From a virus, in the IMG/VR virus record IMGVR_UViG_3300008261_000101, positions 1 to 53,861 of that record: 53,861 nt of DNA; one strand, given 5' to 3'. Position numbers and translations under genes: made by a program. The notes under the pieces were generated by a model. The model had not been told where the DNA came from. It saw nothing but the letters and a program-made list of their open reading frames with translations, and made no database searches. This document shows, in pieces, positions 1 to 53,861 of this stretch; the stretch's first letter is position 1, and each line of letters starts with the position of its first letter.

Positions 1-1124
1 GTACTGTTTGGTATGAGTTTTTGTAGCTCTTCACCTGCTGATATTCTATCTACAAGTATTAGAGTATTGCCTGATTGTTTTACTGTGTTTAGTAGTTTGC
101 CTATATATTCTAATCGTTCTTTGTTTGTGACTAGATACTTTAATTCATCTTGATAACCTCTGTGTGCTACAGTGTCAATAAGTTGTACAACATTAACATG
201 ACATTCTGCTAGCACACCTTTGTCTTGTAATTCCTTAGCTGTAATCTGTCCAATAACTGGACCAAGACTTGCATGAATACTTTCAAACTCGAACTTTTCT
301 TTAGGAACTGTACCGGTTAGTCCCCAGCGAATAGGAGCGTTACGAAGATTGCGTGTGAGTAGATTTTTAAGAACTTCTGCCTTTGCTTGGTGTACTTCGT
401 CAACAATAATGGTGTTTACACCCTCTAAAAACTCAGCAAGACTTAGTACTGCCGCGCCGTCCTTATGACGCTTGTCAAGAATGTTTAAACTTTGCCAAGT
501 GCAAATAGTGTGTGTTTTTCCTAGTTGTTTTCTGTCACCGAAATAAACACCTACGTCAAGTCCGCAGTTAATATAATCCTCTTCGGTTTGTTCGACCAAG
601 CTCTTGTTAGGTACAATGACAAGACTGCGACCATATGGTTCGCTAATATGGCTTAGTGTTGCTGTGGTAATAGTTTTACCTGCACCAGTAGCAATCTGTT
701 GTAGGCTTTGTGGATTGGCAATAAAGTTGTTGATTGCTTCGACCTGATAGTCGCGAAGCATAATAAGTTCGCCTTCGGCTGGATGACCTTTTGGCCAACG
801 CACGCCTTGGTCAGCCCAATAAGTTTCTGTAACTGGCGTAAGGTTTATTTGTACCGGTACACGACGGTCTTCAATGTCTGTGATATGAACGTTGTTCTTT
901 TGTAAAATGTCAGAAATAACATCTAGATGATTAATGTATCCTGTGCCGCCGATTCCAAAAAATGCAACTTTGCCATCCCATCTACCCAGTTGATACTGAG
1001 GCATGTGCTTTGCGTAAGGTATCTCAAATTTAAGTGCGTTCGACAGTTTACGTCTTACGTCGACATCTAGCCCTTCGAATTTGATGTTTACTTCGTCTTC
1101 GATTATCAGCTTACAAGTTGCCAT
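1..1124 (-). CDS. uvsW: UvsW-like DEAD/DEAH-box recombination helicase, partial (3' end outside the window)
   Basis: The 374 codons present read from an ATG at 1122-1124 and run off the left edge without a stop. UvsW is an SF2 helicase that unwinds branched DNA and R-loops and helps T4-type phages switch from origin-dependent to recombination-dependent replication. An N-terminal region of about 120 residues precedes the helicase core. Visible motifs are Walker A ATGAGKT (residues 145-151), the DEVH box (242-245) and motif III-like GLTGT (268-272); the last part enters the second RecA-like domain. The start overlaps the stop of the upstream 399-aa gene by 14 nt, so translation is probably coupled. 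The family call rests on motif order and the nearby uvsX/uvsY genes. Confidence 0.9.
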   Translation of the reverse strand, partial: MATCKLIIEDEVNIKFEGLDVDVRRKLSNALKFEIPYAKHMPQYQLGRWDGKVAFFGIGGTGYINHLDVISDILQKNNVHITDIEDRRVPVQINLTPVTETYWADQGVRWPKGHPAEGELIMLRDYQVEAINNFIANPQSLQQIATGAGKTITTATLSHISEPYGRSLVIVPNKSLVEQTEEDYINCGLDVGVYFGDRKQLGKTHTICTWQSLNILDKRHKDGAAVLSLAEFLEGVNTIIVDEVHQAKAEVLKNLLTRNLRNAPIRWGLTGTVPKEKFEFESIHASLGPVIGQITAKELQDKGVLAECHVNVVQLIDTVAHRGYQDELKYLVTNKERLEYIGKLLNTVKQSGNTLILVDRISAGEELQKLIPNS

Positions 1125-2310
1125 AGTACGATGCGTCCTTCATCAAACTTAATTCTTTGTCATGATACATAATTAGATCACAATAATCTTTAATATATAT
1201 GTTTACTGTAGTATTAGAACGATAGCTGGTTAGTCCTAACGCAGTTATAGGACGCCATGCAGTTTTCAACAACAGCTTAGGTAATTTTGCTTTTTTAATA
1301 TACACTATCTGTGTATTGTCGTCGAGCCAATTGTTTAACTTTTTTTCTCTAACAAACTCATTGAATTCGTTCTGAGAAGAATTACCTTCAACTCTAAACA
1401 ATACAGTTTGATTTTCACTAGGCACAATTTCTTTTACAGCATTGTGAAAAACTGTCAATTGATCAAGACAGTTGACTTCATCTAGCAATACAAGTAATGG
1501 AAATCTGTCTAGATCTGACAAACATAGAACAACATCATTTATGCTATACTGATTAGGCGGTATTGCTATTTCCGCCGAAGGTCTGTGTACCACGTTGTGC
1601 AAAAGTCTATAATTTGACACATCAGGAATTTCTATGTTGTCAAGTACTAACCCAAATCGTTTTCTTCTGTCAAACAGTTTTAAATCAGTTACACAATTGT
1701 TTAAGTTATCAACAATGCTTGTAATTGCATGATCCGAAATATTAATAAAATTATGATTTTTGTAAGTCGGAATGTAATCGTACTTGTTAGTTGAACAAAT
1801 CATAATTTCGTTATAATATTCTAGCAGCTCGTTATCGATAACAAACTGTTTATTAATAAAAGATTCCACAACTTCTTTAACTACTGGCTCGGTTAGTTTA
1901 AACTGGTGAACATGTGTGCCTTTAGCATGAGAGTAAATAGATCTAAACTTGTTAGCAATTTTTTCAATTGTAACAATATTCTTTTTACTAAATGGAAATC
2001 TTACTTCTATAAATTTTTTATCTAGTGAGATTTTAACATACTGCTCACGATTTATTTCTCTTATCGAAGAACGTAGATGTTCTACTACTTGATCAACACT
2101 TACGTTGATTTGTTCGAACTCTTCGGCATAGTTTTTTAACTTTTCTTTACATAGTGCATATTGTCTATCAGTTAACGCTATACCTCTATACACTTGTCTA
2201 GAAATACTAGACAGTATATCTTTATCTTCTGTGTTAACAGTAAAGTGAGGTAGTGCTGCACTTTTGTCCACGTGCATTACGTACTCTAGCAAATCTTCGA
2301 TTGTTTTCAT
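1111..2310 (-). CDS. Hypothetical protein, 399 aa, upstream of uvsW
   Basis: I do not recognise this protein. It is charged and mostly helical in appearance, with a Lys/Glu-rich first 130 residues and no signal peptide, membrane segment, Walker motif or cysteine cluster. Its 3' end overlaps uvsW by 14 nt, so a role in DNA metabolism is possible but is only inference. There is no Shine-Dalgarno before the ATG. The octamer TATTAATA occupies exactly the -13 to -6 slot, one mismatch from T4 late TATAAATA, so it may belong to the leaderless group described in the findings. Confidence 0.75.
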   Translation of the reverse strand: MKTIEDLLEYVMHVDKSAALPHFTVNTEDKDILSSISRQVYRGIALTDRQYALCKEKLKNYAEEFEQINVSVDQVVEHLRSSIREINREQYVKISLDKKFIEVRFPFSKKNIVTIEKIANKFRSIYSHAKGTHVHQFKLTEPVVKEVVESFINKQFVIDNELLEYYNEIMICSTNKYDYIPTYKNHNFINISDHAITSIVDNLNNCVTDLKLFDRRKRFGLVLDNIEIPDVSNYRLLHNVVHRPSAEIAIPPNQYSINDVVLCLSDLDRFPLLVLLDEVNCLDQLTVFHNAVKEIVPSENQTVLFRVEGNSSQNEFNEFVREKKLNNWLDDNTQIVYIKKAKLPKLLLKTAWRPITALGLTSYRSNTTVNIYIKDYCDLIMYHDKELSLMKDASYYGNL

Positions 2311-2315
2311 AGTTA

Positions 2316-2323
2316 TATTAATA
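2316..2323 (-). promoter_or_regulatory. Weak late-promoter-like box at leaderless spacing
   Basis: TATTAATA on the minus strand lies five bases before the ATG at 2310. It differs by one base from the T4 late consensus TATAAATA. The spacing fits the other leaderless-type boxes here, but the box alone is weak evidence. Confidence 0.3.
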
Positions 2324-2328
2324 ACATA

Positions 2329-3174
2329 TTACAATTTTAAAGTCAAGTATTTCAACGGGATACCTTGAGAAATTTCCGCAATTGTCCATTCTGTATATGC
2401 GTAATCATTTAACCATTGTTGCCTATCTGGCAAATGAGGATTGTCTACCATTAACAAATGCGGACATGCTACATCAAACGCTAAACTATATGGACTAACA
2501 AACGCAGGTACACCATTGATAATACTGTGTATTCCTGGATTACTACTCCAGCTTACAGTGTATTTTACATTAGCAAAGTTCATATCGAAGTCGTCGTATG
2601 TTCCCGATATCTGCTTTGGTTCTTGCCTATAAACATTCTTGTATTGACGTTCAATGTCTGAAAGTCTGCATCTCGGATGCGGTCGAAATATAATAGGATA
2701 GTTGTAATGCATTTGCAACTGTTCAATTGTATCCATTACCCACTTGCTCATAGGTGGCATGCCTTGCCACTGTAAACTTTTATCATGCTGTCCACAAATT
2801 AAAATATACTCACCATCTTGCTGCCAGGGTTTTAATTCTAATCCTAATTTGCGACTGCGTAGATCATCCATGCCACTAGGCCCAAAATAAGCATTCCTAT
2901 TAATTCCATTTAACCCTATCTTCCATGTTGTTCCGCGCTTAATGCCACCAACTTCCAGCACAACAGTTGGCTTTCCGGTTATTTTGTTTTTTTCCCAAAT
3001 GCCTCTGTTCGGAGCCATTCTGCCATGAAACAATACGCTCCATATAACATCTACATCGCTATCAGTAGTATTATCTGTGCATGTAAATCCTAACGAGTGT
3101 GCACCTTTTCTAAATGCATCAAATACAGGAGACGAGTTAAGTGCTCCATATTGTGTCCATAAACTAAACTTCAT
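2329..3174 (-). CDS. Capsule/polyol transferase-like GT-B protein, paralog A (281 aa)
   Basis: First of three divergent paralogs in this cassette. All share a strand-turn ILI/ILL segment, a helix of form W-x2-D/E-T-I, then RPHPR (here about residue 165), then a Ser/Asn-Gly segment WSSNPGIHSIINGVPAF, then a C-terminal DRQQWL helix. This order matches the C-terminal half of GT-B enzymes of the capsule (KpsC/KpsS) and CDP-glycerol glycerophosphotransferase type, where the HP and Gly-x-Pro segments line the CMP/CDP-donor site. It probably transfers a sugar or polyol phosphate to a surface glycan. A Shine-Dalgarno AGGAA lies about 10 nt before the ATG, just after a predicted late start. The exact donor cannot be read. 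Confidence 0.6.
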   Translation of the reverse strand: MKFSLWTQYGALNSSPVFDAFRKGAHSLGFTCTDNTTDSDVDVIWSVLFHGRMAPNRGIWEKNKITGKPTVVLEVGGIKRGTTWKIGLNGINRNAYFGPSGMDDLRSRKLGLELKPWQQDGEYILICGQHDKSLQWQGMPPMSKWVMDTIEQLQMHYNYPIIFRPHPRCRLSDIERQYKNVYRQEPKQISGTYDDFDMNFANVKYTVSWSSNPGIHSIINGVPAFVSPYSLAFDVACPHLLMVDNPHLPDRQQWLNDYAYTEWTIAEISQGIPLKYLTLKL

Positions 3175-3175
3175 T

Positions 3176-3183
3176 GTTAAATA
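3176..3183 (+). promoter_or_regulatory. Late-promoter box GTTAAATA for the plus-strand glycosyltransferase
   Basis: GTTAAATA on the plus strand mirrors the minus-strand box at 3195-3202. It predicts a start at 3189 and a 26-nt leader containing the GAGGA Shine-Dalgarno of the gene starting at 3215. The two boxes face each other, so both polymerases would begin in the same nine-base spacer. Confidence 0.45.
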
Positions 3184-3194
3184 TTCCTATAATA

Positions 3195-3202
3195 TATTTA
3201 AC
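3195..3202 (-). promoter_or_regulatory. Late-promoter box GTTAAATA for the leftward glycan gene
   Basis: GTTAAATA on the minus strand fits the R-N-TAAATA box used elsewhere. Placed at -13 to -6 it predicts a start at 3189, one base before the AGGAA Shine-Dalgarno of the 281-aa gene. It is one arm of a palindrome shared with the plus-strand box at 3176-3183. Confidence 0.5.
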
Positions 3203-3214
3203 GAGGACTTGCAC

Positions 3215-4039
3215 GTGGTAAAAATTTCTGTAGTATCGACATTTCATAAACCTGTTCTAGAATTGTATGGACAACGTTTTTTGGATAGCTTTAGTAAAAA
3301 TATAGATACAAAAATCGAACTGTTCTTGTATGCAGAAGATTGCACCCCTGTAGTCAACGACACTCGTGTATTTGTGCTAGACCAGAAAAAAGAACTTCCT
3401 AAACTAGTTGCATTTAAAGAACGATGGAAAAATGTTCCTAAAGCCAACGGAATGTGTCCACCGGAAATTAAAGTGCGTAGACCTAAAGATTGGAATAAAG
3501 AATTTAAATGGGACGCAGTACGATTTGCAAATAAAACTTATGCAGTGTTTGATGCTGCACGTCGTTGTAACAGTGACTGGCTGATTTGGTTAGATGCAGA
3601 TACATATGTACATTCACACGTAACTAACGAAAATCTAGAACAGTTTACTCCTAACAACAGTTGGTTAAGTTATTTGGGTAGAGGCAAAAAATGGCCTGAA
3701 TGTGGATTTTACGGAATCAATTTAAAGAGTGCAGAAGGTCAAGAATTTTTAAAAGAGTTTGAACGGGTATACGAAGATGCCGAAAACGGTATATTTAAAA
3801 TGGAAGAGTGGCATGACAGTTTTGTGTTTTTTGAAGTTTTAAAGAAAATGCAAAAACAATTTCCAAGCTCGTCAGTTTATAATATAAGCGGCAATTTAGT
3901 TAACGGCGAAGGACATCCTATGATTAATAGCGACTTAGGAAAATACTTTGATCACTTAAAAGGTGACAGAAAAACTACCGGAAAAAGTAATAAACCTAAA
4001 GATTTAATTGTAAAAAGAACTGAAAATTATTGGCAATAA
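3215..4039 (+). CDS. GT-A-fold glycosyltransferase with DxD motif (274 aa)
   Basis: A plus-strand gene in a leftward cassette. I chose the GTG at 3215 because GAGGA lies seven bases upstream and because the earlier in-frame ATG at 3077 would overlap 98 nt of the divergent 281-aa gene. The N-terminal strand KISVVSTF is followed at residues 122-130 by WLIWLDADT; D127/D129 form the metal- and nucleotide-sugar-binding DxD of GT-A enzymes. A later segment, EWHDSFVFFEVL, resembles the acceptor-side acidic motif of such families. It probably adds a sugar to the glycan handled by its neighbours. The 3' end converges on, and overlaps by 13 bp, the 309-aa gene. Confidence 0.75.
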   Translation: MVKISVVSTFHKPVLELYGQRFLDSFSKNIDTKIELFLYAEDCTPVVNDTRVFVLDQKKELPKLVAFKERWKNVPKANGMCPPEIKVRRPKDWNKEFKWDAVRFANKTYAVFDAARRCNSDWLIWLDADTYVHSHVTNENLEQFTPNNSWLSYLGRGKKWPECGFYGINLKSAEGQEFLKEFERVYEDAENGIFKMEEWHDSFVFFEVLKKMQKQFPSSSVYNISGNLVNGEGHPMINSDLGKYFDHLKGDRKTTGKSNKPKDLIVKRTENYWQ

Positions 4040-4042
4040 TTT
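4024..4042. terminator. A/T-rich palindrome at the overlapping ends of two convergent genes
   Basis: Nine-base arms (AAATTATTG and CAATAATTT) flank a single G. Each arm contains the TAA stop of one convergent gene: plus strand at 4037-4039, minus strand at 4027-4029. It could form a weak hairpin on either RNA and act as a bidirectional end signal, but it lacks a G+C core. Confidence 0.3.
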
Positions 4043-4956
4043 CTCATATGGCGCCAGCAGCTACCGTCTTCTAATTCACTAAACTTCCAGTGAAACATAC
4101 TAATTCGTTCAAGCCAACGTTGCCTGTCAAATGTAACAGGTGATTCTATATATTTAAAATCATCATTAGAAACTTCTTTGCACTGACTTTTTTGTGGATC
4201 AGTTAAAAAACAATTATAACCTTTTATTATCGGACCAACTACTGCACTGCTGTTGTGATTAACAACACACCACGCATTATCTAGATCTTGTTCTAATGGT
4301 TTGTCAAATGCACTTATTGTTACGTTTTTAAAATTTTTAATTTTGGTAAATTTAGGATGCAAATACTTTGATGCGTTTTTGTCTCCTGGATGAGCTCTTA
4401 TTACAATAGGTCTGTCACTGTTATATCTTATTTTTTTAATTGTATCTAACGCCCATTGTTGTACGTCTGTACCTGTCATGCTCCATCCGCCGTTGCGCTG
4501 AAGCATTAGTAAGATATGAGATCCGTGTGTCTTGTTATCTTCTAATACAATTCTTGTATCTTTACTAATCTGCTGCCATCGAGTTGGGTCAATGTCTTGA
4601 TCACAATAGATACCAGTGTTTGGAAAGATTCCATTAAAACTATATCTTAAATAACCATGGGGATTTATTTTATCGTTATATAAAAATAAATTTGCATCTG
4701 CACACACAACATGTTTTCCGCTTGAAACTTGTGTGTGTATTATATTGTTTCTTAATTTTAGATGTGCAGAACTTATATCGTTATGCACCCAGCCTTGTAT
4801 CACTGCAACTTCAGAATCTTCTAGTTGATCCGTATTATTAATTTTTCCAACATCGCCGACTTTATCTACACCTTTGATAAATTTAAAAAGCAAATCGGTT
4901 TTTTGTTTGTTGTTATTTTTTGCCGGAACAGTTTTTAAATAACTAACTACCTTCAT
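4027..4956 (-). CDS. Capsule/polyol transferase-like GT-B protein, paralog B (309 aa)
   Basis: Second paralog. It repeats the family signature in order: ILLMLQRNGGWS, then W-A-L-D-T-I, then RAHPGDKN (about residue 190), then NHNSSAVVGPIIKGY and a C-terminal DRQRWL helix. The shared motif order with the 281-aa and 270-aa proteins, at low overall identity, points to old duplications. The start overlaps the stop of the upstream 270-aa gene by 14 nt, so the two are probably translationally coupled. It is predicted to be a cytosolic transferase using a nucleotide-activated donor; acceptor unknown. The C-terminus NYCQ lies in the palindrome shared with the convergent gene. Confidence 0.6.
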   Translation of the reverse strand: MKVVSYLKTVPAKNNNKQKTDLLFKFIKGVDKVGDVGKINNTDQLEDSEVAVIQGWVHNDISSAHLKLRNNIIHTQVSSGKHVVCADANLFLYNDKINPHGYLRYSFNGIFPNTGIYCDQDIDPTRWQQISKDTRIVLEDNKTHGSHILLMLQRNGGWSMTGTDVQQWALDTIKKIRYNSDRPIVIRAHPGDKNASKYLHPKFTKIKNFKNVTISAFDKPLEQDLDNAWCVVNHNSSAVVGPIIKGYNCFLTDPQKSQCKEVSNDDFKYIESPVTFDRQRWLERISMFHWKFSELEDGSCWRHMRNYCQ

Positions 4957-5755
4957 TTAATATGCTCCATGCAAATCCGTTTAGCATTTCATTAGAAGTA
5001 AACTGGCAATAAGACAAGTGTGCTGCAAATCTGACAGTTTCTTGTTTGGTAGGCAAATATAAATTGTTAATGTCTTTAAGAGCAGTGTTGCACAAAACAG
5101 AAGCAGCATTTGGTGCTAATGCGATAGCCGGTACACTGTAGAGCAACGCTTCTGTAGCTGCAATGCTGTTAAATGTAACCAAACAGTATGCATCATCTAA
5201 CGCATCCCAAATTGTATTAGTTGTAACCCGTTCGGAACGATTTGGTTTGAGTCTTACTTCAATTGGTCGATTGGTATGTGTCTTGATCTCGTCAACTGTT
5301 TCAGCTAACCAAGTATCTAAATCTTTTTCATAAAACTTCATTACTTTGTCAGATGGCGGACATATTAAAATTTTATTGCCTGTTTGACCGTTTCTGTTTT
5401 TGTATTGCCAATTTAATTTTTTTAATCTATCAAGGCCTCTGTCTTTTATTGGTCCTAAATTTTGCAGTGCATTTTTAGTAATACGATGATAGTCCTTTTT
5501 TGTACCGGGCTGAATATATCCAGAGTCGATAGCATAAAAATCTATTTTATTTCTTAAACAATATTTTATGGCTTTTTGACCGCCGCCGCCCAGCCCCCGA
5601 ATTACCAGTGTGTCAGTAGTGCCGTTTTTTAACACAAAGTCACTTATGCTTCCACCAGAACCCATTATAAATGATTGCAAGTAAGGATCGTATTTTAATC
5701 CTTTAGCTTCGTAGTTAAATCCGTCGGATGCAATTGCTGCAATTTTTATTCCCAT
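4943..5755 (-). CDS. Capsule/polyol transferase-like GT-B protein, paralog C (270 aa; possibly the 3' part of a frameshift fusion)
   Basis: Third paralog: ILICPPSDK, then W-L-A-E-T-V, then RLKPNRSE, where the usual His-Pro is replaced by Lys-Pro, then TFNSIAATEALLYSVPAI. Loss of the His may change activity. The listed ATG at 5755 has no good Shine-Dalgarno. The same frame is open without any start codon for about 58 codons upstream, to about 5931 inside the GT8 gene. Those codons read like a linker (LPFTKNVKSIL...LVDPEHKIYDD). The frame is exactly -1 relative to GT8 and meets it at an A9 run. Either the ATG gives a separate 270-aa protein, or a shift yields one protein of about 565 aa. Confidence 0.6.
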   Translation of the reverse strand: MGIKIAAIASDGFNYEAKGLKYDPYLQSFIMGSGGSISDFVLKNGTTDTLVIRGLGGGGQKAIKYCLRNKIDFYAIDSGYIQPGTKKDYHRITKNALQNLGPIKDRGLDRLKKLNWQYKNRNGQTGNKILICPPSDKVMKFYEKDLDTWLAETVDEIKTHTNRPIEVRLKPNRSERVTTNTIWDALDDAYCLVTFNSIAATEALLYSVPAIALAPNAASVLCNTALKDINNLYLPTKQETVRFAAHLSYCQFTSNEMLNGFAWSILNEGS

Positions 5756-5892
5756 GAATGCACTAACTTCTTTCTTTAATTCTGTGTCGTCATAAATCTT
5801 ATGTTCAGGGTCGACTAATGTATTTAAGTATAGCTTTAATATAGATTTTACATTCTTTGTAAACGGTAAATCATCAATTGTTTTGGGTCGTT

Positions 5893-6639
5893 CTAATTCT
5901 CTTGTGAGGTTTTTTTTTGAACTTCTAAATTATTTTGTAAGTATGTTCTTTCAACTTGATACCAATCACTTGAGTATTCGCAACTTTTGTAATCATCAAA
6001 CCAAGGTCCGCCTTCGGTGTAATGAATAAGTTTCGGCTTACCATCTTTGGGTTCGGTGTACCATCCTACTAGCCAATTCCATTCGTGACTGATCTTACCT
6101 ATATGTTTGTCGTGAACCCAACTAAATCTGTGAAAATACGCACCCGTCTTTGCCTCGTTATTAATAAGTGTAGGTGTTAATAGTTTGTTACTAGGATGTT
6201 CGCAGTTGATTAACATCATACTTGACCAGTTTTTTCTTGGATACAACGTTTGTCGCTGCCCGTCCATTTTGGTAACTTCTGTTGGTATATAATTATGTTG
6301 GGCACACATAATAGCATACTTGTCGTCAATCTGATCAAACAACTCTTTTATATCAGCAACTGCTAAAAAGTCGCAATCTATAAACAGCGCCCAACCGGTG
6401 TAGTTATTAAGATATGGAATAAGAAATCTTGTGAACGTAAACTCTGTGCTTGCAAGTTTATCAACTGGACGAGTGTAAATGCCTTGTTTTCTAAGTTTGT
6501 TTTGTTCTATTGGAACGATCTCGACTGGTACAGAAGCGTGTTGTTCGATACTTAACTTTGCAATTTGATATGCAATGTCTTCTCTACTATCCCATCCGAT
6601 ATAGATCTTTAATGGTTTAATCTCGTCGCTCAATGTCAT
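5893..6639 (-). CDS. GT8-like glycosyltransferase (248 aa)
   Basis: Begins with the strand LKIYIGWDSRED and carries ALFIDCDFL at residues 84-92, where D88/D90 form the DxD metal site. The segment MMLINCEHP and the late His-Tyr-Thr-Glu-Gly-Gly-Pro-Trp-Phe fit GT8/glycogenin-like retaining enzymes, which end with an H-x-x-G-x-x-K/P-like nucleotide-binding motif. It probably adds a hexose during surface-glycan synthesis or modification. The start overlaps the stop of the cytidylyltransferase gene by 23 nt, indicating one operon. The last five codons follow an A9 run, and a -1 shift there would fuse this enzyme to the next transferase. Confidence 0.75.
   Translation of the reverse strand: MTLSDEIKPLKIYIGWDSREDIAYQIAKLSIEQHASVPVEIVPIEQNKLRKQGIYTRPVDKLASTEFTFTRFLIPYLNNYTGWALFIDCDFLAVADIKELFDQIDDKYAIMCAQHNYIPTEVTKMDGQRQTLYPRKNWSSMMLINCEHPSNKLLTPTLINNEAKTGAYFHRFSWVHDKHIGKISHEWNWLVGWYTEPKDGKPKLIHYTEGGPWFDDYKSCEYSSDWYQVERTYLQNNLEVQKKTSQEN
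5910..5918 (-). promoter_or_regulatory. Candidate -1 frameshift or slippage site (A9 run)
   Basis: On the coding (minus) strand the end of the GT8 gene reads CAA AAA AAA ACC, which contains the heptamer A AAA AAA in the phase used for -1 shifting in bacterial genes. A -1 shift avoids the TAG five codons later and continues through 52 codons without a start into the 270-aa gene. No strong downstream hairpin or upstream Shine-Dalgarno is evident, so transcriptional slippage or a single-base error in the run remain alternatives. Confidence 0.45.
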
Positions 6640-7387
6640 TCTCCGTTAATTCTTTGCCCAGCCACACTTCAATTACTTTGGCAGTTTCGTTTCCGATATT
6701 TATAGCCTTGTGCCAGTATGCAGTCGGTATGTCTATACTGTCTCCTGGTATTAGTGTCTGTTGAGTCTTTCTACCCTGTCTGTCTTCAAGTACCATTACA
6801 ATTACTCCGCTAACAACATGCCAGTGTTCGGATCTTTTAAAATGTCGTTGATCGCTTAATGCTTTTCCTTTTTGAAAACTCAGCTCTTTTACTTGCCATT
6901 CGCCGTTGCTATCAAGTACTTTGTAAGATCCCCAAGATCTTTCAGTCTCTGGTTTTTCCCAGTTTTTTAAAATCCAACTGCTTGAATTCTTCTTATCATT
7001 GCCGCCGACTTCCCAGGCAAATTTAACTCTTGGGTGAGTTCCGTATTTGATAAATTCTGGTATATTTCCAGCATTGCGATCACCGCCGTTGGCAACAATA
7101 ATTTTTGCGTTAGGATTAGAATCTAAGATATACTCGATGCATTTATTACTACTACCTAGTTCGTCATCATCAAAAGATAAAACCAAGTCTACTACCTTTA
7201 GATTACTCACGATGTTTGCTCGTTCTTCAAATGGCATAAACGGTCTGCCTTTTTTGTTAACAAGCCAGCTGTCACTGTTTACACCTACCCATAGTTCATC
7301 GCCGAGCTTTTTAGCTTCGTTAAAATAAGCAATATGTCCGCTGTGGATAGGATCAAATCCTCCGGTTACTAATACTATTGTTTTCAT
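6617..7387 (-). CDS. Cytidylyltransferase-cupin fusion (256 aa)
   Basis: Residues 1-135 are a HIGH-superfamily nucleotidyltransferase: GGFDPIHSGH (9-18) is the catalytic motif seen in glycerol-3-phosphate and heptose/Kdo-type cytidylyl- or adenylyltransferases. Residues about 150-250 are a cupin like the C-terminal domain of type II mannose-6-phosphate isomerase/GDP-mannose pyrophosphorylase, with HFKRSEHWHVVSG supplying metal-binding His/Glu and GDSIDIPTAYWHKAIN the second motif. The protein could both activate and isomerise a phospho-sugar or polyol, supplying a CDP donor to the neighbouring transferases; the substrate is inferred. There is no Shine-Dalgarno. ATTAAATA ends five bases before the ATG, predicting a leaderless mRNA. 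Confidence 0.8.
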   Translation of the reverse strand: MKTIVLVTGGFDPIHSGHIAYFNEAKKLGDELWVGVNSDSWLVNKKGRPFMPFEERANIVSNLKVVDLVLSFDDDELGSSNKCIEYILDSNPNAKIIVANGGDRNAGNIPEFIKYGTHPRVKFAWEVGGNDKKNSSSWILKNWEKPETERSWGSYKVLDSNGEWQVKELSFQKGKALSDQRHFKRSEHWHVVSGVIVMVLEDRQGRKTQQTLIPGDSIDIPTAYWHKAINIGNETAKVIEVWLGKELTENDIERRD

Positions 7388-7392
7388 AAAGT

Positions 7393-7400
7393 TATTTAAT
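7393..7400 (-). promoter_or_regulatory. Late-promoter box ATTAAATA at leaderless spacing
   Basis: With the box at -13 to -6, the predicted start is 7387, which is the A of the cytidylyltransferase ATG. The box overlaps the 3' end of the FkbM gene's spacer, and no Shine-Dalgarno precedes the ATG. Confidence 0.5.
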
Positions 7401-7402
7401 AA

Positions 7403-8023
7403 TTACCAGCCAAAAATATAGTCTTTTCTGATATTGGTAATTTCTTTTGCACCTTGAGTTTTTAAATAAGTACCTGCGCAGTATTCTGTATCAGGATGTT
7501 GTTCAACAATAATTATAGGCTTGTATTTTAAAATAGTTTCGATGCCACCTTTTAATACTTCTAATTCGTATCGTTCACAATCAATTTTAAGAAGTCCAAA
7601 CTTGGGTAAATTCAAGTCATCTAAACGTTTTATGTCGATAGATCCGTAGCCTGTTTCGCTAACATAACTACTACCAGTGTTTTCGGCATCATAAATCATT
7701 TCTACTTTATTGGTTATGTTGCCCAGCGCATGTTTATGTATTTCAATGTTTAACCCTTCAACATTACGCTCTAAACAACTATATACTTGCTCCAATGGCT
7801 CAAATGCAATAACGTGATTAAACACTTTTGTTAAAGGTTTTGACCATAATCCAACATTGGCGCCCACATCAACTACTATATTAAAATCAGTTACATACTT
7901 ATATGCTTCGTCTCTAACATCATCTTGGTATTCAGGAGGTCCACCGTTTTTAACACGCTTGGCAATCAGTCTTTCAAAATGGCTGTCAGTGTCTGGCATC
8001 CAATAGTCGTAAACTTTTTTCAT
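7403..8023 (-). CDS. FkbM-family SAM-dependent methyltransferase (206 aa)
   Basis: The SAM-binding motif VDVGANVGLW is at residues 51-60, followed by the acidic strand AFEPLEQVYSCL and the FkbM-typical LLKIDCERYELEVLKG. FkbM enzymes usually O-methylate sugar hydroxyls, so this may cap or mask a glycan. I chose the ATG at 8021-8023: GGAGGA lies nine bases upstream and the ATG overlaps the uvsY stop as ATGA, giving coupled translation. An in-frame ATG at 8080 would put 19 extra residues inside uvsY and is less likely. Coupling to uvsY places a glycan gene directly in the recombination operon. Confidence 0.85.
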   Translation of the reverse strand: MKKVYDYWMPDTDSHFERLIAKRVKNGGPPEYQDDVRDEAYKYVTDFNIVVDVGANVGLWSKPLTKVFNHVIAFEPLEQVYSCLERNVEGLNIEIHKHALGNITNKVEMIYDAENTGSSYVSETGYGSIDIKRLDDLNLPKFGLLKIDCERYELEVLKGGIETILKYKPIIIVEQHPDTEYCAGTYLKTQGAKEITNIRKDYIFGW

Positions 8024-8475
8024 ATCGAAGCGTCCTCCATACCGGCAACTCGTAACTTTACGATGTTGGTTAATTGCCATTGTTTTTGATCTAATGCTTT
8101 AAGAACGCCTAGCCATTTATTGCGCACTAATGCAAATTCATTAATAATTTTTTCATAGTCGACTACATCTGCTTCGCCGTCTACATATTTTTCAACATCG
8201 CGACTGCTTAATGCACGTTGATAATTTTCAAGATATTTCTTAAAAAAGCTGCTGCGCAATCTACGTAATTCAATGTTCAAATACTCGAGAATAGCTTCTA
8301 ACTCTTGCAGTTGATTAAATCGGTGTTCTACGATACCAGGCATATTAGCGGCAGCTTTTTCAATACTGCCGCTAATTTGTACTTCGTTACGAGCTGACAC
8401 AAGTTCGTCTTGAAAGTATTGTATTGCTTCCGGAATTTGAGAGATATCTCTTGATACTCTACTATACCATCCCAT
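8020..8475 (-). CDS. uvsY: UvsY recombination mediator (151 aa)
   Basis: UvsY loads UvsX onto gp32-coated ssDNA. The protein is helical and charged. The segments LRRLRSSFFKKYLENYQRAL and SSRDVEKYVDGEADVV, followed by KWLGVLKALDQKQWQLTNIVKLR, closely resemble what I recall of UvsY from marine T4-like phages. Length is near that of T4 UvsY (137 aa). GAGGA lies seven bases before the ATG, and the start touches the stop of the 73-aa gene. Downstream it overlaps the FkbM gene by four bases. Confidence 0.85.
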   Translation of the reverse strand: MGWYSRVSRDISQIPEAIQYFQDELVSARNEVQISGSIEKAAANMPGIVEHRFNQLQELEAILEYLNIELRRLRSSFFKKYLENYQRALSSRDVEKYVDGEADVVDYEKIINEFALVRNKWLGVLKALDQKQWQLTNIVKLRVAGMEDASI

Positions 8476-8696
8476 TAGTCGTCCTCTTCGTCGTTATACT
8501 CAGAATCTAAATCTAAATAATAATTGATAGCATTATCGAGATATTTGTCTGTACCCGATACTTCTTTAAATGTAATATCGTCTACACCATAATCTGCTAG
8601 CAAGTCGACAAACTTTTCTGCTGCTAGCTCGACATGTTTTTTGTCCAAGTACTCTTTAAAAAGATTCCAAATGTCTGCAATTTGGCTTTCATCCAT
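8475..8696 (-). CDS. Small acidic conserved protein between uvsX and uvsY (73 aa)
   Basis: An acidic helical protein ending in a run of Asp/Glu (NDEEDD). It resembles, from memory, a small protein found beside uvsX/uvsY in marine T4-like phages; no function is known to me. A Shine-Dalgarno GGAG precedes the ATG, and it starts five bases after the uvsX stop. Its place between two recombination genes suggests co-expression with them. The acidic tail could contact a DNA-binding protein, but that is inference. Confidence 0.75.
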   Translation of the reverse strand: MDESQIADIWNLFKEYLDKKHVELAAEKFVDLLADYGVDDITFKEVSGTDKYLDNAINYYLDLDSEYNDEEDD

Positions 8697-8701
8697 TACA
8701 A

Positions 8702-9775
8702 CTACTCCTCGATGGTATCCACAACTTCTTCGTTTGTGTTCTCGATATTTACCTCGACTTGCTTTTTATTGGGTAAATCCGACATTACCATTTCGAGTAG
8801 TTCTCCTGTCCAGTTTTTACGATACTCCAAAGTTTCAATACCTTCGCTGTCAGTGTATTTGTAACGGTTTCCTTGTTTCTCAAGAACACCCCATTTTTCA
8901 AACATGTCAAACAATCCACTGTAAGGATCCATGCCAGTCTCATATGGAATTTTTACTTGTACACCTTCAAACGGTTTTGCATAACGTGTTTTCATCACTT
9001 TACATGCAGCACGAATACCGTTTACTTCACTTGTCTTGTTGCCATCTTCGTCTTCTTTAAGCTTCAACTTCTTCATTGCTACTACCATCGACGATGCGTA
9101 CACAAACCCCGAACCTCCTGAAATTTTATCATCAGGATCAAACATATCTTGCGATGCATAAGTGTGGTTAGTAACAACCATACCCACATTGTATGAACCA
9201 AACATGTTAACACAGTTAGTCACAAGTGCTTTAAGTGCTTTAGCCTTACGACCCATGTCACCTTTCATGTCACCTGCTTCGAACTGGTTGACTTCAGTAG
9301 GAGTCATAAGCATACCAAGACTGTCAATGACAAACAGCACCTTGGGACGATCTGCTTCATTCATGCTGCGATAATCGTCCATGAATGTTGAGATAGTTTT
9401 AGCAACATCATCGATCATTGCCATGTTGAGTTTGAGGATTTTTTCTTCGTTAGTATCAACGCCTAGTGCTTGCAGCCAACTTTCGTCAAGTGCGTTTTCC
9501 GAGTCAATAAGAACAACAAAAATACCCTGTTCTTGTGCGTGTTTTACAATATTGCCAGACACAATGTAAGACTTACCTGCACCCGACTCACCGGCAAACA
9601 CACTTACTTTGCCTAGCGGAATACCTTTTTTAAAGTCACCACTAAGCAAGTAATTAAGAGCATAGTTACCAGTGCTGATCCAATCAGTTGGGTCGTTAAA
9701 CCCTGCACTCATTCCTTTGATACTCTTTGTTAGCGAGTTTCGGAATTTGCTTGGATCAAATGCCTTTGTTGCCAT
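8702..9775 (-). CDS. uvsX: UvsX RecA-like recombinase (357 aa)
   Basis: RecA-family strand-exchange ATPase of T4-type phages. Walker A GESGAGKS is at residues 62-69, the Walker B strand KVLFVIDSLGML near 144-155, and the conserved VVTNHTYAS and ISGGSGFVYASS segments follow. The tail is acidic (NTNEEVVDTIEE), as in UvsX. Length is close to that of T4 UvsX (about 390 aa). A Shine-Dalgarno GGAGCT precedes the ATG and overlaps the end of the 62-aa gene. It acts with UvsY and gp32 in recombination-dependent replication and repair. Confidence 0.97.
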   Translation of the reverse strand: MATKAFDPSKFRNSLTKSIKGMSAGFNDPTDWISTGNYALNYLLSGDFKKGIPLGKVSVFAGESGAGKSYIVSGNIVKHAQEQGIFVVLIDSENALDESWLQALGVDTNEEKILKLNMAMIDDVAKTISTFMDDYRSMNEADRPKVLFVIDSLGMLMTPTEVNQFEAGDMKGDMGRKAKALKALVTNCVNMFGSYNVGMVVTNHTYASQDMFDPDDKISGGSGFVYASSMVVAMKKLKLKEDEDGNKTSEVNGIRAACKVMKTRYAKPFEGVQVKIPYETGMDPYSGLFDMFEKWGVLEKQGNRYKYTDSEGIETLEYRKNWTGELLEMVMSDLPNKKQVEVNIENTNEEVVDTIEE

Positions 9776-9777
9776 GC

Positions 9778-9966
9778 TTATTCGAGCTCCATTCCGTTGT
9801 ATTCTTTAATGAGTGCAAACAGTTCGTCTTCTGACGCACACATCACTTTTACTGATTTCCAGTCATCTTTTTTATCACGACCGTTGATTTCTACCATCCA
9901 TCCGTTATCGTAACGGTTAACAGAGATGTTATCATTTACTTTAACTAGCTTGTTAATTTTTGCCAT
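9778..9966 (-). CDS. Small conserved hypothetical protein between gp32 and uvsX (62 aa)
   Basis: I chose the ATG at 9964-9966 because AGGAGA lies seven bases upstream; an in-frame ATG nine codons earlier lacks this. The sequence NRYDNGWMVEINGRDKKDDW suggests a small mixed alpha/beta fold. Similar small proteins, as I recall them, sit between gene 32 and uvsX in marine T4-like phages, with no assigned function. It lies downstream of a hairpin that ends or attenuates the gp32 transcript, so it may be expressed at a lower level. Confidence 0.75.
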   Translation of the reverse strand: MAKINKLVKVNDNISVNRYDNGWMVEINGRDKKDDWKSVKVMCASEDELFALIKEYNGMELE

Positions 9967-10000
9967 TTGTTTATCTCCTAATATAAAAAGCAATAACGGT

Positions 10001-10027
10001 TATAGGCGTGCTTTGAACACGCCTATA
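10001..10027 (-). terminator. Hairpin after gp32
   Basis: A perfect ten-base stem (TATAGGCGTG / CACGCCTATA) with a seven-base loop lies 10 nt after the gp32 stop. On the minus strand a short U-rich stretch (GCTTTTTATATT) follows about 11 nt later, so it may be a partial terminator or a 3'-end stabiliser and not a complete intrinsic terminator. Confidence 0.6.
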
Positions 10028-10036
10028 ATATTGTTT

Positions 10037-11020
10037 TTACCCGTTCTGACGAGCACGAATTTTTGCAAGAATATCTTGTGCGCCAGTAGATGCTGTATTA
10101 GTTACAGGTGCAGGCTTAGACACAGGTGCTGCGGCTCTAGCTGCTTCTTCATTTGATTTAAAACCAATGTCATCATCTTCGTCATTTACAATGGTTTTAG
10201 ACGATGCAACAGGATCTCCAGTACGAGCTGCCATGCCGCTAGGACGGAAATATTGGCTCCAACGATCTGCATCGTATGCTTCACCGTCAACTGAAGCTTC
10301 AAACATTTCTTTAATGACTTTAAGCTCAACATCTGTGGGCTTCTTAGGAAGGAAGTCACTGAGGTTATACAGTCCAAACTCGTTAATTGCTTTCATTTCC
10401 GAATCCGACAACGGACGGTCACGACGAGCCCAGTTGCTTGCACCATAGTCTGCATAGCCACCTTTAGACCCTTTGTTAAGACGGAAGTCAACACCAGCAG
10501 TGTAATCTGTTGGTAGTTCTTCCATGTCAGGATCCATAAGTGCTGCTTTAATAAGCTGGAAGATTTGAGGACCGATGATAAAACGTCGAATCGGATTATC
10601 CGGCGTAGTATCTTCTTTGATCGGATTGTCAGATACAAATCCTTGGAAGAGGTAACTACGCTTTTTCCAATACTTGCGTCCTAGATCTTCAAGAGTAGGA
10701 TCTTTAAACCACGGACGAACTTCGGTAAGAATTGGGCAAGATTCGCCATACATTTCCATGCACGGAACTTGTACTTGAACAGGACGTGACTCGGTTTCTC
10801 CTTTTACTCCTGCAAAAGGAAGTTTAATCATTGCACGTTCTACCCAAAAGAAGTCGTTTGAAGTATTGCCATCTGGAAGAAAACGAATGGTTGCAGTTTG
10901 GCCTTCTGCCATGTTCCAGAATGGATAAATTGCGTTGTCGCCGCCGGTGTTTTGATTATTACCGCTAGAACGTGTTTCCTGTTCTTTAAGTTTCGCGCGG
11001 ATTTCTGCTAATGATGCCAT
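10037..11020 (-). CDS. gp32: gp32 single-stranded DNA-binding protein (327 aa)
   Basis: The T4-type SSB that coats ssDNA at forks and recombination intermediates. The N-terminus SLAEIRAKLKEQE matches the basic B-domain region used for cooperative self-binding. The core contains IYPFWNMAEGQTATIRFLPDG and aromatic/basic strands of an OB fold. Only two cysteines are present (in VPCMEMYGESCP), so the T4 three-Cys/one-His zinc site does not look intact. The C-terminal region has an acidic stretch (NDEDDD) and ends, unlike T4, in a basic helix AKIRARQNG. AAGGAGG precedes the ATG by eight bases. The 68-nt leader holds a possible pseudoknot. Confidence 0.95.
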   Translation of the reverse strand: MASLAEIRAKLKEQETRSSGNNQNTGGDNAIYPFWNMAEGQTATIRFLPDGNTSNDFFWVERAMIKLPFAGVKGETESRPVQVQVPCMEMYGESCPILTEVRPWFKDPTLEDLGRKYWKKRSYLFQGFVSDNPIKEDTTPDNPIRRFIIGPQIFQLIKAALMDPDMEELPTDYTAGVDFRLNKGSKGGYADYGASNWARRDRPLSDSEMKAINEFGLYNLSDFLPKKPTDVELKVIKEMFEASVDGEAYDADRWSQYFRPSGMAARTGDPVASSKTIVNDEDDDIGFKSNEEAARAAAPVSKPAPVTNTASTGAQDILAKIRARQNG

Positions 11021-11051
11021 AGTATTGCCTCCTTGTTATTGCCTATGCATT

Positions 11052-11088
11052 TGTGCCTTTAATGTGTAGCACAGTTACTAAACTACAC
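11052..11088 (-). promoter_or_regulatory. Candidate H-type pseudoknot in the gp32 mRNA leader
   Basis: On the minus strand GTGTAG (11088-11083) pairs with CTACAC (11069-11064). TGTG in the loop (11073-11070) pairs with CACA (11055-11052), directly abutting stem 1, with a nine-base loop 1 and an eight-base A/U-rich last loop. It begins 68 nt before the AUG. T4 gene 32 has a pseudoknot at about -67 that nucleates gp32 binding for translational autorepression. Stem 2 is only 4 bp here, so this is a prediction. Confidence 0.5.
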
Positions 11089-11093
11089 AATAT

Positions 11094-11101
11094 TATTTAT
11101 C
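11094..11101 (-). promoter_or_regulatory. Late-promoter box GATAAATA before gp32
   Basis: With the box at -13 to -6 the start falls at 11088, the first base of the candidate pseudoknot. A perfect TTGACA (11103-11108, minus strand) lies just upstream, but its 17-nt-spaced -10 (TAGTTT) is poor. Confidence 0.6.
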
Positions 11102-11132
11102 TTGTCAAGTATTTTTTTTAATATTATTAAGG

Positions 11133-11158
11133 TGTTAGCGAATCATAGACCCGCTAAC
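11133..11158 (-). terminator. Weak hairpin over the 753-aa gene's stop codon
   Basis: Seven-base arms GTTAGCG and CGCTAAC (11152-11158 and 11134-11140) enclose a loop carrying the stop codon. No U-run follows directly. It may only stabilise the 3' end or slow read-through into the gp32 promoter. Confidence 0.3.
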
Positions 11159-13404
11159 TGTTTTATAATTTCTGTTTGTGGATAACGAGAATTTAATGTT
11201 TCTTGTGCGTTACGTTTAGCAACAGTTGCCTCAACTTTTTGAATAAATTTAGCAGCCGGCTTTACATATTGTGTACCGTAATCTTTTTCTACCATAGTAA
11301 GAACTGCTGTTGGGCCTTTTGGAAATGTTCCGTTTTCTCTGTCAAAGTAAGACAGAATGAACTCTCCAAGTGGTGTCTTTGGCTTTTCTTGAGACATGCT
11401 CATTGGTGCTGTCATGGTGCTAGATGGGGTATCTGCGTTATCTTTCATTGACTCTGGCTCATCTATATATTGGAAGTTTAGTTGTTTTAATGTTCCCGAA
11501 TCGCCTGCGTCAATGTATGCGCCTAATCTTTTTAAGTGATATGCTGCGTCTTCGTCGCCTTGTTGTGCTGCTTGTTGTAGAGCTTGTCCTAATGGTGTAT
11601 TTGTCGGATCTGTCATCTTCATTGCGCCTAATCCGGTTAGTCCTAACAATGCAAGCATTGCTAATTTGCTTTTGAAACCTTCACCAACATCTGCTTCGCG
11701 GCCTGCTTGTGCATTCATTTCAATCCACTGCATTAGCGGATATAATGTGTTTACAATCTCGTTACCAAACGCTGCGTTTTTGCCACTGCCTGGTTCACGC
11801 TCCATACTTTTAGCTTTCTTACGCAATTCTATTACAGGTCTGATAACTTGTTGGAATTTAGGATTACTAGTGTCGGCATTGGCGTCTAGCCATGAAATAA
11901 CGTCGTAAACATCATTGGCATATTCGCCTGCAAGATTACCATCGTATGTACCTTGACCTCTTTCAATACTTTTGCCTATCATGCGTAGATTGCCTAGTAC
12001 TGCTATAGCGTCTTTGCTTGTGTTAATATATGCTTCTTCTAACTCTGCTTCGCTAACTTTTACACAGTTATCTACACGCTTGCCACCTTTCATTTTGGTG
12101 CCCATACGCTTGTAGCCTTTCCAGCATACTTTGCCGTCAACACCTTTTTGCTTTTCTTCGCTGAGTGTACGCCAACTTGGATTGCCACAATCTTCACACA
12201 CATGATCACTAAACTGACCCATTGTGTCTTCAAACGCTTGTTCTAGTTCAAACTCTTCTTTGGTTTTCTTTTCTGCTTTGCTGTACTTGTCTTTTAGACG
12301 GCCTAGTTCTTCTTGACTTGCACCTTCACGACCTGCTTGAGCAGCTTTCTTCATGTATTCTTTGCCGTGCTTTTTGACACCTGTATAATACTGTAAACCG
12401 GATTCATCTATTAGATCGTCTGGTCCAAGTTCTTTGGCTTTTGTTGCTTCGCCTACTAGTTTATAAATGTATGGAAATACGTCTTTGAGTTCTTCGTTGA
12501 ATTGTTTGATAGTAAGCTGGTCTATCCAATTTTCAGAAACGTCATCTGGAACATCTTCTACAACCGGTACTGTGTAACTCGATACTGCTTCCGAATAATA
12601 TGATGGTTTTTGTAGATTTTGAATTTCTTTTTTAATAGTTACAACACGCTCTTTTACAATGCCTACATAATCTGCCAATCCTTCGGCTACTACGCTACTG
12701 CGATTTATGTATTGGCTAAACTTGCGTAGTTTTGAAATTTCTTCTGAAAGTCCAGAAATGTATTTTCCGAAATCGTCGTATGCATTGCCGCCTTCACTAA
12801 CATGCATTGCCATTGCTCTTGCACCGCTTAGGTGTTTATATGGATATTTAAAACGCTCACCAGTTGGCGACTCGATATAAATTGCATTTATTTTTTGTGT
12901 TCTTCCTGTAGCACTTTCTACATTTATAGGTGCAATATGTTTAATAGCTAGTCTAGCATTTCCAATACGCTGATAACTTGTTTTATTTGTGCCATACATT
13001 TTAGATTCGGCCATGGTTTCATCTCCGGAAGTTTTGTTTGCTAAGAACGAGTAGTCTCGTTTTGTTAAGTTATTTTTGTTGATATCTCTAACATCAAAGT
13101 TCATCATATTTTTTTTGGCAAATAGTCTTAATTCTTTTAAAAAGCTATACCAGTTATTTTGTATATCTTCAGTTTGTCCTGATGCAAAGTCTTGCGACAT
13201 GATTACTGTTAACCCGGTATCTTCGCTGATATTAACACTGACTTTGCCTAAGTCCACTCCGTCTATCATGTAGCTAAAATCAAAATATCTTGCTTCTTCG
13301 GGTATGTTGGTTACAGTACCGTCTTCGTCGCCGATAGTAACGTCTGAAAACCGTCCTCTGATTTTATTAAAAAGATTATTTGCTACATAACTTAAATTTT
13401 TCAT
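11143..13404 (-). CDS. Large conserved hypothetical protein between gp17 and gp32, probably virion-associated (753 aa)
   Basis: I know this only as a type of large protein seen in marine T4-like phages. A central part (about residues 140-300) includes GERFKYPYKHLSGARAMAMH, a conserved-looking block. A cysteine region follows (CEDCG, then VCWKGYKRMGTKMKGGK and NCVKV) that could bind zinc. The last third is Ala/Gln-rich and helical with a hydrophobic stretch LAMLALLGLTGLGAM near residue 580, which could be membrane-active. The ATG lies four bases after a GATAAATA box in the gp17 3' end and has no Shine-Dalgarno. A role in the particle is inferred only from neighbours and promoter class. Confidence 0.7.
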   Translation of the reverse strand: MKNLSYVANNLFNKIRGRFSDVTIGDEDGTVTNIPEEARYFDFSYMIDGVDLGKVSVNISEDTGLTVIMSQDFASGQTEDIQNNWYSFLKELRLFAKKNMMNFDVRDINKNNLTKRDYSFLANKTSGDETMAESKMYGTNKTSYQRIGNARLAIKHIAPINVESATGRTQKINAIYIESPTGERFKYPYKHLSGARAMAMHVSEGGNAYDDFGKYISGLSEEISKLRKFSQYINRSSVVAEGLADYVGIVKERVVTIKKEIQNLQKPSYYSEAVSSYTVPVVEDVPDDVSENWIDQLTIKQFNEELKDVFPYIYKLVGEATKAKELGPDDLIDESGLQYYTGVKKHGKEYMKKAAQAGREGASQEELGRLKDKYSKAEKKTKEEFELEQAFEDTMGQFSDHVCEDCGNPSWRTLSEEKQKGVDGKVCWKGYKRMGTKMKGGKRVDNCVKVSEAELEEAYINTSKDAIAVLGNLRMIGKSIERGQGTYDGNLAGEYANDVYDVISWLDANADTSNPKFQQVIRPVIELRKKAKSMEREPGSGKNAAFGNEIVNTLYPLMQWIEMNAQAGREADVGEGFKSKLAMLALLGLTGLGAMKMTDPTNTPLGQALQQAAQQGDEDAAYHLKRLGAYIDAGDSGTLKQLNFQYIDEPESMKDNADTPSSTMTAPMSMSQEKPKTPLGEFILSYFDRENGTFPKGPTAVLTMVEKDYGTQYVKPAAKFIQKVEATVAKRNAQETLNSRYPQTEIIKQLAGL

Positions 13405-13408
13405 AAAG

Positions 13409-13416
13409 TATTTATC
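13409..13416 (-). promoter_or_regulatory. GATAAATA box at near-leaderless spacing before the 753-aa gene
   Basis: The box lies four bases before the ATG (one fewer than the usual five) and overlaps the gp17 stop codon TGATAA. It may be a real late promoter or a by-product of the stop codon context. Confidence 0.4.
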
Positions 13417-14998
13417 AATAATTTGAACTTACAAAGATTGGCATGGGCAGTTCATATTCTTCATCCGATTGCATTTGACTAAAGGTGTTGTAAACATTTG
13501 GATCCCAGTCCTTCATAACGCTTAGTATTCTTAATGCAAGTAACATAGAACTTATTAAGTCGTCACTTTGACCAGATTTTGCTTGAAAACTGCTGCCCGT
13601 TGCAATAAAAGTTTTTAATTCGCTTATAAACGGTTTACTTTTTATAATAAGCTGATCGTTTTCAATCATTGTTTTTAATCTCGAACATGCAGTAATTTTA
13701 CTACTGTGTGTTGTATTAAATCCTTTTCTGAATTTTCTTACATGCCCTTTTCGCATGGGTTCACTGGTAAACAGTCCTGGAATGTTTTCTTCGCCGAAGT
13801 CATTTATAACAAGTAATGCAGCTTCGCCTAAGCCGTTGTTCTCTACGCTCCAGTATATATTGCTGCCGCCGCTTTTGCACTCATCAGATATGTATTTGCA
13901 AACATCTTTTAATACTCTAATTTGTCCAGGTATACTAGTTGTATTGTGTTGCCATTCGCCGACTTGTTCGTATGTGGGAATTTCTACAATTTGTATTGCA
14001 GCGTTGTCGCCTCCGGTGCCCATGCTAGGATCAAGTGCAACAACATAACTGTACTTTGCATTTGGCTTTTTATACCATCGAGTTTGCCCCATATTTAATA
14101 CAGGAGAGTTTCCTTCCATTACAGCTAACTTAATGGAATTTATTAACGTTTCGTCGTAAACTAAGAATTCGCATCCATATTCACGACGGAACTTTTCTTC
14201 GCCGATACGACCAATCTCTTCAGATTTCCATTCTTCGTCTCTGTCAGGATGTTCCCACCAATCGGCACGAAATGCATGAAAGCCATTAATACCTACATCT
14301 TGTTCGTTTCCGTATTCATCAAACTTGTTTTCTGCTTGTTTCCAAATAGTAGCAAATGTATCTTCGTCTGAGTTTGGTGTGCTAGTAATAACAGCACGAC
14401 CACCGGTTGCTAGAGTAGGAGAGATTGAAGTCCAAAATTCTTCTGCAATGTTAGGCTGCACGAAGGCAAACTCGTCGCAGTATAATAATGAAATACTCAT
14501 ACCACGTCCTGTGTTTCCGGTAGTTGTTTGACTTACAATACGAGATCCGTTTTCAAATTCAATAGATCCTTTATTGTAGCTTGTAACACCTGCTCTAATG
14601 TAATCTGGGCAAGTTTCGTATACATATCGAACTCGTGCCATAATTTCTTGTGCACCGGTATATTTGTGTGCAGCAATAAGAATTGTTTGGTCTGGATGAA
14701 ACATTGCATACCAGCAAAGATAAATTGCTGCACAGGTTGTTTTGCCTGTTTGTCGAGGCATCATGTTGATATTAAAACGGTAGTTGTGATAACTGTGCAA
14801 TAACCTTAATTGATATTCATATGGATCAAATAACAATTTTCCTTTTACAGGATGCTGTATGTGTGCAAAATGTTTTGCAAAGTACAGATATCCATCATTA
14901 GGATCCATACACTGTAACAAATCTTGAATCTGCTCTTCTGAGTATGTTTCTTTTTGATTTGCTTTTTTAGTTATAACGCCGTCTAAACTTTTTCCCAT
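13415..14998 (-). CDS. gp17: gp17 terminase large subunit (527 aa)
   Basis: The motor ATPase and headful nuclease that packages DNA into the prohead. Walker A PRQTGKTT is at residues 81-88, Walker B LLYCDE at 171-176, and the coupling motif TSTPNS near 206. The RNase H-like nuclease begins with VALDPSMGTGGDNAA (D323) and continues with SVENNGLGEAAL and QSDDLISSMLLAL, supplying the other acidic residues. Length is a little below that of T4 gp17 (610 aa). There is no Shine-Dalgarno: the ATG lies exactly five bases after ACTAAATA, predicting a leaderless late mRNA. A UUCG-loop terminator just upstream separates it from the preceding transcript. Confidence 0.97.
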   Translation of the reverse strand: MGKSLDGVITKKANQKETYSEEQIQDLLQCMDPNDGYLYFAKHFAHIQHPVKGKLLFDPYEYQLRLLHSYHNYRFNINMMPRQTGKTTCAAIYLCWYAMFHPDQTILIAAHKYTGAQEIMARVRYVYETCPDYIRAGVTSYNKGSIEFENGSRIVSQTTTGNTGRGMSISLLYCDEFAFVQPNIAEEFWTSISPTLATGGRAVITSTPNSDEDTFATIWKQAENKFDEYGNEQDVGINGFHAFRADWWEHPDRDEEWKSEEIGRIGEEKFRREYGCEFLVYDETLINSIKLAVMEGNSPVLNMGQTRWYKKPNAKYSYVVALDPSMGTGGDNAAIQIVEIPTYEQVGEWQHNTTSIPGQIRVLKDVCKYISDECKSGGSNIYWSVENNGLGEAALLVINDFGEENIPGLFTSEPMRKGHVRKFRKGFNTTHSSKITACSRLKTMIENDQLIIKSKPFISELKTFIATGSSFQAKSGQSDDLISSMLLALRILSVMKDWDPNVYNTFSQMQSDEEYELPMPIFVSSNY

Positions 14999-15003
14999 GA
15001 CAA

Positions 15004-15011
15004 TATTTAGT
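15004..15011 (-). promoter_or_regulatory. Late-promoter box ACTAAATA at leaderless spacing before gp17
   Basis: Placing the box at -13 to -6 puts the start at 14998, the A of the gp17 ATG. It lies directly after the terminator hairpin, so gp17 would need its own promoter. Confidence 0.5.
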
Positions 15012-15016
15012 CAAGA

Positions 15017-15040
15017 AAATAGCGCCCGAAGGCGCTATTT
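15017..15040 (-). terminator. Intrinsic terminator with UUCG tetraloop
   Basis: A ten-base stem (AAATAGCGCC / GGCGCTATTT) is closed by a C(UUCG)G tetraloop on the minus-strand RNA and followed by TTTTCTTG. It lies 14 nt after the stop of the 202-aa gene and ends that transcript before gp17. It is the best terminator in the window. Confidence 0.85.
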
Positions 15041-15053
15041 GATATTTAAAATT

Positions 15054-15662
15054 TTACTTTTTAAAAGGCGTTTTTTTCTTATCAGCAACTGCTTTTTTCA
15101 TTGGCTCTTTTTTGTTGCCATCCTTGTCCATATCAAGGAAGTCTGGTTTTGCAGCTTCTTTGACTTTCTTATCAGCAACTGCTTTTTTCATTGGCTCTTT
15201 TTTGTTGCCATCTTTGTCCATGTCTAGGAAGTCTGGTTTTGCTTTCTTTTCGTTCAATGCACGATAAAGACGATCTTTGATACTTTCGATTGCCATTGGG
15301 TTATCGCCTGCTGCTGCCGGTTTATACATTTTCTTTTCGCGATTTAGTCCGCCTGATATGGTTTTAGTCATATATTCGTGATCTTGGTATTCTTCGTCTG
15401 GTTCGTTTGCCCAGTCTTCAAATGCTTCTTCTTCGGCTTCCATGTTGTCCATAGACATTGCCATAGTAGGCGATCCTGATTCAATGTTTGCTAAAGCTCT
15501 CATAATATCTGCCATGCTGTTTCCAGTAACACTAATGTTTACATTAGATGCTGATTCTTGCGGCATCATTCCACATTCGTTTACTGCTGATTCTGTTATG
15601 ACTGATTTCTTTTCAACGGTATCAAAGCCTTTTAAAATTTTTAGCATATCTAAGTCTGACAT
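15054..15662 (-). CDS. Conserved hypothetical protein with duplicated DxDxDG segment (202 aa)
   Basis: Function unknown. The middle is Met- and acid-rich (residues about 60-95); the C-terminus carries two near-identical copies of KPDFLDMDKDGNKKEPMKKA, each holding a DMDKDG loop like the first half of an EF-hand or dockerin calcium loop, followed by Lys-rich stretches. Similar proteins, as I recall, lie in the packaging/head region of marine T4-like phages. A Shine-Dalgarno GGGAG precedes the ATG, and the gene starts two bases after the stop of the 181-aa gene. The acidic core and basic tail suggest a flexible particle protein, but this is inference. Confidence 0.7.
   Translation of the reverse strand: MSDLDMLKILKGFDTVEKKSVITESAVNECGMMPQESASNVNISVTGNSMADIMRALANIESGSPTMAMSMDNMEAEEEAFEDWANEPDEEYQDHEYMTKTISGGLNREKKMYKPAAAGDNPMAIESIKDRLYRALNEKKAKPDFLDMDKDGNKKEPMKKAVADKKVKEAAKPDFLDMDKDGNKKEPMKKAVADKKKTPFKK
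15076..15242 (-). repeat. Direct repeat, two 77-bp copies with 90-bp period
   Basis: Copies at 15076-15152 and 15166-15242 differ at only a few bases and encode the duplicated DMDKDG segments at the C-terminus of the 202-aa protein. The near-identity at DNA level indicates recent duplication. Confidence 0.9.
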
Positions 15663-15664
15663 TG

Positions 15665-16210
15665 TTAACTCCCAATTGTACTTTTGTTGTTGTTTGGTTC
15701 CGTTTTAGCTGCTTCGACTTTGAAACCATCATTACCTGCACGTTCTTTTTTTGCAGTTTCTAATTCTTTGAGTAAGTCCATTACTCTATTATTTCCTACT
15801 GACTTTTGAGCACTCTCGCCGCCCATATCTTCTTTTGTTAGTAGTGATTCGTATTCAGTTGATTCGTTTTCTTTAGTATCTAATTCAAGTGGACTGTTAG
15901 GATTTCTTACAACGATGTGTGATGCAGGAACTCTGCAAACAGTACCTAAATATTCTTTCAACACAAAGTCAGTTGTTGGATAAGATAGCTCAACTTCAAA
16001 GTAAGTTACTGTTGAGTTTGAAATGTTCGGAAACTCCAGCGGACTTTCTTGTATAGGTGTTGTTTTTGTTTTTTTGAAATTGTTAACTTGGAACTTTTCT
16101 AAAGATGTTTTTAGAATATCCTCAAACCCTTCGGGAAGATCTCCTGCAACTCCGATTTTCCAGCTATACGTTTTTTTGCTTTCAGCAATGTATTTTTTTA
16201 AATCTTTCAT
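15665..16210 (-). CDS. Conserved hypothetical protein of the packaging/head region (181 aa)
   Basis: It resembles a protein I know only as conserved in marine T4-like phages. Residues about 15-115 look like an alpha/beta domain that starts with a YSWKIGVAGDLPEGFEDIL segment, continues with TYFEVELSYPTTDFVLKEYL, and includes ASHIVVRNP. A disordered, acidic and Lys-rich C-terminus follows, with LTKEDMGGESAQKSVGNN. No enzymatic motif is visible. An AAGGT Shine-Dalgarno lies in a leader of about 16 nt after a GATAAATA box. It probably works with the neighbouring 202-aa protein, with which it forms an operon. Confidence 0.7.
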   Translation of the reverse strand: MKDLKKYIAESKKTYSWKIGVAGDLPEGFEDILKTSLEKFQVNNFKKTKTTPIQESPLEFPNISNSTVTYFEVELSYPTTDFVLKEYLGTVCRVPASHIVVRNPNSPLELDTKENESTEYESLLTKEDMGGESAQKSVGNNRVMDLLKELETAKKERAGNDGFKVEAAKTEPNNNKSTIGS

Positions 16211-16231
16211 GGTGATACCTTAACTTTATAT

Positions 16232-16239
16232 TATTTATC
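16232..16239 (-). promoter_or_regulatory. Late-promoter box GATAAATA before the 181-aa gene
   Basis: Predicts a start at 16226 and a 16-nt leader with AAGGT. The box overlaps the stop codon of the 265-aa gene. Confidence 0.55.
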
Positions 16240-17035
16240 ATTTAAGTTTTTTAAAGTATGTTTCAAAGGGTTCAACAGGGTTAACAAATTTCTCAAAACT
16301 CATGTCAAAATTGTCGTGCTTGATCCAATACTTTATGTTATACGACAATATTTCATTGTTTTCTCTAGACAAATAACAATTTCTTTTATCTATGTACTTT
16401 CTAACACTGTCATCATTTATACCGTAGTGTGCATTTTCTTTTTGTGTTATTTTTTCTAGATTTTTTGTTTCTAAGAACAATGTGTCGGGTCTAATTCGTT
16501 TAACTTCGTTTATCATTAATTCGCGTATAAATGCTTCTTGTTCGTTGTTGTGAATATAGGTAAAATAGTTTTGTGCTGCTTGTAAAACTCTTATACCCTT
16601 TAACCCAGGGTCATAATATCTAGGTGCTTTAATTTCAATGTCAACTGTACTTTGAGATAAGTGTTTGCCGTATGTTATTGGATATTCTTCACGTGTGGTT
16701 AGCACACTTTCGTTTGGCAAAAATAATATTTTTGTGGACGGAATAATAAAAATAATTTTTTCAAACTTGTGTTGATTTTTTATAAAATTTTGTACAGCAA
16801 AAAATAAGTTACTTTCTGGTTCACAGTAATTTAGTATACCATATCTGCTTTCTAGAAGTTGTACCCACGACGGTGTTGTATTATCTTTATGCAAATATTG
16901 ACCATACCCGTTGCCAAATATCCCAATTTCTGCTTTTAATATTTTAGGAGATTCTGCCGGCATCGGTGTATCGTTAGATATACGAGTGCCAACCACTTGT
17001 CTTGAAGATGTTATATTACCTTTAATGTATCGCAT
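16238..17035 (-). CDS. SGNH-hydrolase-like protein lacking obvious catalytic residues (265 aa)
   Basis: Residues 35-95 follow the pattern of SGNH/GDSL hydrolases: strand AEIGIFGNGYGQ, helix PSWVQLLESRYG, strand ILNYCEPESNLFFAVQNF, then KIIFIIPS. In active enzymes the first block is GDSxG; here it is GNGYG (41-45), so the nucleophile Ser and its Asp neighbour are gone. The late His is also not evident (CYLSRENN). The protein may be a binding-only relative, for example a sugar binder. It lies within four bases of the gp16-like gene and overlaps a late box at its 3' end. Family assignment is moderate. Confidence 0.55.
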   Translation of the reverse strand: MRYIKGNITSSRQVVGTRISNDTPMPAESPKILKAEIGIFGNGYGQYLHKDNTTPSWVQLLESRYGILNYCEPESNLFFAVQNFIKNQHKFEKIIFIIPSTKILFLPNESVLTTREEYPITYGKHLSQSTVDIEIKAPRYYDPGLKGIRVLQAAQNYFTYIHNNEQEAFIRELMINEVKRIRPDTLFLETKNLEKITQKENAHYGINDDSVRKYIDKRNCYLSRENNEILSYNIKYWIKHDNFDMSFEKFVNPVEPFETYFKKLK

Positions 17036-17038
17036 AGT

Positions 17039-17521
17039 TTATTTTAGACCTTTTAATCGTTCGATTAAGCTATTGCGATCTGTTACAACAAATCCTTCGC
17101 CTTGTGTAAATTGATCAGTGGAAGTTTCTTCTTTATCTAGCTTATCTTTTTTGAGCTGCAATTCTATCATTTTAAGTTTTTTATCTAATTTAGCAACTTT
17201 TGCATTAAGTCCTGTTTGCAGCATAGAGTTTGCAACTTCAAAAACTCTACCCGAATATCTTGCTTCGACGTTCATTCCTAAGTTCATTAAATCATCATAT
17301 GCAGTTAATGCTTTATTTGCAATATCATTTAATTCATCATCTGCCATTTGCCCTAGGCCATTTACAGCAGGCAATGCCGCTGCAATTTTATCATACTCGG
17401 CAAGTTCTCTAAATGATTTTTCAGATTCGACTATTGTATTACTTTTTTCTTTTTTATTTTCTTTTTTGTGCAATTCTTTTGAATCTGGTAAATTTAATAA
17501 ATCTTCTAATTTCTTAGTCAT
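17039..17521 (-). CDS. gp16: gp16-like terminase small subunit (160 aa)
   Basis: A Lys/Glu-rich helical protein. The core (about residues 60-130), with ALTAYDDLMNLGMNVEARYS followed by RVFEVANSMLQTGLNAKVAK and a KLKMIELQLKK helix, matches the helix pair and coiled coil of T4-type small terminases, which recognise DNA and regulate gp17. A Shine-Dalgarno AGGAT lies in a leader of about 21 nt after a GATAAATA box. It is separated from gp17 by three genes, whereas in T4 they are adjacent. The assignment rests on helix pattern, size and location, not on catalytic motifs. Confidence 0.6.
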   Translation of the reverse strand: MTKKLEDLLNLPDSKELHKKENKKEKSNTIVESEKSFRELAEYDKIAAALPAVNGLGQMADDELNDIANKALTAYDDLMNLGMNVEARYSGRVFEVANSMLQTGLNAKVAKLDKKLKMIELQLKKDKLDKEETSTDQFTQGEGFVVTDRNSLIERLKGLK

Positions 17522-17547
17522 AATAGTATCCTATAATATGCTACTAT

Positions 17548-17555
17548 TATTTATC
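17548..17555 (-). promoter_or_regulatory. Late-promoter box GATAAATA before the gp16-like gene
   Basis: Predicts a start at 17542 and a 21-nt leader with AGGAT. The box overlaps the 3' end of gp4. Confidence 0.55.
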
Positions 17556-17988
17556 TTTTTTTGCCTTGGTGGAAAATGTCTTCTTCACTTACAATTCTAA
17601 ATGTAATGTTTTGCTGTTTGCACCATGCTCTAGCAGCTTCCCATTTGGCTTGATTTAATACATAGTGCGCCTGGTTGCTTTTACTGCGTCCTAGTTTTTC
17701 TTTAATGGTATGGTTTAATGGTTTTACTTCAATTACTTCTGCGTGTGATTTTCCATTTGCATCAACATACGAAATAAAAAAATCAGGAACATAAATTGTA
17801 TATTTTCCTGTGAATGGATTTCTATAAGGAATCTTTATTGCTTCACTTGCCCATTTGTTTACATTTGGATGACTATCACAGAAACGCATAAATGCAAATT
17901 CCCAGCTACTTCTATATGTTGGTGTTCGGTTTCCTACATATTTGTCTGGGTTTTGTAGATTATACTTTCCTTGTGCAAATCTAGGCAT
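17551..17988 (-). CDS. gp4: gp4 head completion protein (145 aa)
   Basis: Matches T4 gp4 (also called gp50), needed to finish the DNA-filled head. Shared features are the N-terminal NPDKYVGN, RSSWEFAFMRFCDSHPNVNKW and SEAIKIPYRNPFTGKYTIYVPDF, then AEVIEVKPLNHT. The D/E...EVKP arrangement is that of a restriction-endonuclease-like fold: Asp of VPDF and Glu-Val-Lys of IEVKP. Length is near T4 gp4 (150 aa). The ATG overlaps the stop of the upstream gene by one base (TAATG). Confidence 0.9.
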   Translation of the reverse strand: MPRFAQGKYNLQNPDKYVGNRTPTYRSSWEFAFMRFCDSHPNVNKWASEAIKIPYRNPFTGKYTIYVPDFFISYVDANGKSHAEVIEVKPLNHTIKEKLGRSKSNQAHYVLNQAKWEAARAWCKQQNITFRIVSEEDIFHQGKKR

Positions 17989-18356
17989 TAGTATAAGATA
18001 TTTCTTTTTTCAACGTAAGCAGTATTATCTTGCTCTTTGTAGCCTAGCTTGCTCAATCGAGAACGATTGGCATTTAAAATTGCAGCAACTAATCCATTTA
18101 ACTGTAGCTTGTTGTATTTTTTTAATCCGTCGAGTAACTCAAATACGTTTACTTGGTCAACTTTGGCTTGTTGTAGTAATATAGTCGAAACACTTAACGC
18201 TGCTACCTCGTCAAATCCTTTGTTTTTGAAAAATCCTACAACAGCGTCAACTTGATTGCTAGGGTACGAAATAGGTTCGTTAAAATATCTGCTAAAAAAC
18301 TCTTTAGTAGGGGTTGCACTATCTGTGATTTTGTTTAACGTTTGAATGCTTGACAT
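17988..18356 (-). CDS. Conserved hypothetical protein of the tail/head-completion region (122 aa)
   Basis: A small helical protein with EFFSRYFNEPISYPSNQVDAVVGFF and VSTILLQQAKVDQVNVFELLD, a pattern I recall from proteins adjoining gp4 and baseplate genes in marine T4-like phages. No function is assigned to my knowledge. A Shine-Dalgarno AAAGGAA precedes the ATG. It starts 10 bases after the stop of the 359-aa tail gene and overlaps gp4 by one base, so it is co-transcribed with both. A particle role is likely from context. Confidence 0.7.
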   Translation of the reverse strand: MSSIQTLNKITDSATPTKEFFSRYFNEPISYPSNQVDAVVGFFKNKGFDEVAALSVSTILLQQAKVDQVNVFELLDGLKKYNKLQLNGLVAAILNANRSRLSKLGYKEQDNTAYVEKRNILY

Positions 18357-18366
18357 GTTGATTCCT

Positions 18367-19446
18367 TTAGAACGATTTAGGTGCAGCTACACTTCTAGGA
18401 CTATTACTTGCCAAAGACGGAAACACAGTGTTGTTTAATGCTTGCCCTGTTACGCCTCCTACAATAGATCCTAATTCTGATTGTATCTGTGTTGGTGTAA
18501 TTTGCGATGCATTTGTAAGCAAGTTGCTTGTTTTTACAATTGATGATAAGATATTTCCGTTTTTAAAGTCGGAAATTATATTATCTACACCAGCAAGTAT
18601 ACCTTGTCTTCCAAATAAAGTAACAGCGTTTCTGTTTGATAACGGACTAGGAATCTTGTCATAGTGTGTTTCTGCAAATCCAGTCGGTGAACTACCTGGA
18701 ACTGTGTATCCTCTTGCATATGTTACTGCTTCGTATTCGATGGTCATCGAGGTTTCGGTTAATTCGCCTGCACCTTGATCTACTCTGTCATGTTGCAATC
18801 CAGTTATGTAAGGATTTATTAAAGTAAATGCAGTGTACGACGATTTTCCGTTTTGTGGTGAAAACTGAAATATTTGTATATCTTTAAAAAAGTTTTGTTT
18901 TTTACCAAATCTGTCCAACCCAAACTTATTTGCTACAACAGTCGAGTTACCATATGCATTGTTTAATCCGCCAGGTGCTTTTGCAAACGGAGCATGAACT
19001 CCTCCCGGATTACCTGCTGCATCTTTTTCAACATAGTTCGGATCAGTAAAGTAATATCTAAAGTAAGTTTCCCAAAACAATGTTGTTAATCCGGCATTGT
19101 CATCGTGAAACGCTATGTTTATTGGCTGGTAATTTACTTTTGTTTGTACAATCTTTTTTCTGTTGTATTGATTAACTGTTTGAGTATCTATATTAAATTT
19201 TGGAAGATCTGCACTTTTTGCTAGAATGTTAATTTCTTTTTTATCTACTCCACCAAACAGTGGAGACATTAGCTGTTGTACCTCTGACTCTATATTAAAC
19301 ACAATATGGTAAAGGTGTTTGAATTTAGGTGCAAGTCGCATGTTGTTGTCAACATATAATCTTGCCGCGTGTTGGTAATCGCCTAAGTTACCCTTAGGTC
19401 CGCCAAAATTTATAAAGTTATCAAAGTATCCGTCGAATATTCCCAT
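18367..19446 (-). CDS. Tail-tube-fold protein, gp19/gp54-like (359 aa)
   Basis: Segments YHIVFNIESEV, ADLPKFNIDTQTVNQYNRKK and VNYQPINIAFHDDNAGLTTLF, and later MTIEYEAVTYARGY, follow the beta-strand order of the T4 gp19 tube superfamily, which also includes the tube initiator gp54. At 359 aa it is longer than a tube subunit, so a baseplate tube initiator or tube cap is more likely; it lies directly downstream of gp19. I chose the ATG at 19444-19446: an upstream in-frame ATG at 19515 would put 23 residues in the terminator hairpin. No Shine-Dalgarno; GATAAATA lies exactly five bases before the ATG. Confidence 0.7.
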   Translation of the reverse strand: MGIFDGYFDNFINFGGPKGNLGDYQHAARLYVDNNMRLAPKFKHLYHIVFNIESEVQQLMSPLFGGVDKKEINILAKSADLPKFNIDTQTVNQYNRKKIVQTKVNYQPINIAFHDDNAGLTTLFWETYFRYYFTDPNYVEKDAAGNPGGVHAPFAKAPGGLNNAYGNSTVVANKFGLDRFGKKQNFFKDIQIFQFSPQNGKSSYTAFTLINPYITGLQHDRVDQGAGELTETSMTIEYEAVTYARGYTVPGSSPTGFAETHYDKIPSPLSNRNAVTLFGRQGILAGVDNIISDFKNGNILSSIVKTSNLLTNASQITPTQIQSELGSIVGGVTGQALNNTVFPSLASNSPRSVAAPKSF

Positions 19447-19451
19447 AATAA

Positions 19452-19459
19452 TATTTATC
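19452..19459 (-). promoter_or_regulatory. Late-promoter box GATAAATA at leaderless spacing
   Basis: Predicted start is 19446, the A of the 359-aa gene's ATG. There is no Shine-Dalgarno and a terminator hairpin lies just upstream. Confidence 0.55.
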
Positions 19460-19485
19460 TTACTAATTATATACGTACATAAAGA

Positions 19486-19509
19486 TAAAGGGGGCCTAAG
19501 CCCCCTTAA
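19486..19509 (-). terminator. Terminator-like hairpin after gp19
   Basis: AAGGGGGC / GCCCCCTT arms with a four-base loop lie 26 nt after the gp19 stop; the minus-strand RNA continues with TTTATCTTTATG, a U-rich tail. Confidence 0.7.
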
Positions 19510-19532
19510 TGGCAATCTAACTAGTTTTATTG

Positions 19533-20156
19533 TTAACCGGCACCGGTTACAAAGGTTCCTAGTGTTCTTCCTACTGATGTTCCTACACCTGTTCCGTTTG
19601 GTGTTTGTACAGCGTTGTCATACTGAATAGTTAATGTAACTGTAACTGGTTCATTGTTAGCGTATGCTAATGTGTTATAGTTTGCTTCGCTAACGTAGCA
19701 ACCGTATATTTCCCATGTATCAAGTACATTTGGAGTTAAAGCACCGTTGCCGCCATCTAGAATTTCAATTCTTGTTAAGAACTTGTAATCTTGACCGCTT
19801 GCAGCCGCAGCTTGTTCCATAAAGTCAAATTGCTTTTGTAGTTGTTCGCCTACTAGTTTTTGTACGTTGTTGTTTACATCTTCGCGTAGGTTTAGTGTAA
19901 TTGGGTTCCATGTGTGCTTGCCAGCTAGATTAACTTTTGAATTGTACACTGGTATTTCCATGTTTTCAAAAGTTATCTGAGGTCTAGTAACATCCACAAC
20001 CTGTTTTGTAAGTTCAGTAGTTGGAGTTGATACACCAAAATTCTCTAATGATACTCTAAAACGATATTGTAGTTTAGGCATTAAAAGGCCTTGAGAACTA
20101 GCACTATCGTTGGTTGCTAATGGAACCGAAATTTTGCTTAATGATGAGATTGCCAT
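19533..20156 (-). CDS. gp19: gp19 tail tube protein (207 aa)
   Basis: The major subunit of the inner tail tube. N-terminal SLSKISVPLATNDSASSQGL leads into LMPKLQYRFRVSLENFG, then VVDVTRPQITFENMEIPVYN and WNPITLNLRED, the strand order of T4 gp19. Later come WEIYGCYVSEANYNTLAYAN and VTVTLTIQYDNAV. Length is slightly above T4's 163 aa. AAGGAG lies in a 17-nt leader after a GATAAATA box. Hairpins separate it from both gp18 and the 359-aa gene, allowing high independent expression of the tube subunit. Confidence 0.95.
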   Translation of the reverse strand: MAISSLSKISVPLATNDSASSQGLLMPKLQYRFRVSLENFGVSTPTTELTKQVVDVTRPQITFENMEIPVYNSKVNLAGKHTWNPITLNLREDVNNNVQKLVGEQLQKQFDFMEQAAAASGQDYKFLTRIEILDGGNGALTPNVLDTWEIYGCYVSEANYNTLAYANNEPVTVTLTIQYDNAVQTPNGTGVGTSVGRTLGTFVTGAG

Positions 20157-20178
20157 ATAATAAACTCCTTATCACAAG

Positions 20179-20186
20179 TATTTATC
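20179..20186 (-). promoter_or_regulatory. Late-promoter box GATAAATA before gp19
   Basis: Predicts a start at 20173 and a 17-nt leader with AAGGAG ahead of the gp19 ATG. Confidence 0.6.
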
Positions 20187-20189
20187 ATT

Positions 20190-20217
20190 TATAGGGGGAG
20201 TTTAGTCTCCCCCTATA
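20190..20217 (-). terminator. Strong G+C hairpin after gp18
   Basis: An eleven-base stem (TATAGGGGGAG / CTCCCCCTATA) with a six-base loop begins eight bases after the gp18 stop. No U-tract follows; the gp19 late box lies just beyond it. It is likely a 3'-end or processing structure. Confidence 0.6.
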
Positions 20218-20224
20218 AAACGAC

Positions 20225-23200
20225 TTATAATCCTGCGATTTCTCCTGTGTTCTTCAAGCGTAGCGGAATGTAAATAAATTCAATTGCCTTTACTGGCTCG
20301 ATTGCAATATCTACGTACAACTCGTTTCTATCTATTCTGTTTGGTGTGTTGTTTGATTCGTCACACACTACTAGATAGTCATAAATTGCTCTTAGTCCGA
20401 TTAGCTCGACTAGTAAACTTTCAACTTGCTGTTTGATTTCGTCACGTGTGATTTTATCATTTGGTTCGAAAATGTATGGTTTCGCAAGTGTTTTAAGTTG
20501 ACTGCGTAAGTAAATTACTAGTCTTGCAACGTTAATTCTGTCAAGCGCACTTGCATTTCTTGCACGAGTCTTTTGACCAAATACTACTAGTCCTGCACCA
20601 TTTAAGAATGTAATTGGGTTTACATTGTTTTGGTATAGTGTATCTCTTTGACCTTCGTTTAGTGCAATACTTACAAATTCACCTTCAGCACTAATATAAC
20701 CTGTTGCAGATGCGTTGGTTACTCCGCCACGTCTTGTACCAGCTGGTGCAAACCATGGATAAGCAACTTGGTCGTTAAGTGCTATAGTGCGTAGTACCAT
20801 GTGCGATGCCGGAACAACAATGTTATTTCCTGCATTGTCCGATGTAAATCCGCTTGGGTAGTATACACCTAGGTATTCGTCGCGACTTACAAGACCGATG
20901 TCATTGTCTTCGACTGCTAAGTTAACGTTAGACGCCCAGTTACTAATTGCAGTTGTTGATGGTTGTAGTCTCATTGGACTATCGCCAACTACGAATGCTG
21001 TTAATCCACGATCGTAATTTAGACTAATCATTTCACCAATTAATTCTGGATATCCAGGAGTTGCAATTAAGTTAAACAGTCTTGTTTCGTCATCACGAGC
21101 TTCGTCGTTGTTGTTAACCGCTGCTTGTAGTTTTTGTACAACTACTTTACGTTGCGCTACACGACCGAACGCACCTGATCCGTCTTCGTTGTTAGCAGAT
21201 TCAGTTACCCAGCGATTCGGATAGTAACTAGCCATTGACTGATCACTAAATCTGATATTTTCAGCGTTGACGTCGATATAATCACGCTCAAAGCGTTTTA
21301 CGTTGAAACCACTTCTGCGTAGATTCCACAGTAGCATACCTTTTGGATACAGTGCAGGATCTGGTGCATCTGGGTCTAAGTAGTTGCTTGTTAGAAGATC
21401 AGCAATATCGCCTGCTTCGTCGCTGTTGGCACCTGCTGTATTATAACGAGCATCAGCAAATAGCACACCGGATTCAGTAGTTTGATCTGACTTGTCTAGT
21501 TGTACCCACTTGCTTGTTAATCCGTTATAGCGATAGATTCCAGGATAGTTTTCAGTGTCAGCAGTGGATATCCACAAATCGCCGTCAACTAAACTACTAC
21601 CATCTGACTGCTCAGTCGGCTGAGTTGCAGCAACGATTGGTCCTAGCGGATCGCAGTCTGCGTAAGATGCGTTGAAGTTTTGATAACCGACCCATGTAGT
21701 ACCGTTGTGAATCATTATATCCACTTCATCAACTACACTGCTATACCACAGTGCGCCATCTGCTGGTGTAGTAGTTGGTTCTGTTTCGCTTGCAGTATAT
21801 GTTAGTGTTTTCCAAAGAGTAGCAACGTAACTTCCTGCTGTACCATCCGGAGCATCATAGAAGTTTGTTGTTGATGATGGATCAGTTGCATCATAAACTG
21901 CAAACATGTTTCCTAGTGGATCGCTTGTTCCGTCTACAAGTCTCATTTCACCGCCGGTTGCATGGCTTATAGTAATTCTGTTTTGTGAATCTACACTTGC
22001 AGTTACGTTAGTTAGTGCGGCTGCATTAATTGCGTTTGCAATAAGGTCTGCATCAGATACTGCGCCAGTTGACGTGAACGAAATAGTCGATGCGCTTGAC
22101 ATAGTTGCCGAATTCACTGTGCTTTCGCTTATTGTGAATGTCCACGAACCTGCAGGGAATGTGCTTGCAGTTACTCTAGAACTTCTAATGCTTGTAGCAC
22201 CAGATGCGTTTCTTCTGAACAACTTAAATGTTGCTAGTTTAGCACTAGCACTATCTTCTGCTATGTTGCTTTGAATGTAGATGTCGCCTTCGACTAGATT
22301 TGCGCCGCCGCCTGCGTTATCTAAACTATAGATAGCAGCATGGTTTGTGTCATAAATCGGTGCAGGTATAGTGCTCCAAACTTCAGTGTCGGAACTGTAA
22401 CGCTTTACACTCCACTTAGCACCAAGGTTTGGACTTGTGGTCTTAACCCATACTGATCCAGATGGACGTGGTTGTACATCGTTTGTTTTAAATTCTGGAA
22501 CAGAAGTATGCGGAGCAATATTTAAACGTGGCGAATAATAATCGCTTTGTGCAATTCCTAGTAGTGTAAAGGTTGCGTCATCGCCGTAAATAGATAACAG
22601 ATCGCTAGTTGATCCGTTATTATAAATTACTAGTCTGCTGTTTACAACGGCTGCACTTACACCAGTACCGGTCATTGCTGAGTTAATACTAGTTACCAAT
22701 GACGACAATGTTGTTCCTGCTAATGTTACTGGTACTACACCCGAGCTGTCACTTGCTAAGTCAAAGTTTATAGTTCTACCAGTAACCAGTGTTGGGTTAC
22801 TGTTTGTACCAGTAACAACTGGCCAGCTTGCTTTCCATGCAGCAGACCCTACTTCGACCCATACACCGCCCGAGTTTTTAAACCACATACGGTTTACATT
22901 TGTAACAGCAACAACAGCGTAATCGCCAACTGCACCTACGCTACCTTTTGGTGTGTAGTCTTCACCGTCAAAGTCAACAACCTTTGTTGTATCGGTGATT
23001 ACAGTTGGAACTTTATTTGAAAAACTTTGTCCGCCTGTGGTTGTTCCTGCGGCACCGTTCCATTCAAAAATACCGTAGAACGAATTGTCAATATCGAACC
23101 AGTACGATCCGTTGGTTGGATCACCTGCTGTAGCAGTTGCACTTGCAGTAATAGCAGCTAAGTCAACGTCGGCTCTTACAATGTATGCTCTGTTTGATAC

Positions 23201-23506
23201 ACCTAAATATGAATAGGCAGCCTGCAAACCGTATTCGTTTTGCTCGCCGCCATGAATTGGATTGTTGTTTGCATCGGTATAAAATAACGGATCGCCAAAT
23301 GTTTCAGATAATTCTCTTTGTGACGAAACCAAGTATACTTTATTTGCATTTGCTGCTAATGTACCGGGTGCTATGCCTGTATTACCCGGATTAGCTTTAT
23401 TTTCTTTTGTAGCTACAAAAATTAAAGGTGTAGTACCTGGTTCAGCAGGAGTATAGAAACTCTCATCAATTACTGATACCTGTACACCCGGTGATACTAA
23501 TGCCAT
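20225..23506 (-). CDS. gp18: gp18 contractile tail sheath protein (1093 aa)
   Basis: Starts MALVSPGVQVSVIDESFY, the usual gp18 N-terminus. The C-terminal third carries the sheath core: PWFAPAGTRRG, then NPITFLNGAGLVVFGQKT and RINVARLVIYLRSQLK, ending in strands EFIYIPLRLKNTGEI. T4 gp18 has 659 residues; the extra length is a large insert (roughly residues 130-680) of beta-rich, Thr/Ser/Asn-rich sequence with repeated GD-x-W...Y-x-G-x-x-W motifs, expected to sit on the sheath surface. AAGGAG precedes the ATG, with a GCTAAATA box upstream. Confidence 0.95.
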   Translation of the reverse strand: MALVSPGVQVSVIDESFYTPAEPGTTPLIFVATKENKANPGNTGIAPGTLAANANKVYLVSSQRELSETFGDPLFYTDANNNPIHGGEQNEYGLQAAYSYLGVSNRAYIVRADVDLAAITASATATAGDPTNGSYWFDIDNSFYGIFEWNGAAGTTTGGQSFSNKVPTVITDTTKVVDFDGEDYTPKGSVGAVGDYAVVAVTNVNRMWFKNSGGVWVEVGSAAWKASWPVVTGTNSNPTLVTGRTINFDLASDSSGVVPVTLAGTTLSSLVTSINSAMTGTGVSAAVVNSRLVIYNNGSTSDLLSIYGDDATFTLLGIAQSDYYSPRLNIAPHTSVPEFKTNDVQPRPSGSVWVKTTSPNLGAKWSVKRYSSDTEVWSTIPAPIYDTNHAAIYSLDNAGGGANLVEGDIYIQSNIAEDSASAKLATFKLFRRNASGATSIRSSRVTASTFPAGSWTFTISESTVNSATMSSASTISFTSTGAVSDADLIANAINAAALTNVTASVDSQNRITISHATGGEMRLVDGTSDPLGNMFAVYDATDPSSTTNFYDAPDGTAGSYVATLWKTLTYTASETEPTTTPADGALWYSSVVDEVDIMIHNGTTWVGYQNFNASYADCDPLGPIVAATQPTEQSDGSSLVDGDLWISTADTENYPGIYRYNGLTSKWVQLDKSDQTTESGVLFADARYNTAGANSDEAGDIADLLTSNYLDPDAPDPALYPKGMLLWNLRRSGFNVKRFERDYIDVNAENIRFSDQSMASYYPNRWVTESANNEDGSGAFGRVAQRKVVVQKLQAAVNNNDEARDDETRLFNLIATPGYPELIGEMISLNYDRGLTAFVVGDSPMRLQPSTTAISNWASNVNLAVEDNDIGLVSRDEYLGVYYPSGFTSDNAGNNIVVPASHMVLRTIALNDQVAYPWFAPAGTRRGGVTNASATGYISAEGEFVSIALNEGQRDTLYQNNVNPITFLNGAGLVVFGQKTRARNASALDRINVARLVIYLRSQLKTLAKPYIFEPNDKITRDEIKQQVESLLVELIGLRAIYDYLVVCDESNNTPNRIDRNELYVDIAIEPVKAIEFIYIPLRLKNTGEIAGL

Positions 23507-23542
23507 TGTTTATTTCTCCTTGTGGATAGTTGTTGCTATTAT

Positions 23543-23550
23543 TATTTAGC
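23543..23550 (-). promoter_or_regulatory. Late-promoter box GCTAAATA before gp18
   Basis: Variant R-N-TAAATA box predicting a start at 23537 and a 31-nt leader with AAGGAG. Confidence 0.5.
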
Positions 23551-23595
23551 TTATATCCGGAGAATTTTGTGGTTTACAGGTAGAAAAATGCGTAG

Positions 23596-24096
23596 TTAAA
23601 GAATAAAAGACAACAGTTGTGTTGTATTAAATTCTAGATCTTGTAAACTACCATTGTTGTCTATTGTATAATCTGCCATCCATTGTTCCAAACTCATGCT
23701 GTCAGTTGATTCCAAAGGAAGGTGCATACTTCTGTCAACCCAAATTGCATAGTCAAATACTCCTGTATTTTTCATAGCAAAGAATTCACGTTTATTACGT
23801 AAACCGCAATAAATGTCGTGAGCTTTAAAAATTTCTTGACCTAACTTAGCTGCATCAGGAACATTATAATTGCAGATAGCATCATACCATTCTGCTCTGT
23901 GACTATGTCTGTCAGCATAACACTCTTCTTCATTATAATATCCATATTTGTCCTTTAACATGTCAAAGATAAAAAGTTTACTGCAAAACTGACTACTGCT
24001 TTCAAAGCTAAACCCGTATTTGTCTCGAAGTATTTCGCAGACTGTGTCTTTGCCATGTCGACCATGCCCAATTACAAGTAACTTTGGTAAACTCAT
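23596..24096 (-). CDS. P-loop kinase, probable deoxynucleoside monophosphate kinase (166 aa)
   Basis: The P-loop GHGRHGKDT (residues 10-18) with Lys16 and following Asp-Thr is like T4 gene 1 dNMP kinase and related adenylate-kinase-like enzymes. A later segment, FDYAIWVDRSMHLP, has the Val-Asp-Arg pattern near the lid/base-binding region of that group, and TIDNNGSLQDLE resembles the C-terminal segment of dNMP kinases. It would phosphorylate dNMPs to feed phage DNA synthesis. GAGGA precedes the ATG, and a sigma70-type promoter lies in the upstream gap, unlike the late boxes of its neighbours, so it is probably early. Confidence 0.7.
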   Translation of the reverse strand: MSLPKLLVIGHGRHGKDTVCEILRDKYGFSFESSSQFCSKLFIFDMLKDKYGYYNEEECYADRHSHRAEWYDAICNYNVPDAAKLGQEIFKAHDIYCGLRNKREFFAMKNTGVFDYAIWVDRSMHLPLESTDSMSLEQWMADYTIDNNGSLQDLEFNTTQLLSFIL

Positions 24097-24124
24097 TTAT
24101 TCCTCGTGTTTTATCAATTTTCTT

Positions 24125-24153
24125 ATAGTAACAAAATATAAGACTTTTGTCAA
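24125..24153 (-). promoter_or_regulatory. Sigma70-type early promoter for the P-loop kinase gene
   Basis: On the minus strand a perfect -35 TTGACA (24148-24153) is followed after 17 nt by TACTAT (24125-24130, four of six -10 bases). It is the best host-type promoter seen among late genes. Confidence 0.55.
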
Positions 24154-24156
24154 GAG

Positions 24157-24561
24157 TTATACACCGTACTTATTTGGTTTCTTTTTTGCCACAGGGCTTA
24201 CTGTATTTGTACTAGCTGTTTCTAAACTTTTTGAGGCAGCAATCCTCTTTGGTGTAACTCCCATTAACTTACTTGCTAATGCAACAGTTTCGTCATCTTC
24301 AGGAACAAAGCTAACTTGTGTTAAATTTTCAGCCCACTCAGATTCTTGTTCAAAATCGGTTCCTTGTATGTCACCGTTTTGTAAAGCCCTTGCCGAAGCA
24401 ACTGCAAGTCCGTATCTGTATTGCATATAAGGATCTGTGTTACGCAATTGTTTTTGTATAAACACACTTGGCAACGGATTAGTAACTCTTGCTGGCAGAT
24501 TTTTTGTAGATCCGGTTAGCTTAGGTTCTTTTTGTTCCTGTATGATATCTCTTATTTTCAT
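24157..24561 (-). CDS. Conserved hypothetical protein downstream of gp13 (134 aa)
   Basis: Ends in VSPVAKKKPNKYGV, a C-terminal pattern I recall from small proteins of marine T4-like phages. It has a helical middle (PYMQYRYGLAVASARAL), an acidic stretch and a Lys-rich tail. Function unknown. Its Shine-Dalgarno AGGATAA overlaps the gp13 stop, so it is translated with gp13 and is probably late. A neck or connector role would fit its place but is inference. Confidence 0.7.
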   Translation of the reverse strand: MKIRDIIQEQKEPKLTGSTKNLPARVTNPLPSVFIQKQLRNTDPYMQYRYGLAVASARALQNGDIQGTDFEQESEWAENLTQVSFVPEDDETVALASKLMGVTPKRIAASKSLETASTNTVSPVAKKKPNKYGV

Positions 24562-24564
24562 CTG

Positions 24565-25329
24565 TTATCCTATTAAGAAAGTATATCCAGTACCACCGGG
24601 TACTGCTGTAAATACTTCATTCTCTAATTTTTCTAACTCAGCTTGTGCTTCGGCTTTTAGCGATGTTCCATTAAGACTAGTTCCGCCTTGTGGACCTGCA
24701 ATAGTGGCAAACTTTTCTCTTGCTTCTCCTAACATGTATTTGCAGGCAGCAAGAGTATAATCTTTAATCCATTGTTTAGCTAGATAGTCCTGTAGAAGTT
24801 GGCCGTCGGGTCTATAATTATATGAATATATCAACACTTCTTCGCCTGCTCTAGGGCGCTGTAACAGTGTTAGTCTTTTAGTAACAGAATTCCACGTAAA
24901 TTCTATAAAACTACCAAACATGCGACCTACTAACTCTTGTTGTCCTGCAAATAGCTCGTATGTTGCAAGTCCGCCCATTCCACTACCTGCTAACAAATAT
25001 GTGTTTGTATATGCTAGATTAAATGGTTCAAACAAACTGCTACCGTCACCTGAACCACTGCGTGATCCTACACTGCGTCTAAATATCTGTCTAACTTCGA
25101 TAACTTCCGGAGGTAAAATATAAGCATTTTGGTCCTCAACGAGTTTTAATGATATGTAACTTTCTTCAACAGCGTGTTCACTGCGCTGGCGAAACCTGCT
25201 CAAGGCTTTGGTTAGAGCTGCTTCGTAGTGTACTGGATCTAGTTCCACATCAATCATGCCGCCGCCTAACATAGTGTGTACATAATCAAACACTTCTTGT
25301 TTTTGTGTGACTAAATTATTATCTACCAT
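24565..25329 (-). CDS. gp13: gp13 neck protein (254 aa)
   Basis: Head-completion/neck protein that caps the portal. The block YVHTMLGGGMIDVELDPVHY, continuing into a FRQRSEHAVEESY segment, and the VIEVRQIFRRSVGS, GLATYELFAGQQELV, FIEFTWNSVTKRL and GEAREKFATIAGPQGG segments match marine T4-like gp13. GGAGAC lies at the predicted transcript start, 14 nt before the ATG. In T4 gp13, gp14 and gp15 run together; here gp13 points away from gp14 and gp15 across a palindromic promoter pair. Confidence 0.92.
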   Translation of the reverse strand: MVDNNLVTQKQEVFDYVHTMLGGGMIDVELDPVHYEAALTKALSRFRQRSEHAVEESYISLKLVEDQNAYILPPEVIEVRQIFRRSVGSRSGSGDGSSLFEPFNLAYTNTYLLAGSGMGGLATYELFAGQQELVGRMFGSFIEFTWNSVTKRLTLLQRPRAGEEVLIYSYNYRPDGQLLQDYLAKQWIKDYTLAACKYMLGEAREKFATIAGPQGGTSLNGTSLKAEAQAELEKLENEVFTAVPGGTGYTFLIG

Positions 25330-25348
25330 TTTGTGTTGTCTCCAATAG

Positions 25349-25356
25349 TATTTATC
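25349..25356 (-). promoter_or_regulatory. Late-promoter box GATAAATA before gp13
   Basis: Predicted start 25343, coinciding with the first base of the GGAGAC Shine-Dalgarno of gp13. One arm of a nine-base palindrome shared with the gp14 box. Confidence 0.6.
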
Positions 25357-25361
25357 GTAAC

Positions 25362-25369
25362 GATAAATA
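25362..25369 (+). promoter_or_regulatory. Late-promoter box GATAAATA before gp14, leaderless spacing
   Basis: Predicted start 25375, the A of the ATG that gives the family-typical N-terminus MPRLSLYRPN. Back-to-back with the gp13 box, three bases between palindrome arms. Confidence 0.6.
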
Positions 25370-25374
25370 TGTAT

Positions 25375-26532
25375 ATGCCTAGATTAAGTCTTTACCGCCC
25401 GAACAAAACAGCCGATTACGAATTCCTTGATAGAATTATCAACGAACAATTCAGCATCGGCGGAACCGACTTGTTTATACACAAGTATCTTGGAACCAAA
25501 AATCCATCCAATGAAAATGCAACCGCAGATCAACCTCAGTACGCTACAATAAAAGAAACTAACATTCAAGATATGTTATTTTTAGAAAATAGAGACAGAA
25601 AATACGATGCTGACATATATCGGATCCGCGGGGTATACAATGTTCAGGATAACGATTTTAATTTAAGTCAGTTTGGATTATTTTTAAGTAATGACACACT
25701 GTTTTTAACAGTGCATATAAACAGCAGTGTTAAGACATTAGGTAGAAAAGTCATGCCAGGTGATGTAATTGAGCTACCACATTTAGTCGACGAGTATGCG
25801 CTTAACGATTATTCAGTTGCGTTAAAACGTTTTTATGTAGTAGAAGATGTAAACAGAGCATCCGAGGGATTTAGCCAAACATGGTATCCGCATTTATACA
25901 GATTAAAATTAAAACAAATAATTGATAGTCAAGAGTATAAAGATATACTCGATTTACCTGCAGGAGATGAAGCAGGAAATACATTAAGAGATGTACTTAG
26001 TACGTTTGAAATTGATATGCAAATCAACAACGCAGTTATTGCACAAGCAGAAGCAGATGCAGCAAGTAGTGGATATGATACTAGTCATTTTTATACATTA
26101 CAAGTTGATGAACGAGGTCATACGGAATTAATAACAACAGATTTAACTACGCTAGATGCATCGACACAAAATGAGTTAGCAGATAGAGTAAATCAGACAC
26201 CCGAACGTAGTGGGTATTCGGGATATCTACTTGGCGACGGTTTAGCACCAAACGGTGAAGCATTTGGTAGCGGTATTACGTTTCCGTTAAATTCAACAAA
26301 AGGCGATTATTTTTTAAGATTAGATTTTATGCCAAATAGATTATTTAGATTTGACGGAACTCGCTGGGTTAAAATGGAAGACAACGTAAGAACAACACTA
26401 AGTAATACAACAACTAGAAACACACAAAAAGGTACGTTTATTAATAATATTAACACAACTACTGTGTGTGATGATACAGTCGATGAAAGACAGAGTTTGT
26501 CAAAGGCTCTTAGACCAAAGGCAGATAATTAA
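25375..26532 (+). CDS. gp14: gp14 neck protein (385 aa)
   Basis: Starts MPRLSLYRPN, continuing into DYEFLDRIINEQFSIGGTDLFIHKYLG, as I recall for marine T4-like gp14. The block GLFLSNDTLFLTVHIN...GDVIELPHL...FYVVEDVNRASEGFSQTWYPHLY matches T4 gp14's strand pattern. The C-terminal region holds GDYFLRLDFMPNRLFRFDGT, a small W/Y-rich module also seen in gp15 and gp18. I chose the ATG at 25375 over ATGs at 25333 and 25369 on family N-terminus and promoter spacing. No Shine-Dalgarno. Confidence 0.85.
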   Translation: MPRLSLYRPNKTADYEFLDRIINEQFSIGGTDLFIHKYLGTKNPSNENATADQPQYATIKETNIQDMLFLENRDRKYDADIYRIRGVYNVQDNDFNLSQFGLFLSNDTLFLTVHINSSVKTLGRKVMPGDVIELPHLVDEYALNDYSVALKRFYVVEDVNRASEGFSQTWYPHLYRLKLKQIIDSQEYKDILDLPAGDEAGNTLRDVLSTFEIDMQINNAVIAQAEADAASSGYDTSHFYTLQVDERGHTELITTDLTTLDASTQNELADRVNQTPERSGYSGYLLGDGLAPNGEAFGSGITFPLNSTKGDYFLRLDFMPNRLFRFDGTRWVKMEDNVRTTLSNTTTRNTQKGTFINNINTTTVCDDTVDERQSLSKALRPKADN

Positions 26533-26564
26533 TGTGTAAAAAGAGCTTGGATGGATAAAAAATA

Positions 26565-28082
26565 ATGAGTTTGCATTTTTATGACGGACAAATAAGAAGA
26601 TATTTAACTCAAATTATTAGAATGATGAGTAACTTTTCGTACAAAGATGGAGACGGTGACTTGAGACAAGTTCCGGTAACATACGGCGACCTGACTAGAC
26701 AAGTTGCTAGTATTATGAGAGATAATTCTGAAAACAAAATACCCAGTGCTCCTCGCATGGCAGTTTACGTTACTGGTTTAGAAATGGACAGAAGTAGAAC
26801 CAGTGATTCGTCATATGTTAGTAAAGTTCACATTAGAGAACGTGCATATGACACTAGCGGAAACGAGTACTTAAATACCCAAGGCAAAAATTACACAGTT
26901 GAACGTTTAATGCCTACTCCTTACAATTTAGCAGTAAGTGTTGATATATGGACAACTAATACAGATCAGAAACTACAAATACTAGAACAAATATTAATGT
27001 TGTTTAATCCTAGTTTAGAAATACAAACAACAGATAACTTTGTTGACTGGACTAGTTTAAGCGTAATAAATTTAGAAAGTATTACATTTAGCAGCAGAAG
27101 TATTCCTGTAGGTGTTGACTCAGAGATAGACATAGCTACATTAGGATTTAGTACTCCTATCTTTATATCACCACCAGCAAAAGTAAAACGTCTAGGAGTT
27201 ATTACAAGTATTATTACAAGTATATTCAACGAAGCAACTGGATCTATTGACTTAGGAATAAGTTCAGGTCAAGGTATACTTGAAAACAATAACTGGACTA
27301 TTCGTGAAGAAAGAACAACTGTCGGTGCAGACGGAACAGTTGAAACAACAGTCGATAAGGGAGAGTTTCCAAATACCGGAACAGGAGAAATGGACTTTAA
27401 CGTTAAACGAACATTTGTTCCTGCTGCATTAGGAAGTGCAAATGGTAGTATTGGTATACTAGGATTAGGACTTTATATCAAGGGCGGAAAAGCATACGTT
27501 ATTGACAAGGGCGAAGTCGGTACTGTAAATTGGAATGGAATATTTGAACAAGTACCGGGATGTTATACTGCCGGTGTAAGTCAGATACGAATTTCAAACG
27601 GTGATGGTACATATATTATTGGCTACATAACTGTTAATCCATTAGATCCAACAGAGTTAATTGTCGATTGGGACGAAGATACATTTCCTGCAAATACTGT
27701 GTTGACTAGTAGTGCAAGAAATCCTAATAGTTATACTAGCATGGATTACATTATTGATCCTCTACGTTGGAACCCAACTACTAGATTGGTTGTAGGGTTA
27801 CGTTTACTAATATTAAGCAAAGTGGGCAACGACAACAACGACGACGGAGCAGACGGATGGAAGAGTACAAACAGTCCGTTTGGCGAGTTAGTGGCGGGCG
27901 AGAATGATATAATTGAGTGGGATGGCGATCAGTGGAATGTTATTTTTGATGCAAGTGAAAATGCAAATCCTATTTTTATAACTAATCTAGCAACAGGAAG
28001 TCAGTATAAATGGACTGGCGAATATTGGACTAAAAGTTTCGAAGGCGAATATTCACAAGGATCTTGGGCGCTGTTTCCATAA
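26565..28082 (+). CDS. gp15: gp15 tail terminator / sheath stabiliser (505 aa)
   Basis: Caps the tail and joins it to the neck. N-terminal SLHFYDGQIRRYLTQIIRMM, then VPVTYGDLTRQVASIMRDN, NYTVERLMPTPYNLAVSVDI and QKLQILEQILMLFNPSLEIQ follow T4 gp15 region by region. T4 gp15 has 272 residues; about 200 extra C-terminal residues here contain WDGDQWNVI and YKWTGEYWTK modules. It starts 32 bases after gp14 with a GGAT-type Shine-Dalgarno, so the two are one plus-strand operon. Confidence 0.88.
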   Translation: MSLHFYDGQIRRYLTQIIRMMSNFSYKDGDGDLRQVPVTYGDLTRQVASIMRDNSENKIPSAPRMAVYVTGLEMDRSRTSDSSYVSKVHIRERAYDTSGNEYLNTQGKNYTVERLMPTPYNLAVSVDIWTTNTDQKLQILEQILMLFNPSLEIQTTDNFVDWTSLSVINLESITFSSRSIPVGVDSEIDIATLGFSTPIFISPPAKVKRLGVITSIITSIFNEATGSIDLGISSGQGILENNNWTIREERTTVGADGTVETTVDKGEFPNTGTGEMDFNVKRTFVPAALGSANGSIGILGLGLYIKGGKAYVIDKGEVGTVNWNGIFEQVPGCYTAGVSQIRISNGDGTYIIGYITVNPLDPTELIVDWDEDTFPANTVLTSSARNPNSYTSMDYIIDPLRWNPTTRLVVGLRLLILSKVGNDNNDDGADGWKSTNSPFGELVAGENDIIEWDGDQWNVIFDASENANPIFITNLATGSQYKWTGEYWTKSFEGEYSQGSWALFP

Positions 28083-28083
28083 C

Positions 28084-28091
28084 GCTAATTA
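28084..28091 (+). promoter_or_regulatory. Weak late-type box GCTAATTA at leaderless spacing
   Basis: One mismatch from the gp18 box GCTAAATA, and placed exactly five bases before the Nudix ATG. Suggestive only. Confidence 0.3.
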
Positions 28092-28096
28092 TTAGT

Positions 28097-28531
28097 ATGA
28101 AAAGTATTGTTTGTTCCGGTGCACTGTTTTATACATTATCCACTAGTAGATTTTTATTACTTCATAGAACGCAATCTAAACAAAACAATGTTTGGGGTTT
28201 AGTTGGCGGTACAAATGAAGAACGTGAAACTCCGTGGGAAGGGTTAAAACGAGAAATAACTGAAGAAATAGGGACTATGCCTGATATTAAAAAAGTTATT
28301 CCGTTGGAAACATTTATAAGTAACGATGAACATTTTAAATTTCACACATACTTGTGTGTAATTGACCATGAATTTGTTCCTACTTTAAACAATGAGCATG
28401 ACGGATATGCCTGGGTTAAGTTTGGAAGTTGGCCAAAACCCTTGCATACTGGGTTGGCCAACACTCTTAGACGTAAAGCAAATCAGCAAAAATTAGACAC
28501 AGTTTTTAAGATTGTTGATTTAATTTCGTAA
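28097..28531 (+). CDS. Nudix hydrolase (144 aa)
   Basis: A full Nudix box G-x5-E-x7-REITEEIG occupies residues 38-59 (G38, E44, R52, E53, E56, E57). Nudix enzymes hydrolyse nucleoside diphosphate-linked compounds; the VWGLVGG lead-in and length near 150 aa resemble GDP-mannose or (d)NTP-type members, but the substrate cannot be told. I chose the ATG at 28097: an upstream in-frame ATG at 28064 lies inside gp15. No Shine-Dalgarno. The 3' end overlaps the convergent 1127-aa gene by 26 bp. It lies beside glycosyltransferases, so nucleotide-sugar turnover is one possibility. Confidence 0.85.
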   Translation: MKSIVCSGALFYTLSTSRFLLLHRTQSKQNNVWGLVGGTNEERETPWEGLKREITEEIGTMPDIKKVIPLETFISNDEHFKFHTYLCVIDHEFVPTLNNEHDGYAWVKFGSWPKPLHTGLANTLRRKANQQKLDTVFKIVDLIS

Positions 28532-31500
28532 ACTGTTCTTTTAGCCAATCAAAGTCGTTGATTTTTCTTAACGCTTCGATGTTGCCTATATTATCTATAC
28601 CGTACTGCTTACCTGCATTTGCACCAGCAATACAATAATCGCCAAATTCTTTATCCTTGCCACGAGTACACCAGACGTTTAATCTAAAATCAGTTTCCTC
28701 GTCTCGCTGGCCGTCAATGGTTTTTGATGACAATTTTACACATTCTCTAAACGCACTTCTCCAAGTACTAAACGGATCGGTATTAAATTTAGTAATATTG
28801 GAAACACGGTTTATAGACTTAAACAATGTAGATATACTTGTAGTCATGTCAGGCTTGGTTGTGTCCATGGTTAGTGTTAACTCTTTAGGTAACAACTTTA
28901 CTGCACCATATCCGTATACTAAGTTATTAATAGGGTTCAGTGATTTCCAAACGTGAACTGTTTTTTTACTATCAGGGTCGTATGTTGGAATATAGTAATC
29001 AAAATTAAAATTATCAATAATCTCGGCATCAGCATCAACAACCCAGATCATTTCAGACGAACAAAGTCGTGCTGCTTCAATATGTGCTTGGTGTATGCCT
29101 TGTACTCCGTGTACACGCTTTGCGTTAGGAAATCTTTCTTTTAATTTACTATAATTTGTATCTGCATGTTCTTCGTCTTTGCTTATAAACACAATGTCAT
29201 AAGTTTTTGGATTGCTTGCTACAATGTCGTATTCTTTCTTTTCTAAATAAAATCTATGTGTTACTTCGTGTTCAATTGCTGGAAGTTTTTTACTCATTAA
29301 AGCTACGCCATCGTATGCACTGCCGTTTTTAAAGATGTGATGTATACTTCTTTCAAACCATTGATTGTGTGGAAAATACAAATCAAATTTAAAATTATTT
29401 GCAATGTCAACATCATCAGGAATTGACCAAAACATTTCTGTTTTTGAGTTTTGCACTGCATTTAAATAGTCGGCGTAATTCTTTATAATAAACTTATCAT
29501 AAACAACTGGACCACTTGCAACTATATCCCATTCTTTTCGTTTTGCAATTAATCTGTGTTCTACTTCTTTTTCAGTTAACACTATTTTTTTAGTACACAA
29601 AAATAATCCATCAAACGAAATTTCGTCACCGCATTTATGTTTAAACACGTGATTTATGTTTCTATCAAATGTCTCGTGATGACTAAAGTACATGTTTAAA
29701 TTAAACGTATCAGAGATTTTTATATTATGTGTGCCCATCCAAAACATGTCGGTAGCTGATTTTTCAAGAGCATCTAAATATTGATCATACGTGTCGATAA
29801 AAAAGAAATCATACGGCTTAGGATAAACGCCCCAGAACAATTCTGTTTTTGATTTTTCTAATGCATTTAAATAATCGTTGTAGTTGTTAACAGTAAACTT
29901 TTCATATTGACCGTTTGTGGATACAACAGTATCCCACTCTTTTGCGTTAACAATAAATCTGTGTTCTATTTCTTTTTCGGTAATAGGTTTATGTTTACTT
30001 AATAAGAACACGCCGTTAAATTTTATTTCGTTGTTGTCTTTGTGCGCAAATGCATGATTTTGTTTTCTATCATATTCATTGTCATGAGTAAAATAGATTT
30101 TTTCAAGTTCGTTTTCGTTTACTTTAATGTTGTGTGATAACGCCCAAAACATTTCTGTTTTGGTATTATCTAATGCATTGATATAATCGTCAAATGTTTC
30201 TATATAAAACTTATCATATATAACTGGACTGCTTGCAACTATGTCCCACTCTTTTGCGTTAACAATAAATCTGTGTTCTATTTCTTTTTCGGTAACAGTC
30301 TTGTGTTTCGAAATTAAAAATAAACCATTTCGATAAGTTTTACCTTCAACTTGATGAATGAAGCTATGGTGTGTTTTCCTGTCGTATTCATTTTCATGTA
30401 AAAAATACAAATCAGGAATTGTAGGAGATATGTTGCTACTACTCATCCAGAACATTTCAGGTCCATTAGAATTTAGTGCAGTTAAGTAATCGTTGTAACT
30501 GTCAATGTTGTATACAGGATACTTGACTGGACCAGAAACAATAACATTCCATTCTTTTCGTTCAACAGGATGTCTGTATTCAACTTCTTTTTCGTTTAGT
30601 GCTTTACATGTACTGCATAGTATTAAACCATTTTTATATAACTCATTGTTTACTTTATGTAAAAATACGTGTGTTTGTTCGCGATCAACTCGATTGTGCC
30701 AATCTATGTAAAAATTGTTTATATAATCATGATCTACAGAAATATTATTTGTAGATACCCAAAATAGTTCTGTTGTAGTTTTGTCTAGTGCATTTAAATA
30801 ATCATTATAATTTTCTACGTTGAATATATCATAGGGTTTCGGATGTGATGCAACTACATCCCATTCTTTTTTTTCTATATAAAACCGATGTTCAAATTCT
30901 TTTCTAGTTACTGGACTTCTTTTAGAAAAAAGTACTATTCCATCATACGAGTCTTTGTTTTTAAAAACGTGTGTAATATCTCTATCAAACATGTTATAAA
31001 AATCAAAATTAATTGAAAAGTCAAAATCTTTTTCAACTATTACGTCTTTTGGAACATGCCAAAACAATTCTGTTTTTGAAGTTTTTAATGCTACTTCATA
31101 GTCTTCATACGTGTCAAAAGAAAATATTTCGTAATTTCTAGGTTTACTTGCTACTTGTTTTATTTGTTTCTTTTGTGCTAAGAATCGATATTCCAATTCT
31201 TTATCTGTTGGAATATAGCTTTTAGGCATTAACACAATACCATCAAACTTATCATTTTTTCCATTACCGAATAAATGGGGATATTTAAAACTCCACTCGT
31301 CTGGTTCGTAATCAAACTCAAATGTTTTATCTACAATTAAATCGTCGTACACAATCCAAAACATATCTGTTACTGCTACTCTCATAGCATCTTGATAGGT
31401 TTTAACTGCAATAGCTTCGGGAAATCTTTTTCTTAAATCTTCCCATGTACCGGTTTCTTTGTCACCTAGGAAGAAAATATCAAAGTTATGTTTTCCTCTA

Positions 31501-31889
31501 TACACATCGTAGTCACCGCAAATGTTAGTTTCGGTTACAAGATGTGTTTCATCATTTACGATAGTTGGTACAAGTCTAACTTTTTCCCAACTACTTACAC
31601 GCTTGCTTTCTTTAAAAACATATGGAAAACAAATAGTACATCCATAGTCATCACGTTTGGGTTTGTAGTGCCACGGAAACGATCTATATACTTCGATATC
31701 TTTATCAACAACCCATACATAATCTGACTTATCTTTGAACTTTTCGAGTTGTTTTAAATCGTAGTTCTTTGCGTCTTCTACATATAGGATTGGAAATCTT
31801 TGCAAGATATGATTTTTTAAAACATCTTGTGCATTGTAAGTCTTTTTACTAAATTTTTTAAAACGTTCAACTGTATTCATTTGTCTCAT
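28506..31889 (-). CDS. Tandem-repeat GT-A-like glycosyltransferase array (1127 aa)
   Basis: About ten units of roughly 100 residues, each with a Y-x-D-Y-x-x-A-L helix, an M/L-F-W-x4-x-I strand, a D-R-x-x-x-H-x-F segment and T-E-K-E-x-E-H-R-F, then K-E-W-D-I-V-A-S. The F-W strands lie near residues 60, 178, 275, 377, 481, 581, 685, 716, 823 and 951. Only the last is a clear GT-A DxD site (MIWVVDADAEI); the first (YVWVVDKDIEV) is close; the middle ones are degenerate (e.g. MFWALSHNI). Unit seven is truncated to about 32 residues. A C-terminal segment, STWRSAFRECVKLSS, is typical of phage glycosyltransferase-like proteins. The start could be 31889 or 31880; neither has a good Shine-Dalgarno, and both lie in the upstream gene's end. 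Confidence 0.7.
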   Translation of the reverse strand: MRQMNTVERFKKFSKKTYNAQDVLKNHILQRFPILYVEDAKNYDLKQLEKFKDKSDYVWVVDKDIEVYRSFPWHYKPKRDDYGCTICFPYVFKESKRVSSWEKVRLVPTIVNDETHLVTETNICGDYDVYRGKHNFDIFFLGDKETGTWEDLRKRFPEAIAVKTYQDAMRVAVTDMFWIVYDDLIVDKTFEFDYEPDEWSFKYPHLFGNGKNDKFDGIVLMPKSYIPTDKELEYRFLAQKKQIKQVASKPRNYEIFSFDTYEDYEVALKTSKTELFWHVPKDVIVEKDFDFSINFDFYNMFDRDITHVFKNKDSYDGIVLFSKRSPVTRKEFEHRFYIEKKEWDVVASHPKPYDIFNVENYNDYLNALDKTTTELFWVSTNNISVDHDYINNFYIDWHNRVDREQTHVFLHKVNNELYKNGLILCSTCKALNEKEVEYRHPVERKEWNVIVSGPVKYPVYNIDSYNDYLTALNSNGPEMFWMSSSNISPTIPDLYFLHENEYDRKTHHSFIHQVEGKTYRNGLFLISKHKTVTEKEIEHRFIVNAKEWDIVASSPVIYDKFYIETFDDYINALDNTKTEMFWALSHNIKVNENELEKIYFTHDNEYDRKQNHAFAHKDNNEIKFNGVFLLSKHKPITEKEIEHRFIVNAKEWDTVVSTNGQYEKFTVNNYNDYLNALEKSKTELFWGVYPKPYDFFFIDTYDQYLDALEKSATDMFWMGTHNIKISDTFNLNMYFSHHETFDRNINHVFKHKCGDEISFDGLFLCTKKIVLTEKEVEHRLIAKRKEWDIVASGPVVYDKFIIKNYADYLNAVQNSKTEMFWSIPDDVDIANNFKFDLYFPHNQWFERSIHHIFKNGSAYDGVALMSKKLPAIEHEVTHRFYLEKKEYDIVASNPKTYDIVFISKDEEHADTNYSKLKERFPNAKRVHGVQGIHQAHIEAARLCSSEMIWVVDADAEIIDNFNFDYYIPTYDPDSKKTVHVWKSLNPINNLVYGYGAVKLLPKELTLTMDTTKPDMTTSISTLFKSINRVSNITKFNTDPFSTWRSAFRECVKLSSKTIDGQRDEETDFRLNVWCTRGKDKEFGDYCIAGANAGKQYGIDNIGNIEALRKINDFDWLKEQFTKLNQQS

Positions 31890-32478
31890 CTAAAATAAAT
31901 GCTTTTATTCCGTAGTGTGCTACTTGTTTACTCAAGTCAACATCAATAAAAGTTTTGAATCCATACTCGTTTGCTTGTCTGCAAAAATAAATATCTTCAC
32001 CTACAAAGTTGTCTTCTGCTTCGTTATAAATGTGAGTAAACCACGGCTTAGGTAACGTTTCAAAAACTTTTCGACTTACTAACATGCACCCCATTCCAAC
32101 TGCCCAAACTTTATGCAAGCCTGTTTTGGCATCTAGCCTAGCATCTAGATCGTGCTGATTGATAAATGCAACACTTCTTAATGGTTTAACTCTTGTGCTA
32201 TAAGTTGCAGCAACAATATCTTTATTGTGTGCGAGCAACTGATCAACTGTGTCTTTTGGAAAGTGCATGTCACTGTCGAGCCAAAGTAAATAGTCCGATC
32301 CACTTTGTAATGCACGATTTGCTAGTATTTGTCGTAGGTCTGGAATAACAGTTCCTAATGCAGAAAATATTTCAAAATCTACACCGGACTTTGCCAAGTG
32401 CGAAGTTAAATTAGCAAGAGACTTGGCAAATCCTAGGTGTACATAGTTGTGTGAAGGAATGCATATTGCAATTTTCAT
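31867..32478 (-). CDS. GT2-like glycosyltransferase (203 aa)
   Basis: N-terminal strand KIAICIPSHNYVH and the DxD strand YLLWLDSDMHFP (D68/D70) are those of GT-A family-2-type enzymes. VWAVGMGCMLVSRKVF and GEDIYFCRQANEYGF provide the acceptor-side Gly-rich strand and the E-D catalytic-type motif. It is shorter than most full GT2 enzymes. The ATG overlaps the stop of the 133-aa gene (TAATG) and its end overlaps the 1127-aa gene, so it forms an operon with that repeat protein and may share its acceptor. Confidence 0.8.
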   Translation of the reverse strand: MKIAICIPSHNYVHLGFAKSLANLTSHLAKSGVDFEIFSALGTVIPDLRQILANRALQSGSDYLLWLDSDMHFPKDTVDQLLAHNKDIVAATYSTRVKPLRSVAFINQHDLDARLDAKTGLHKVWAVGMGCMLVSRKVFETLPKPWFTHIYNEAEDNFVGEDIYFCRQANEYGFKTFIDVDLSKQVAHYGIKAFILDETNEYS

Positions 32479-32879
32479 TAAACTAGCTCTTGACTAATCA
32501 AATCTAGATTCAATTCCTTTTCAGTTGCTAGTGTGAGTTTGTTTAGTTTGTTTGCTGTACTTGTTGCTTTTTTTACAACCTCTGCAAATTCTTTTTCAGG
32601 AAGCAGTGCCATTGCTAACATTGTTTCCGGTTGTACTTTACCTAAAGTTAGAAGATCTGCCGCTGCACGATTACCAAAATGTTCAATCCAATGGTGTTTG
32701 TCATCGGCTTCTGCTCTACCCAAAACTTCTTCTTCGGTTTCACTGCCTAAGATTTTAGTTTTAATAGATTGTTCTAGTTCCTTGTCTTCTAAATTAATAG
32801 ATTTTAATTTTTTAAGTTTTCTTGCCTTACTAAATTCAGTAGCAAGAATAACATTCTCGAGTTCATATGCTGTTATCAT
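32478..32879 (-). CDS. Conserved hypothetical protein (133 aa)
   Basis: A helical, charged protein. The segments EQSIKTKILGSETEEEVLGR and RAAADLLTLGKVQPETMLAMALL suggest a compact helical domain. I recall no function. GAGGAGA precedes the ATG. It sits between fibre genes and glycosyltransferases in one leftward operon; the neighbourhood does not settle whether it is structural. Confidence 0.65.
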   Translation of the reverse strand: MITAYELENVILATEFSKARKLKKLKSINLEDKELEQSIKTKILGSETEEEVLGRAEADDKHHWIEHFGNRAAADLLTLGKVQPETMLAMALLPEKEFAEVVKKATSTANKLNKLTLATEKELNLDLISQELV

Positions 32880-32897
32880 AAAAGTATTCTCCTCAAA

Positions 32898-33071
32898 TTA
32901 ACTACCTTGACCACCGAATGTGGCACTAAGACAAATAAATGTACCTGAAGAAATACCTAAGTATGTTCCTAGTACACCCATGAATATAGGAGTTCCGGAA
33001 AGCCCGAAGTAAGTGTTTACATCGCTCATACAAATGAGACTACCTGTTGGTGGTAACGATCCTGTTGCCAT
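32898..33071 (-). CDS. Small structural-type protein (57 aa)
   Basis: An ATG at 33069-33071 with AGGAA seven bases upstream opens a 57-codon frame ending in TAA at 32898. The N-terminal half, SLPPTGSLICMSDVNTYFGL, follows the pattern of small phage fibre-associated modules (polar-Gly-x-Ile/Leu-x-Met/Leu-x-Asp-Val/Ile...Phe-Gly-x-Ser-Gly). The C-terminal half is hydrophobic and Gly-rich with two Cys in all. It follows the fibre gene and its terminator, so a tail-tip or fibre role is likely. Confidence 0.65.
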   Translation of the reverse strand: MATGSLPPTGSLICMSDVNTYFGLSGTPIFMGVLGTYLGISSGTFICLSATFGGQGS

Positions 33072-33091
33072 ATATATTCCTAGTTTTTACT

Positions 33092-33120
33092 ACAATAGCA
33101 GAGTATTTAATTTAAGTCAA
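33092..33120 (-). promoter_or_regulatory. Promoter region for the 57-aa gene (late box and possible sigma70 site)
   Basis: A late-type box ATTAAATA (33104-33111) predicts a start at 33098 and a 27-nt leader. The same stretch holds TTGACT (33115-33120) and TATTGT (33092-33097) with 17-nt spacing. Which one is used cannot be told. Confidence 0.35.
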
Positions 33121-33122
33121 GT

Positions 33123-33149
33123 AGGATAGCCAAGGTTTTTGGCTATCCT
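33123..33149 (-). terminator. Hairpin after the 3793-aa fibre gene
   Basis: Eleven-base arms (AGGATAGCCAA / TTGGCTATCCT) with a five-base loop begin six bases after the stop. The U-tract is poor, so termination may be partial. Confidence 0.6.
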
Positions 33150-33154
33150 TACTT

Positions 33155-36100
33155 TTATTTATCGAGTACTTTCTGAAGCATTGATCTCAACTCGTCAATT
33201 TGTCTTTGCTGTTCTTTAAACGCTTCGATAAATGCACCAGCAAAAGCACCGTAGTTAACTGACTTAATACCGTCCTCGCCTTCATGCACAACTTCTGGAA
33301 AATATTTCTCAACTTCTTGTGCAATAACACCCATATGTCTACGTTCGGTGTCTTCTTTATCGGTTCTTGTAAATGTCACACCACGTATGCTTAATATCTT
33401 GGTTAGCGGATCTGCAATAACTTCAATGTTATCTTTAACTCTAACGTCAGAGAAAGCACAAACATCACCAGTTGCAGTAAAAGTTCCATCGCCAGTTAAT
33501 ACTGCGGCTTGTGTAGTTCCGCCGTACCATCTGAAGTATGTAGTAGCACTAGCAGTTGGAACACTGTGCCACAATGTACTGCTTCCGATACCTATTGCAT
33601 AATCCACTGCCGCAGCACCTATAGCTGGATATAATAATAGTTTAGTACCGGCGCTTCTTGTGGTAAATGCAGGTAAGTCAACACCGTTGACGTTCCAGTC
33701 AATTCTGTTACCGCTTGCACCATTTAGATAAAGTTGACTGCTGCCTGCTGTAGCATTATTTGCACCAGATAGTATCAATGTTTGTGTACTTGGATTTATA
33801 CTGAAGTTAGTGTTAACAAGACCGGTTTGTGCACCTGTGGTGTTTGCAACAAACGTAATGTATCTAGTTGCGTTTGTCGAGTCAGTTGCAATGCTTTGTA
33901 GTGTATCAGTGTTTGTGTCAGTGTCACTCCACGGAACGTTTACTACCAAGTTGTCACTGCCGTCAACTTGAACTGCGTATGTTCTACTTGCTGTTGCACT
34001 AACTGCGTTTGATGCAACTGTTTGTGTAGTAGCATTTACGTTTGCATTAAATGTTGTGCCACTTAACGTTAATCCTGTTCCTGCTGTATAAGTTGTATTT
34101 GTGTCAACTACAGTTTCAGTTGCAGTTGTTAATCCAGTTACGTGACCGTATGTATCAAGTGTAACAGATTGGATATATGTTCTGCCAGTATTAGATAACG
34201 AATTTTGACCACTTGTATTTGAGTGACTGATTGTTATTCGATCTGCAACTGTATCAGCTACTAGATCGATACCGTTTGTGCTATCTACTGCTCCTGCTCT
34301 AATATATAGCGTATCATTGTTACTGTCTGCAACAACTGTATCAATTGCGGTACCATCAGATTGTTCAAGTGTGATGTTTTTAAATATATTCTGCGAGCTG
34401 CCGAGATCAGTGTTTGTAATACGAATAGCGTCACTTGTTGCAGCCACGTCGATATTAATACCAGATCCGCTTACTAGCGTTAGTGTGTCTCCAGTAGTAT
34501 CTGCAACAGCACTGCCTGTTTCTGCCCAGGTATATCCGCTGTCGGTATCAGTTACTGTAACAGTACCAAAGTCTGAACTTTGGCTAGTTAAGTAAGTTGC
34601 AGTTGTAACCGCAGTTACGTGACCAAAACCATCAAGAGTGATTGCAGCAATACCTGCACTACCTTGAGCGCCAGTTAATGTGCTGGTGTCTGCGTGTGCA
34701 ATTGTAGCTGCTGTACCTTCACCTGCTGTTGCACTGATAGTAAGCCCGCTTGATGTTGTTTCTGCACCAGGTGTGCCAGCAGCTACAGTTGCAACATAGT
34801 TACCAGTGGTGTCAGTCCCGAGCGCAACACTGTCGGCTGCAATTGTTGCTGTCAGTGTAACGGCTGCACTTCCGTCAATGCTTACGCTACCACTTAAATC
34901 GCCACCTAGTGTTATAGTTCTAGCTGTTGCCCACTTGGTTGCTGTTGCTGCGTTACCAGAAACGCTAATTGCATAAGTGCCTGTTAGTCTGTCGCTAGGC
35001 ACTGTACCACTGGTTAGCTGGCTAGCATTAAGAGTTGTTAATCCGCTACCATTACCGTTAAATATACCATTGGAGTATACGTTTCCGGCAACACCTAAAC
35101 CTCCGCCGATGATAACAGCACCGGTTGTATGGCTAGATGAAGCAGTTGTGTCGCTAAATGTCTTAGCTCCTGCCATAGTCTGAGTACCGCCTAGTCTTGC
35201 TCCGTCTACAGTACCACTTGATAGGTTTGAAGCATTTAAGGTTGTTAATCCGCTACCGTTGCCAGTGATTGTACCGCCAAGGTGAATGTTTCCAGCAACA
35301 CCTAGTCCTCCGCCGATGATAACAGCACCGGTTATAGTACTAGATGAAGCAGTAGTATCACTAAATGTCTTAACTCCTGCCATAGTTTGGTTTCCGCCTA
35401 AGCGAGCACCTGCTACTGTACCACTGGTTAATTCAGTCGCATTAAGAGCAGTTAAGTTTGTACCCACTCCGGAGAAGCCACTGGTTCCACCAAATGTTAA
35501 TGTTGTTGTACTAGCTGTTAAAGTAACGCCCGGAATTCGGAAGTTGGTTATACTACCGTTACCTAGTGTAATTTCGTTGCTGGTTGTACTTGTGCTTGCG
35601 TCTGCATTATAACCAATAACAATGTTATTACTGCCTAATGCAATGCTATCGCCAGCATTACTACCGATAGCAACGTTTTGTTTACCAGTGGTAATTGCAA
35701 GTGCCTGATATCCAACTGCAACGTTGTTTGTAGCTGTATCGCTTACAGTGCCGGTTGTGTTTTGCATCGATTGAGCACCAACAGCAACGTTGTATCCAGC
35801 ATTTGCTGCGGCTTGTGCTAGTGCATCATTTCCTATTGCAGTATTATGTGTTGAGCTAGTAACAAGAGCCAATGCTGTATTACCAAGTGCAACGTTATCT
35901 GTGCCTGTAACAACAGCACCCATTGCACCGACACCGACTACTAGATTGTCAGTACCGGTACTTATAGCTTGTCCACCTGCTATTGCAAGATTGGTTGCAC
36001 TATTTCCACCGCCACGACCGACTTTGTGGCTGTTTACAGTTATATCACTGGTAAATGTTTTTCCTGCTTGCGATGTAGGCAAATAGGAATCACTTATAGT

Positions 36101-39100
36101 ACCAGAACTTATATTTGAAGCATTTAGAGTTGTTAGTCCGCTACCATTACCAGTGAATGTACCACCAGAGTGAACATTTCCAGCAATACCGACACCGCCG
36201 TCAACAACTAATGCACCTGTTGTAGTGCTGCTCGAAGCAGTTGTTGCATCTATGTTTACATCTGGTTTAAGAGCAATAGCATTGCTACCAGTTGTACTTG
36301 TGAAAACAATAAAGTCATTTGATCCGTCTGTGATACTTAACCCGTCTACTAGGTTTGTAGGGAATACAATTTCGTTTTCGGTAGTTGCACCCTTAAAGTT
36401 TACGCTTTCACTTAGATACAAGTCTTTCCATGCAAGTGAACTTGTACCCAAGTCTCGAGCATCATTTGTACTTGGTTCTAAGTTGCTGTCCATACGTCCT
36501 ACAAATGTTATAGTGTCGGAAGTGGCATTACCTAGATTGATATCTCCATTTAAATCTGTTTGTCCTGTTACAGTTAGTGTACCTGCAACAGAAGTATTAC
36601 CACTTGCTACTACTACACGAAACTTTTCAGATCCGCTGGCGCCGATATCAAAGTTGGTACCATCAAAGCGGAAGTTTGCATCGTCTTCTACTATGCCACC
36701 AGTTCCTGCAATAACAATACGGTTATTGGTCAAGTCACTTATAGTTGCACTGGCTAGGGTTGATTCACCGGTAACACCCAATGTTCCTGCAACGGAAGTA
36801 TTGCCACTTGACGCAGTTACAGTAAATTTATTTGTATTAACTGAAAAATCGCCGCCGATGTCTCCTAGTCCGGAAACATCTAACGTACCAATGGTTGCTG
36901 TTCCGTTGACATTTATGCTTGTAGCTGTTAGATTCCCTTCAAACGCATCTGCAACAACAGTGCCGAGACTAAACGATGCATCGGCGACATTGATGTTGCC
37001 GGTTATTGCAGGATCGTATTCATCAAAGAACTTAAACTTTTGATCTGTAACATCAAAGAAGAATCCTAGATGAGTGTATCCTACACCCGATGTCCCTGTG
37101 TTTCTGTTTCCTGTAACACCAACATCAACGTTTACCGGCGAAGCACTACCTGACCAGATATCGTTTAGTGTGTGTCCTGTTGTCGATACCCACACAACAC
37201 TGATACCGTCTGCTAGTGCTACAGGGTCTGTATCTACATCAATGTCAGTTGCTTCTGTTGTAGAAAAGTTATCCAATGACCATTCAAACGTGTCAACTCC
37301 TCCAGTACCGCCGCCGACACTGTCTATTCTTACATAGAATGTTTGTGTTGTTGTACCCTGGTAGTGTCCTACTAGTGTAGCATCATCTAACCCTGTACCG
37401 GTGAATGTTGTTCCATCGTTTCCTATTGTGTCTCCAGAATTTAAATATATAAAACTAGAGTCAACTTCTAAGTTGTTCAATTTAACACTAGATTGACTAC
37501 CTAGTACTATTAAGTCTCCTGCAACTGTAACATCAGCATCGAAGTATGCACCTTCGGTGACTCTAAATTTTTCTACTGTGTGACTTCTTAGTTCGATGTA
37601 AATTGATCCTGTGCTTGCATTACTGGTTAAACAGATACCGATATCAACTGGGAAGTTAGGATAATCGGGTGCAGTTTGCACTAGTGTTCCTGGAGCATCA
37701 AACCCTAAGTGAATCTTTTGTCCAGATGTTAAGTTACTGGTATCGATACCGTCGATATATCCACTAACAATAACATAACCTTCTGCTCCGTTTGCAATAT
37801 TATGTCCTGCTAATCCTATAACTTCTATTTTGTTAAGATCGCTAGCATCGGCTAATGCAACTGTTGGATAGCGTCCAAAAACAGCATCTCCTGCAATATA
37901 AACACCTGTTACATAAACAGGTTGACCTTTATTGATAGTTGCGCCTGAACTGTTGCGGCAACGAATAAATTCACGTTCACCTAATGTAATGTCAAAGTTA
38001 CTATTATTGCTAAACAATACCAATGACTCAAAATCGCTGTCATAGTATAGTCTGCCTTCTTGGTATGACGGACGACTTGAATATGCAGTCGGTGAAAAGT
38101 CTATTCGGCCCAGGTTAGCTTCAGTTACGTTAACTGTACCATTGACGTATAAGTTTTCTGCAATACCAACTCCGCCGTCGACAACTAATGCACCTGATGT
38201 ATAACCAGTAGATCCTGTGGTTGAATTAAATGTGACATTACCATCAACTGTAAGAGCATCATCTACTTTTACATCTCCTGTAAACGTTGCCAGACCACTG
38301 GTGTCTATTGTTAGACGTGTAGTTGATGTTTGCTCAATAGCACTGGACGATCCAACTTCACCTGTTTTTACAACAAAGTTGCCGCCGGTGGCATTACCTG
38401 TTCCTAGTCCGGCTTGTATAGTAAATGCGCCGCCGGCTATGTTTGTTCCTATACCGCTTTCACCTTTGAGTGTTGCATTTGCAGTACTGCTACTTGCTTC
38501 TGCACTACCGAAAATAACATTTCTGTTTCTTATTAACATTGTGTTATCTTTAGTAAGTGTTCCTGCAATAGGCGATGACGAACTTACAGTAACGTTTGCA
38601 TTGGTTTTTATAGTAAAGCTAGTAGCGTTAAATGTTGCGCCTAGTACTGGCCATTGTCCATCTAAGTTAGAAACAGTGCTACTAGCTATGTTAATGGTGT
38701 CGCCTGCTCTGATGCCTAATGTAAACGGAGTATAGGTAAATGTTAATGTTGTACTTGACGATATTGTTCCAGTTGTTTCTGCACTCAAATAAACATAATC
38801 AGTTGTAACACCGGAAACTGTTGTATTTGCAGGAATACTAGCAGAACCAGTTACTAACATGCCTGCTAGTATTCCACTAGTACTTGCCATTGGAACTTCT
38901 TTGTCACCATTTCCAGTAATACCGTCTGTTGCTGCGGTAAAAGATTCTAAGTTTACTGTTACTGTTGTTGAGGAGGTTGCATCGTAGTTGTCAATGAAAC
39001 TTGTTATATTTCTTGTAGCAGTACTCTTACCTATTTTTACAGTTTCGGCAGCAGATCCTAATTCTAGTGTAGTAACATTATCATTGTATACCAAACCAAT

Positions 39101-42100
39101 TCCTGTGCTTGTTGAAGAAAGTCTTGCTGATCCTACGTCTAGCCCTTCTGCTAGATCTAGTGCAGTACTCCATTCAGGTGTTGTACCATTAGATTTCAAG
39201 AAGTTGTTTGCTCTACCAATGTTTAATGTGTTTAGTGTACTTGTAGATTGTGCATATATGATATCACCTTGTGAATATGCTGATAGGTTAGTTCCGCCCT
39301 TGTTTACAGGAACATTAGAAGTTAAGTTAGAAGGATCCAAGAAATAAGAACTGTCAAGACTGTCTAGTGTTCCTGCATCTACTACTCCGTCCTTGATAAA
39401 CACTTGTCCTGACGCACCGGTGTCTACATCAAATTGACTTTGTAAGAATCTAGCAGTACCAAGTGTTGAATATAGTTCGCCCGGATCGTAATCAACGTTA
39501 GCAATACCAATACTTACGTCTCCGTAGTATTCTCCCGATATGTTAGAACCTGTAAGTGTTATAGGGTTATCGGTTGTATTTGCTTCTATCAAATTCTGCA
39601 CTACAACTCGATAACTGCTATCTCCGTACAATACAGTATCAGAGTTTGCTGTTCCCGAACCTGCTAATCTAGTAGGAGATACAATACCTGAAATAATGTT
39701 ACTTGCATCTATGTTTGTAACTGCTAAACTATTCCAGTTTGCTTTTAATCTACTGCTTGTATTAACAACGCCGTTTACTTGTACGTTTTGTAGTATTACA
39801 ATTGCATGGCCAACACCTGTTGATGTAATATTCTTTGCACCTACAACTAACCCGTTAATACTAGCAAGTGCGTCACTTCTTAGTTCGTGTAGTGTAAAGC
39901 TGTTGGTTGTTACAGATCCAATAAAGAATCTACTGCCGTCGACTATTTCAGTAGAAGCTATATCAGGCAATGCAGAAACTGAACTTCCATCATTTTCGAT
40001 GCTGATTTTTATAGCGTCTCCTGTTGCAAATCCGTGATTAACTACAGTAATACTATTGTCAGCAATGTTAACTACATATCTAGTTAAGTTGTGATTGTTG
40101 TTTGCTGGAGTACTTAAAAATTCTATTTTATTAACTAAACTAAAATCTTCATACAGCTCAATTGTATTAGCAGTAATACTTTTTGCATAATAAACTTCGC
40201 CATTTATCATGCCTCCTATAGCAACGTTTCCTAGAGTATTATATGATACTGGATCGCCGTTTGAATATCCATGGTTTGTTATAGTAATTCTATAATTTAC
40301 ATAATCAACGTTACCGCCAGCGCCTACATCTCCGGCTAAGAAATTTTGACTAATTGAATCTTCTAAATCGATGATTTGCTTTGTAAGAGGAGCATCGTTG
40401 TCTTCGACAAAATCTACAGATGACGTACTTGCAACAAAAAGCTCTCCACCTATGATGTTAACATAAGCACGCTTTTCTATTGCAGTGATTTCAATTTCAA
40501 AATCGTGTCCAAGACCTACGCCGTCAAAGTTCGGATTGACTGAAAGCAGATCACCAACAGCATATCCTGTGCCACCTCTTCGAATGTCAACATCTACGAT
40601 ACAGGCATCAGTAACTGTTAAGTCAGCAAGTGCACCGGTTCCTACTCCGGTTACAGAAGTCAACGGAATCATTTCCCAAACATATGTACCTGTTGCAGGA
40701 GCATAGTCGAATCCTGGTGTAAAGTTTGTATTGTCGACGTTTGTACACACACCGTATCTTGTTTCTGTAACAGCACCTTGTGCATTTCCGTCGGCACTGG
40801 TTACAAGAGTATAAGCATATCCTGTGACTGCTTTAATTGATTCATTTGCTCCAGTGTTTGCAATGGTAAATGTAGTGTTTGTAGGTATTGACAGCACTAT
40901 ACCGTTTTCATCGTATAGGTGGTCGCTAGCATCTACTCTAACACTATTGCCAACTCTTAGATTATGATTTGTCAAAGTTGTGATTGTTGCAACGTTGCTG
41001 GATCTTGAAACAAAGGTAATCGCTGCACTAGTAAAATTATAATCGTCGTCATTTGACAATATCAAATACTGGCTACTATTAGAACTTTTTAAGAAGAAGT
41101 TATCTATAATTGCACTGCTAGTACCTTTGCTTGACGGTTTTATACCAGAATCAACGTTGTTAACATACAAGTTAGGAGCCGATACTCCTGTATCCCACGG
41201 GTCGCCGGTGCTGTCGTCAGTTGAATCCCATTCGCCCTCGACAGAAGCAACAAGTAAGTTTAGTGATGCACCGTAATTGCCCTTTGCATATCCTACGGCA
41301 CCAGCAATACCGGGTTGACTGATTTCGTCGCCGTCGTTTACTGTTATACCAGATGGCAATGTAAGTTCTACCTGTTCGTATTCTTCAGTTGCAATGTCCC
41401 CAGCTTTTAAGTCTACTGCTGGAATTTCGTCAACTTGTAATAGTCTAGATAGATATCCTTGTGTTGTTGTACTAGTAAACTGTCTTGTTGCTGGAATCAA
41501 TTCAGGATTTAATTGACCGTTAGTATTAAGTTGTACAATTGCACCAGGAACAGCAGCCGTTGATACTGCCTTGTCAATAAATCCACCTAGTCTGTTTGAT
41601 AAGAAACTTCTAATAGCCAACTGTGTCGACAAGCGTGAATTGCTAGAACCGCCTAGTTCGTCGTCACCTAAGTTAACATTTGTTGAAATTTCTTCAATTG
41701 CAATATCTGATAATGTTAGTCGTAGTGCATCGAGCTCGTCAACTTGTACTTTATTTCTAAATGTGATATTACCGGTTCTGTTGTATGCTGTAATAAAAGT
41801 GCCAACTTTAAAGTCGCCAAGTTCGTTTGTACCTGATGTATAAACACGACCAGGTAGTTCTTCATATTGTTCGTATTCTTCTCTAGTTCTTCCGCCGTTT
41901 TGTGGTAAAGCGTTATAGTCTACACCAGATCCTGAATATTCCCATGTGTGTGACGAACTGTTAACAATACTAGGTCTGTGGAACCAACACTGCTTTTCTG
42001 GTAAGTTTGCTAGATTTGTTAAGGATGTCCCAACAACAGTACTTTGTATTGTAAATGTTGCAGTACCGAGACCTGCATAGTTTGAGACTTCGTTGATTCC

Positions 42101-44536
42101 GATGTTAGTATTTGGAATATCTGCATGATCAGTTGTAATTATACTGCTTACTGTAAATGTGTTTCTTAAGGTGCTTGAACCGACAGCTACCAATTCAACG
42201 CTAACAATAAGCTCTCGTTCAACTGGTTTCCAACTATACACATATGCACTATTATTGCCTGCTCCTGTTGTAGCAGCAATAGCTCTACCCGGTACAAATT
42301 CATAACTCTCTGCACCAGATTCTAGTATAAGTTTTTGATATGTCTGGTGACTCGAAGTAATGTCGTTAACAAAAAATTCTCTTGTGTTTGCCAAGAATTC
42401 GTGCGAACCTGTACTAGTTGATGTAATGTCAACGTTGAAATCTCCACTTTCATCAAATGTTAATGAAAATTCGTTTTCATTTATGACTTTAACATAATAT
42501 GTTTGTTCAGCATCTAATCCGCCTACTGGTGTATTTCCTACTGGATCGTAAATTACAGACTGTCCGTTAGTTAATCCGTGAGCTGTAGCACTAAAAATAT
42601 TTGTAGTAACATTTACGTCAGTGGATGCATCAAATGCAATTTCTACAGTAGCAACAGACTTATAATCATTGGTTATGTCCCCTTCGGAAGTAACGTCAAC
42701 TGCATCAGGTATAGAATTTGGATCGGATATAGCATCCTTAATTAAATCAAATTTCTCGTCAACAAATGCTCTTACAGTTGAATCTAAACTTGCTAAAACT
42801 GTTGCTGTGTAAACGCTTGCTTGTTCTAATGCTGCAATTGTTTGATCTTCTTGACCGCTTATAGTAGAGTTAGAACTATCTGCTAATCTTCCTGTATAAT
42901 AAGACAGTGCTGCCTGGCGAGTCAGTGTGTTTCCAGTACTCCATGTATCCCTTGCAACCGCATCTAATATAATTAATAATTCTGCATAAAAGGTTGCAGC
43001 ATTGTAAATGTATCCATCCCAAATACTTCCAGGAGTTGCACCGGCAATTTGAGCATCTATCCAGTCAATGGTATCTTGTGCAATGTACCCAGCATTTGAT
43101 TCTATCAAGTCATACGCAATTTTGTATTCTGGATTTCTAAATCTAATAACGAATTCGTTTACTGGTTCAGTTCTCCCGATACCAACAACTGTTAATGTTT
43201 GTGCACCAGATGACACACCAGTGGCTACAACAATCGATCTGTCAAATTCAAATGTCTTAGGTGAGAACCCTGATGATCTAAGGGCATAAAGACCAAAGTT
43301 AGTAGCAGAGTTAGTAATAGATACGTATCCGCCAGACTGCGCATAAATTCCGTTTAATAAGAAAATTTGGAAACACGAAACTATCTGTGCATAAGCATCG
43401 TTGGTTAAGCGCCAACCTGTGCCGCCGAAACTAATATGAGTAAATGCGTTTGCAACCATTGACTTACCTTGTTCCGGGGTCGGTCCTGCTACAGGATTTT
43501 CTGCTTCAATTTGTCTTGGTGGAGCGTTTGGAGTAGAAACTTTACTACCATCAATTTTAGCACCATTACCTCCTAAGAACGAAATAATAGAACAGTTTTG
43601 TATGTATGGCGACGATGTAATACTTGGACGTGTGGTCGGTAAGTTTGTGTACCCCACACGACTTGTTGTAGCATCGTCTGGATCGTCAAACGAAACTGCA
43701 TAGTCCCAAGTAAACTGAGGAACAAAGTTTACATCCACTTTATCTCTAAAAGTAAATTCACCAAAATAACATGCATTACGAACTCTTAACATATCAAGAT
43801 TTGCATTGGCAGGACGAATAAGACACCCTCTTAACCCGTCGCCCTTGATGACAACATTGTCAGGAACAATAATTGGATTCTGTTCGGTGTAATCCCCAAC
43901 AGCAACTTTGATGTTTATTCTGCGACCATTAACTGTACCATTTGAATTGTATACCAATCCTGATGCAATTTGACATGCTTTTTTAACAGTTCTAACAGGT
44001 AAGTTTAATCCGTCATTGGTGTCGTCACCCTTTTCTGCGCTTACATAAATCACGTTTCCGCCAAATGTATCGGCACTAGCAAAAAATAATTCTCCTACTC
44101 CGTTAACTCTTAGTAAATTTCCGTCAATTCCGTCATTAGGAGGTAAAACTAATGTATATCCAGCATCTAATGTGTTAGGTGCTTTAATCGAAACACCATT
44201 GTTTCCTGATGCGATTAACTCGTTAAACGTTAAGGTTGATGCATCTTCGATCTGTGTATTTTCTTGTAGTGAAATATAGGAAGCATTTACAGTTATCTTC
44301 TGAGAGCCATCAATCGTAATTGTCACTTCACCTGCAGAATCGCCTGGATCGCTAACTAAAATTTGACTGTTGTTTTCAAAAATTCGTTGTGTAAGATCTT
44401 GGATTGTGTTATCATCTCTTAATAAAAACACTTTACCGTCGGCTGTGTTAATAGCTAATTCGCCTGATTCTAGTTGTGAAATTGTAGGTTTCTTGCCAGC
44501 GACCGCACTACGCTTGTGGCGTATCTTTGTAGACAT
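33155..44536 (-). CDS. Giant tail-fibre/spike protein with C-terminal peptidase S74 chaperone (3793 aa)
   Basis: The N-terminal block KRSAVAGKKPTISQLESGEL, continuing AINTADGKVFL, is usual for marine phage fibres. Residues about 165-460 form a parallel beta-helix-like region; about 480-640 hold one helical LILDAVARD repeat. The middle is Thr/Ser/Asn-rich beta sequence with four TGA-[LV]-[VI]-[VI]-x-GG-x-G modules. Residues about 2850-2990 are YadA-head-like repeats (NVAVGYQAL, NVAIGSNAG). The last ~105 residues are a peptidase S74 domain: FSDVRVKDNI, GVIAQEV, VNYGAFAGAFIEA, then a coiled-coil helix. S74 domains help trimerise the fibre and cut themselves off at the Ser near their start. AGGAG precedes the ATG; a GATAAATA box is at 44610. 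Confidence 0.9.
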   Translation of the reverse strand: MSTKIRHKRSAVAGKKPTISQLESGELAINTADGKVFLLRDDNTIQDLTQRIFENNSQILVSDPGDSAGEVTITIDGSQKITVNASYISLQENTQIEDASTLTFNELIASGNNGVSIKAPNTLDAGYTLVLPPNDGIDGNLLRVNGVGELFFASADTFGGNVIYVSAEKGDDTNDGLNLPVRTVKKACQIASGLVYNSNGTVNGRRINIKVAVGDYTEQNPIIVPDNVVIKGDGLRGCLIRPANANLDMLRVRNACYFGEFTFRDKVDVNFVPQFTWDYAVSFDDPDDATTSRVGYTNLPTTRPSITSSPYIQNCSIISFLGGNGAKIDGSKVSTPNAPPRQIEAENPVAGPTPEQGKSMVANAFTHISFGGTGWRLTNDAYAQIVSCFQIFLLNGIYAQSGGYVSITNSATNFGLYALRSSGFSPKTFEFDRSIVVATGVSSGAQTLTVVGIGRTEPVNEFVIRFRNPEYKIAYDLIESNAGYIAQDTIDWIDAQIAGATPGSIWDGYIYNAATFYAELLIILDAVARDTWSTGNTLTRQAALSYYTGRLADSSNSTISGQEDQTIAALEQASVYTATVLASLDSTVRAFVDEKFDLIKDAISDPNSIPDAVDVTSEGDITNDYKSVATVEIAFDASTDVNVTTNIFSATAHGLTNGQSVIYDPVGNTPVGGLDAEQTYYVKVINENEFSLTFDESGDFNVDITSTSTGSHEFLANTREFFVNDITSSHQTYQKLILESGAESYEFVPGRAIAATTGAGNNSAYVYSWKPVERELIVSVELVAVGSSTLRNTFTVSSIITTDHADIPNTNIGINEVSNYAGLGTATFTIQSTVVGTSLTNLANLPEKQCWFHRPSIVNSSSHTWEYSGSGVDYNALPQNGGRTREEYEQYEELPGRVYTSGTNELGDFKVGTFITAYNRTGNITFRNKVQVDELDALRLTLSDIAIEEISTNVNLGDDELGGSSNSRLSTQLAIRSFLSNRLGGFIDKAVSTAAVPGAIVQLNTNGQLNPELIPATRQFTSTTTQGYLSRLLQVDEIPAVDLKAGDIATEEYEQVELTLPSGITVNDGDEISQPGIAGAVGYAKGNYGASLNLLVASVEGEWDSTDDSTGDPWDTGVSAPNLYVNNVDSGIKPSSKGTSSAIIDNFFLKSSNSSQYLILSNDDDYNFTSAAITFVSRSSNVATITTLTNHNLRVGNSVRVDASDHLYDENGIVLSIPTNTTFTIANTGANESIKAVTGYAYTLVTSADGNAQGAVTETRYGVCTNVDNTNFTPGFDYAPATGTYVWEMIPLTSVTGVGTGALADLTVTDACIVDVDIRRGGTGYAVGDLLSVNPNFDGVGLGHDFEIEITAIEKRAYVNIIGGELFVASTSSVDFVEDNDAPLTKQIIDLEDSISQNFLAGDVGAGGNVDYVNYRITITNHGYSNGDPVSYNTLGNVAIGGMINGEVYYAKSITANTIELYEDFSLVNKIEFLSTPANNNHNLTRYVVNIADNSITVVNHGFATGDAIKISIENDGSSVSALPDIASTEIVDGSRFFIGSVTTNSFTLHELRSDALASINGLVVGAKNITSTGVGHAIVILQNVQVNGVVNTSSRLKANWNSLAVTNIDASNIISGIVSPTRLAGSGTANSDTVLYGDSSYRVVVQNLIEANTTDNPITLTGSNISGEYYGDVSIGIANVDYDPGELYSTLGTARFLQSQFDVDTGASGQVFIKDGVVDAGTLDSLDSSYFLDPSNLTSNVPVNKGGTNLSAYSQGDIIYAQSTSTLNTLNIGRANNFLKSNGTTPEWSTALDLAEGLDVGSARLSSTSTGIGLVYNDNVTTLELGSAAETVKIGKSTATRNITSFIDNYDATSSTTVTVNLESFTAATDGITGNGDKEVPMASTSGILAGMLVTGSASIPANTTVSGVTTDYVYLSAETTGTISSSTTLTFTYTPFTLGIRAGDTINIASSTVSNLDGQWPVLGATFNATSFTIKTNANVTVSSSSPIAGTLTKDNTMLIRNRNVIFGSAEASSSTANATLKGESGIGTNIAGGAFTIQAGLGTGNATGGNFVVKTGEVGSSSAIEQTSTTRLTIDTSGLATFTGDVKVDDALTVDGNVTFNSTTGSTGYTSGALVVDGGVGIAENLYVNGTVNVTEANLGRIDFSPTAYSSRPSYQEGRLYYDSDFESLVLFSNNSNFDITLGEREFIRCRNSSGATINKGQPVYVTGVYIAGDAVFGRYPTVALADASDLNKIEVIGLAGHNIANGAEGYVIVSGYIDGIDTSNLTSGQKIHLGFDAPGTLVQTAPDYPNFPVDIGICLTSNASTGSIYIELRSHTVEKFRVTEGAYFDADVTVAGDLIVLGSQSSVKLNNLEVDSSFIYLNSGDTIGNDGTTFTGTGLDDATLVGHYQGTTTQTFYVRIDSVGGGTGGVDTFEWSLDNFSTTEATDIDVDTDPVALADGISVVWVSTTGHTLNDIWSGSASPVNVDVGVTGNRNTGTSGVGYTHLGFFFDVTDQKFKFFDEYDPAITGNINVADASFSLGTVVADAFEGNLTATSINVNGTATIGTLDVSGLGDIGGDFSVNTNKFTVTASSGNTSVAGTLGVTGESTLASATISDLTNNRIVIAGTGGIVEDDANFRFDGTNFDIGASGSEKFRVVVASGNTSVAGTLTVTGQTDLNGDINLGNATSDTITFVGRMDSNLEPSTNDARDLGTSSLAWKDLYLSESVNFKGATTENEIVFPTNLVDGLSITDGSNDFIVFTSTTGSNAIALKPDVNIDATTASSSTTTGALVVDGGVGIAGNVHSGGTFTGNGSGLTTLNASNISSGTISDSYLPTSQAGKTFTSDITVNSHKVGRGGGNSATNLAIAGGQAISTGTDNLVVGVGAMGAVVTGTDNVALGNTALALVTSSTHNTAIGNDALAQAAANAGYNVAVGAQSMQNTTGTVSDTATNNVAVGYQALAITTGKQNVAIGSNAGDSIALGSNNIVIGYNADASTSTTSNEITLGNGSITNFRIPGVTLTASTTTLTFGGTSGFSGVGTNLTALNATELTSGTVAGARLGGNQTMAGVKTFSDTTASSSTITGAVIIGGGLGVAGNIHLGGTITGNGSGLTTLNASNLSSGTVDGARLGGTQTMAGAKTFSDTTASSSHTTGAVIIGGGLGVAGNVYSNGIFNGNGSGLTTLNASQLTSGTVPSDRLTGTYAISVSGNAATATKWATARTITLGGDLSGSVSIDGSAAVTLTATIAADSVALGTDTTGNYVATVAAGTPGAETTSSGLTISATAGEGTAATIAHADTSTLTGAQGSAGIAAITLDGFGHVTAVTTATYLTSQSSDFGTVTVTDTDSGYTWAETGSAVADTTGDTLTLVSGSGINIDVAATSDAIRITNTDLGSSQNIFKNITLEQSDGTAIDTVVADSNNDTLYIRAGAVDSTNGIDLVADTVADRITISHSNTSGQNSLSNTGRTYIQSVTLDTYGHVTGLTTATETVVDTNTTYTAGTGLTLSGTTFNANVNATTQTVASNAVSATASRTYAVQVDGSDNLVVNVPWSDTDTNTDTLQSIATDSTNATRYITFVANTTGAQTGLVNTNFSINPSTQTLILSGANNATAGSSQLYLNGASGNRIDWNVNGVDLPAFTTRSAGTKLLLYPAIGAAAVDYAIGIGSSTLWHSVPTASATTYFRWYGGTTQAAVLTGDGTFTATGDVCAFSDVRVKDNIEVIADPLTKILSIRGVTFTRTDKEDTERRHMGVIAQEVEKYFPEVVHEGEDGIKSVNYGAFAGAFIEAFKEQQRQIDELRSMLQKVLDK
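33156..33470 (-). other. Peptidase S74 intramolecular chaperone domain
   Basis: Encodes the last ~105 residues of the fibre. FSDVRVKDNI supplies the expected Ser-Asp at the self-cleavage point; GVIAQEVEKYFPEVV and a C-terminal helix (EQQRQIDELRSML) follow. Confidence 0.85.
35034..35447 (-). repeat. Two 207-bp tandem repeats in the fibre gene
   Basis: Units at 35034-35240 and 35241-35447 encode 69-residue repeats of NGSGLTTLNAS, SGTV, GGTQTMAG and TGAVIIGGGLGVAGN segments. A diverged partial copy lies near 36125-36240. Fibre repeats of this type set the length of the shaft. Confidence 0.75.
35570..35990 (-). repeat. YadA-head-like repeat block in the fibre
   Basis: Encodes repeats of the form N-x-A-x-G-x-x-A/N-x-G-x-x-N-V-A-I-G, as in trimeric autotransporter adhesin heads. 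It probably forms a trimeric beta-roll contacting the host surface. Confidence 0.7.
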
Positions 44537-44609
44537 ATGTAACTCCTATATAGGTGTGGGTCAAAGCATTAAGCCGCCCGGATTTGAACGATATAAATCG
44601 CTACAAATA

Positions 44610-44617
44610 TATTTATC
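44610..44617 (-). promoter_or_regulatory. Late-promoter box GATAAATA before the S74 fibre gene
   Basis: Predicts a start at 44604 and a 67-nt leader with AGGAG before the ATG at 44536. The leader contains short A/T-rich inverted repeats (e.g. CGATTTATATCG, 44589-44600) whose role is unclear. Confidence 0.55.
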
Positions 44618-44639
44618 TTGGAGTTTAATAGTGGTACTT

Positions 44640-47600
44640 TTAGAATGTACCACCGTCTATTGTATCAGTCCAGACCGGAGTAGAATCAATGTTACTTGTG
44701 ACAGTTAGTATTTGATATGAAGTAGTAATGTCGCTTGCACCAGCAGCGGCAGTTACTTGTATCGGATTAGCAGTATCGCCATATAGTATTCCGTTTTCAG
44801 TAAATGTACTAGCACCTGTACCGCCGTATTGTACTGCTAAGTCATTATTAGTTAGTATTAATGATCCGTTAACAGTTAAATCTTCGTCAACTGTTAAGTC
44901 TTCGTTAACTGTTACACTTTGATCAAATGTAGTTAGTCCGCCGGTTTTACCTATATTAATTACAGTTGCATTTCCAAATGCATTAATTGTAGTTGGCGTT
45001 ACATTTAGTAAATTAAATGTACCAGCACTAGTTGTAATATCGCCGCCGTTTACAGCTAAGTCGCCAGTTATAGTTGCAACAGTTGAGCCTAGTTTAAACT
45101 TTTCTGTTAACGTTCCGTTTGTCATTGTTTTAAATGACATCTCAAAATATTCAGCCAAGTTAGTTACATTTGTTACAACTACATCTAAAATGCCGCCTAT
45201 TGTGAATATACTGGTGTCAGTTTCTAATTCAAACTTTAGTCCAGTACCGCTGTTTACAGTAGGCGTGCCAGACACACTATGATGTGCAAGTATAATTGGA
45301 TATACAATTGCATCGGCACTACTGTCTGGAGCATTTGATATGAATTTAATTTCCTCAGGAGATTCAATTGTGCTAGCTTTGATGATAATCTTGTCACTTG
45401 CATAATTGGTTAGCTGTAGTACTCCACTAGTGTTACCGCCAATGTATTGATTAACGTGTAGTTCTTTACCGATGCCAACTCCGCCAGTAACAGTTAGTGC
45501 ACCAGTATTATAAGCCGAACTTGCTGTAGTATTTTCTATTCTTACATCAACAGTATCGTCAATTCTTAAACGTGCTGTACTTAAATTCATACGCTCTATA
45601 CCATCGGTATAGAACATCAATTCGTTTTCGTTTGCAGCCGGAGAACTTTCAGCAATTATGTATGTATTGCCGTCGACATCTCGCACGCCGCCGAGACTAT
45701 TCCACGCAATACCGTCGTATCCTTCAAATTGTCCTACGTTGGTATTGAAACGAACTTGACCAGTAACAGAAGTCGGTCTTTCGGCTGTTGTACCAACTGG
45801 TAGTTGAATGCTAGCTACACTATCAAATATTGTTAGTTCGTTATTAACTGTTAACGTACCAGTTGCTGCGCCTATGTTTAAAGTAGTTGCTGCACCAAAT
45901 GCATTGACAGTAGTAGCAGTTGTATTTAATATGTTAAATGTACCAGCAGTTGTAGTAATGTCGCCACCGTTTACAGATAAGTCTCCGGTTACAGTTGCAT
46001 CTTGTACCACTGACAAGTTTGCCCCTACATTTAAATTCTTTTCAATACCTACTCCGCCCTGAACAATTACTGCACCGGTGTCTTTATCAGAACTATCAGT
46101 TTCGTTAAGTACTATTATATTAGGTACAGTGCCAAACTTGATCGATTCACTACTGTTAGTTGTATCAATTGCTACATAAGAATTAGTTGATTCTTTAATT
46201 TCAAATGCAACTGCAATGTTATCAGGAATGTTAAATTCTGCATCACCGGTAACAACCAGTGAGTCTACTGCGGCATTACCTAGGTCTATACTACCGTTAA
46301 TTGTTAAGTCGCCGTTAACACTTAAATTACCGCCAATTCCGACACCACCGGTAACAACCAATGCACCAGTTGAGTAAGTTGAAGAATTTGTTGTATTAAG
46401 TATATTGACAATAGGAGTTTCACCGAACGTAACATTTTCGGTACCGTTAACTGTGTCAATTGTAAAATAGTTAAATGATCCTTGATAGATACTAAACACG
46501 TCGGATGTATTGTCAGGAACACTGACATTTGCAATTCCTGTAATAGTTACGTCATCTTGAAATAAAGAAGTTCCTATTACTTCAAGGGTGTTATTAACAG
46601 TTGTTGTACCTATTAATGCACCGATATTAATGTCAGTAGCACCGCCGAACGCATTAACAGTTTGTGCGTTGTCGTTAATCAGGTTAAACGTTACTGCGGT
46701 ACTAGAAAGGTCTCCACCGTTAACTTGGATGTCAGTTTCAAATATTACATCATCTTCGACTGTGCCGCCTGTAATTTTATTCAAGTATCTATTTTCAACA
46801 TAGGAAATTACAGCAGTTTGTGTAGGAACAGTATAACTATCGGGTATACCCAAGCTCGATGTTAAGTCACCGTTTTCGCTTACTTCTCTTAATTCAACGC
46901 CAACTGGTATACCATCTCTTCTAAATGGTCCAATTGACGTAATACCACTTAAACTAATTTCGTTTGCATTAAGCGTAATTGCACCTGTTAGTGCGTTAAC
47001 TCTAAAGAAGTTACCAACTTTAAAGTTACCAATTTGATCGACTACACCTCCGGCAAACACTTTACCGTTGTTAGTTTCAACAAATTCATTTGCTGCTATA
47101 GGTACGCCACCGAAGAACGGTAACGCATTATATGTAATGCCTGCACCTACATATTCAAACGCATGTCCGGAAGTAGATATAGTACTCACGTTTTGTAAAC
47201 TTGATAGTGTGTTATCTAGTACAAATGTAACACCAGGGAACAATGATATAGTTGCAGTACCACCATATTCTTGATTTAACATTATAATTGTTTCATCAAC
47301 AATATCATCTGTGTTGGTTAAGATCAATTCTCGTTTTGCATTAATAGTAACATCAGCTAGTGTGCTGTAGCTGTGATTTACTTCTGTAGGTAATGACGTA
47401 TTTCCATTTTTAATAACTTCTGCTATTTTTTCTACTAGAATCCATATGTAGTTTGCTGAAATTGAACTCCCTGCAGAACTACCGATTACTTGAGTTTCTG
47501 TAACATCTTCGCTTGGAGTAATTGTATTGTTTAATGCTATTTCTTTTAATACAGTTGCAAGATGTTTATAAGAAAATTCCGAAACACCTGACTGATCGGC

Positions 47601-50600
47601 GGTGCCAACTATTGCATTTCCTAATACTGCACCATTGTAGTACGCTTCGGCAGCTCGTCGAGTTTGTTTATTGCCGCCGTAGGTCATGTCGTAAACCGCA
47701 GCATCGATTATATAGCTTACATCACGTTGACATTTTTGTACATTATAACTAAAGCCAATCAAGTTGTTAGTGATAAAATCAATTGTACCTTGCTGTATTA
47801 CTGAACTTTGAGCTAAAAGGTTAGTAGCTGCATTATCAACACTACTTGTATTCCAAGAGTAATCAGGATCAACTTCTTGAGGTGTCGAAACTAGCCCGTC
47901 ATTTATTGCATCTATAACAACATCAAACAACGTATTTGATGTATCGCTATGTGTTGATAACCCAAACCCTGGAGTTAATACTTGAGATTCAGTATTTCCT
48001 GGAGTTGGCGTTACAGCAATTCCTTCGATTACATCGGCTGCTACACCTTTTAAATGCTCATATGCAGCAGAAATTTCTTCTTCTTGTGTGGGTATCTGAA
48101 TAGTACCGTAGTTATAATATGCTCTAGCAGCAACTAAAATAGCTCTGTTACCGCTATATAATAAATCATGTGTCACTGCATCTATTAGTAATCCGGTGTC
48201 TCGTTCGAGAATAAGTTCGTCGTATGTAAGACCGTCTAGAGTGGAATTAATGTAAGAAATAACACCCGACTGAAGTGTTGATTTTTGTGTTTGTAACGAT
48301 ATTCTTGCATTTGCATATTCAGAAGATACCCAGCTAAAGTCTGGTAAAACTTGAGCAGGTAGTGTATCGATATCTTCGATTACATTTGCAAAATCTTCAG
48401 TTAGTTCAACTACTCTGTCTACCTCTGTACTACTTGCTGCTATGCTGCCTAAATCTTGTAGTTCACTATTTCCTGCTTGTGGAGTTACAGGTATACCTTG
48501 AATAATATCTCCTAGTATGTTTGTTAAATAATTAAACGCTGCAACCGTTTCTGCTTGTTCAGCAGAAACAACACTTGTTGTTCCATTCCAATACGACTGT
48601 GCTGCAATCCTTGTTGCATAATTGCCTCCATACATTATGTCGTGGCTTAACGCATCTACAAATAATTTTACGTTCATATTAAAATTAGTAGTGTTGAAAG
48701 TCAACAACGGATATGTGTTTTGTACATATTCTACTAGATCTGCACCTATAAAATCTCTGTTATTTTGCAGTTGTTCTTTTGCATTGATTTGATCTGTTGG
48801 TACGCCGGATTCGTCCCATATTAAATGATCTGCTGCTAATGTTGTGCCTTCGGTTCCATTAACAATAATATCTATTATTTCGTCAAATCCTGCATTTGAT
48901 CTTAATAATGCATTAGCTGAACTTGCAAGTAAAGTTCCTACTAACGATTTTAAATGTGTAATAGCTGAAACTGTCTCAACAACATCACCATCAATCTTTG
49001 GCTGTGCAGTCGATATTTGATATGACAACCCAGCAGCAACTGAGTTATAGTTTGTTCCTAGTGCAACATCAAGACTTACTGCATCTATTATAAGACCAAA
49101 GTTAAGTGAATATTGTTCACTATCGTATATAAAATAGTTGTCATTGATCCATGCTATAGTTTCTGCAATCAAGAAATCTCGGTTATCTTGTAATTGTCTT
49201 GACGCATCTCTTAGTTCTGTACTAGCACTAGGAGGATAGTTAAATGTTTTTCCTTCGCTTGGAAGATCTTCGTACTCGATAACACTTAACAAATCGTCAA
49301 ATCTATCTCCGACTGCGGTCGATACAACAGAACTTGATATTGTTGCAGCCTGAGCTAAACGCTTGGTTTCTCTTAATGCTAAAATAGTAGCAGGCAATTG
49401 ATTAGCGTCTACTACTGAAGCGGTTGCTCGTTTATAAGCTAGTCCGGCAGTTATGCTATTATAATTTGTATTTAATCTTACGTCTCGAGCAACTGCATCT
49501 AGAATTAATGCTACATCTCGTTTGCACTTTGTTCTGTCGTATGTAAAATCTGGATAATTGTCAATTATAAAGTCAGAAATTTCAGTTACTGCGGTAGACT
49601 TATTTGCAAAAATTTGTCTTGATGCATTTTGTATTTGTGAAGTTGCCCAAGTTATTTCTGGATAACTTGCTGTAGGTAATCCGCTTATAGTAGAGTTATC
49701 AATAACATCGATAAAGATTTGTACCAAATTAAATATTTCGTCAACTTCTGATCCTGTAGCACTATCGTTACTAGTATCTTGAGTCAGTGGGTTTGCTGGA
49801 GTTTTTTCAATTAAGTTGCCTAAAATGATTTGTCCTACAACATACTGTAAATGTTGGTATGCTTCAACTGTTGGTTCAATTTCATTTGCGTTTACTGGTT
49901 GAATACCGGTTTCTATAAAGTATGCATTAGATGCGTTTCTTGTCGCAGTGTTGCCTTTGTAAAGTATGTCATAAGACAATGCATCAATAATATAACCTAC
50001 ATCTCTATAAAATTTATCGCTGTCGTATGATAATGTTGGATGATTGGCTGTAGTCCATTCTAAAATTTCTTCTTGTATAAATTCTCTATTTGCTCGTAGA
50101 TGATTTTTAGCATTTATTCTACTAGTTAATCCACTGGTAGGATTTGGATATTGTATATCATTTGCACTTGAGCTATCGCCGGCACCAATTAATTCGATTA
50201 TTTCGTTAAAAGCAGTATTGCTTCTAGTATTTGCAGTAGGGCTTGCAACAACTGCACTATATCCGGCAACAATTGATTTTAATTCGGTAAATGCAGCTAA
50301 TGTTTGAGTAATTTGTCTTGCTTTAATTTCTGAAGAGTAACTTCTTTGATATGTTAATCCAGTTGTTACAGCATTATAGTTTGTTCCTAACGCTACATCA
50401 TATGCAACACTTTCCATTGCTAGTCTTACATCTCGATCAAAGTTATCTTGATTGTAAGATAGGTATGTAAATTGTTCTGCAATATATTTTGTTATTTCGT
50501 CAATAATAAACTCTCTGTTGGCAAGAATATTGTCTTTAGATGATATTGTGCCACTTGACAATGTCGGTAAATCGTTGTATACTACATCTGGTGCAGCACT

Positions 50601-52238
50601 GCTATCACCTCTGTCTAACATATTAGTTACAATTGCAAAGCGTTCTATTATATCGTATCTAGCATCTAAGTTGCCAGCATCGCTGTCTGGTAGTAAATCA
50701 AGAATTAGGTCTCTTGCAGATTCAAGGCCGTATACAGTTGCTTCAAGTTGTTGTCTAATAACTTTTTGTGCTGCTACTCGTAAGTATGATCTACCGGCTG
50801 CTAATGATTGGTATGTTGTACCTAGTGCAACATCTCCCATAATAGCATCAACTATTCTAGCAACATCGCGTCTACAGATATTTTCATCGTAAATTAACGG
50901 TTGTTCAGTTATGTCGGTGCTTGTTATATAGTACTTTGTTACATCACCATCAAATGTAATGACCGATCCAACTTGGGGAATATCTCTTAAGCTATCAATT
51001 TCTACACTTATATTTCGCGTAAGATTTACATCTGCTTCAGCTTCGATTGTAAACGATCCTCCCACAAAAGTTATTTGTGGTACAAATGTATATCTTGATC
51101 CTGGATTGGTAACAATAATACCTGTTAGTTTTCCTGTTGTAACATCAATAATTGCTGTACCGGTTGCAGTTACTCCTCCCGGAGCAGTAGGTGGATCAAA
51201 CACTACAGCAGGAGCACTAATATAACCAGAACCCTGATTGGTAATTGTTACACTTCCTACTGTTGAATAATAATCTTGTGTGGGTCTTGCTGTTGTATAA
51301 GGAGTTTCGTAGACTCCGTCTGCAATAATAGCGTATGTACCAAAGTCAGAAACTGAGTTAGAGATTGATAGATAACCACCATTGGTTGTTAAAAATCCAG
51401 TACGGCAAAAAACAGTAAAACAGCTAACAATTTGTGTATAACCAAAATTAGTAATATGGAAACCGATGCCGCCTTGTGCAATCTGAGTAAATGCGTCGGC
51501 GACCATTGAACGAACCAACGACCTAGGATCGTATTCGTCCCCGTCAACTAATATACCGTTTCCGCCGCCGGTTTCGTTTACACGCTTTGCTAATGGTACC
51601 CTAACATCGTTTATAATAGGCCTTGCACCCGGAGTAACGCCTTCGATTTGTACAGTTTCAAAAGGTACAAATTCTGTGCCATCGTTTAACCATGGTCCGT
51701 TAATGTTTGAACAATTTTGCACGTAAGGCGATGTAGTAACTAATGCTCCAGATTTAATTTTTACACAAAACCCCGGATCAGCTAATCCCCTAAAAGTTAT
51801 TTGATATATGTAACAGGCGTTGTCTACATAAAATATGTCATCCTGATTATTGTTTGGCCAAACGTTTGTTGTACGTAAGCTATCTCCTCTAACAGTTTGA
51901 CGTACTTTTAATGTAATAGGATTATCTTCGTAGTAATCTCCTGGCGCAACTTGAATTATTGCTCCAACAGGGGCTGCTTCAACTGCGGCTTTTATTGTTT
52001 TTTTAGCCCTGTCAGAAGTTGGTCCTAATCCACTGTTATTATCATCTCCTTCGAGTGATACATAATAAACTAATGCATTTTCTTCAGCACCGGGAATATT
52101 TCCTGTAACAATTAAGTTTCCATTTATTGTTACATTACCACTTTTAGGTGTGAGGTTAATCTGTCCGTCACCGGTTATTACTAACTGACGATCTCCGACT
52201 TTCCTTTCATGCAGTATCTGTTGCTTTACATATTTCAT
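44640..52238 (-). CDS. Giant structural protein with beta-helix and eight helical repeats (2532 aa)
   Basis: After a short N-terminal region (GNVTINGNLIVTGN), residues about 55-330 form a beta-helix-like region paralogous to the one in the 3793-aa fibre (shared YVS.E.GDD, SPYVQNCS, MVADAFTQIAQGGIGF, QIVSCF, GGYLSISNS). Residues about 440-1600 hold eight repeats of 140-160 aa built round an R-D-V-x-x-I-I-D-A-x-x-x-D motif. The remainder is beta-rich with three TGA-L/V-V-V-x-GG-V-G-I modules. It lacks an S74 domain. It is probably a fibre, whisker or baseplate-attached spike that works with the S74 fibre. The start has only a weak AGAAG Shine-Dalgarno. Confidence 0.85.
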   Translation of the reverse strand: MKYVKQQILHERKVGDRQLVITGDGQINLTPKSGNVTINGNLIVTGNIPGAEENALVYYVSLEGDDNNSGLGPTSDRAKKTIKAAVEAAPVGAIIQVAPGDYYEDNPITLKVRQTVRGDSLRTTNVWPNNNQDDIFYVDNACYIYQITFRGLADPGFCVKIKSGALVTTSPYVQNCSNINGPWLNDGTEFVPFETVQIEGVTPGARPIINDVRVPLAKRVNETGGGNGILVDGDEYDPRSLVRSMVADAFTQIAQGGIGFHITNFGYTQIVSCFTVFCRTGFLTTNGGYLSISNSVSDFGTYAIIADGVYETPYTTARPTQDYYSTVGSVTITNQGSGYISAPAVVFDPPTAPGGVTATGTAIIDVTTGKLTGIIVTNPGSRYTFVPQITFVGGSFTIEAEADVNLTRNISVEIDSLRDIPQVGSVITFDGDVTKYYITSTDITEQPLIYDENICRRDVARIVDAIMGDVALGTTYQSLAAGRSYLRVAAQKVIRQQLEATVYGLESARDLILDLLPDSDAGNLDARYDIIERFAIVTNMLDRGDSSAAPDVVYNDLPTLSSGTISSKDNILANREFIIDEITKYIAEQFTYLSYNQDNFDRDVRLAMESVAYDVALGTNYNAVTTGLTYQRSYSSEIKARQITQTLAAFTELKSIVAGYSAVVASPTANTRSNTAFNEIIELIGAGDSSSANDIQYPNPTSGLTSRINAKNHLRANREFIQEEILEWTTANHPTLSYDSDKFYRDVGYIIDALSYDILYKGNTATRNASNAYFIETGIQPVNANEIEPTVEAYQHLQYVVGQIILGNLIEKTPANPLTQDTSNDSATGSEVDEIFNLVQIFIDVIDNSTISGLPTASYPEITWATSQIQNASRQIFANKSTAVTEISDFIIDNYPDFTYDRTKCKRDVALILDAVARDVRLNTNYNSITAGLAYKRATASVVDANQLPATILALRETKRLAQAATISSSVVSTAVGDRFDDLLSVIEYEDLPSEGKTFNYPPSASTELRDASRQLQDNRDFLIAETIAWINDNYFIYDSEQYSLNFGLIIDAVSLDVALGTNYNSVAAGLSYQISTAQPKIDGDVVETVSAITHLKSLVGTLLASSANALLRSNAGFDEIIDIIVNGTEGTTLAADHLIWDESGVPTDQINAKEQLQNNRDFIGADLVEYVQNTYPLLTFNTTNFNMNVKLFVDALSHDIMYGGNYATRIAAQSYWNGTTSVVSAEQAETVAAFNYLTNILGDIIQGIPVTPQAGNSELQDLGSIAASSTEVDRVVELTEDFANVIEDIDTLPAQVLPDFSWVSSEYANARISLQTQKSTLQSGVISYINSTLDGLTYDELILERDTGLLIDAVTHDLLYSGNRAILVAARAYYNYGTIQIPTQEEEISAAYEHLKGVAADVIEGIAVTPTPGNTESQVLTPGFGLSTHSDTSNTLFDVVIDAINDGLVSTPQEVDPDYSWNTSSVDNAATNLLAQSSVIQQGTIDFITNNLIGFSYNVQKCQRDVSYIIDAAVYDMTYGGNKQTRRAAEAYYNGAVLGNAIVGTADQSGVSEFSYKHLATVLKEIALNNTITPSEDVTETQVIGSSAGSSISANYIWILVEKIAEVIKNGNTSLPTEVNHSYSTLADVTINAKRELILTNTDDIVDETIIMLNQEYGGTATISLFPGVTFVLDNTLSSLQNVSTISTSGHAFEYVGAGITYNALPFFGGVPIAANEFVETNNGKVFAGGVVDQIGNFKVGNFFRVNALTGAITLNANEISLSGITSIGPFRRDGIPVGVELREVSENGDLTSSLGIPDSYTVPTQTAVISYVENRYLNKITGGTVEDDVIFETDIQVNGGDLSSTAVTFNLINDNAQTVNAFGGATDINIGALIGTTTVNNTLEVIGTSLFQDDVTITGIANVSVPDNTSDVFSIYQGSFNYFTIDTVNGTENVTFGETPIVNILNTTNSSTYSTGALVVTGGVGIGGNLSVNGDLTINGSIDLGNAAVDSLVVTGDAEFNIPDNIAVAFEIKESTNSYVAIDTTNSSESIKFGTVPNIIVLNETDSSDKDTGAVIVQGGVGIEKNLNVGANLSVVQDATVTGDLSVNGGDITTTAGTFNILNTTATTVNAFGAATTLNIGAATGTLTVNNELTIFDSVASIQLPVGTTAERPTSVTGQVRFNTNVGQFEGYDGIAWNSLGGVRDVDGNTYIIAESSPAANENELMFYTDGIERMNLSTARLRIDDTVDVRIENTTASSAYNTGALTVTGGVGIGKELHVNQYIGGNTSGVLQLTNYASDKIIIKASTIESPEEIKFISNAPDSSADAIVYPIILAHHSVSGTPTVNSGTGLKFELETDTSIFTIGGILDVVVTNVTNLAEYFEMSFKTMTNGTLTEKFKLGSTVATITGDLAVNGGDITTSAGTFNLLNVTPTTINAFGNATVINIGKTGGLTTFDQSVTVNEDLTVDEDLTVNGSLILTNNDLAVQYGGTGASTFTENGILYGDTANPIQVTAAAGASDITTSYQILTVTSNIDSTPVWTDTIDGGTF
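47680..50885 (-). repeat. Eight tandem helical repeats in the 2532-aa protein
   Basis: Core motifs lie near residues 463, 606, 749, 912, 1050, 1195, 1350 and 1510 (e.g. KRDVALILDAVARD, QRDVSYIIDAAVYD, YRDVGYIIDALSYD). Sub-types alternate between LGTNYNS-xx-AGL and YGGN-xx-TR-xx-A-xx-Y endings. Divergence at DNA level indicates old duplications. Confidence 0.8.
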
Positions 52239-52241
52239 ATT

Positions 52242-52574
52242 TTATACTTCTAAATAACTTACCGTTGCTGATATCTTGTCTGGGTCTGTGCTTATTAAAA
52301 TTACTCTGTCGCCTTCGTCGAGTAGAATCCTTTCTGCACTAAACGTGAATGTATCTTGTGCCGGTAATGAAACGTTATTTAGAATTTTGTTTACATCGCT
52401 TTTAACGCCGCCTGATCCTTTTACTAAATGCATGTCAAAGAAACTGTCGTTGGCAGTATCTGCGGTTGGTGCATAATTACATACAATTACAGTTGTAATT
52501 GCATATCTTTTTGATGATGGAACAGTTAAAAGCGTTGTGTCAGTTTCTAAAATGAGTGCGCTTGCTATTGACAT
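52242..52574 (-). CDS. Small beta-rich structural protein (110 aa)
   Basis: Sequence such as ITTVIVCNYAPTADTANDSF, DMHLVKGSGG and DTFTFSAERILLDEGDRVIL suggests a compact beta-sandwich domain. Similar small proteins, as I recall, accompany fibre genes in marine T4-like phages. AAAGGAAAG precedes the ATG; it ends four bases before the 2532-aa gene, so both are made from one transcript. It may be a fibre connector or decoration protein; this is inference. Confidence 0.7.
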   Translation of the reverse strand: MSIASALILETDTTLLTVPSSKRYAITTVIVCNYAPTADTANDSFFDMHLVKGSGGVKSDVNKILNNVSLPAQDTFTFSAERILLDEGDRVILISTDPDKISATVSYLEV

Positions 52575-52587
52575 ATTTTGCTTTCCT

Positions 52588-53604
52588 TTAAAAAATCATT
52601 GCATATAATATTGCTTTGTTCTTACTGATCAACTCGCCATTGGTACTGTCTTCGTTTATAAAAAATATTCCAGTAGCACCATCAGATTCTGCTTTTGAAT
52701 ATATCTTTACACCATCAACTGGAGCAGAAGGATCTGATATTTTTGTTAATTCAATTGCAGTTGAAATTTCAACACTTCCTGTTCCGTTGCCTGATAGTAT
52801 AATATTTTGATTAGTAACATTAGAAGTTATTTCGTTATCAGAAATTCTAATGTTGTTTAAATCTAAATATGTTTCAAAAAATTCTGCAACAGTAACACCG
52901 TTTACTTTAAATAGTACTTTGTTTGAAGCATCTCCGTTGGTTGTATCTGTTGCTTCTACTGCTGTATTTCCAGTACTAACCGGTGCCCAAATTTTTGTAT
53001 GGAAGTTATATGTATTATATCCTTTAACATAATCTTTTAAAACTTGAACGTTAGGAATAGCATCGTTGTCGTAAGGAGTTGCTAGTTTATCAGGGTTTGA
53101 ACCGTTAAAGGTTATGTTACTGCCTGTATACGGAAATAATTGTTTTTCGTAATCAACAGTACCAGTAACACTTACTATACCAGTTCCTTCGCTGATAAGA
53201 TATAAGTCAAAATCATTTAAAGTTTTAATACTGTTAGTGTAAATTCCTAGCAAATGTCCGGAGGCATTTTCAAATGTATATGCTCCATTTGTTATGCCTC
53301 CGGTTCTGCTGTCTAAGAAACTCTTATCTTCGTCAAAGAACAAATGAGCATTGCTCAATGATCCTCGATCAATGATAAGACCTGCTGTATTTAAAGTTAC
53401 ACCTGCACCTGTTTCACCGTTGTTTAGTGTAATGGTGTTATCAGTAATAACCAAGTCTTCACTACCAACTGATGTTGATGTACCTTCGACTGTTAAGTTA
53501 CCTTGAATAATAACGTCACCAGAATCTAAGTCTATAGTTCCGCCTGGATTAATTTTTATTCTGTATAGATCAACACTATGGTTATGTACTTTAGATGATG
53601 CCAT
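52588..53604 (-). CDS. Fibre-type structural protein (338 aa)
   Basis: The N-terminal repeats GGTIDLDSGDVIIQGNLTVE and GNLTVEGTSTSVGSEDLVI are the SGDVIIQGNLTV-type modules of the two giant proteins, so this is probably a shorter relative. The middle has polar beta sequence, with the segment KVNGVTVAEFFETYLDLNN. The C-terminus (SKNKAILYAMIF) is short and hydrophobic. AGGAT precedes the ATG. It lies in the same operon as the small 110-aa protein and the 2532-aa protein. Confidence 0.75.
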   Translation of the reverse strand: MASSKVHNHSVDLYRIKINPGGTIDLDSGDVIIQGNLTVEGTSTSVGSEDLVITDNTITLNNGETGAGVTLNTAGLIIDRGSLSNAHLFFDEDKSFLDSRTGGITNGAYTFENASGHLLGIYTNSIKTLNDFDLYLISEGTGIVSVTGTVDYEKQLFPYTGSNITFNGSNPDKLATPYDNDAIPNVQVLKDYVKGYNTYNFHTKIWAPVSTGNTAVEATDTTNGDASNKVLFKVNGVTVAEFFETYLDLNNIRISDNEITSNVTNQNIILSGNGTGSVEISTAIELTKISDPSAPVDGVKIYSKAESDGATGIFFINEDSTNGELISKNKAILYAMIF

Positions 53605-53624
53605 GTTTTTATCCTAGCTCGGTA

Positions 53625-53861
53625 TTATGCTTGTCCTGGTAAGTTTACGCTTAGTACTGCGTTAGGAACACTTGCTGATTCTCTAGCATCTGGTGTATTA
53701 CCGATAGCCCAAATAGCATTATCAGCAACGTCACCTTCAGGAGGGCTTCCGTTCTTTTCAATTTGAACTGTTCTGTTTCTTAATTGAGTTACATTATAAG
53801 TTGTTGAATCAGATCCTACACAGTCAATTCTAAAAGTTCCGGCAACCATTGCACCGTTTGC
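53625..53861 (-). CDS. Partial structural protein (78 aa seen; start lies outside the window)
   Basis: The frame is open to the window edge: four codons (Ala-Asn-Gly-Ala) precede the first internal Met, so the gene probably begins to the right. Visible sequence is polar (GTFRIDCVGSDSTTYNVTQL) and ends LSVNLPGQA. It lies 20 bases before the 338-aa gene in the same direction and is presumably another particle protein. No family is recognised. Confidence 0.6.
   Translation of the reverse strand, partial: ANGAMVAGTFRIDCVGSDSTTYNVTQLRNRTVQIEKNGSPPEGDVADNAIWAIGNTPDARESASVPNAVLSVNLPGQA

Follow-up and report, generated by a model that had tools for sequence, protein, structure and literature searches.

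What does a phage gain from a protein made of some ten glycosyltransferase-like units, of which only the last retains a clear DxD motif? The window, the whole 53,861-nucleotide stretch of IMG/VR record IMGVR_UViG_3300008261_000101 analysed here, belongs to a large aquatic virus of bacteria and carries such a gene next to that of a tail fibre.

Architecture of the array protein

The open reading frame has the borders (28506–31889) and the 1,127 residues given in the preliminary description, and it is read from the minus strand, starting at 31889. The protein comprises units of approximately 100 residues followed by a C-terminal domain with an intact DxD. The repetition claimed earlier is borne out by a best 50-residue BLOSUM62 self-diagonal of 200, where 50 shuffled sequences gave no more than 42, and the repeats are spaced by approximately 100–104 residues. 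HMM decomposition set the borders of units 1–8, unit 6 being truncated, and of the terminal domain; the N-terminal region was assigned by profile–profile comparison.

31404–31889, minus strand: N-terminal region (residues 1–162), a divergent unit with VVDKDIEV (D62-K-D64)
31140–31403, minus strand: unit 1 (residues 163–250), acid type YDD
30840–31133, minus strand: unit 2 (residues 253–350), acid type PKD
30528–30833, minus strand: unit 3 (residues 353–454), amide type TNN, folded in the unit-pair model
30225–30521, minus strand: unit 4 (residues 457–555), amide type SSN, folded in the unit-pair model
29916–30218, minus strand: unit 5 (residues 558–658), amide type SHN
29820–29906, minus strand: unit 6 (residues 662–690), truncated; a complete PSD unit in relatives L002 and L006
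29508–29813, minus strand: unit 7 (residues 693–794), amide type THN
29208–29501, minus strand: unit 8 (residues 797–894), acid type PDD
28509–29201, minus strand: terminal GT-A domain (residues 897–1127), the sole complete one, with the DxD and a downstream D-x-E-T-x-x-R-L-x-x-W
29028–29036, minus strand: DxD of the terminal domain, Asp952-Ala-Asp954
29826–31000, minus strand: recombination patch, where phages that are otherwise near-identical carry one or the other of two central-unit alleles, told apart by SNPs

The earlier count of about ten units is correct, because the N-terminal VVDKDIEV region is a further match to the unit profile (hhalign 92.6%).

The half unit at position 6 was rejected as a natural architecture. 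The window copy lacks 69 residues that are present in otherwise identical phages (99.97–100% identity), and the corresponding 207-nucleotide gap is in frame at 29825/29826. Two contigs stop at precisely this base, those of L028 and L029, the latter being 29,825 bases long with matching coordinates, and the junction is spanned by none of the seven records checked. The gap is probably an assembly join, because both contigs end there; it may alternatively represent a real deletion allele.

Ancestry and divergence of the units

The terminal domain has the conservation expected of the single intact catalytic domain described earlier. Both acids of the DxD are aspartates in 158 of 158 domains and are at least 95% conserved among 81 non-redundant domains; in an alignment of 15 sequences, D56 and D58 of the domain are invariant, as is the downstream D-x-E-T-x-x-R-L-x-x-W, a candidate from sequence for the catalytic base of GT2 enzymes (xED-like) that follows the DxD. 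Pfam GT2 models match weakly across the DxD strand in relatives (E values of 0.0034 and 0.0019), and the best GT2-type score, about 18 bits, falls short of the curated cut-off of 27. The terminal domain recurs in hundreds of viral contigs from metagenomes.

The units are homologous to this domain. Profile–profile comparison (hhalign) of unit and terminal domain gives 97.8%, and also 96.7%, compared with about 3% or less for unrelated neighbour families, and the terminal-domain profile picks up the units across whole virus records (E values from 1e-9 to 1e-4). Kinship of the neighbouring glycosyltransferase (c3), families c12, c5, c13 and c15 and a NUDIX gene with the terminal domain, or among themselves, found no support, with hhalign values of about 3% or less for the pairs tried.

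An AlphaFold model of the pair of units 3 and 4 (pLDDT of 96) is consistent with the GT-A fold, a mixed α/β core with the DxD strand. Nearly all of the PDB matches listed by Foldseek for this model are GT-A transferases or NDP-sugar nucleotidyltransferases, at modest scores (E value of 0.02, TM-score of about 0.3), and the fold call therefore rests on the consistency of the matches. For a whole 876-residue relative, the best match is chondroitin polymerase (E value of 1.6e-4), followed by WrtF, ArnC, RmlT and TarP. Neither model adopted a fold other than that of a GT-A half, and Pfam and PHROG profile searches placed the units in no known repeat family. The GT-A ancestry first proposed from the letters is thus supported by the profile comparison, the whole-record matches and the fold. 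That duplication links the units to the terminal domain is part of the overall explanation favoured below and shares its evenly balanced confidence.

All internal units lack the C-terminal half of approximately 115 residues that bears the invariant D-x-E-T-x-x-R-L region, and the first aspartate of the DxD is gone from essentially all of them, replaced by P, S, W, T or Y. The earlier statement that the middle units had lost the acids holds for this first position and fails for the second, where 177 of approximately 365 distinct units across relatives carry D and 125 carry N; in the window, YDD, PKD and PDD keep the second acid, and TNN, SSN, SHN and THN carry N. The two types are ordered. Long arrays usually begin with two to three acid units and continue with three to eight amide units, D-N-D and then the catalytic domain. 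Acid-to-amide swaps at unit positions 30 and 64 go in pairs, and H55, G65, L68, E79 and S96 are nearly invariant. The units evolve under strong purifying selection (dN/dS of approximately 0.06–0.08), in support of the earlier suggestion that they were kept for a non-catalytic role.

Variation and genomic setting

The array protein matches no Pfam or PHROG family in profile searches, and sequence searches found no solved relative. A tblastn search of 50,697 INPHARED records gave no match to it, and none to the terminal domain even at an E value of 10; the family consensus at the same threshold likewise found no relative in cultured phages. The unit count across related viruses, a comparison that the preliminary description had proposed, ranges from 0 to 16. 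The terminal domain occurs with 1 to 16 units and also alone, as a separate protein of approximately 230 residues beside sugar-enzyme genes; catalysis should therefore not need the array.

The ends of the array are conserved, and its centre is exchanged and lengthened between nearly identical viruses. Between the window and L003/L010 there are 58 SNPs within 29826–31000, compared with 2 in 22509–29825 and about 14 in 31000–50174, so that a recombination hotspot is confined to the central units; L008 has gained one whole unit. This swapping and lengthening of the centre suggests that the array selects or binds the target of the enzyme.

Three neighbouring genes lie on the same strand.

31867–32478, minus strand: 203-residue glycosyltransferase-like protein, its gene overlapping that of the array by 23 nucleotides (PHROG glycosyltransferases, E value of 6e-7)
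32478–32879, minus strand: 133-residue protein (PHROG 1409), in the same operon as the array
33155–44536, minus strand: 3,793-residue tail-fibre-like protein with a C-terminal Peptidase_S74 domain (endosialidase chaperone) and 22.5% Ser + Thr

The 203-residue protein also matches Pfam Anp1 just under the cut-off (E value of 8e-6) and GT2 weakly. In MW202711, a gene for a relative of this protein directly follows that of the major capsid protein. The order S74 fibre, small gene, glycosyltransferase, array recurs in nearly all displayed loci of context A, the setting of the window clade, and no sugar-nucleotide genes were found near this operon among the genes scanned. Relatives in context B are surrounded by radical SAM/SPASM genes, along with genes that probably encode an epimerase and an NDP-sugar dehydrogenase.

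Arrays of 5, 8, 9 and 16 units are paired with fibres of about 3,573–3,637, 3,793, 3,874–3,920 and 3,926–3,939 residues, respectively, a weak rise that follows the phylogeny. The earlier idea that the units set the reach of the catalytic domain is not favoured, because array length varies threefold and that of the adjacent fibre by approximately 10%. The idea that the array measures out the S74 fibre as a molecular ruler was rejected: the trend is monotonic but shallow and clade-following, and the fibre is the same where the array differs. Variation of the central units does not track the fibre, because the fibre is identical (3,793 of 3,793 residues) in the window and L010, in which these units differ.

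Possible functions and known counterparts

The explanation we favour, with about even confidence, is that the gene encodes a phage glycosyltransferase of the GT-A type with a single C-terminal catalytic domain, in front of which a string of truncated GT-A cores without catalytic activity binds or selects the acceptor. The dead units would form a scaffold that holds or selects a long repetitive acceptor and presents it to the one active site; at either end the chain would stay fixed while central units are added, lost or exchanged, altering specificity. Gene order, together with analogy to other systems, points to a virion protein encoded alongside, the tail fibre rich in Ser and Thr, as the favoured recipient of the sugar. 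In an elaboration that we consider unlikely, the ordered acid and amide units would constitute a modular reader, in which every unit recognizes a single sugar or peptide element; the end caps would be conserved, and recombination and expansion of the centre would reprogramme which acceptor reaches the single active site.

The radical-SAM and sugar-nucleotide genes of context B fit other acceptors too, and the same architecture could act on glycans at the host surface, either the LPS O-chain or the capsule, remodelling the infected cell surface against, for example, superinfection or the sticking of progeny to debris. This reading is possible, if somewhat doubtful. Variable central units would suit variable host glycans, and pelagimyophage host-recognition clusters between VrlC and gp14 contain tail fibres, glycosyltransferases and radical-SAM genes, for which O-chain modification was proposed (PMC7029224); the context-A operon, however, encodes no more than the fibre, the 133-residue protein and two glycosyltransferases, away from any sugar-nucleotide gene seen. 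It is distinctly unlikely that the array is itself a virion component, with the units serving, within a fibre or baseplate, as lectin-like modules for host glycans. Its place in a fibre and host-recognition island and its adhesin-like changes in repeat number and recombination would agree with such a role, but the DxD is kept in every terminal domain, the separate form lies beside sugar-enzyme genes, and Pfam and PHROG searches return no structural or fibre family.

We give still less weight to a processive multi-site polymerase in which the units remain active, be it without a metal or by way of composite sites between neighbours. The retained D or N, the nearly invariant residues and a best whole-protein match to chondroitin polymerase, a two-site GT-A enzyme, speak for it; the loss of the first aspartate and of the C-terminal half, and paired swaps that are unlike catalysis, speak against it. 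T4-like phages possess glycosyltransferases that protect phage DNA, and a DNA-modifying enzyme would have precedent there, but the gene lies in a fibre module rather than a nucleotide-modification module and no base-hydroxymethylating gene was identified alongside among the genes scanned; we consider this highly improbable.

The favoured reading, a single active domain behind an acceptor-binding chain, points to glycosylation within the host-recognition module of uncultured aquatic phages. Although its terminal domain is present in hundreds of contigs, the family is named in neither Pfam nor PHROGs. The role of pseudo-glycosyltransferase modules could be tested directly in it, because the array occurs with 0 to 16 units, as two alleles among nearly identical phages and with two unit types that differ by paired swaps.

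In agreement with the preliminary description, a literature search found no described chain of up to 16 inactive GT-A domains. The top BFVD fold matches, A0A6J5LK21 (804 residues, E value of 6e-5) and A0A6J5L5L5 (1,076 residues, E value of 1e-4) from uncultured Caudovirales phages, probably belong to the family, to judge from their predicted fold. GT2-type GT-A enzymes (the chondroitin polymerase K4CP, ArnC, TarP and RmlT) and WrtF are the best fold matches of the whole protein and of the units, and the DxD strand of relatives aligns with the GT2 Pfam models; unlike these enzymes, the array protein falls below family cut-offs and has a short domain of approximately 230 residues with dead cores in front. 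The PBCV-1 capsid glycosyltransferase (A064R domain), also among the fold matches, is a viral GT-A enzyme for virion-protein glycosylation, but a single active domain from a eukaryotic virus. Mycobacteriophage capsid and tail-tube proteins carry glycans, according to a second-hand account (PMC12619734), and these phages encode distant relatives of the 203-residue glycosyltransferase but none of the array protein.

Single inactive GT-A accessory domains are already known, whereas the array runs to 16. In LH3 (PLOD3), which appears in the Foldseek list, an active GT-A domain lies beside an inactive GT-fold AC domain that possibly serves substrate recognition (PMC6082870); LH3 is eukaryotic, with one dead domain and no repeats. 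In the O-GlcNAc transferase GtfA/GtfB, which modifies serine-rich repeat adhesins, GtfB binds the acceptor for GtfA (PMC6973325). The array protein has no Pfam match to DUF1975, the domain of that GtfA/GtfB type, and the bacterial pair consists of separate proteins from an export locus; the likeness is one of mechanism only, in that a non-catalytic glycosyltransferase partner holds a long Ser/Thr-rich acceptor for an active one.

Architecture and genome context of the array protein

The window covers 53.9 kb of the genome of a T4-like phage and encodes a tail sheath protein and gp15 in addition to a large terminase that is 52% identical to those of 287-kb PA5oct-type phages; these closest terminase matches indicate that it is probably a jumbo phage. 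The array gene, convergent with a NUDIX gene, is the last of four genes in the order S74-type fibre, 133-aa gene, 203-aa glycosyltransferase-like gene and array gene:

Upstream of the array gene: S74-type fibre gene, 3,793 aa, 22.5% Ser+Thr
Between the fibre gene and the 203-aa gene: 133-aa gene
Overlapping the array gene by 23 nt: 203-aa glycosyltransferase-like gene
31889 to 28506, minus strand: array ORF, 1,127 aa

A second giant ORF (2,532 aa, 44640–52238, minus strand) lies upstream of the S74 fibre. In record L171 (MW202711), a relative of the 203-aa glycosyltransferase is flanked by the major capsid gene on one side and a tail tubular gene on the other.

The array protein repeats with a spacing of approximately 100–104 residues: its best 50-residue diagonal scores 200, and the highest score among 50 shuffles was 42. 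HMM decomposition places eight units, one of them truncated, between an N-terminal region and a terminal domain of 231 aa. The DxD motif is intact in every terminal domain, and approximately 365 distinct internal units almost invariably have P, S, W, T or Y in place of its first Asp. The preliminary description of a GT-A-like array holds, except that it took the second DxD position as lost, yet 177 of these units have D there and 125 have N.

Common ancestry and divergence of the units

Profile comparisons indicate that the units and the terminal domain are of common ancestry. With hhalign, the unit and the terminal domain match at 97.8% (96.7% in an earlier comparison over 69 columns, from upstream of the DxD strand through the KLLP strand), versus at most about 3% for unrelated neighbour families, and in six-frame scans of whole records the terminal-domain profile recovers the units with E-values of 1e-9 to 1e-4. 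The model of a unit pair (residues 340–561 of the window protein; pLDDT 96.3) matches PDB entries for WrtF fucosyltransferase, beta-1,4-galactosyltransferase, the PBCV-1 capsid GT and NDP-sugar pyrophosphorylases, and that of a five-unit, 876-aa relative (pLDDT 86) matches chondroitin polymerase (1.6e-4), WrtF, ArnC, RmlT, TarP and LH3. TM-scores stay low, at about 0.3 in the case of the unit pair; a reduced core would be expected to score in this way, and the fold call therefore rests on the uniformity of the matches. Covarying unit columns (26–69, 28–67 and 30–64) fit, independently of the model, an arrangement in which the DxD strand runs antiparallel to, and pairs with, the YDG/YNG strand.

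The units lack the first Asp and approximately 115 residues past the KLLP strand, the region in which the terminal domain carries the invariant D-M-T-T-S-I, W-x-S-x-x-R-E-C and D-x-E-T-x-x-R-L-x-x-W; they keep F24-W25, H55, G65, L68, E79 and S96. The residues at positions 30 and 64 change in concert (D-D 108, N-N 65, mixed 9; Fisher p 1e-38, uncorrected for relatedness), which defines two unit types, acid and amide. Eight of the ten typed long arrays (9–16 units) have two or three acid units, a mostly amide run of 3–10 and then acid-amide-acid; the exceptions are L027, ending in K, and L145, in roughly triplet order. The long amide block is absent from five-unit proteins, with the exception of L127.

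Relatives, alleles and the truncated unit

The array family is real. Relatives of the whole protein are encoded in 75 viral loci, and terminal-domain patterns gave at least 600 matching stretches, confirmed nearly throughout. The terminal domain also occurs on six contigs in bacterial MAGs (L154–L159), among them MAGs of Neomarinimicrobiota, Rickettsiales and Bdellovibrionia; these contigs may derive from phages or prophages. Nothing scored above the cut-off in cultured-phage records, PHROGs or Pfam, and we found no description of the family in the literature. Complete ORFs, counted redundantly over contigs, have 0 (43 ORFs), 1 (5), 2 (1), 3 (11), 4 (4), 5 (41), 7 (2), 8 (6), 9 (10), 10 (1), 11 (5) or 16 (7) internal units. 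The 16 units of a 1,855-aa member (L145:108-5672) form a rough higher-order triplet (S-P/A-N, x-S-D, W-x-D), which suggests duplication three units at a time.

The family occupies two gene contexts, A (window-like) and B. In context B, which resembles the pelagimyophage host-recognition cluster (PMC7029224), the gene is preceded by a different fibre-like gene and by a full-length terminal-domain paralogue of approximately 300 aa (hhalign 100%), with radical SAM/SPASM genes and sugar-nucleotide genes, the latter named from N-terminal sequence only, further on. Four context B loci (L095, L087, L134 and L152) carry a fibre-like gene, two paralogous proteins of approximately 285 aa (the one compared had no INPHARED match), a gene of approximately 200 aa and the ~300-aa paralogue, followed by radical SAM/SPASM genes; this is a sugar-modification island of mostly unnamed gene families.

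Between L006 and L005, L007 or L008, dN/dS is 0.061–0.076 in the units and 0.036–0.055 in the terminal domain, and central units 3–5 exceed units 7–8 in dN in every comparison. The window differs from L003/L010 by 58 SNPs in 29826–31000 (central units), against 2 in 22509–29825 and about 14 in 31000–50174, so a patch of approximately 1.2 kb was exchanged. One allele is found in L002, L006 and L012, and the other in L003, L010, L011 and L020. L008 has one additional whole unit (104 aa), which is not a fresh tandem copy, being 45–55% identical to the others. In this single phage, the fibre (L160) also has a 54-aa Ser/Thr-rich insert in its C-terminal part, and other small gaps, relative to the window fibre.

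The window protein is otherwise 100% identical to that of L002/L006, but 207 nt are missing from the window at 29825/29826. The L029 contig, with coordinates equal to those of the window, is 29,825 bases long and stops at the gap base, as does L028, and the junction is absent from all seven records searched. An assembly join is thus the likely explanation, the alternative being a rare deletion allele; given a join, the natural protein would have 1,196 aa and eight complete units.

Proposed mechanism and comparison with known enzymes

Most simply, the array protein would be an enzyme with a scaffold: a single active GT-A domain, able to exist alone, would be the C-terminal catalyst, and the chain of dead cores would bind the acceptor and set specificity. 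This reading follows from the combination of a lone-capable active domain with a conserved dead chain, exchanged at its centre and not at its ends or in the active domain. Gene order and the analogous glycosylation of virions, for which PMC12619734 is a second-hand source, favour the fibre as a putative acceptor, as does the position of the neighbouring GT's relative just after the major capsid gene. However, the S74 fibre is identical where array alleles differ, so the centre of the array may respond to a different partner, for example a host glycan.

Dead GT modules near an active one have precedents in the LH3 accessory domain (PMC6082870) and GtfB (PMC6973325). The array family is of this known kind, a GT-A enzyme with dead GT modules, and is extreme among such enzymes in module number and order.

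Follow-up and report, generated by a model that had tools for sequence, protein, structure and literature searches.

Recursive insertion of a domain into copies of itself has been described for Si3 of the cyanobacterial RNA polymerase, where it reaches six levels (PMC13114784), and this is the closest precedent that we have found for the phage protein described here. As in Si3, the copies of one domain family would be inserted in one another with branching nodes. Unlike Si3, which consists of β-rich hybrid motifs (PMC13114784), the phage domain is all-helical and globin-like and is arranged in A/B modules with a permuted half; the relatives have 3 to 8 modules, and up to 12 levels are implied in one of them (L152). 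Disulfides in a phage virion also have a precedent. The tail of phage Milano is reported to have a disulfide network that prevents its contraction (PMC10811340), unlike which the putative staples of the present protein would be intra-chain and lie within modules.

The phage domain resembles the phycobiliproteins (PF00502; phycoerythrin, phycocyanin and the bilin domain of ApcE) in its full-length fold match, in the succession of helices A/B and E to H, in having two subtypes at 1:1 and, for most relatives, apparently in a C-x-R-D motif at the start of helix E. It differs from them in that there are no separate subunits: the domains appear to be inserted in each other and belong to a virion structural protein. 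The N-terminal X/Y helices are apparently missing in the phage domains, and bilin attachment there is putative. Sequence-related repeats occur in proteins of the same kind, the T4-like cyanophage short tail fibre and tail fibre families (phrog_4527 and phrog_5342), whose annotations mention neither the fold nor the nesting. The virus itself lies outside the typical cyanophages, as its terminase large subunit (13415-14998, minus strand) is closest to that of Pseudomonas PA5oct-like jumbo phages (52%), though the fibre repeats match cyanophages. No description of a self-nesting phycobiliprotein-like phage tail domain was found in the open-access literature.

The repeat array and its fold

The window is a stretch of 53,861 nucleotides that comprises positions 1 to 53,861 of the IMG/VR virus record IMGVR_UViG_3300008261_000101. 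P0001, a tail-fibre-like open reading frame of 2532 residues with PHROG tail fiber matches (44640-52238, minus strand), carries eight diverged, all-helical repeats at residues 450-1660 (47259-50891, minus strand). A sequence-only reading had counted eight copies in P0001 and one in its 3793-residue neighbor, P0002. These counts were confirmed with a profile HMM trained solely on cyanophage repeats, without any sequence of the window. It finds the P0002 copy (E of 1e-7) and all eight copies of P0001, whose best-scoring pieces have E-values of 1e-3 to 4e-24; neither the reversed P0001 nor 200 shuffles scored better than 0.15. The span given in that reading, 47680-50885, does contain the array but leaves out most of copy 8, and its R-D-V-x-x-I-I-D-A motif marks real repeats, although copies 2, 5 and 6 have only a degenerate form of it.

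The repeats are 18-36% identical to copy 2 and fall into two length classes within a range of 138-163 residues, A (138-145) and B (158-163). R1 (50457-50891), R2 (50028-50456), R4 (49128-49541) and R5 (48699-49127) are of type A, and R3 (49542-50027), R6 (48225-48698), R7 (47748-48224) and R8 (47259-47747) are of type B, all on the minus strand. A duplication period of three repeats, read from DNA repeats of about 1320 nucleotides in the window, found no support in the relatives. The array is directly followed by a conserved YNALP domain (GITYNALPFFGG; 46911-47204, minus strand). P0002 (33155-44536, minus strand) is a paralogue that ends in an S74 chaperone domain (PF13884, E of 4e-15) and has its single domain of this kind at 42653-43123 on the minus strand. 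A region in front of the repeats (residues 57-311 of P0001; 51306-52070, minus strand) is common to both proteins at 35% identity, as had been noticed earlier; it is probably the β-helix then proposed, a reading to which a weak DUF1565 match points (E of 0.003, below the cut-off).

An AlphaFold2 model of R4-R7 (pLDDT of 87.5) is all helix apart from short hairpins, in agreement with the helical repeat proposed from the sequence and not with the β structure named there as the contrary outcome. Each repeat consists of an H part (helices E to H) followed by a T part (helices A/B), and one domain consists of T plus H. The T hairpin of R2 and the H part of R3 (49683-50147, minus strand) form one such contiguous domain, which was modeled alone with a pLDDT of 91.5 and a pTM of 0.87. 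Nearly all of its best 50 Foldseek matches in the PDB are phycobiliproteins or bilin-binding relatives, and a few others are globins. The phycobiliprotein matches have a probability of 1.00 and a TMq of 0.54-0.71, with modest E-values (5e-3 at best) and an rmsd of 4-7 Å. Phycoerythrin accounts for the sole high-probability matches of the R4-R7 model among the matches listed.

Searches with sequence profiles are consistent with this assignment. PF00502 (Phycobilisome) registers in 11 of 12 related phage records, in 5 of them above its curated cut-off, within very large repeat-bearing frames, and it is the best-matching Pfam family for a set of 45 repeats (4 members, best E of 4.7e-4). P0001 itself, searched as a whole protein, has no Pfam match, PF00502 included, and when the repeat profiles were run against PDB sequences, no hit was reliable and the sole phycobiliprotein match was at chance level. 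The P0001 repeats are phycobiliprotein-like domains of the globin fold, which the sequence-only reading had not recognized. In the fold matches T aligns ahead of H, so that the natural order of the domain is T then H. As the array of P0001 starts with H and ends with T, a module of it would hold one permuted domain.

Other repeats and genes were noted in the window. A protein of 1127 residues (28506-31889, minus strand) has internal repeats of its own of about 110 residues (...EKKEWDxVAS...YDxFxIxxYxDYLNALxxTxMFW...) and adjoins a glycosyltransferase-like gene (31867-32478). A sugar-modification-like cluster at 2329-8475 encodes glycosyltransferase-like proteins, a nucleotidyltransferase/cupin fusion and a methyltransferase-like protein. 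At 15075-15242, within a protein of 202 residues, a 90-bp tandem repeat (1.9 copies, 96%) appears to be a recent duplication of about 30 residues.

Balanced pairing of the A and B repeats

A query of two repeats finds only the same virus in a second record, in which the gene is 100% identical; copy number was therefore studied in more distant relatives, and the conserved domain behind the array was used as the anchor with which orthologues of P0001 were fetched from IMG/VR. Relatives of P0002 and of the cyanophage proteins were fetched with the paralogous version of this domain, and an additional scan (A7) added few further loci. The array has 6, 8, 10, 12 or 16 copies in the relatives of P0001 and 1, 3 or 5 in those of P0002. 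The expansion and variable number proposed earlier are thus borne out, and a number constant in all relatives was not observed.

The distance from H to T separates the subtypes, being 84-94 in A and 101-119 in B with a nearly empty gap between. The repeats were typed without supervision by competing profile HMMs, which converged with all margins above 40 bits, margins that are optimistic because the profiles were trained on those repeats themselves. The diverged copy 2 of many proteins is placed correctly by length and by profiles of the whole H part, but not by a two-way clustering of the first 46 residues. The typing is weak for the divergent clade L288-L305.

Among 58 relatives the count of A always equals that of B, and the order of the repeats is a balanced-bracket word. 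All 51 typed proteins are balanced Dyck words, in eight architectures: AABABB, AABAABBB (that of the window), AAABBABB, AAABBAABBB, AABAAABBBB, AABAAABABBBB, AAAABBBAABBB and one word of 16 copies. Seven further orthologues outside the training set also obey the rule, as do the P0002-type relatives, in which one domain has nothing (the window), AB (most relatives) or AABB (L201) between its T and its H. A tree of the flanking regions requires at least nine changes of architecture, and every observed state is balanced. Exactly one A-B pair interrupts repeat 2 near position 107 of the HMM in L093 and the L092 group. L109 and L152 have a double nesting, in which a further pair interrupts the A of the inserted pair. 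In L151, L158 and L121 about 190-310 residues of other sequence lie between or inside repeats near the center of the array. The word of the window reads (()(())) and pairs R1 with R8, R2 with R3, R4 with R7 and R5 with R6.

In named T4-like cyanophages the repeat is found in the short tail fibre, tail fibre and gp7 baseplate genes. Their fibres show the nested order literally, as TTTTHHHH, with the words THTTHH, THTTTHHH, THTTTTHHHH (S-PM2) and TTHTTTTHHHHTHH (S-RSM4 and S-WAM2). Exact balance holds in 18 of 25 frames; the other 7 have one H in excess, which is probably a missed T hairpin or a split H. When proteins with depths of 2, 3 and 4 are compared, their outer T and H elements prove to be orthologous, with the extra elements in the center. 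Two of the proteins (L033 and L035), 92-100% identical at most flanking elements, differ by one central T-H domain, apparently a near-recent insertion. The S-PM2 record (NC_006820.1, locus 8557-13384) has 16 tRNA genes annotated within the short tail fibre gene under one locus tag, probably an error of annotation coordinates.

The partners defined by the brackets coevolve, even when they are distant in sequence. In a sample of about 66 effective sequences, mean mutual information is 0.303 for bracket-matched A-B pairs compared to 0.248 (sd 0.005) for random consistent matchings; first-in-first-out pairing was rejected, as its value of 0.259 is near random. The contact band to be expected if T (T_A) packs antiparallel on the first helix of H (H_B) has a strength of 3.81 in adjacent bracket pairs and 2.99 in non-adjacent ones, whereas mis-pairings give 1.50 (sd 0.29, maximum 2.41 of 300) and sequence neighbors 1.29-1.63. 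The contact between T and H in the permuted domain (T_B on H_A) is weaker, with its best bands at 44-48 reaching up to 2.7.

The cysteine at the start of helix E follows the same pairing. Both partners have it in 204 distinct bracket pairs, neither in 38 and only one in 5, so that 242 of 247 pairs are concordant (p of 1e-38, a value that ignores shared ancestry); sequence neighbors show no positive association. Most of the double losses go back to a single event at pair (2,3). From the patterns we read some five or six such losses as independent, among them two between partners that are not adjacent in sequence (pair 2,5 of L093 and pair 5,8 of L155). In the window the cysteine is kept in both R1 and R8, lost from both repeats of the pairs R2-R3 and R5-R6, and lost from R7 alone in the pair R4-R7. 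Coevolution and cysteine pairing together support the suggestion that the separated halves of a bracket pair fold together, and a disulfide between the two cysteines probably staples the module together.

Probable nested insertion and the alternatives

By combining these observations, it is possible to describe how the array might be built, and we consider it likely that nested A-B modules, formed by recursive self-insertion, make up a stapled, branched side arm that serves as a scaffold. The domains would multiply by inserting into one loop of themselves, between the helix pair A/B (T) and helices E to H (H). For P0001 and its family, the unit of insertion would be an A-B pair, H_A-T_A-H_B-T_B, in which T_A and H_B form one domain in the normal order, and H_A and T_B form a second, circularly permuted domain wrapped around the first. 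Because the two ends of such a module lie together, it could drop into the loop of another module. The array of the window would then consist of four modules and eight domains with up to six levels of nesting; the same bracket model gives up to eight levels for the 12-copy type and up to twelve for the 16-copy protein. Nested modules would stack end to end, siblings within one loop would lead to branching, and a disulfide between the helix-E cysteines of the partners would staple each module. With its exit from the fibre and its return at the same point, the array would stand out as a branched side arm between the β-rich head and the YNALP domain, and its size would change in steps of about 300 residues while the flanking domains stay in place. 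Judged from its place in tail-fibre and baseplate proteins, it would most likely act there as a scaffold for adhesion, stable and tunable, or for reinforcement.

The HTHTHT alternation of P0001 can also be read as consecutive T-H domains, each T packing on the following H in a linear rod of globin-like domains extended through duplications of blocks of two repeats. Such duplications would yield even copy numbers, and the A-to-A junction shows a weak trace of the contact band (1.63). They would, however, also make AA, BB and BA blocks and thus unbalanced words, none of which is seen. Coevolution and the loss of the cysteine track the bracket partners, not the neighbors, and the TTTTHHHH order of the cyanophages is incompatible with an ordinary tandem array, which we regard as unlikely.

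The sequence-only reading had proposed that the helical array may be a passive spacer, a rod behind the head that sets length or flexibility, and the wide variation of copy number among close relatives would suit this. With matched A/B brackets and coevolving partners far apart in sequence, the array would start and end at one place, as a side arm and not a spacer, and the path from head to tip would stay the same length when modules are added. The same domain is also present in gp7-like proteins of the baseplate. The simple length-setting rod is not supported, and we think a spacer role quite improbable.

Possible bilin binding and implications

The C-x-R-D motif at the start of helix E, which we take to correspond to the Cys84/Arg86/Asp87 region of bilin binding, raises the possibility that the domains are relatives of biliproteins that bind a bilin or other cofactor and have kept the motif for chromophore attachment. 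It is conserved in most relatives (the cysteine in 84-98% and the aspartate in 93-99.6% of unique repeats), and cyanophages with the domain often have cpeT near the fibre gene. Against this, most proteins of the P0001 family and the divergent clade keep the cysteine, although psbA and cpeT are missing from the 17 virus contigs of these groups that were examined, partly fragments, and a bilin reductase is present in only one. Moreover, P-SSM2 has a reductase but no such domain, and the cysteine is lost in five of the eight copies of the window, mostly by partner, which fits a disulfide. Judged from these sequences, bilin binding is possible in the cyanophages and unlikely for the family of the window, and as an account of the domains in general it is very improbable. 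The one record with a bilin-reductase-like gene (G005, 330 kb; 269836-270384, PF05996, E of 3e-15) is from a P0001-family virus (L166) without psbA or cpeT.

The benefit of phage cpeT and bilin reductases in Prochlorococcus hosts, which do not have standard phycobilisomes, is unexplained (PMC2984593). That the nested cyanophage domains bind bilins, and that the phage cpeT and bilin reductases act to modify the phage's own tail fibres, is a most improbable conjecture.

If the nesting described above is correct, many marine T4-like phages would have a self-inserting domain related to phycobiliproteins in their tail-fibre and baseplate proteins, most of which carry no annotation beyond structural or tail fibre. 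The depth of nesting would equal or exceed that of the deepest case found in the literature, and the bracket grammar would predict contacts and disulfides from sequence alone. The natural series of arrays with 3, 4, 5, 6 and 8 modules would lend itself to studies of how nested chains fold, and modules whose ends meet would be useful in protein engineering.
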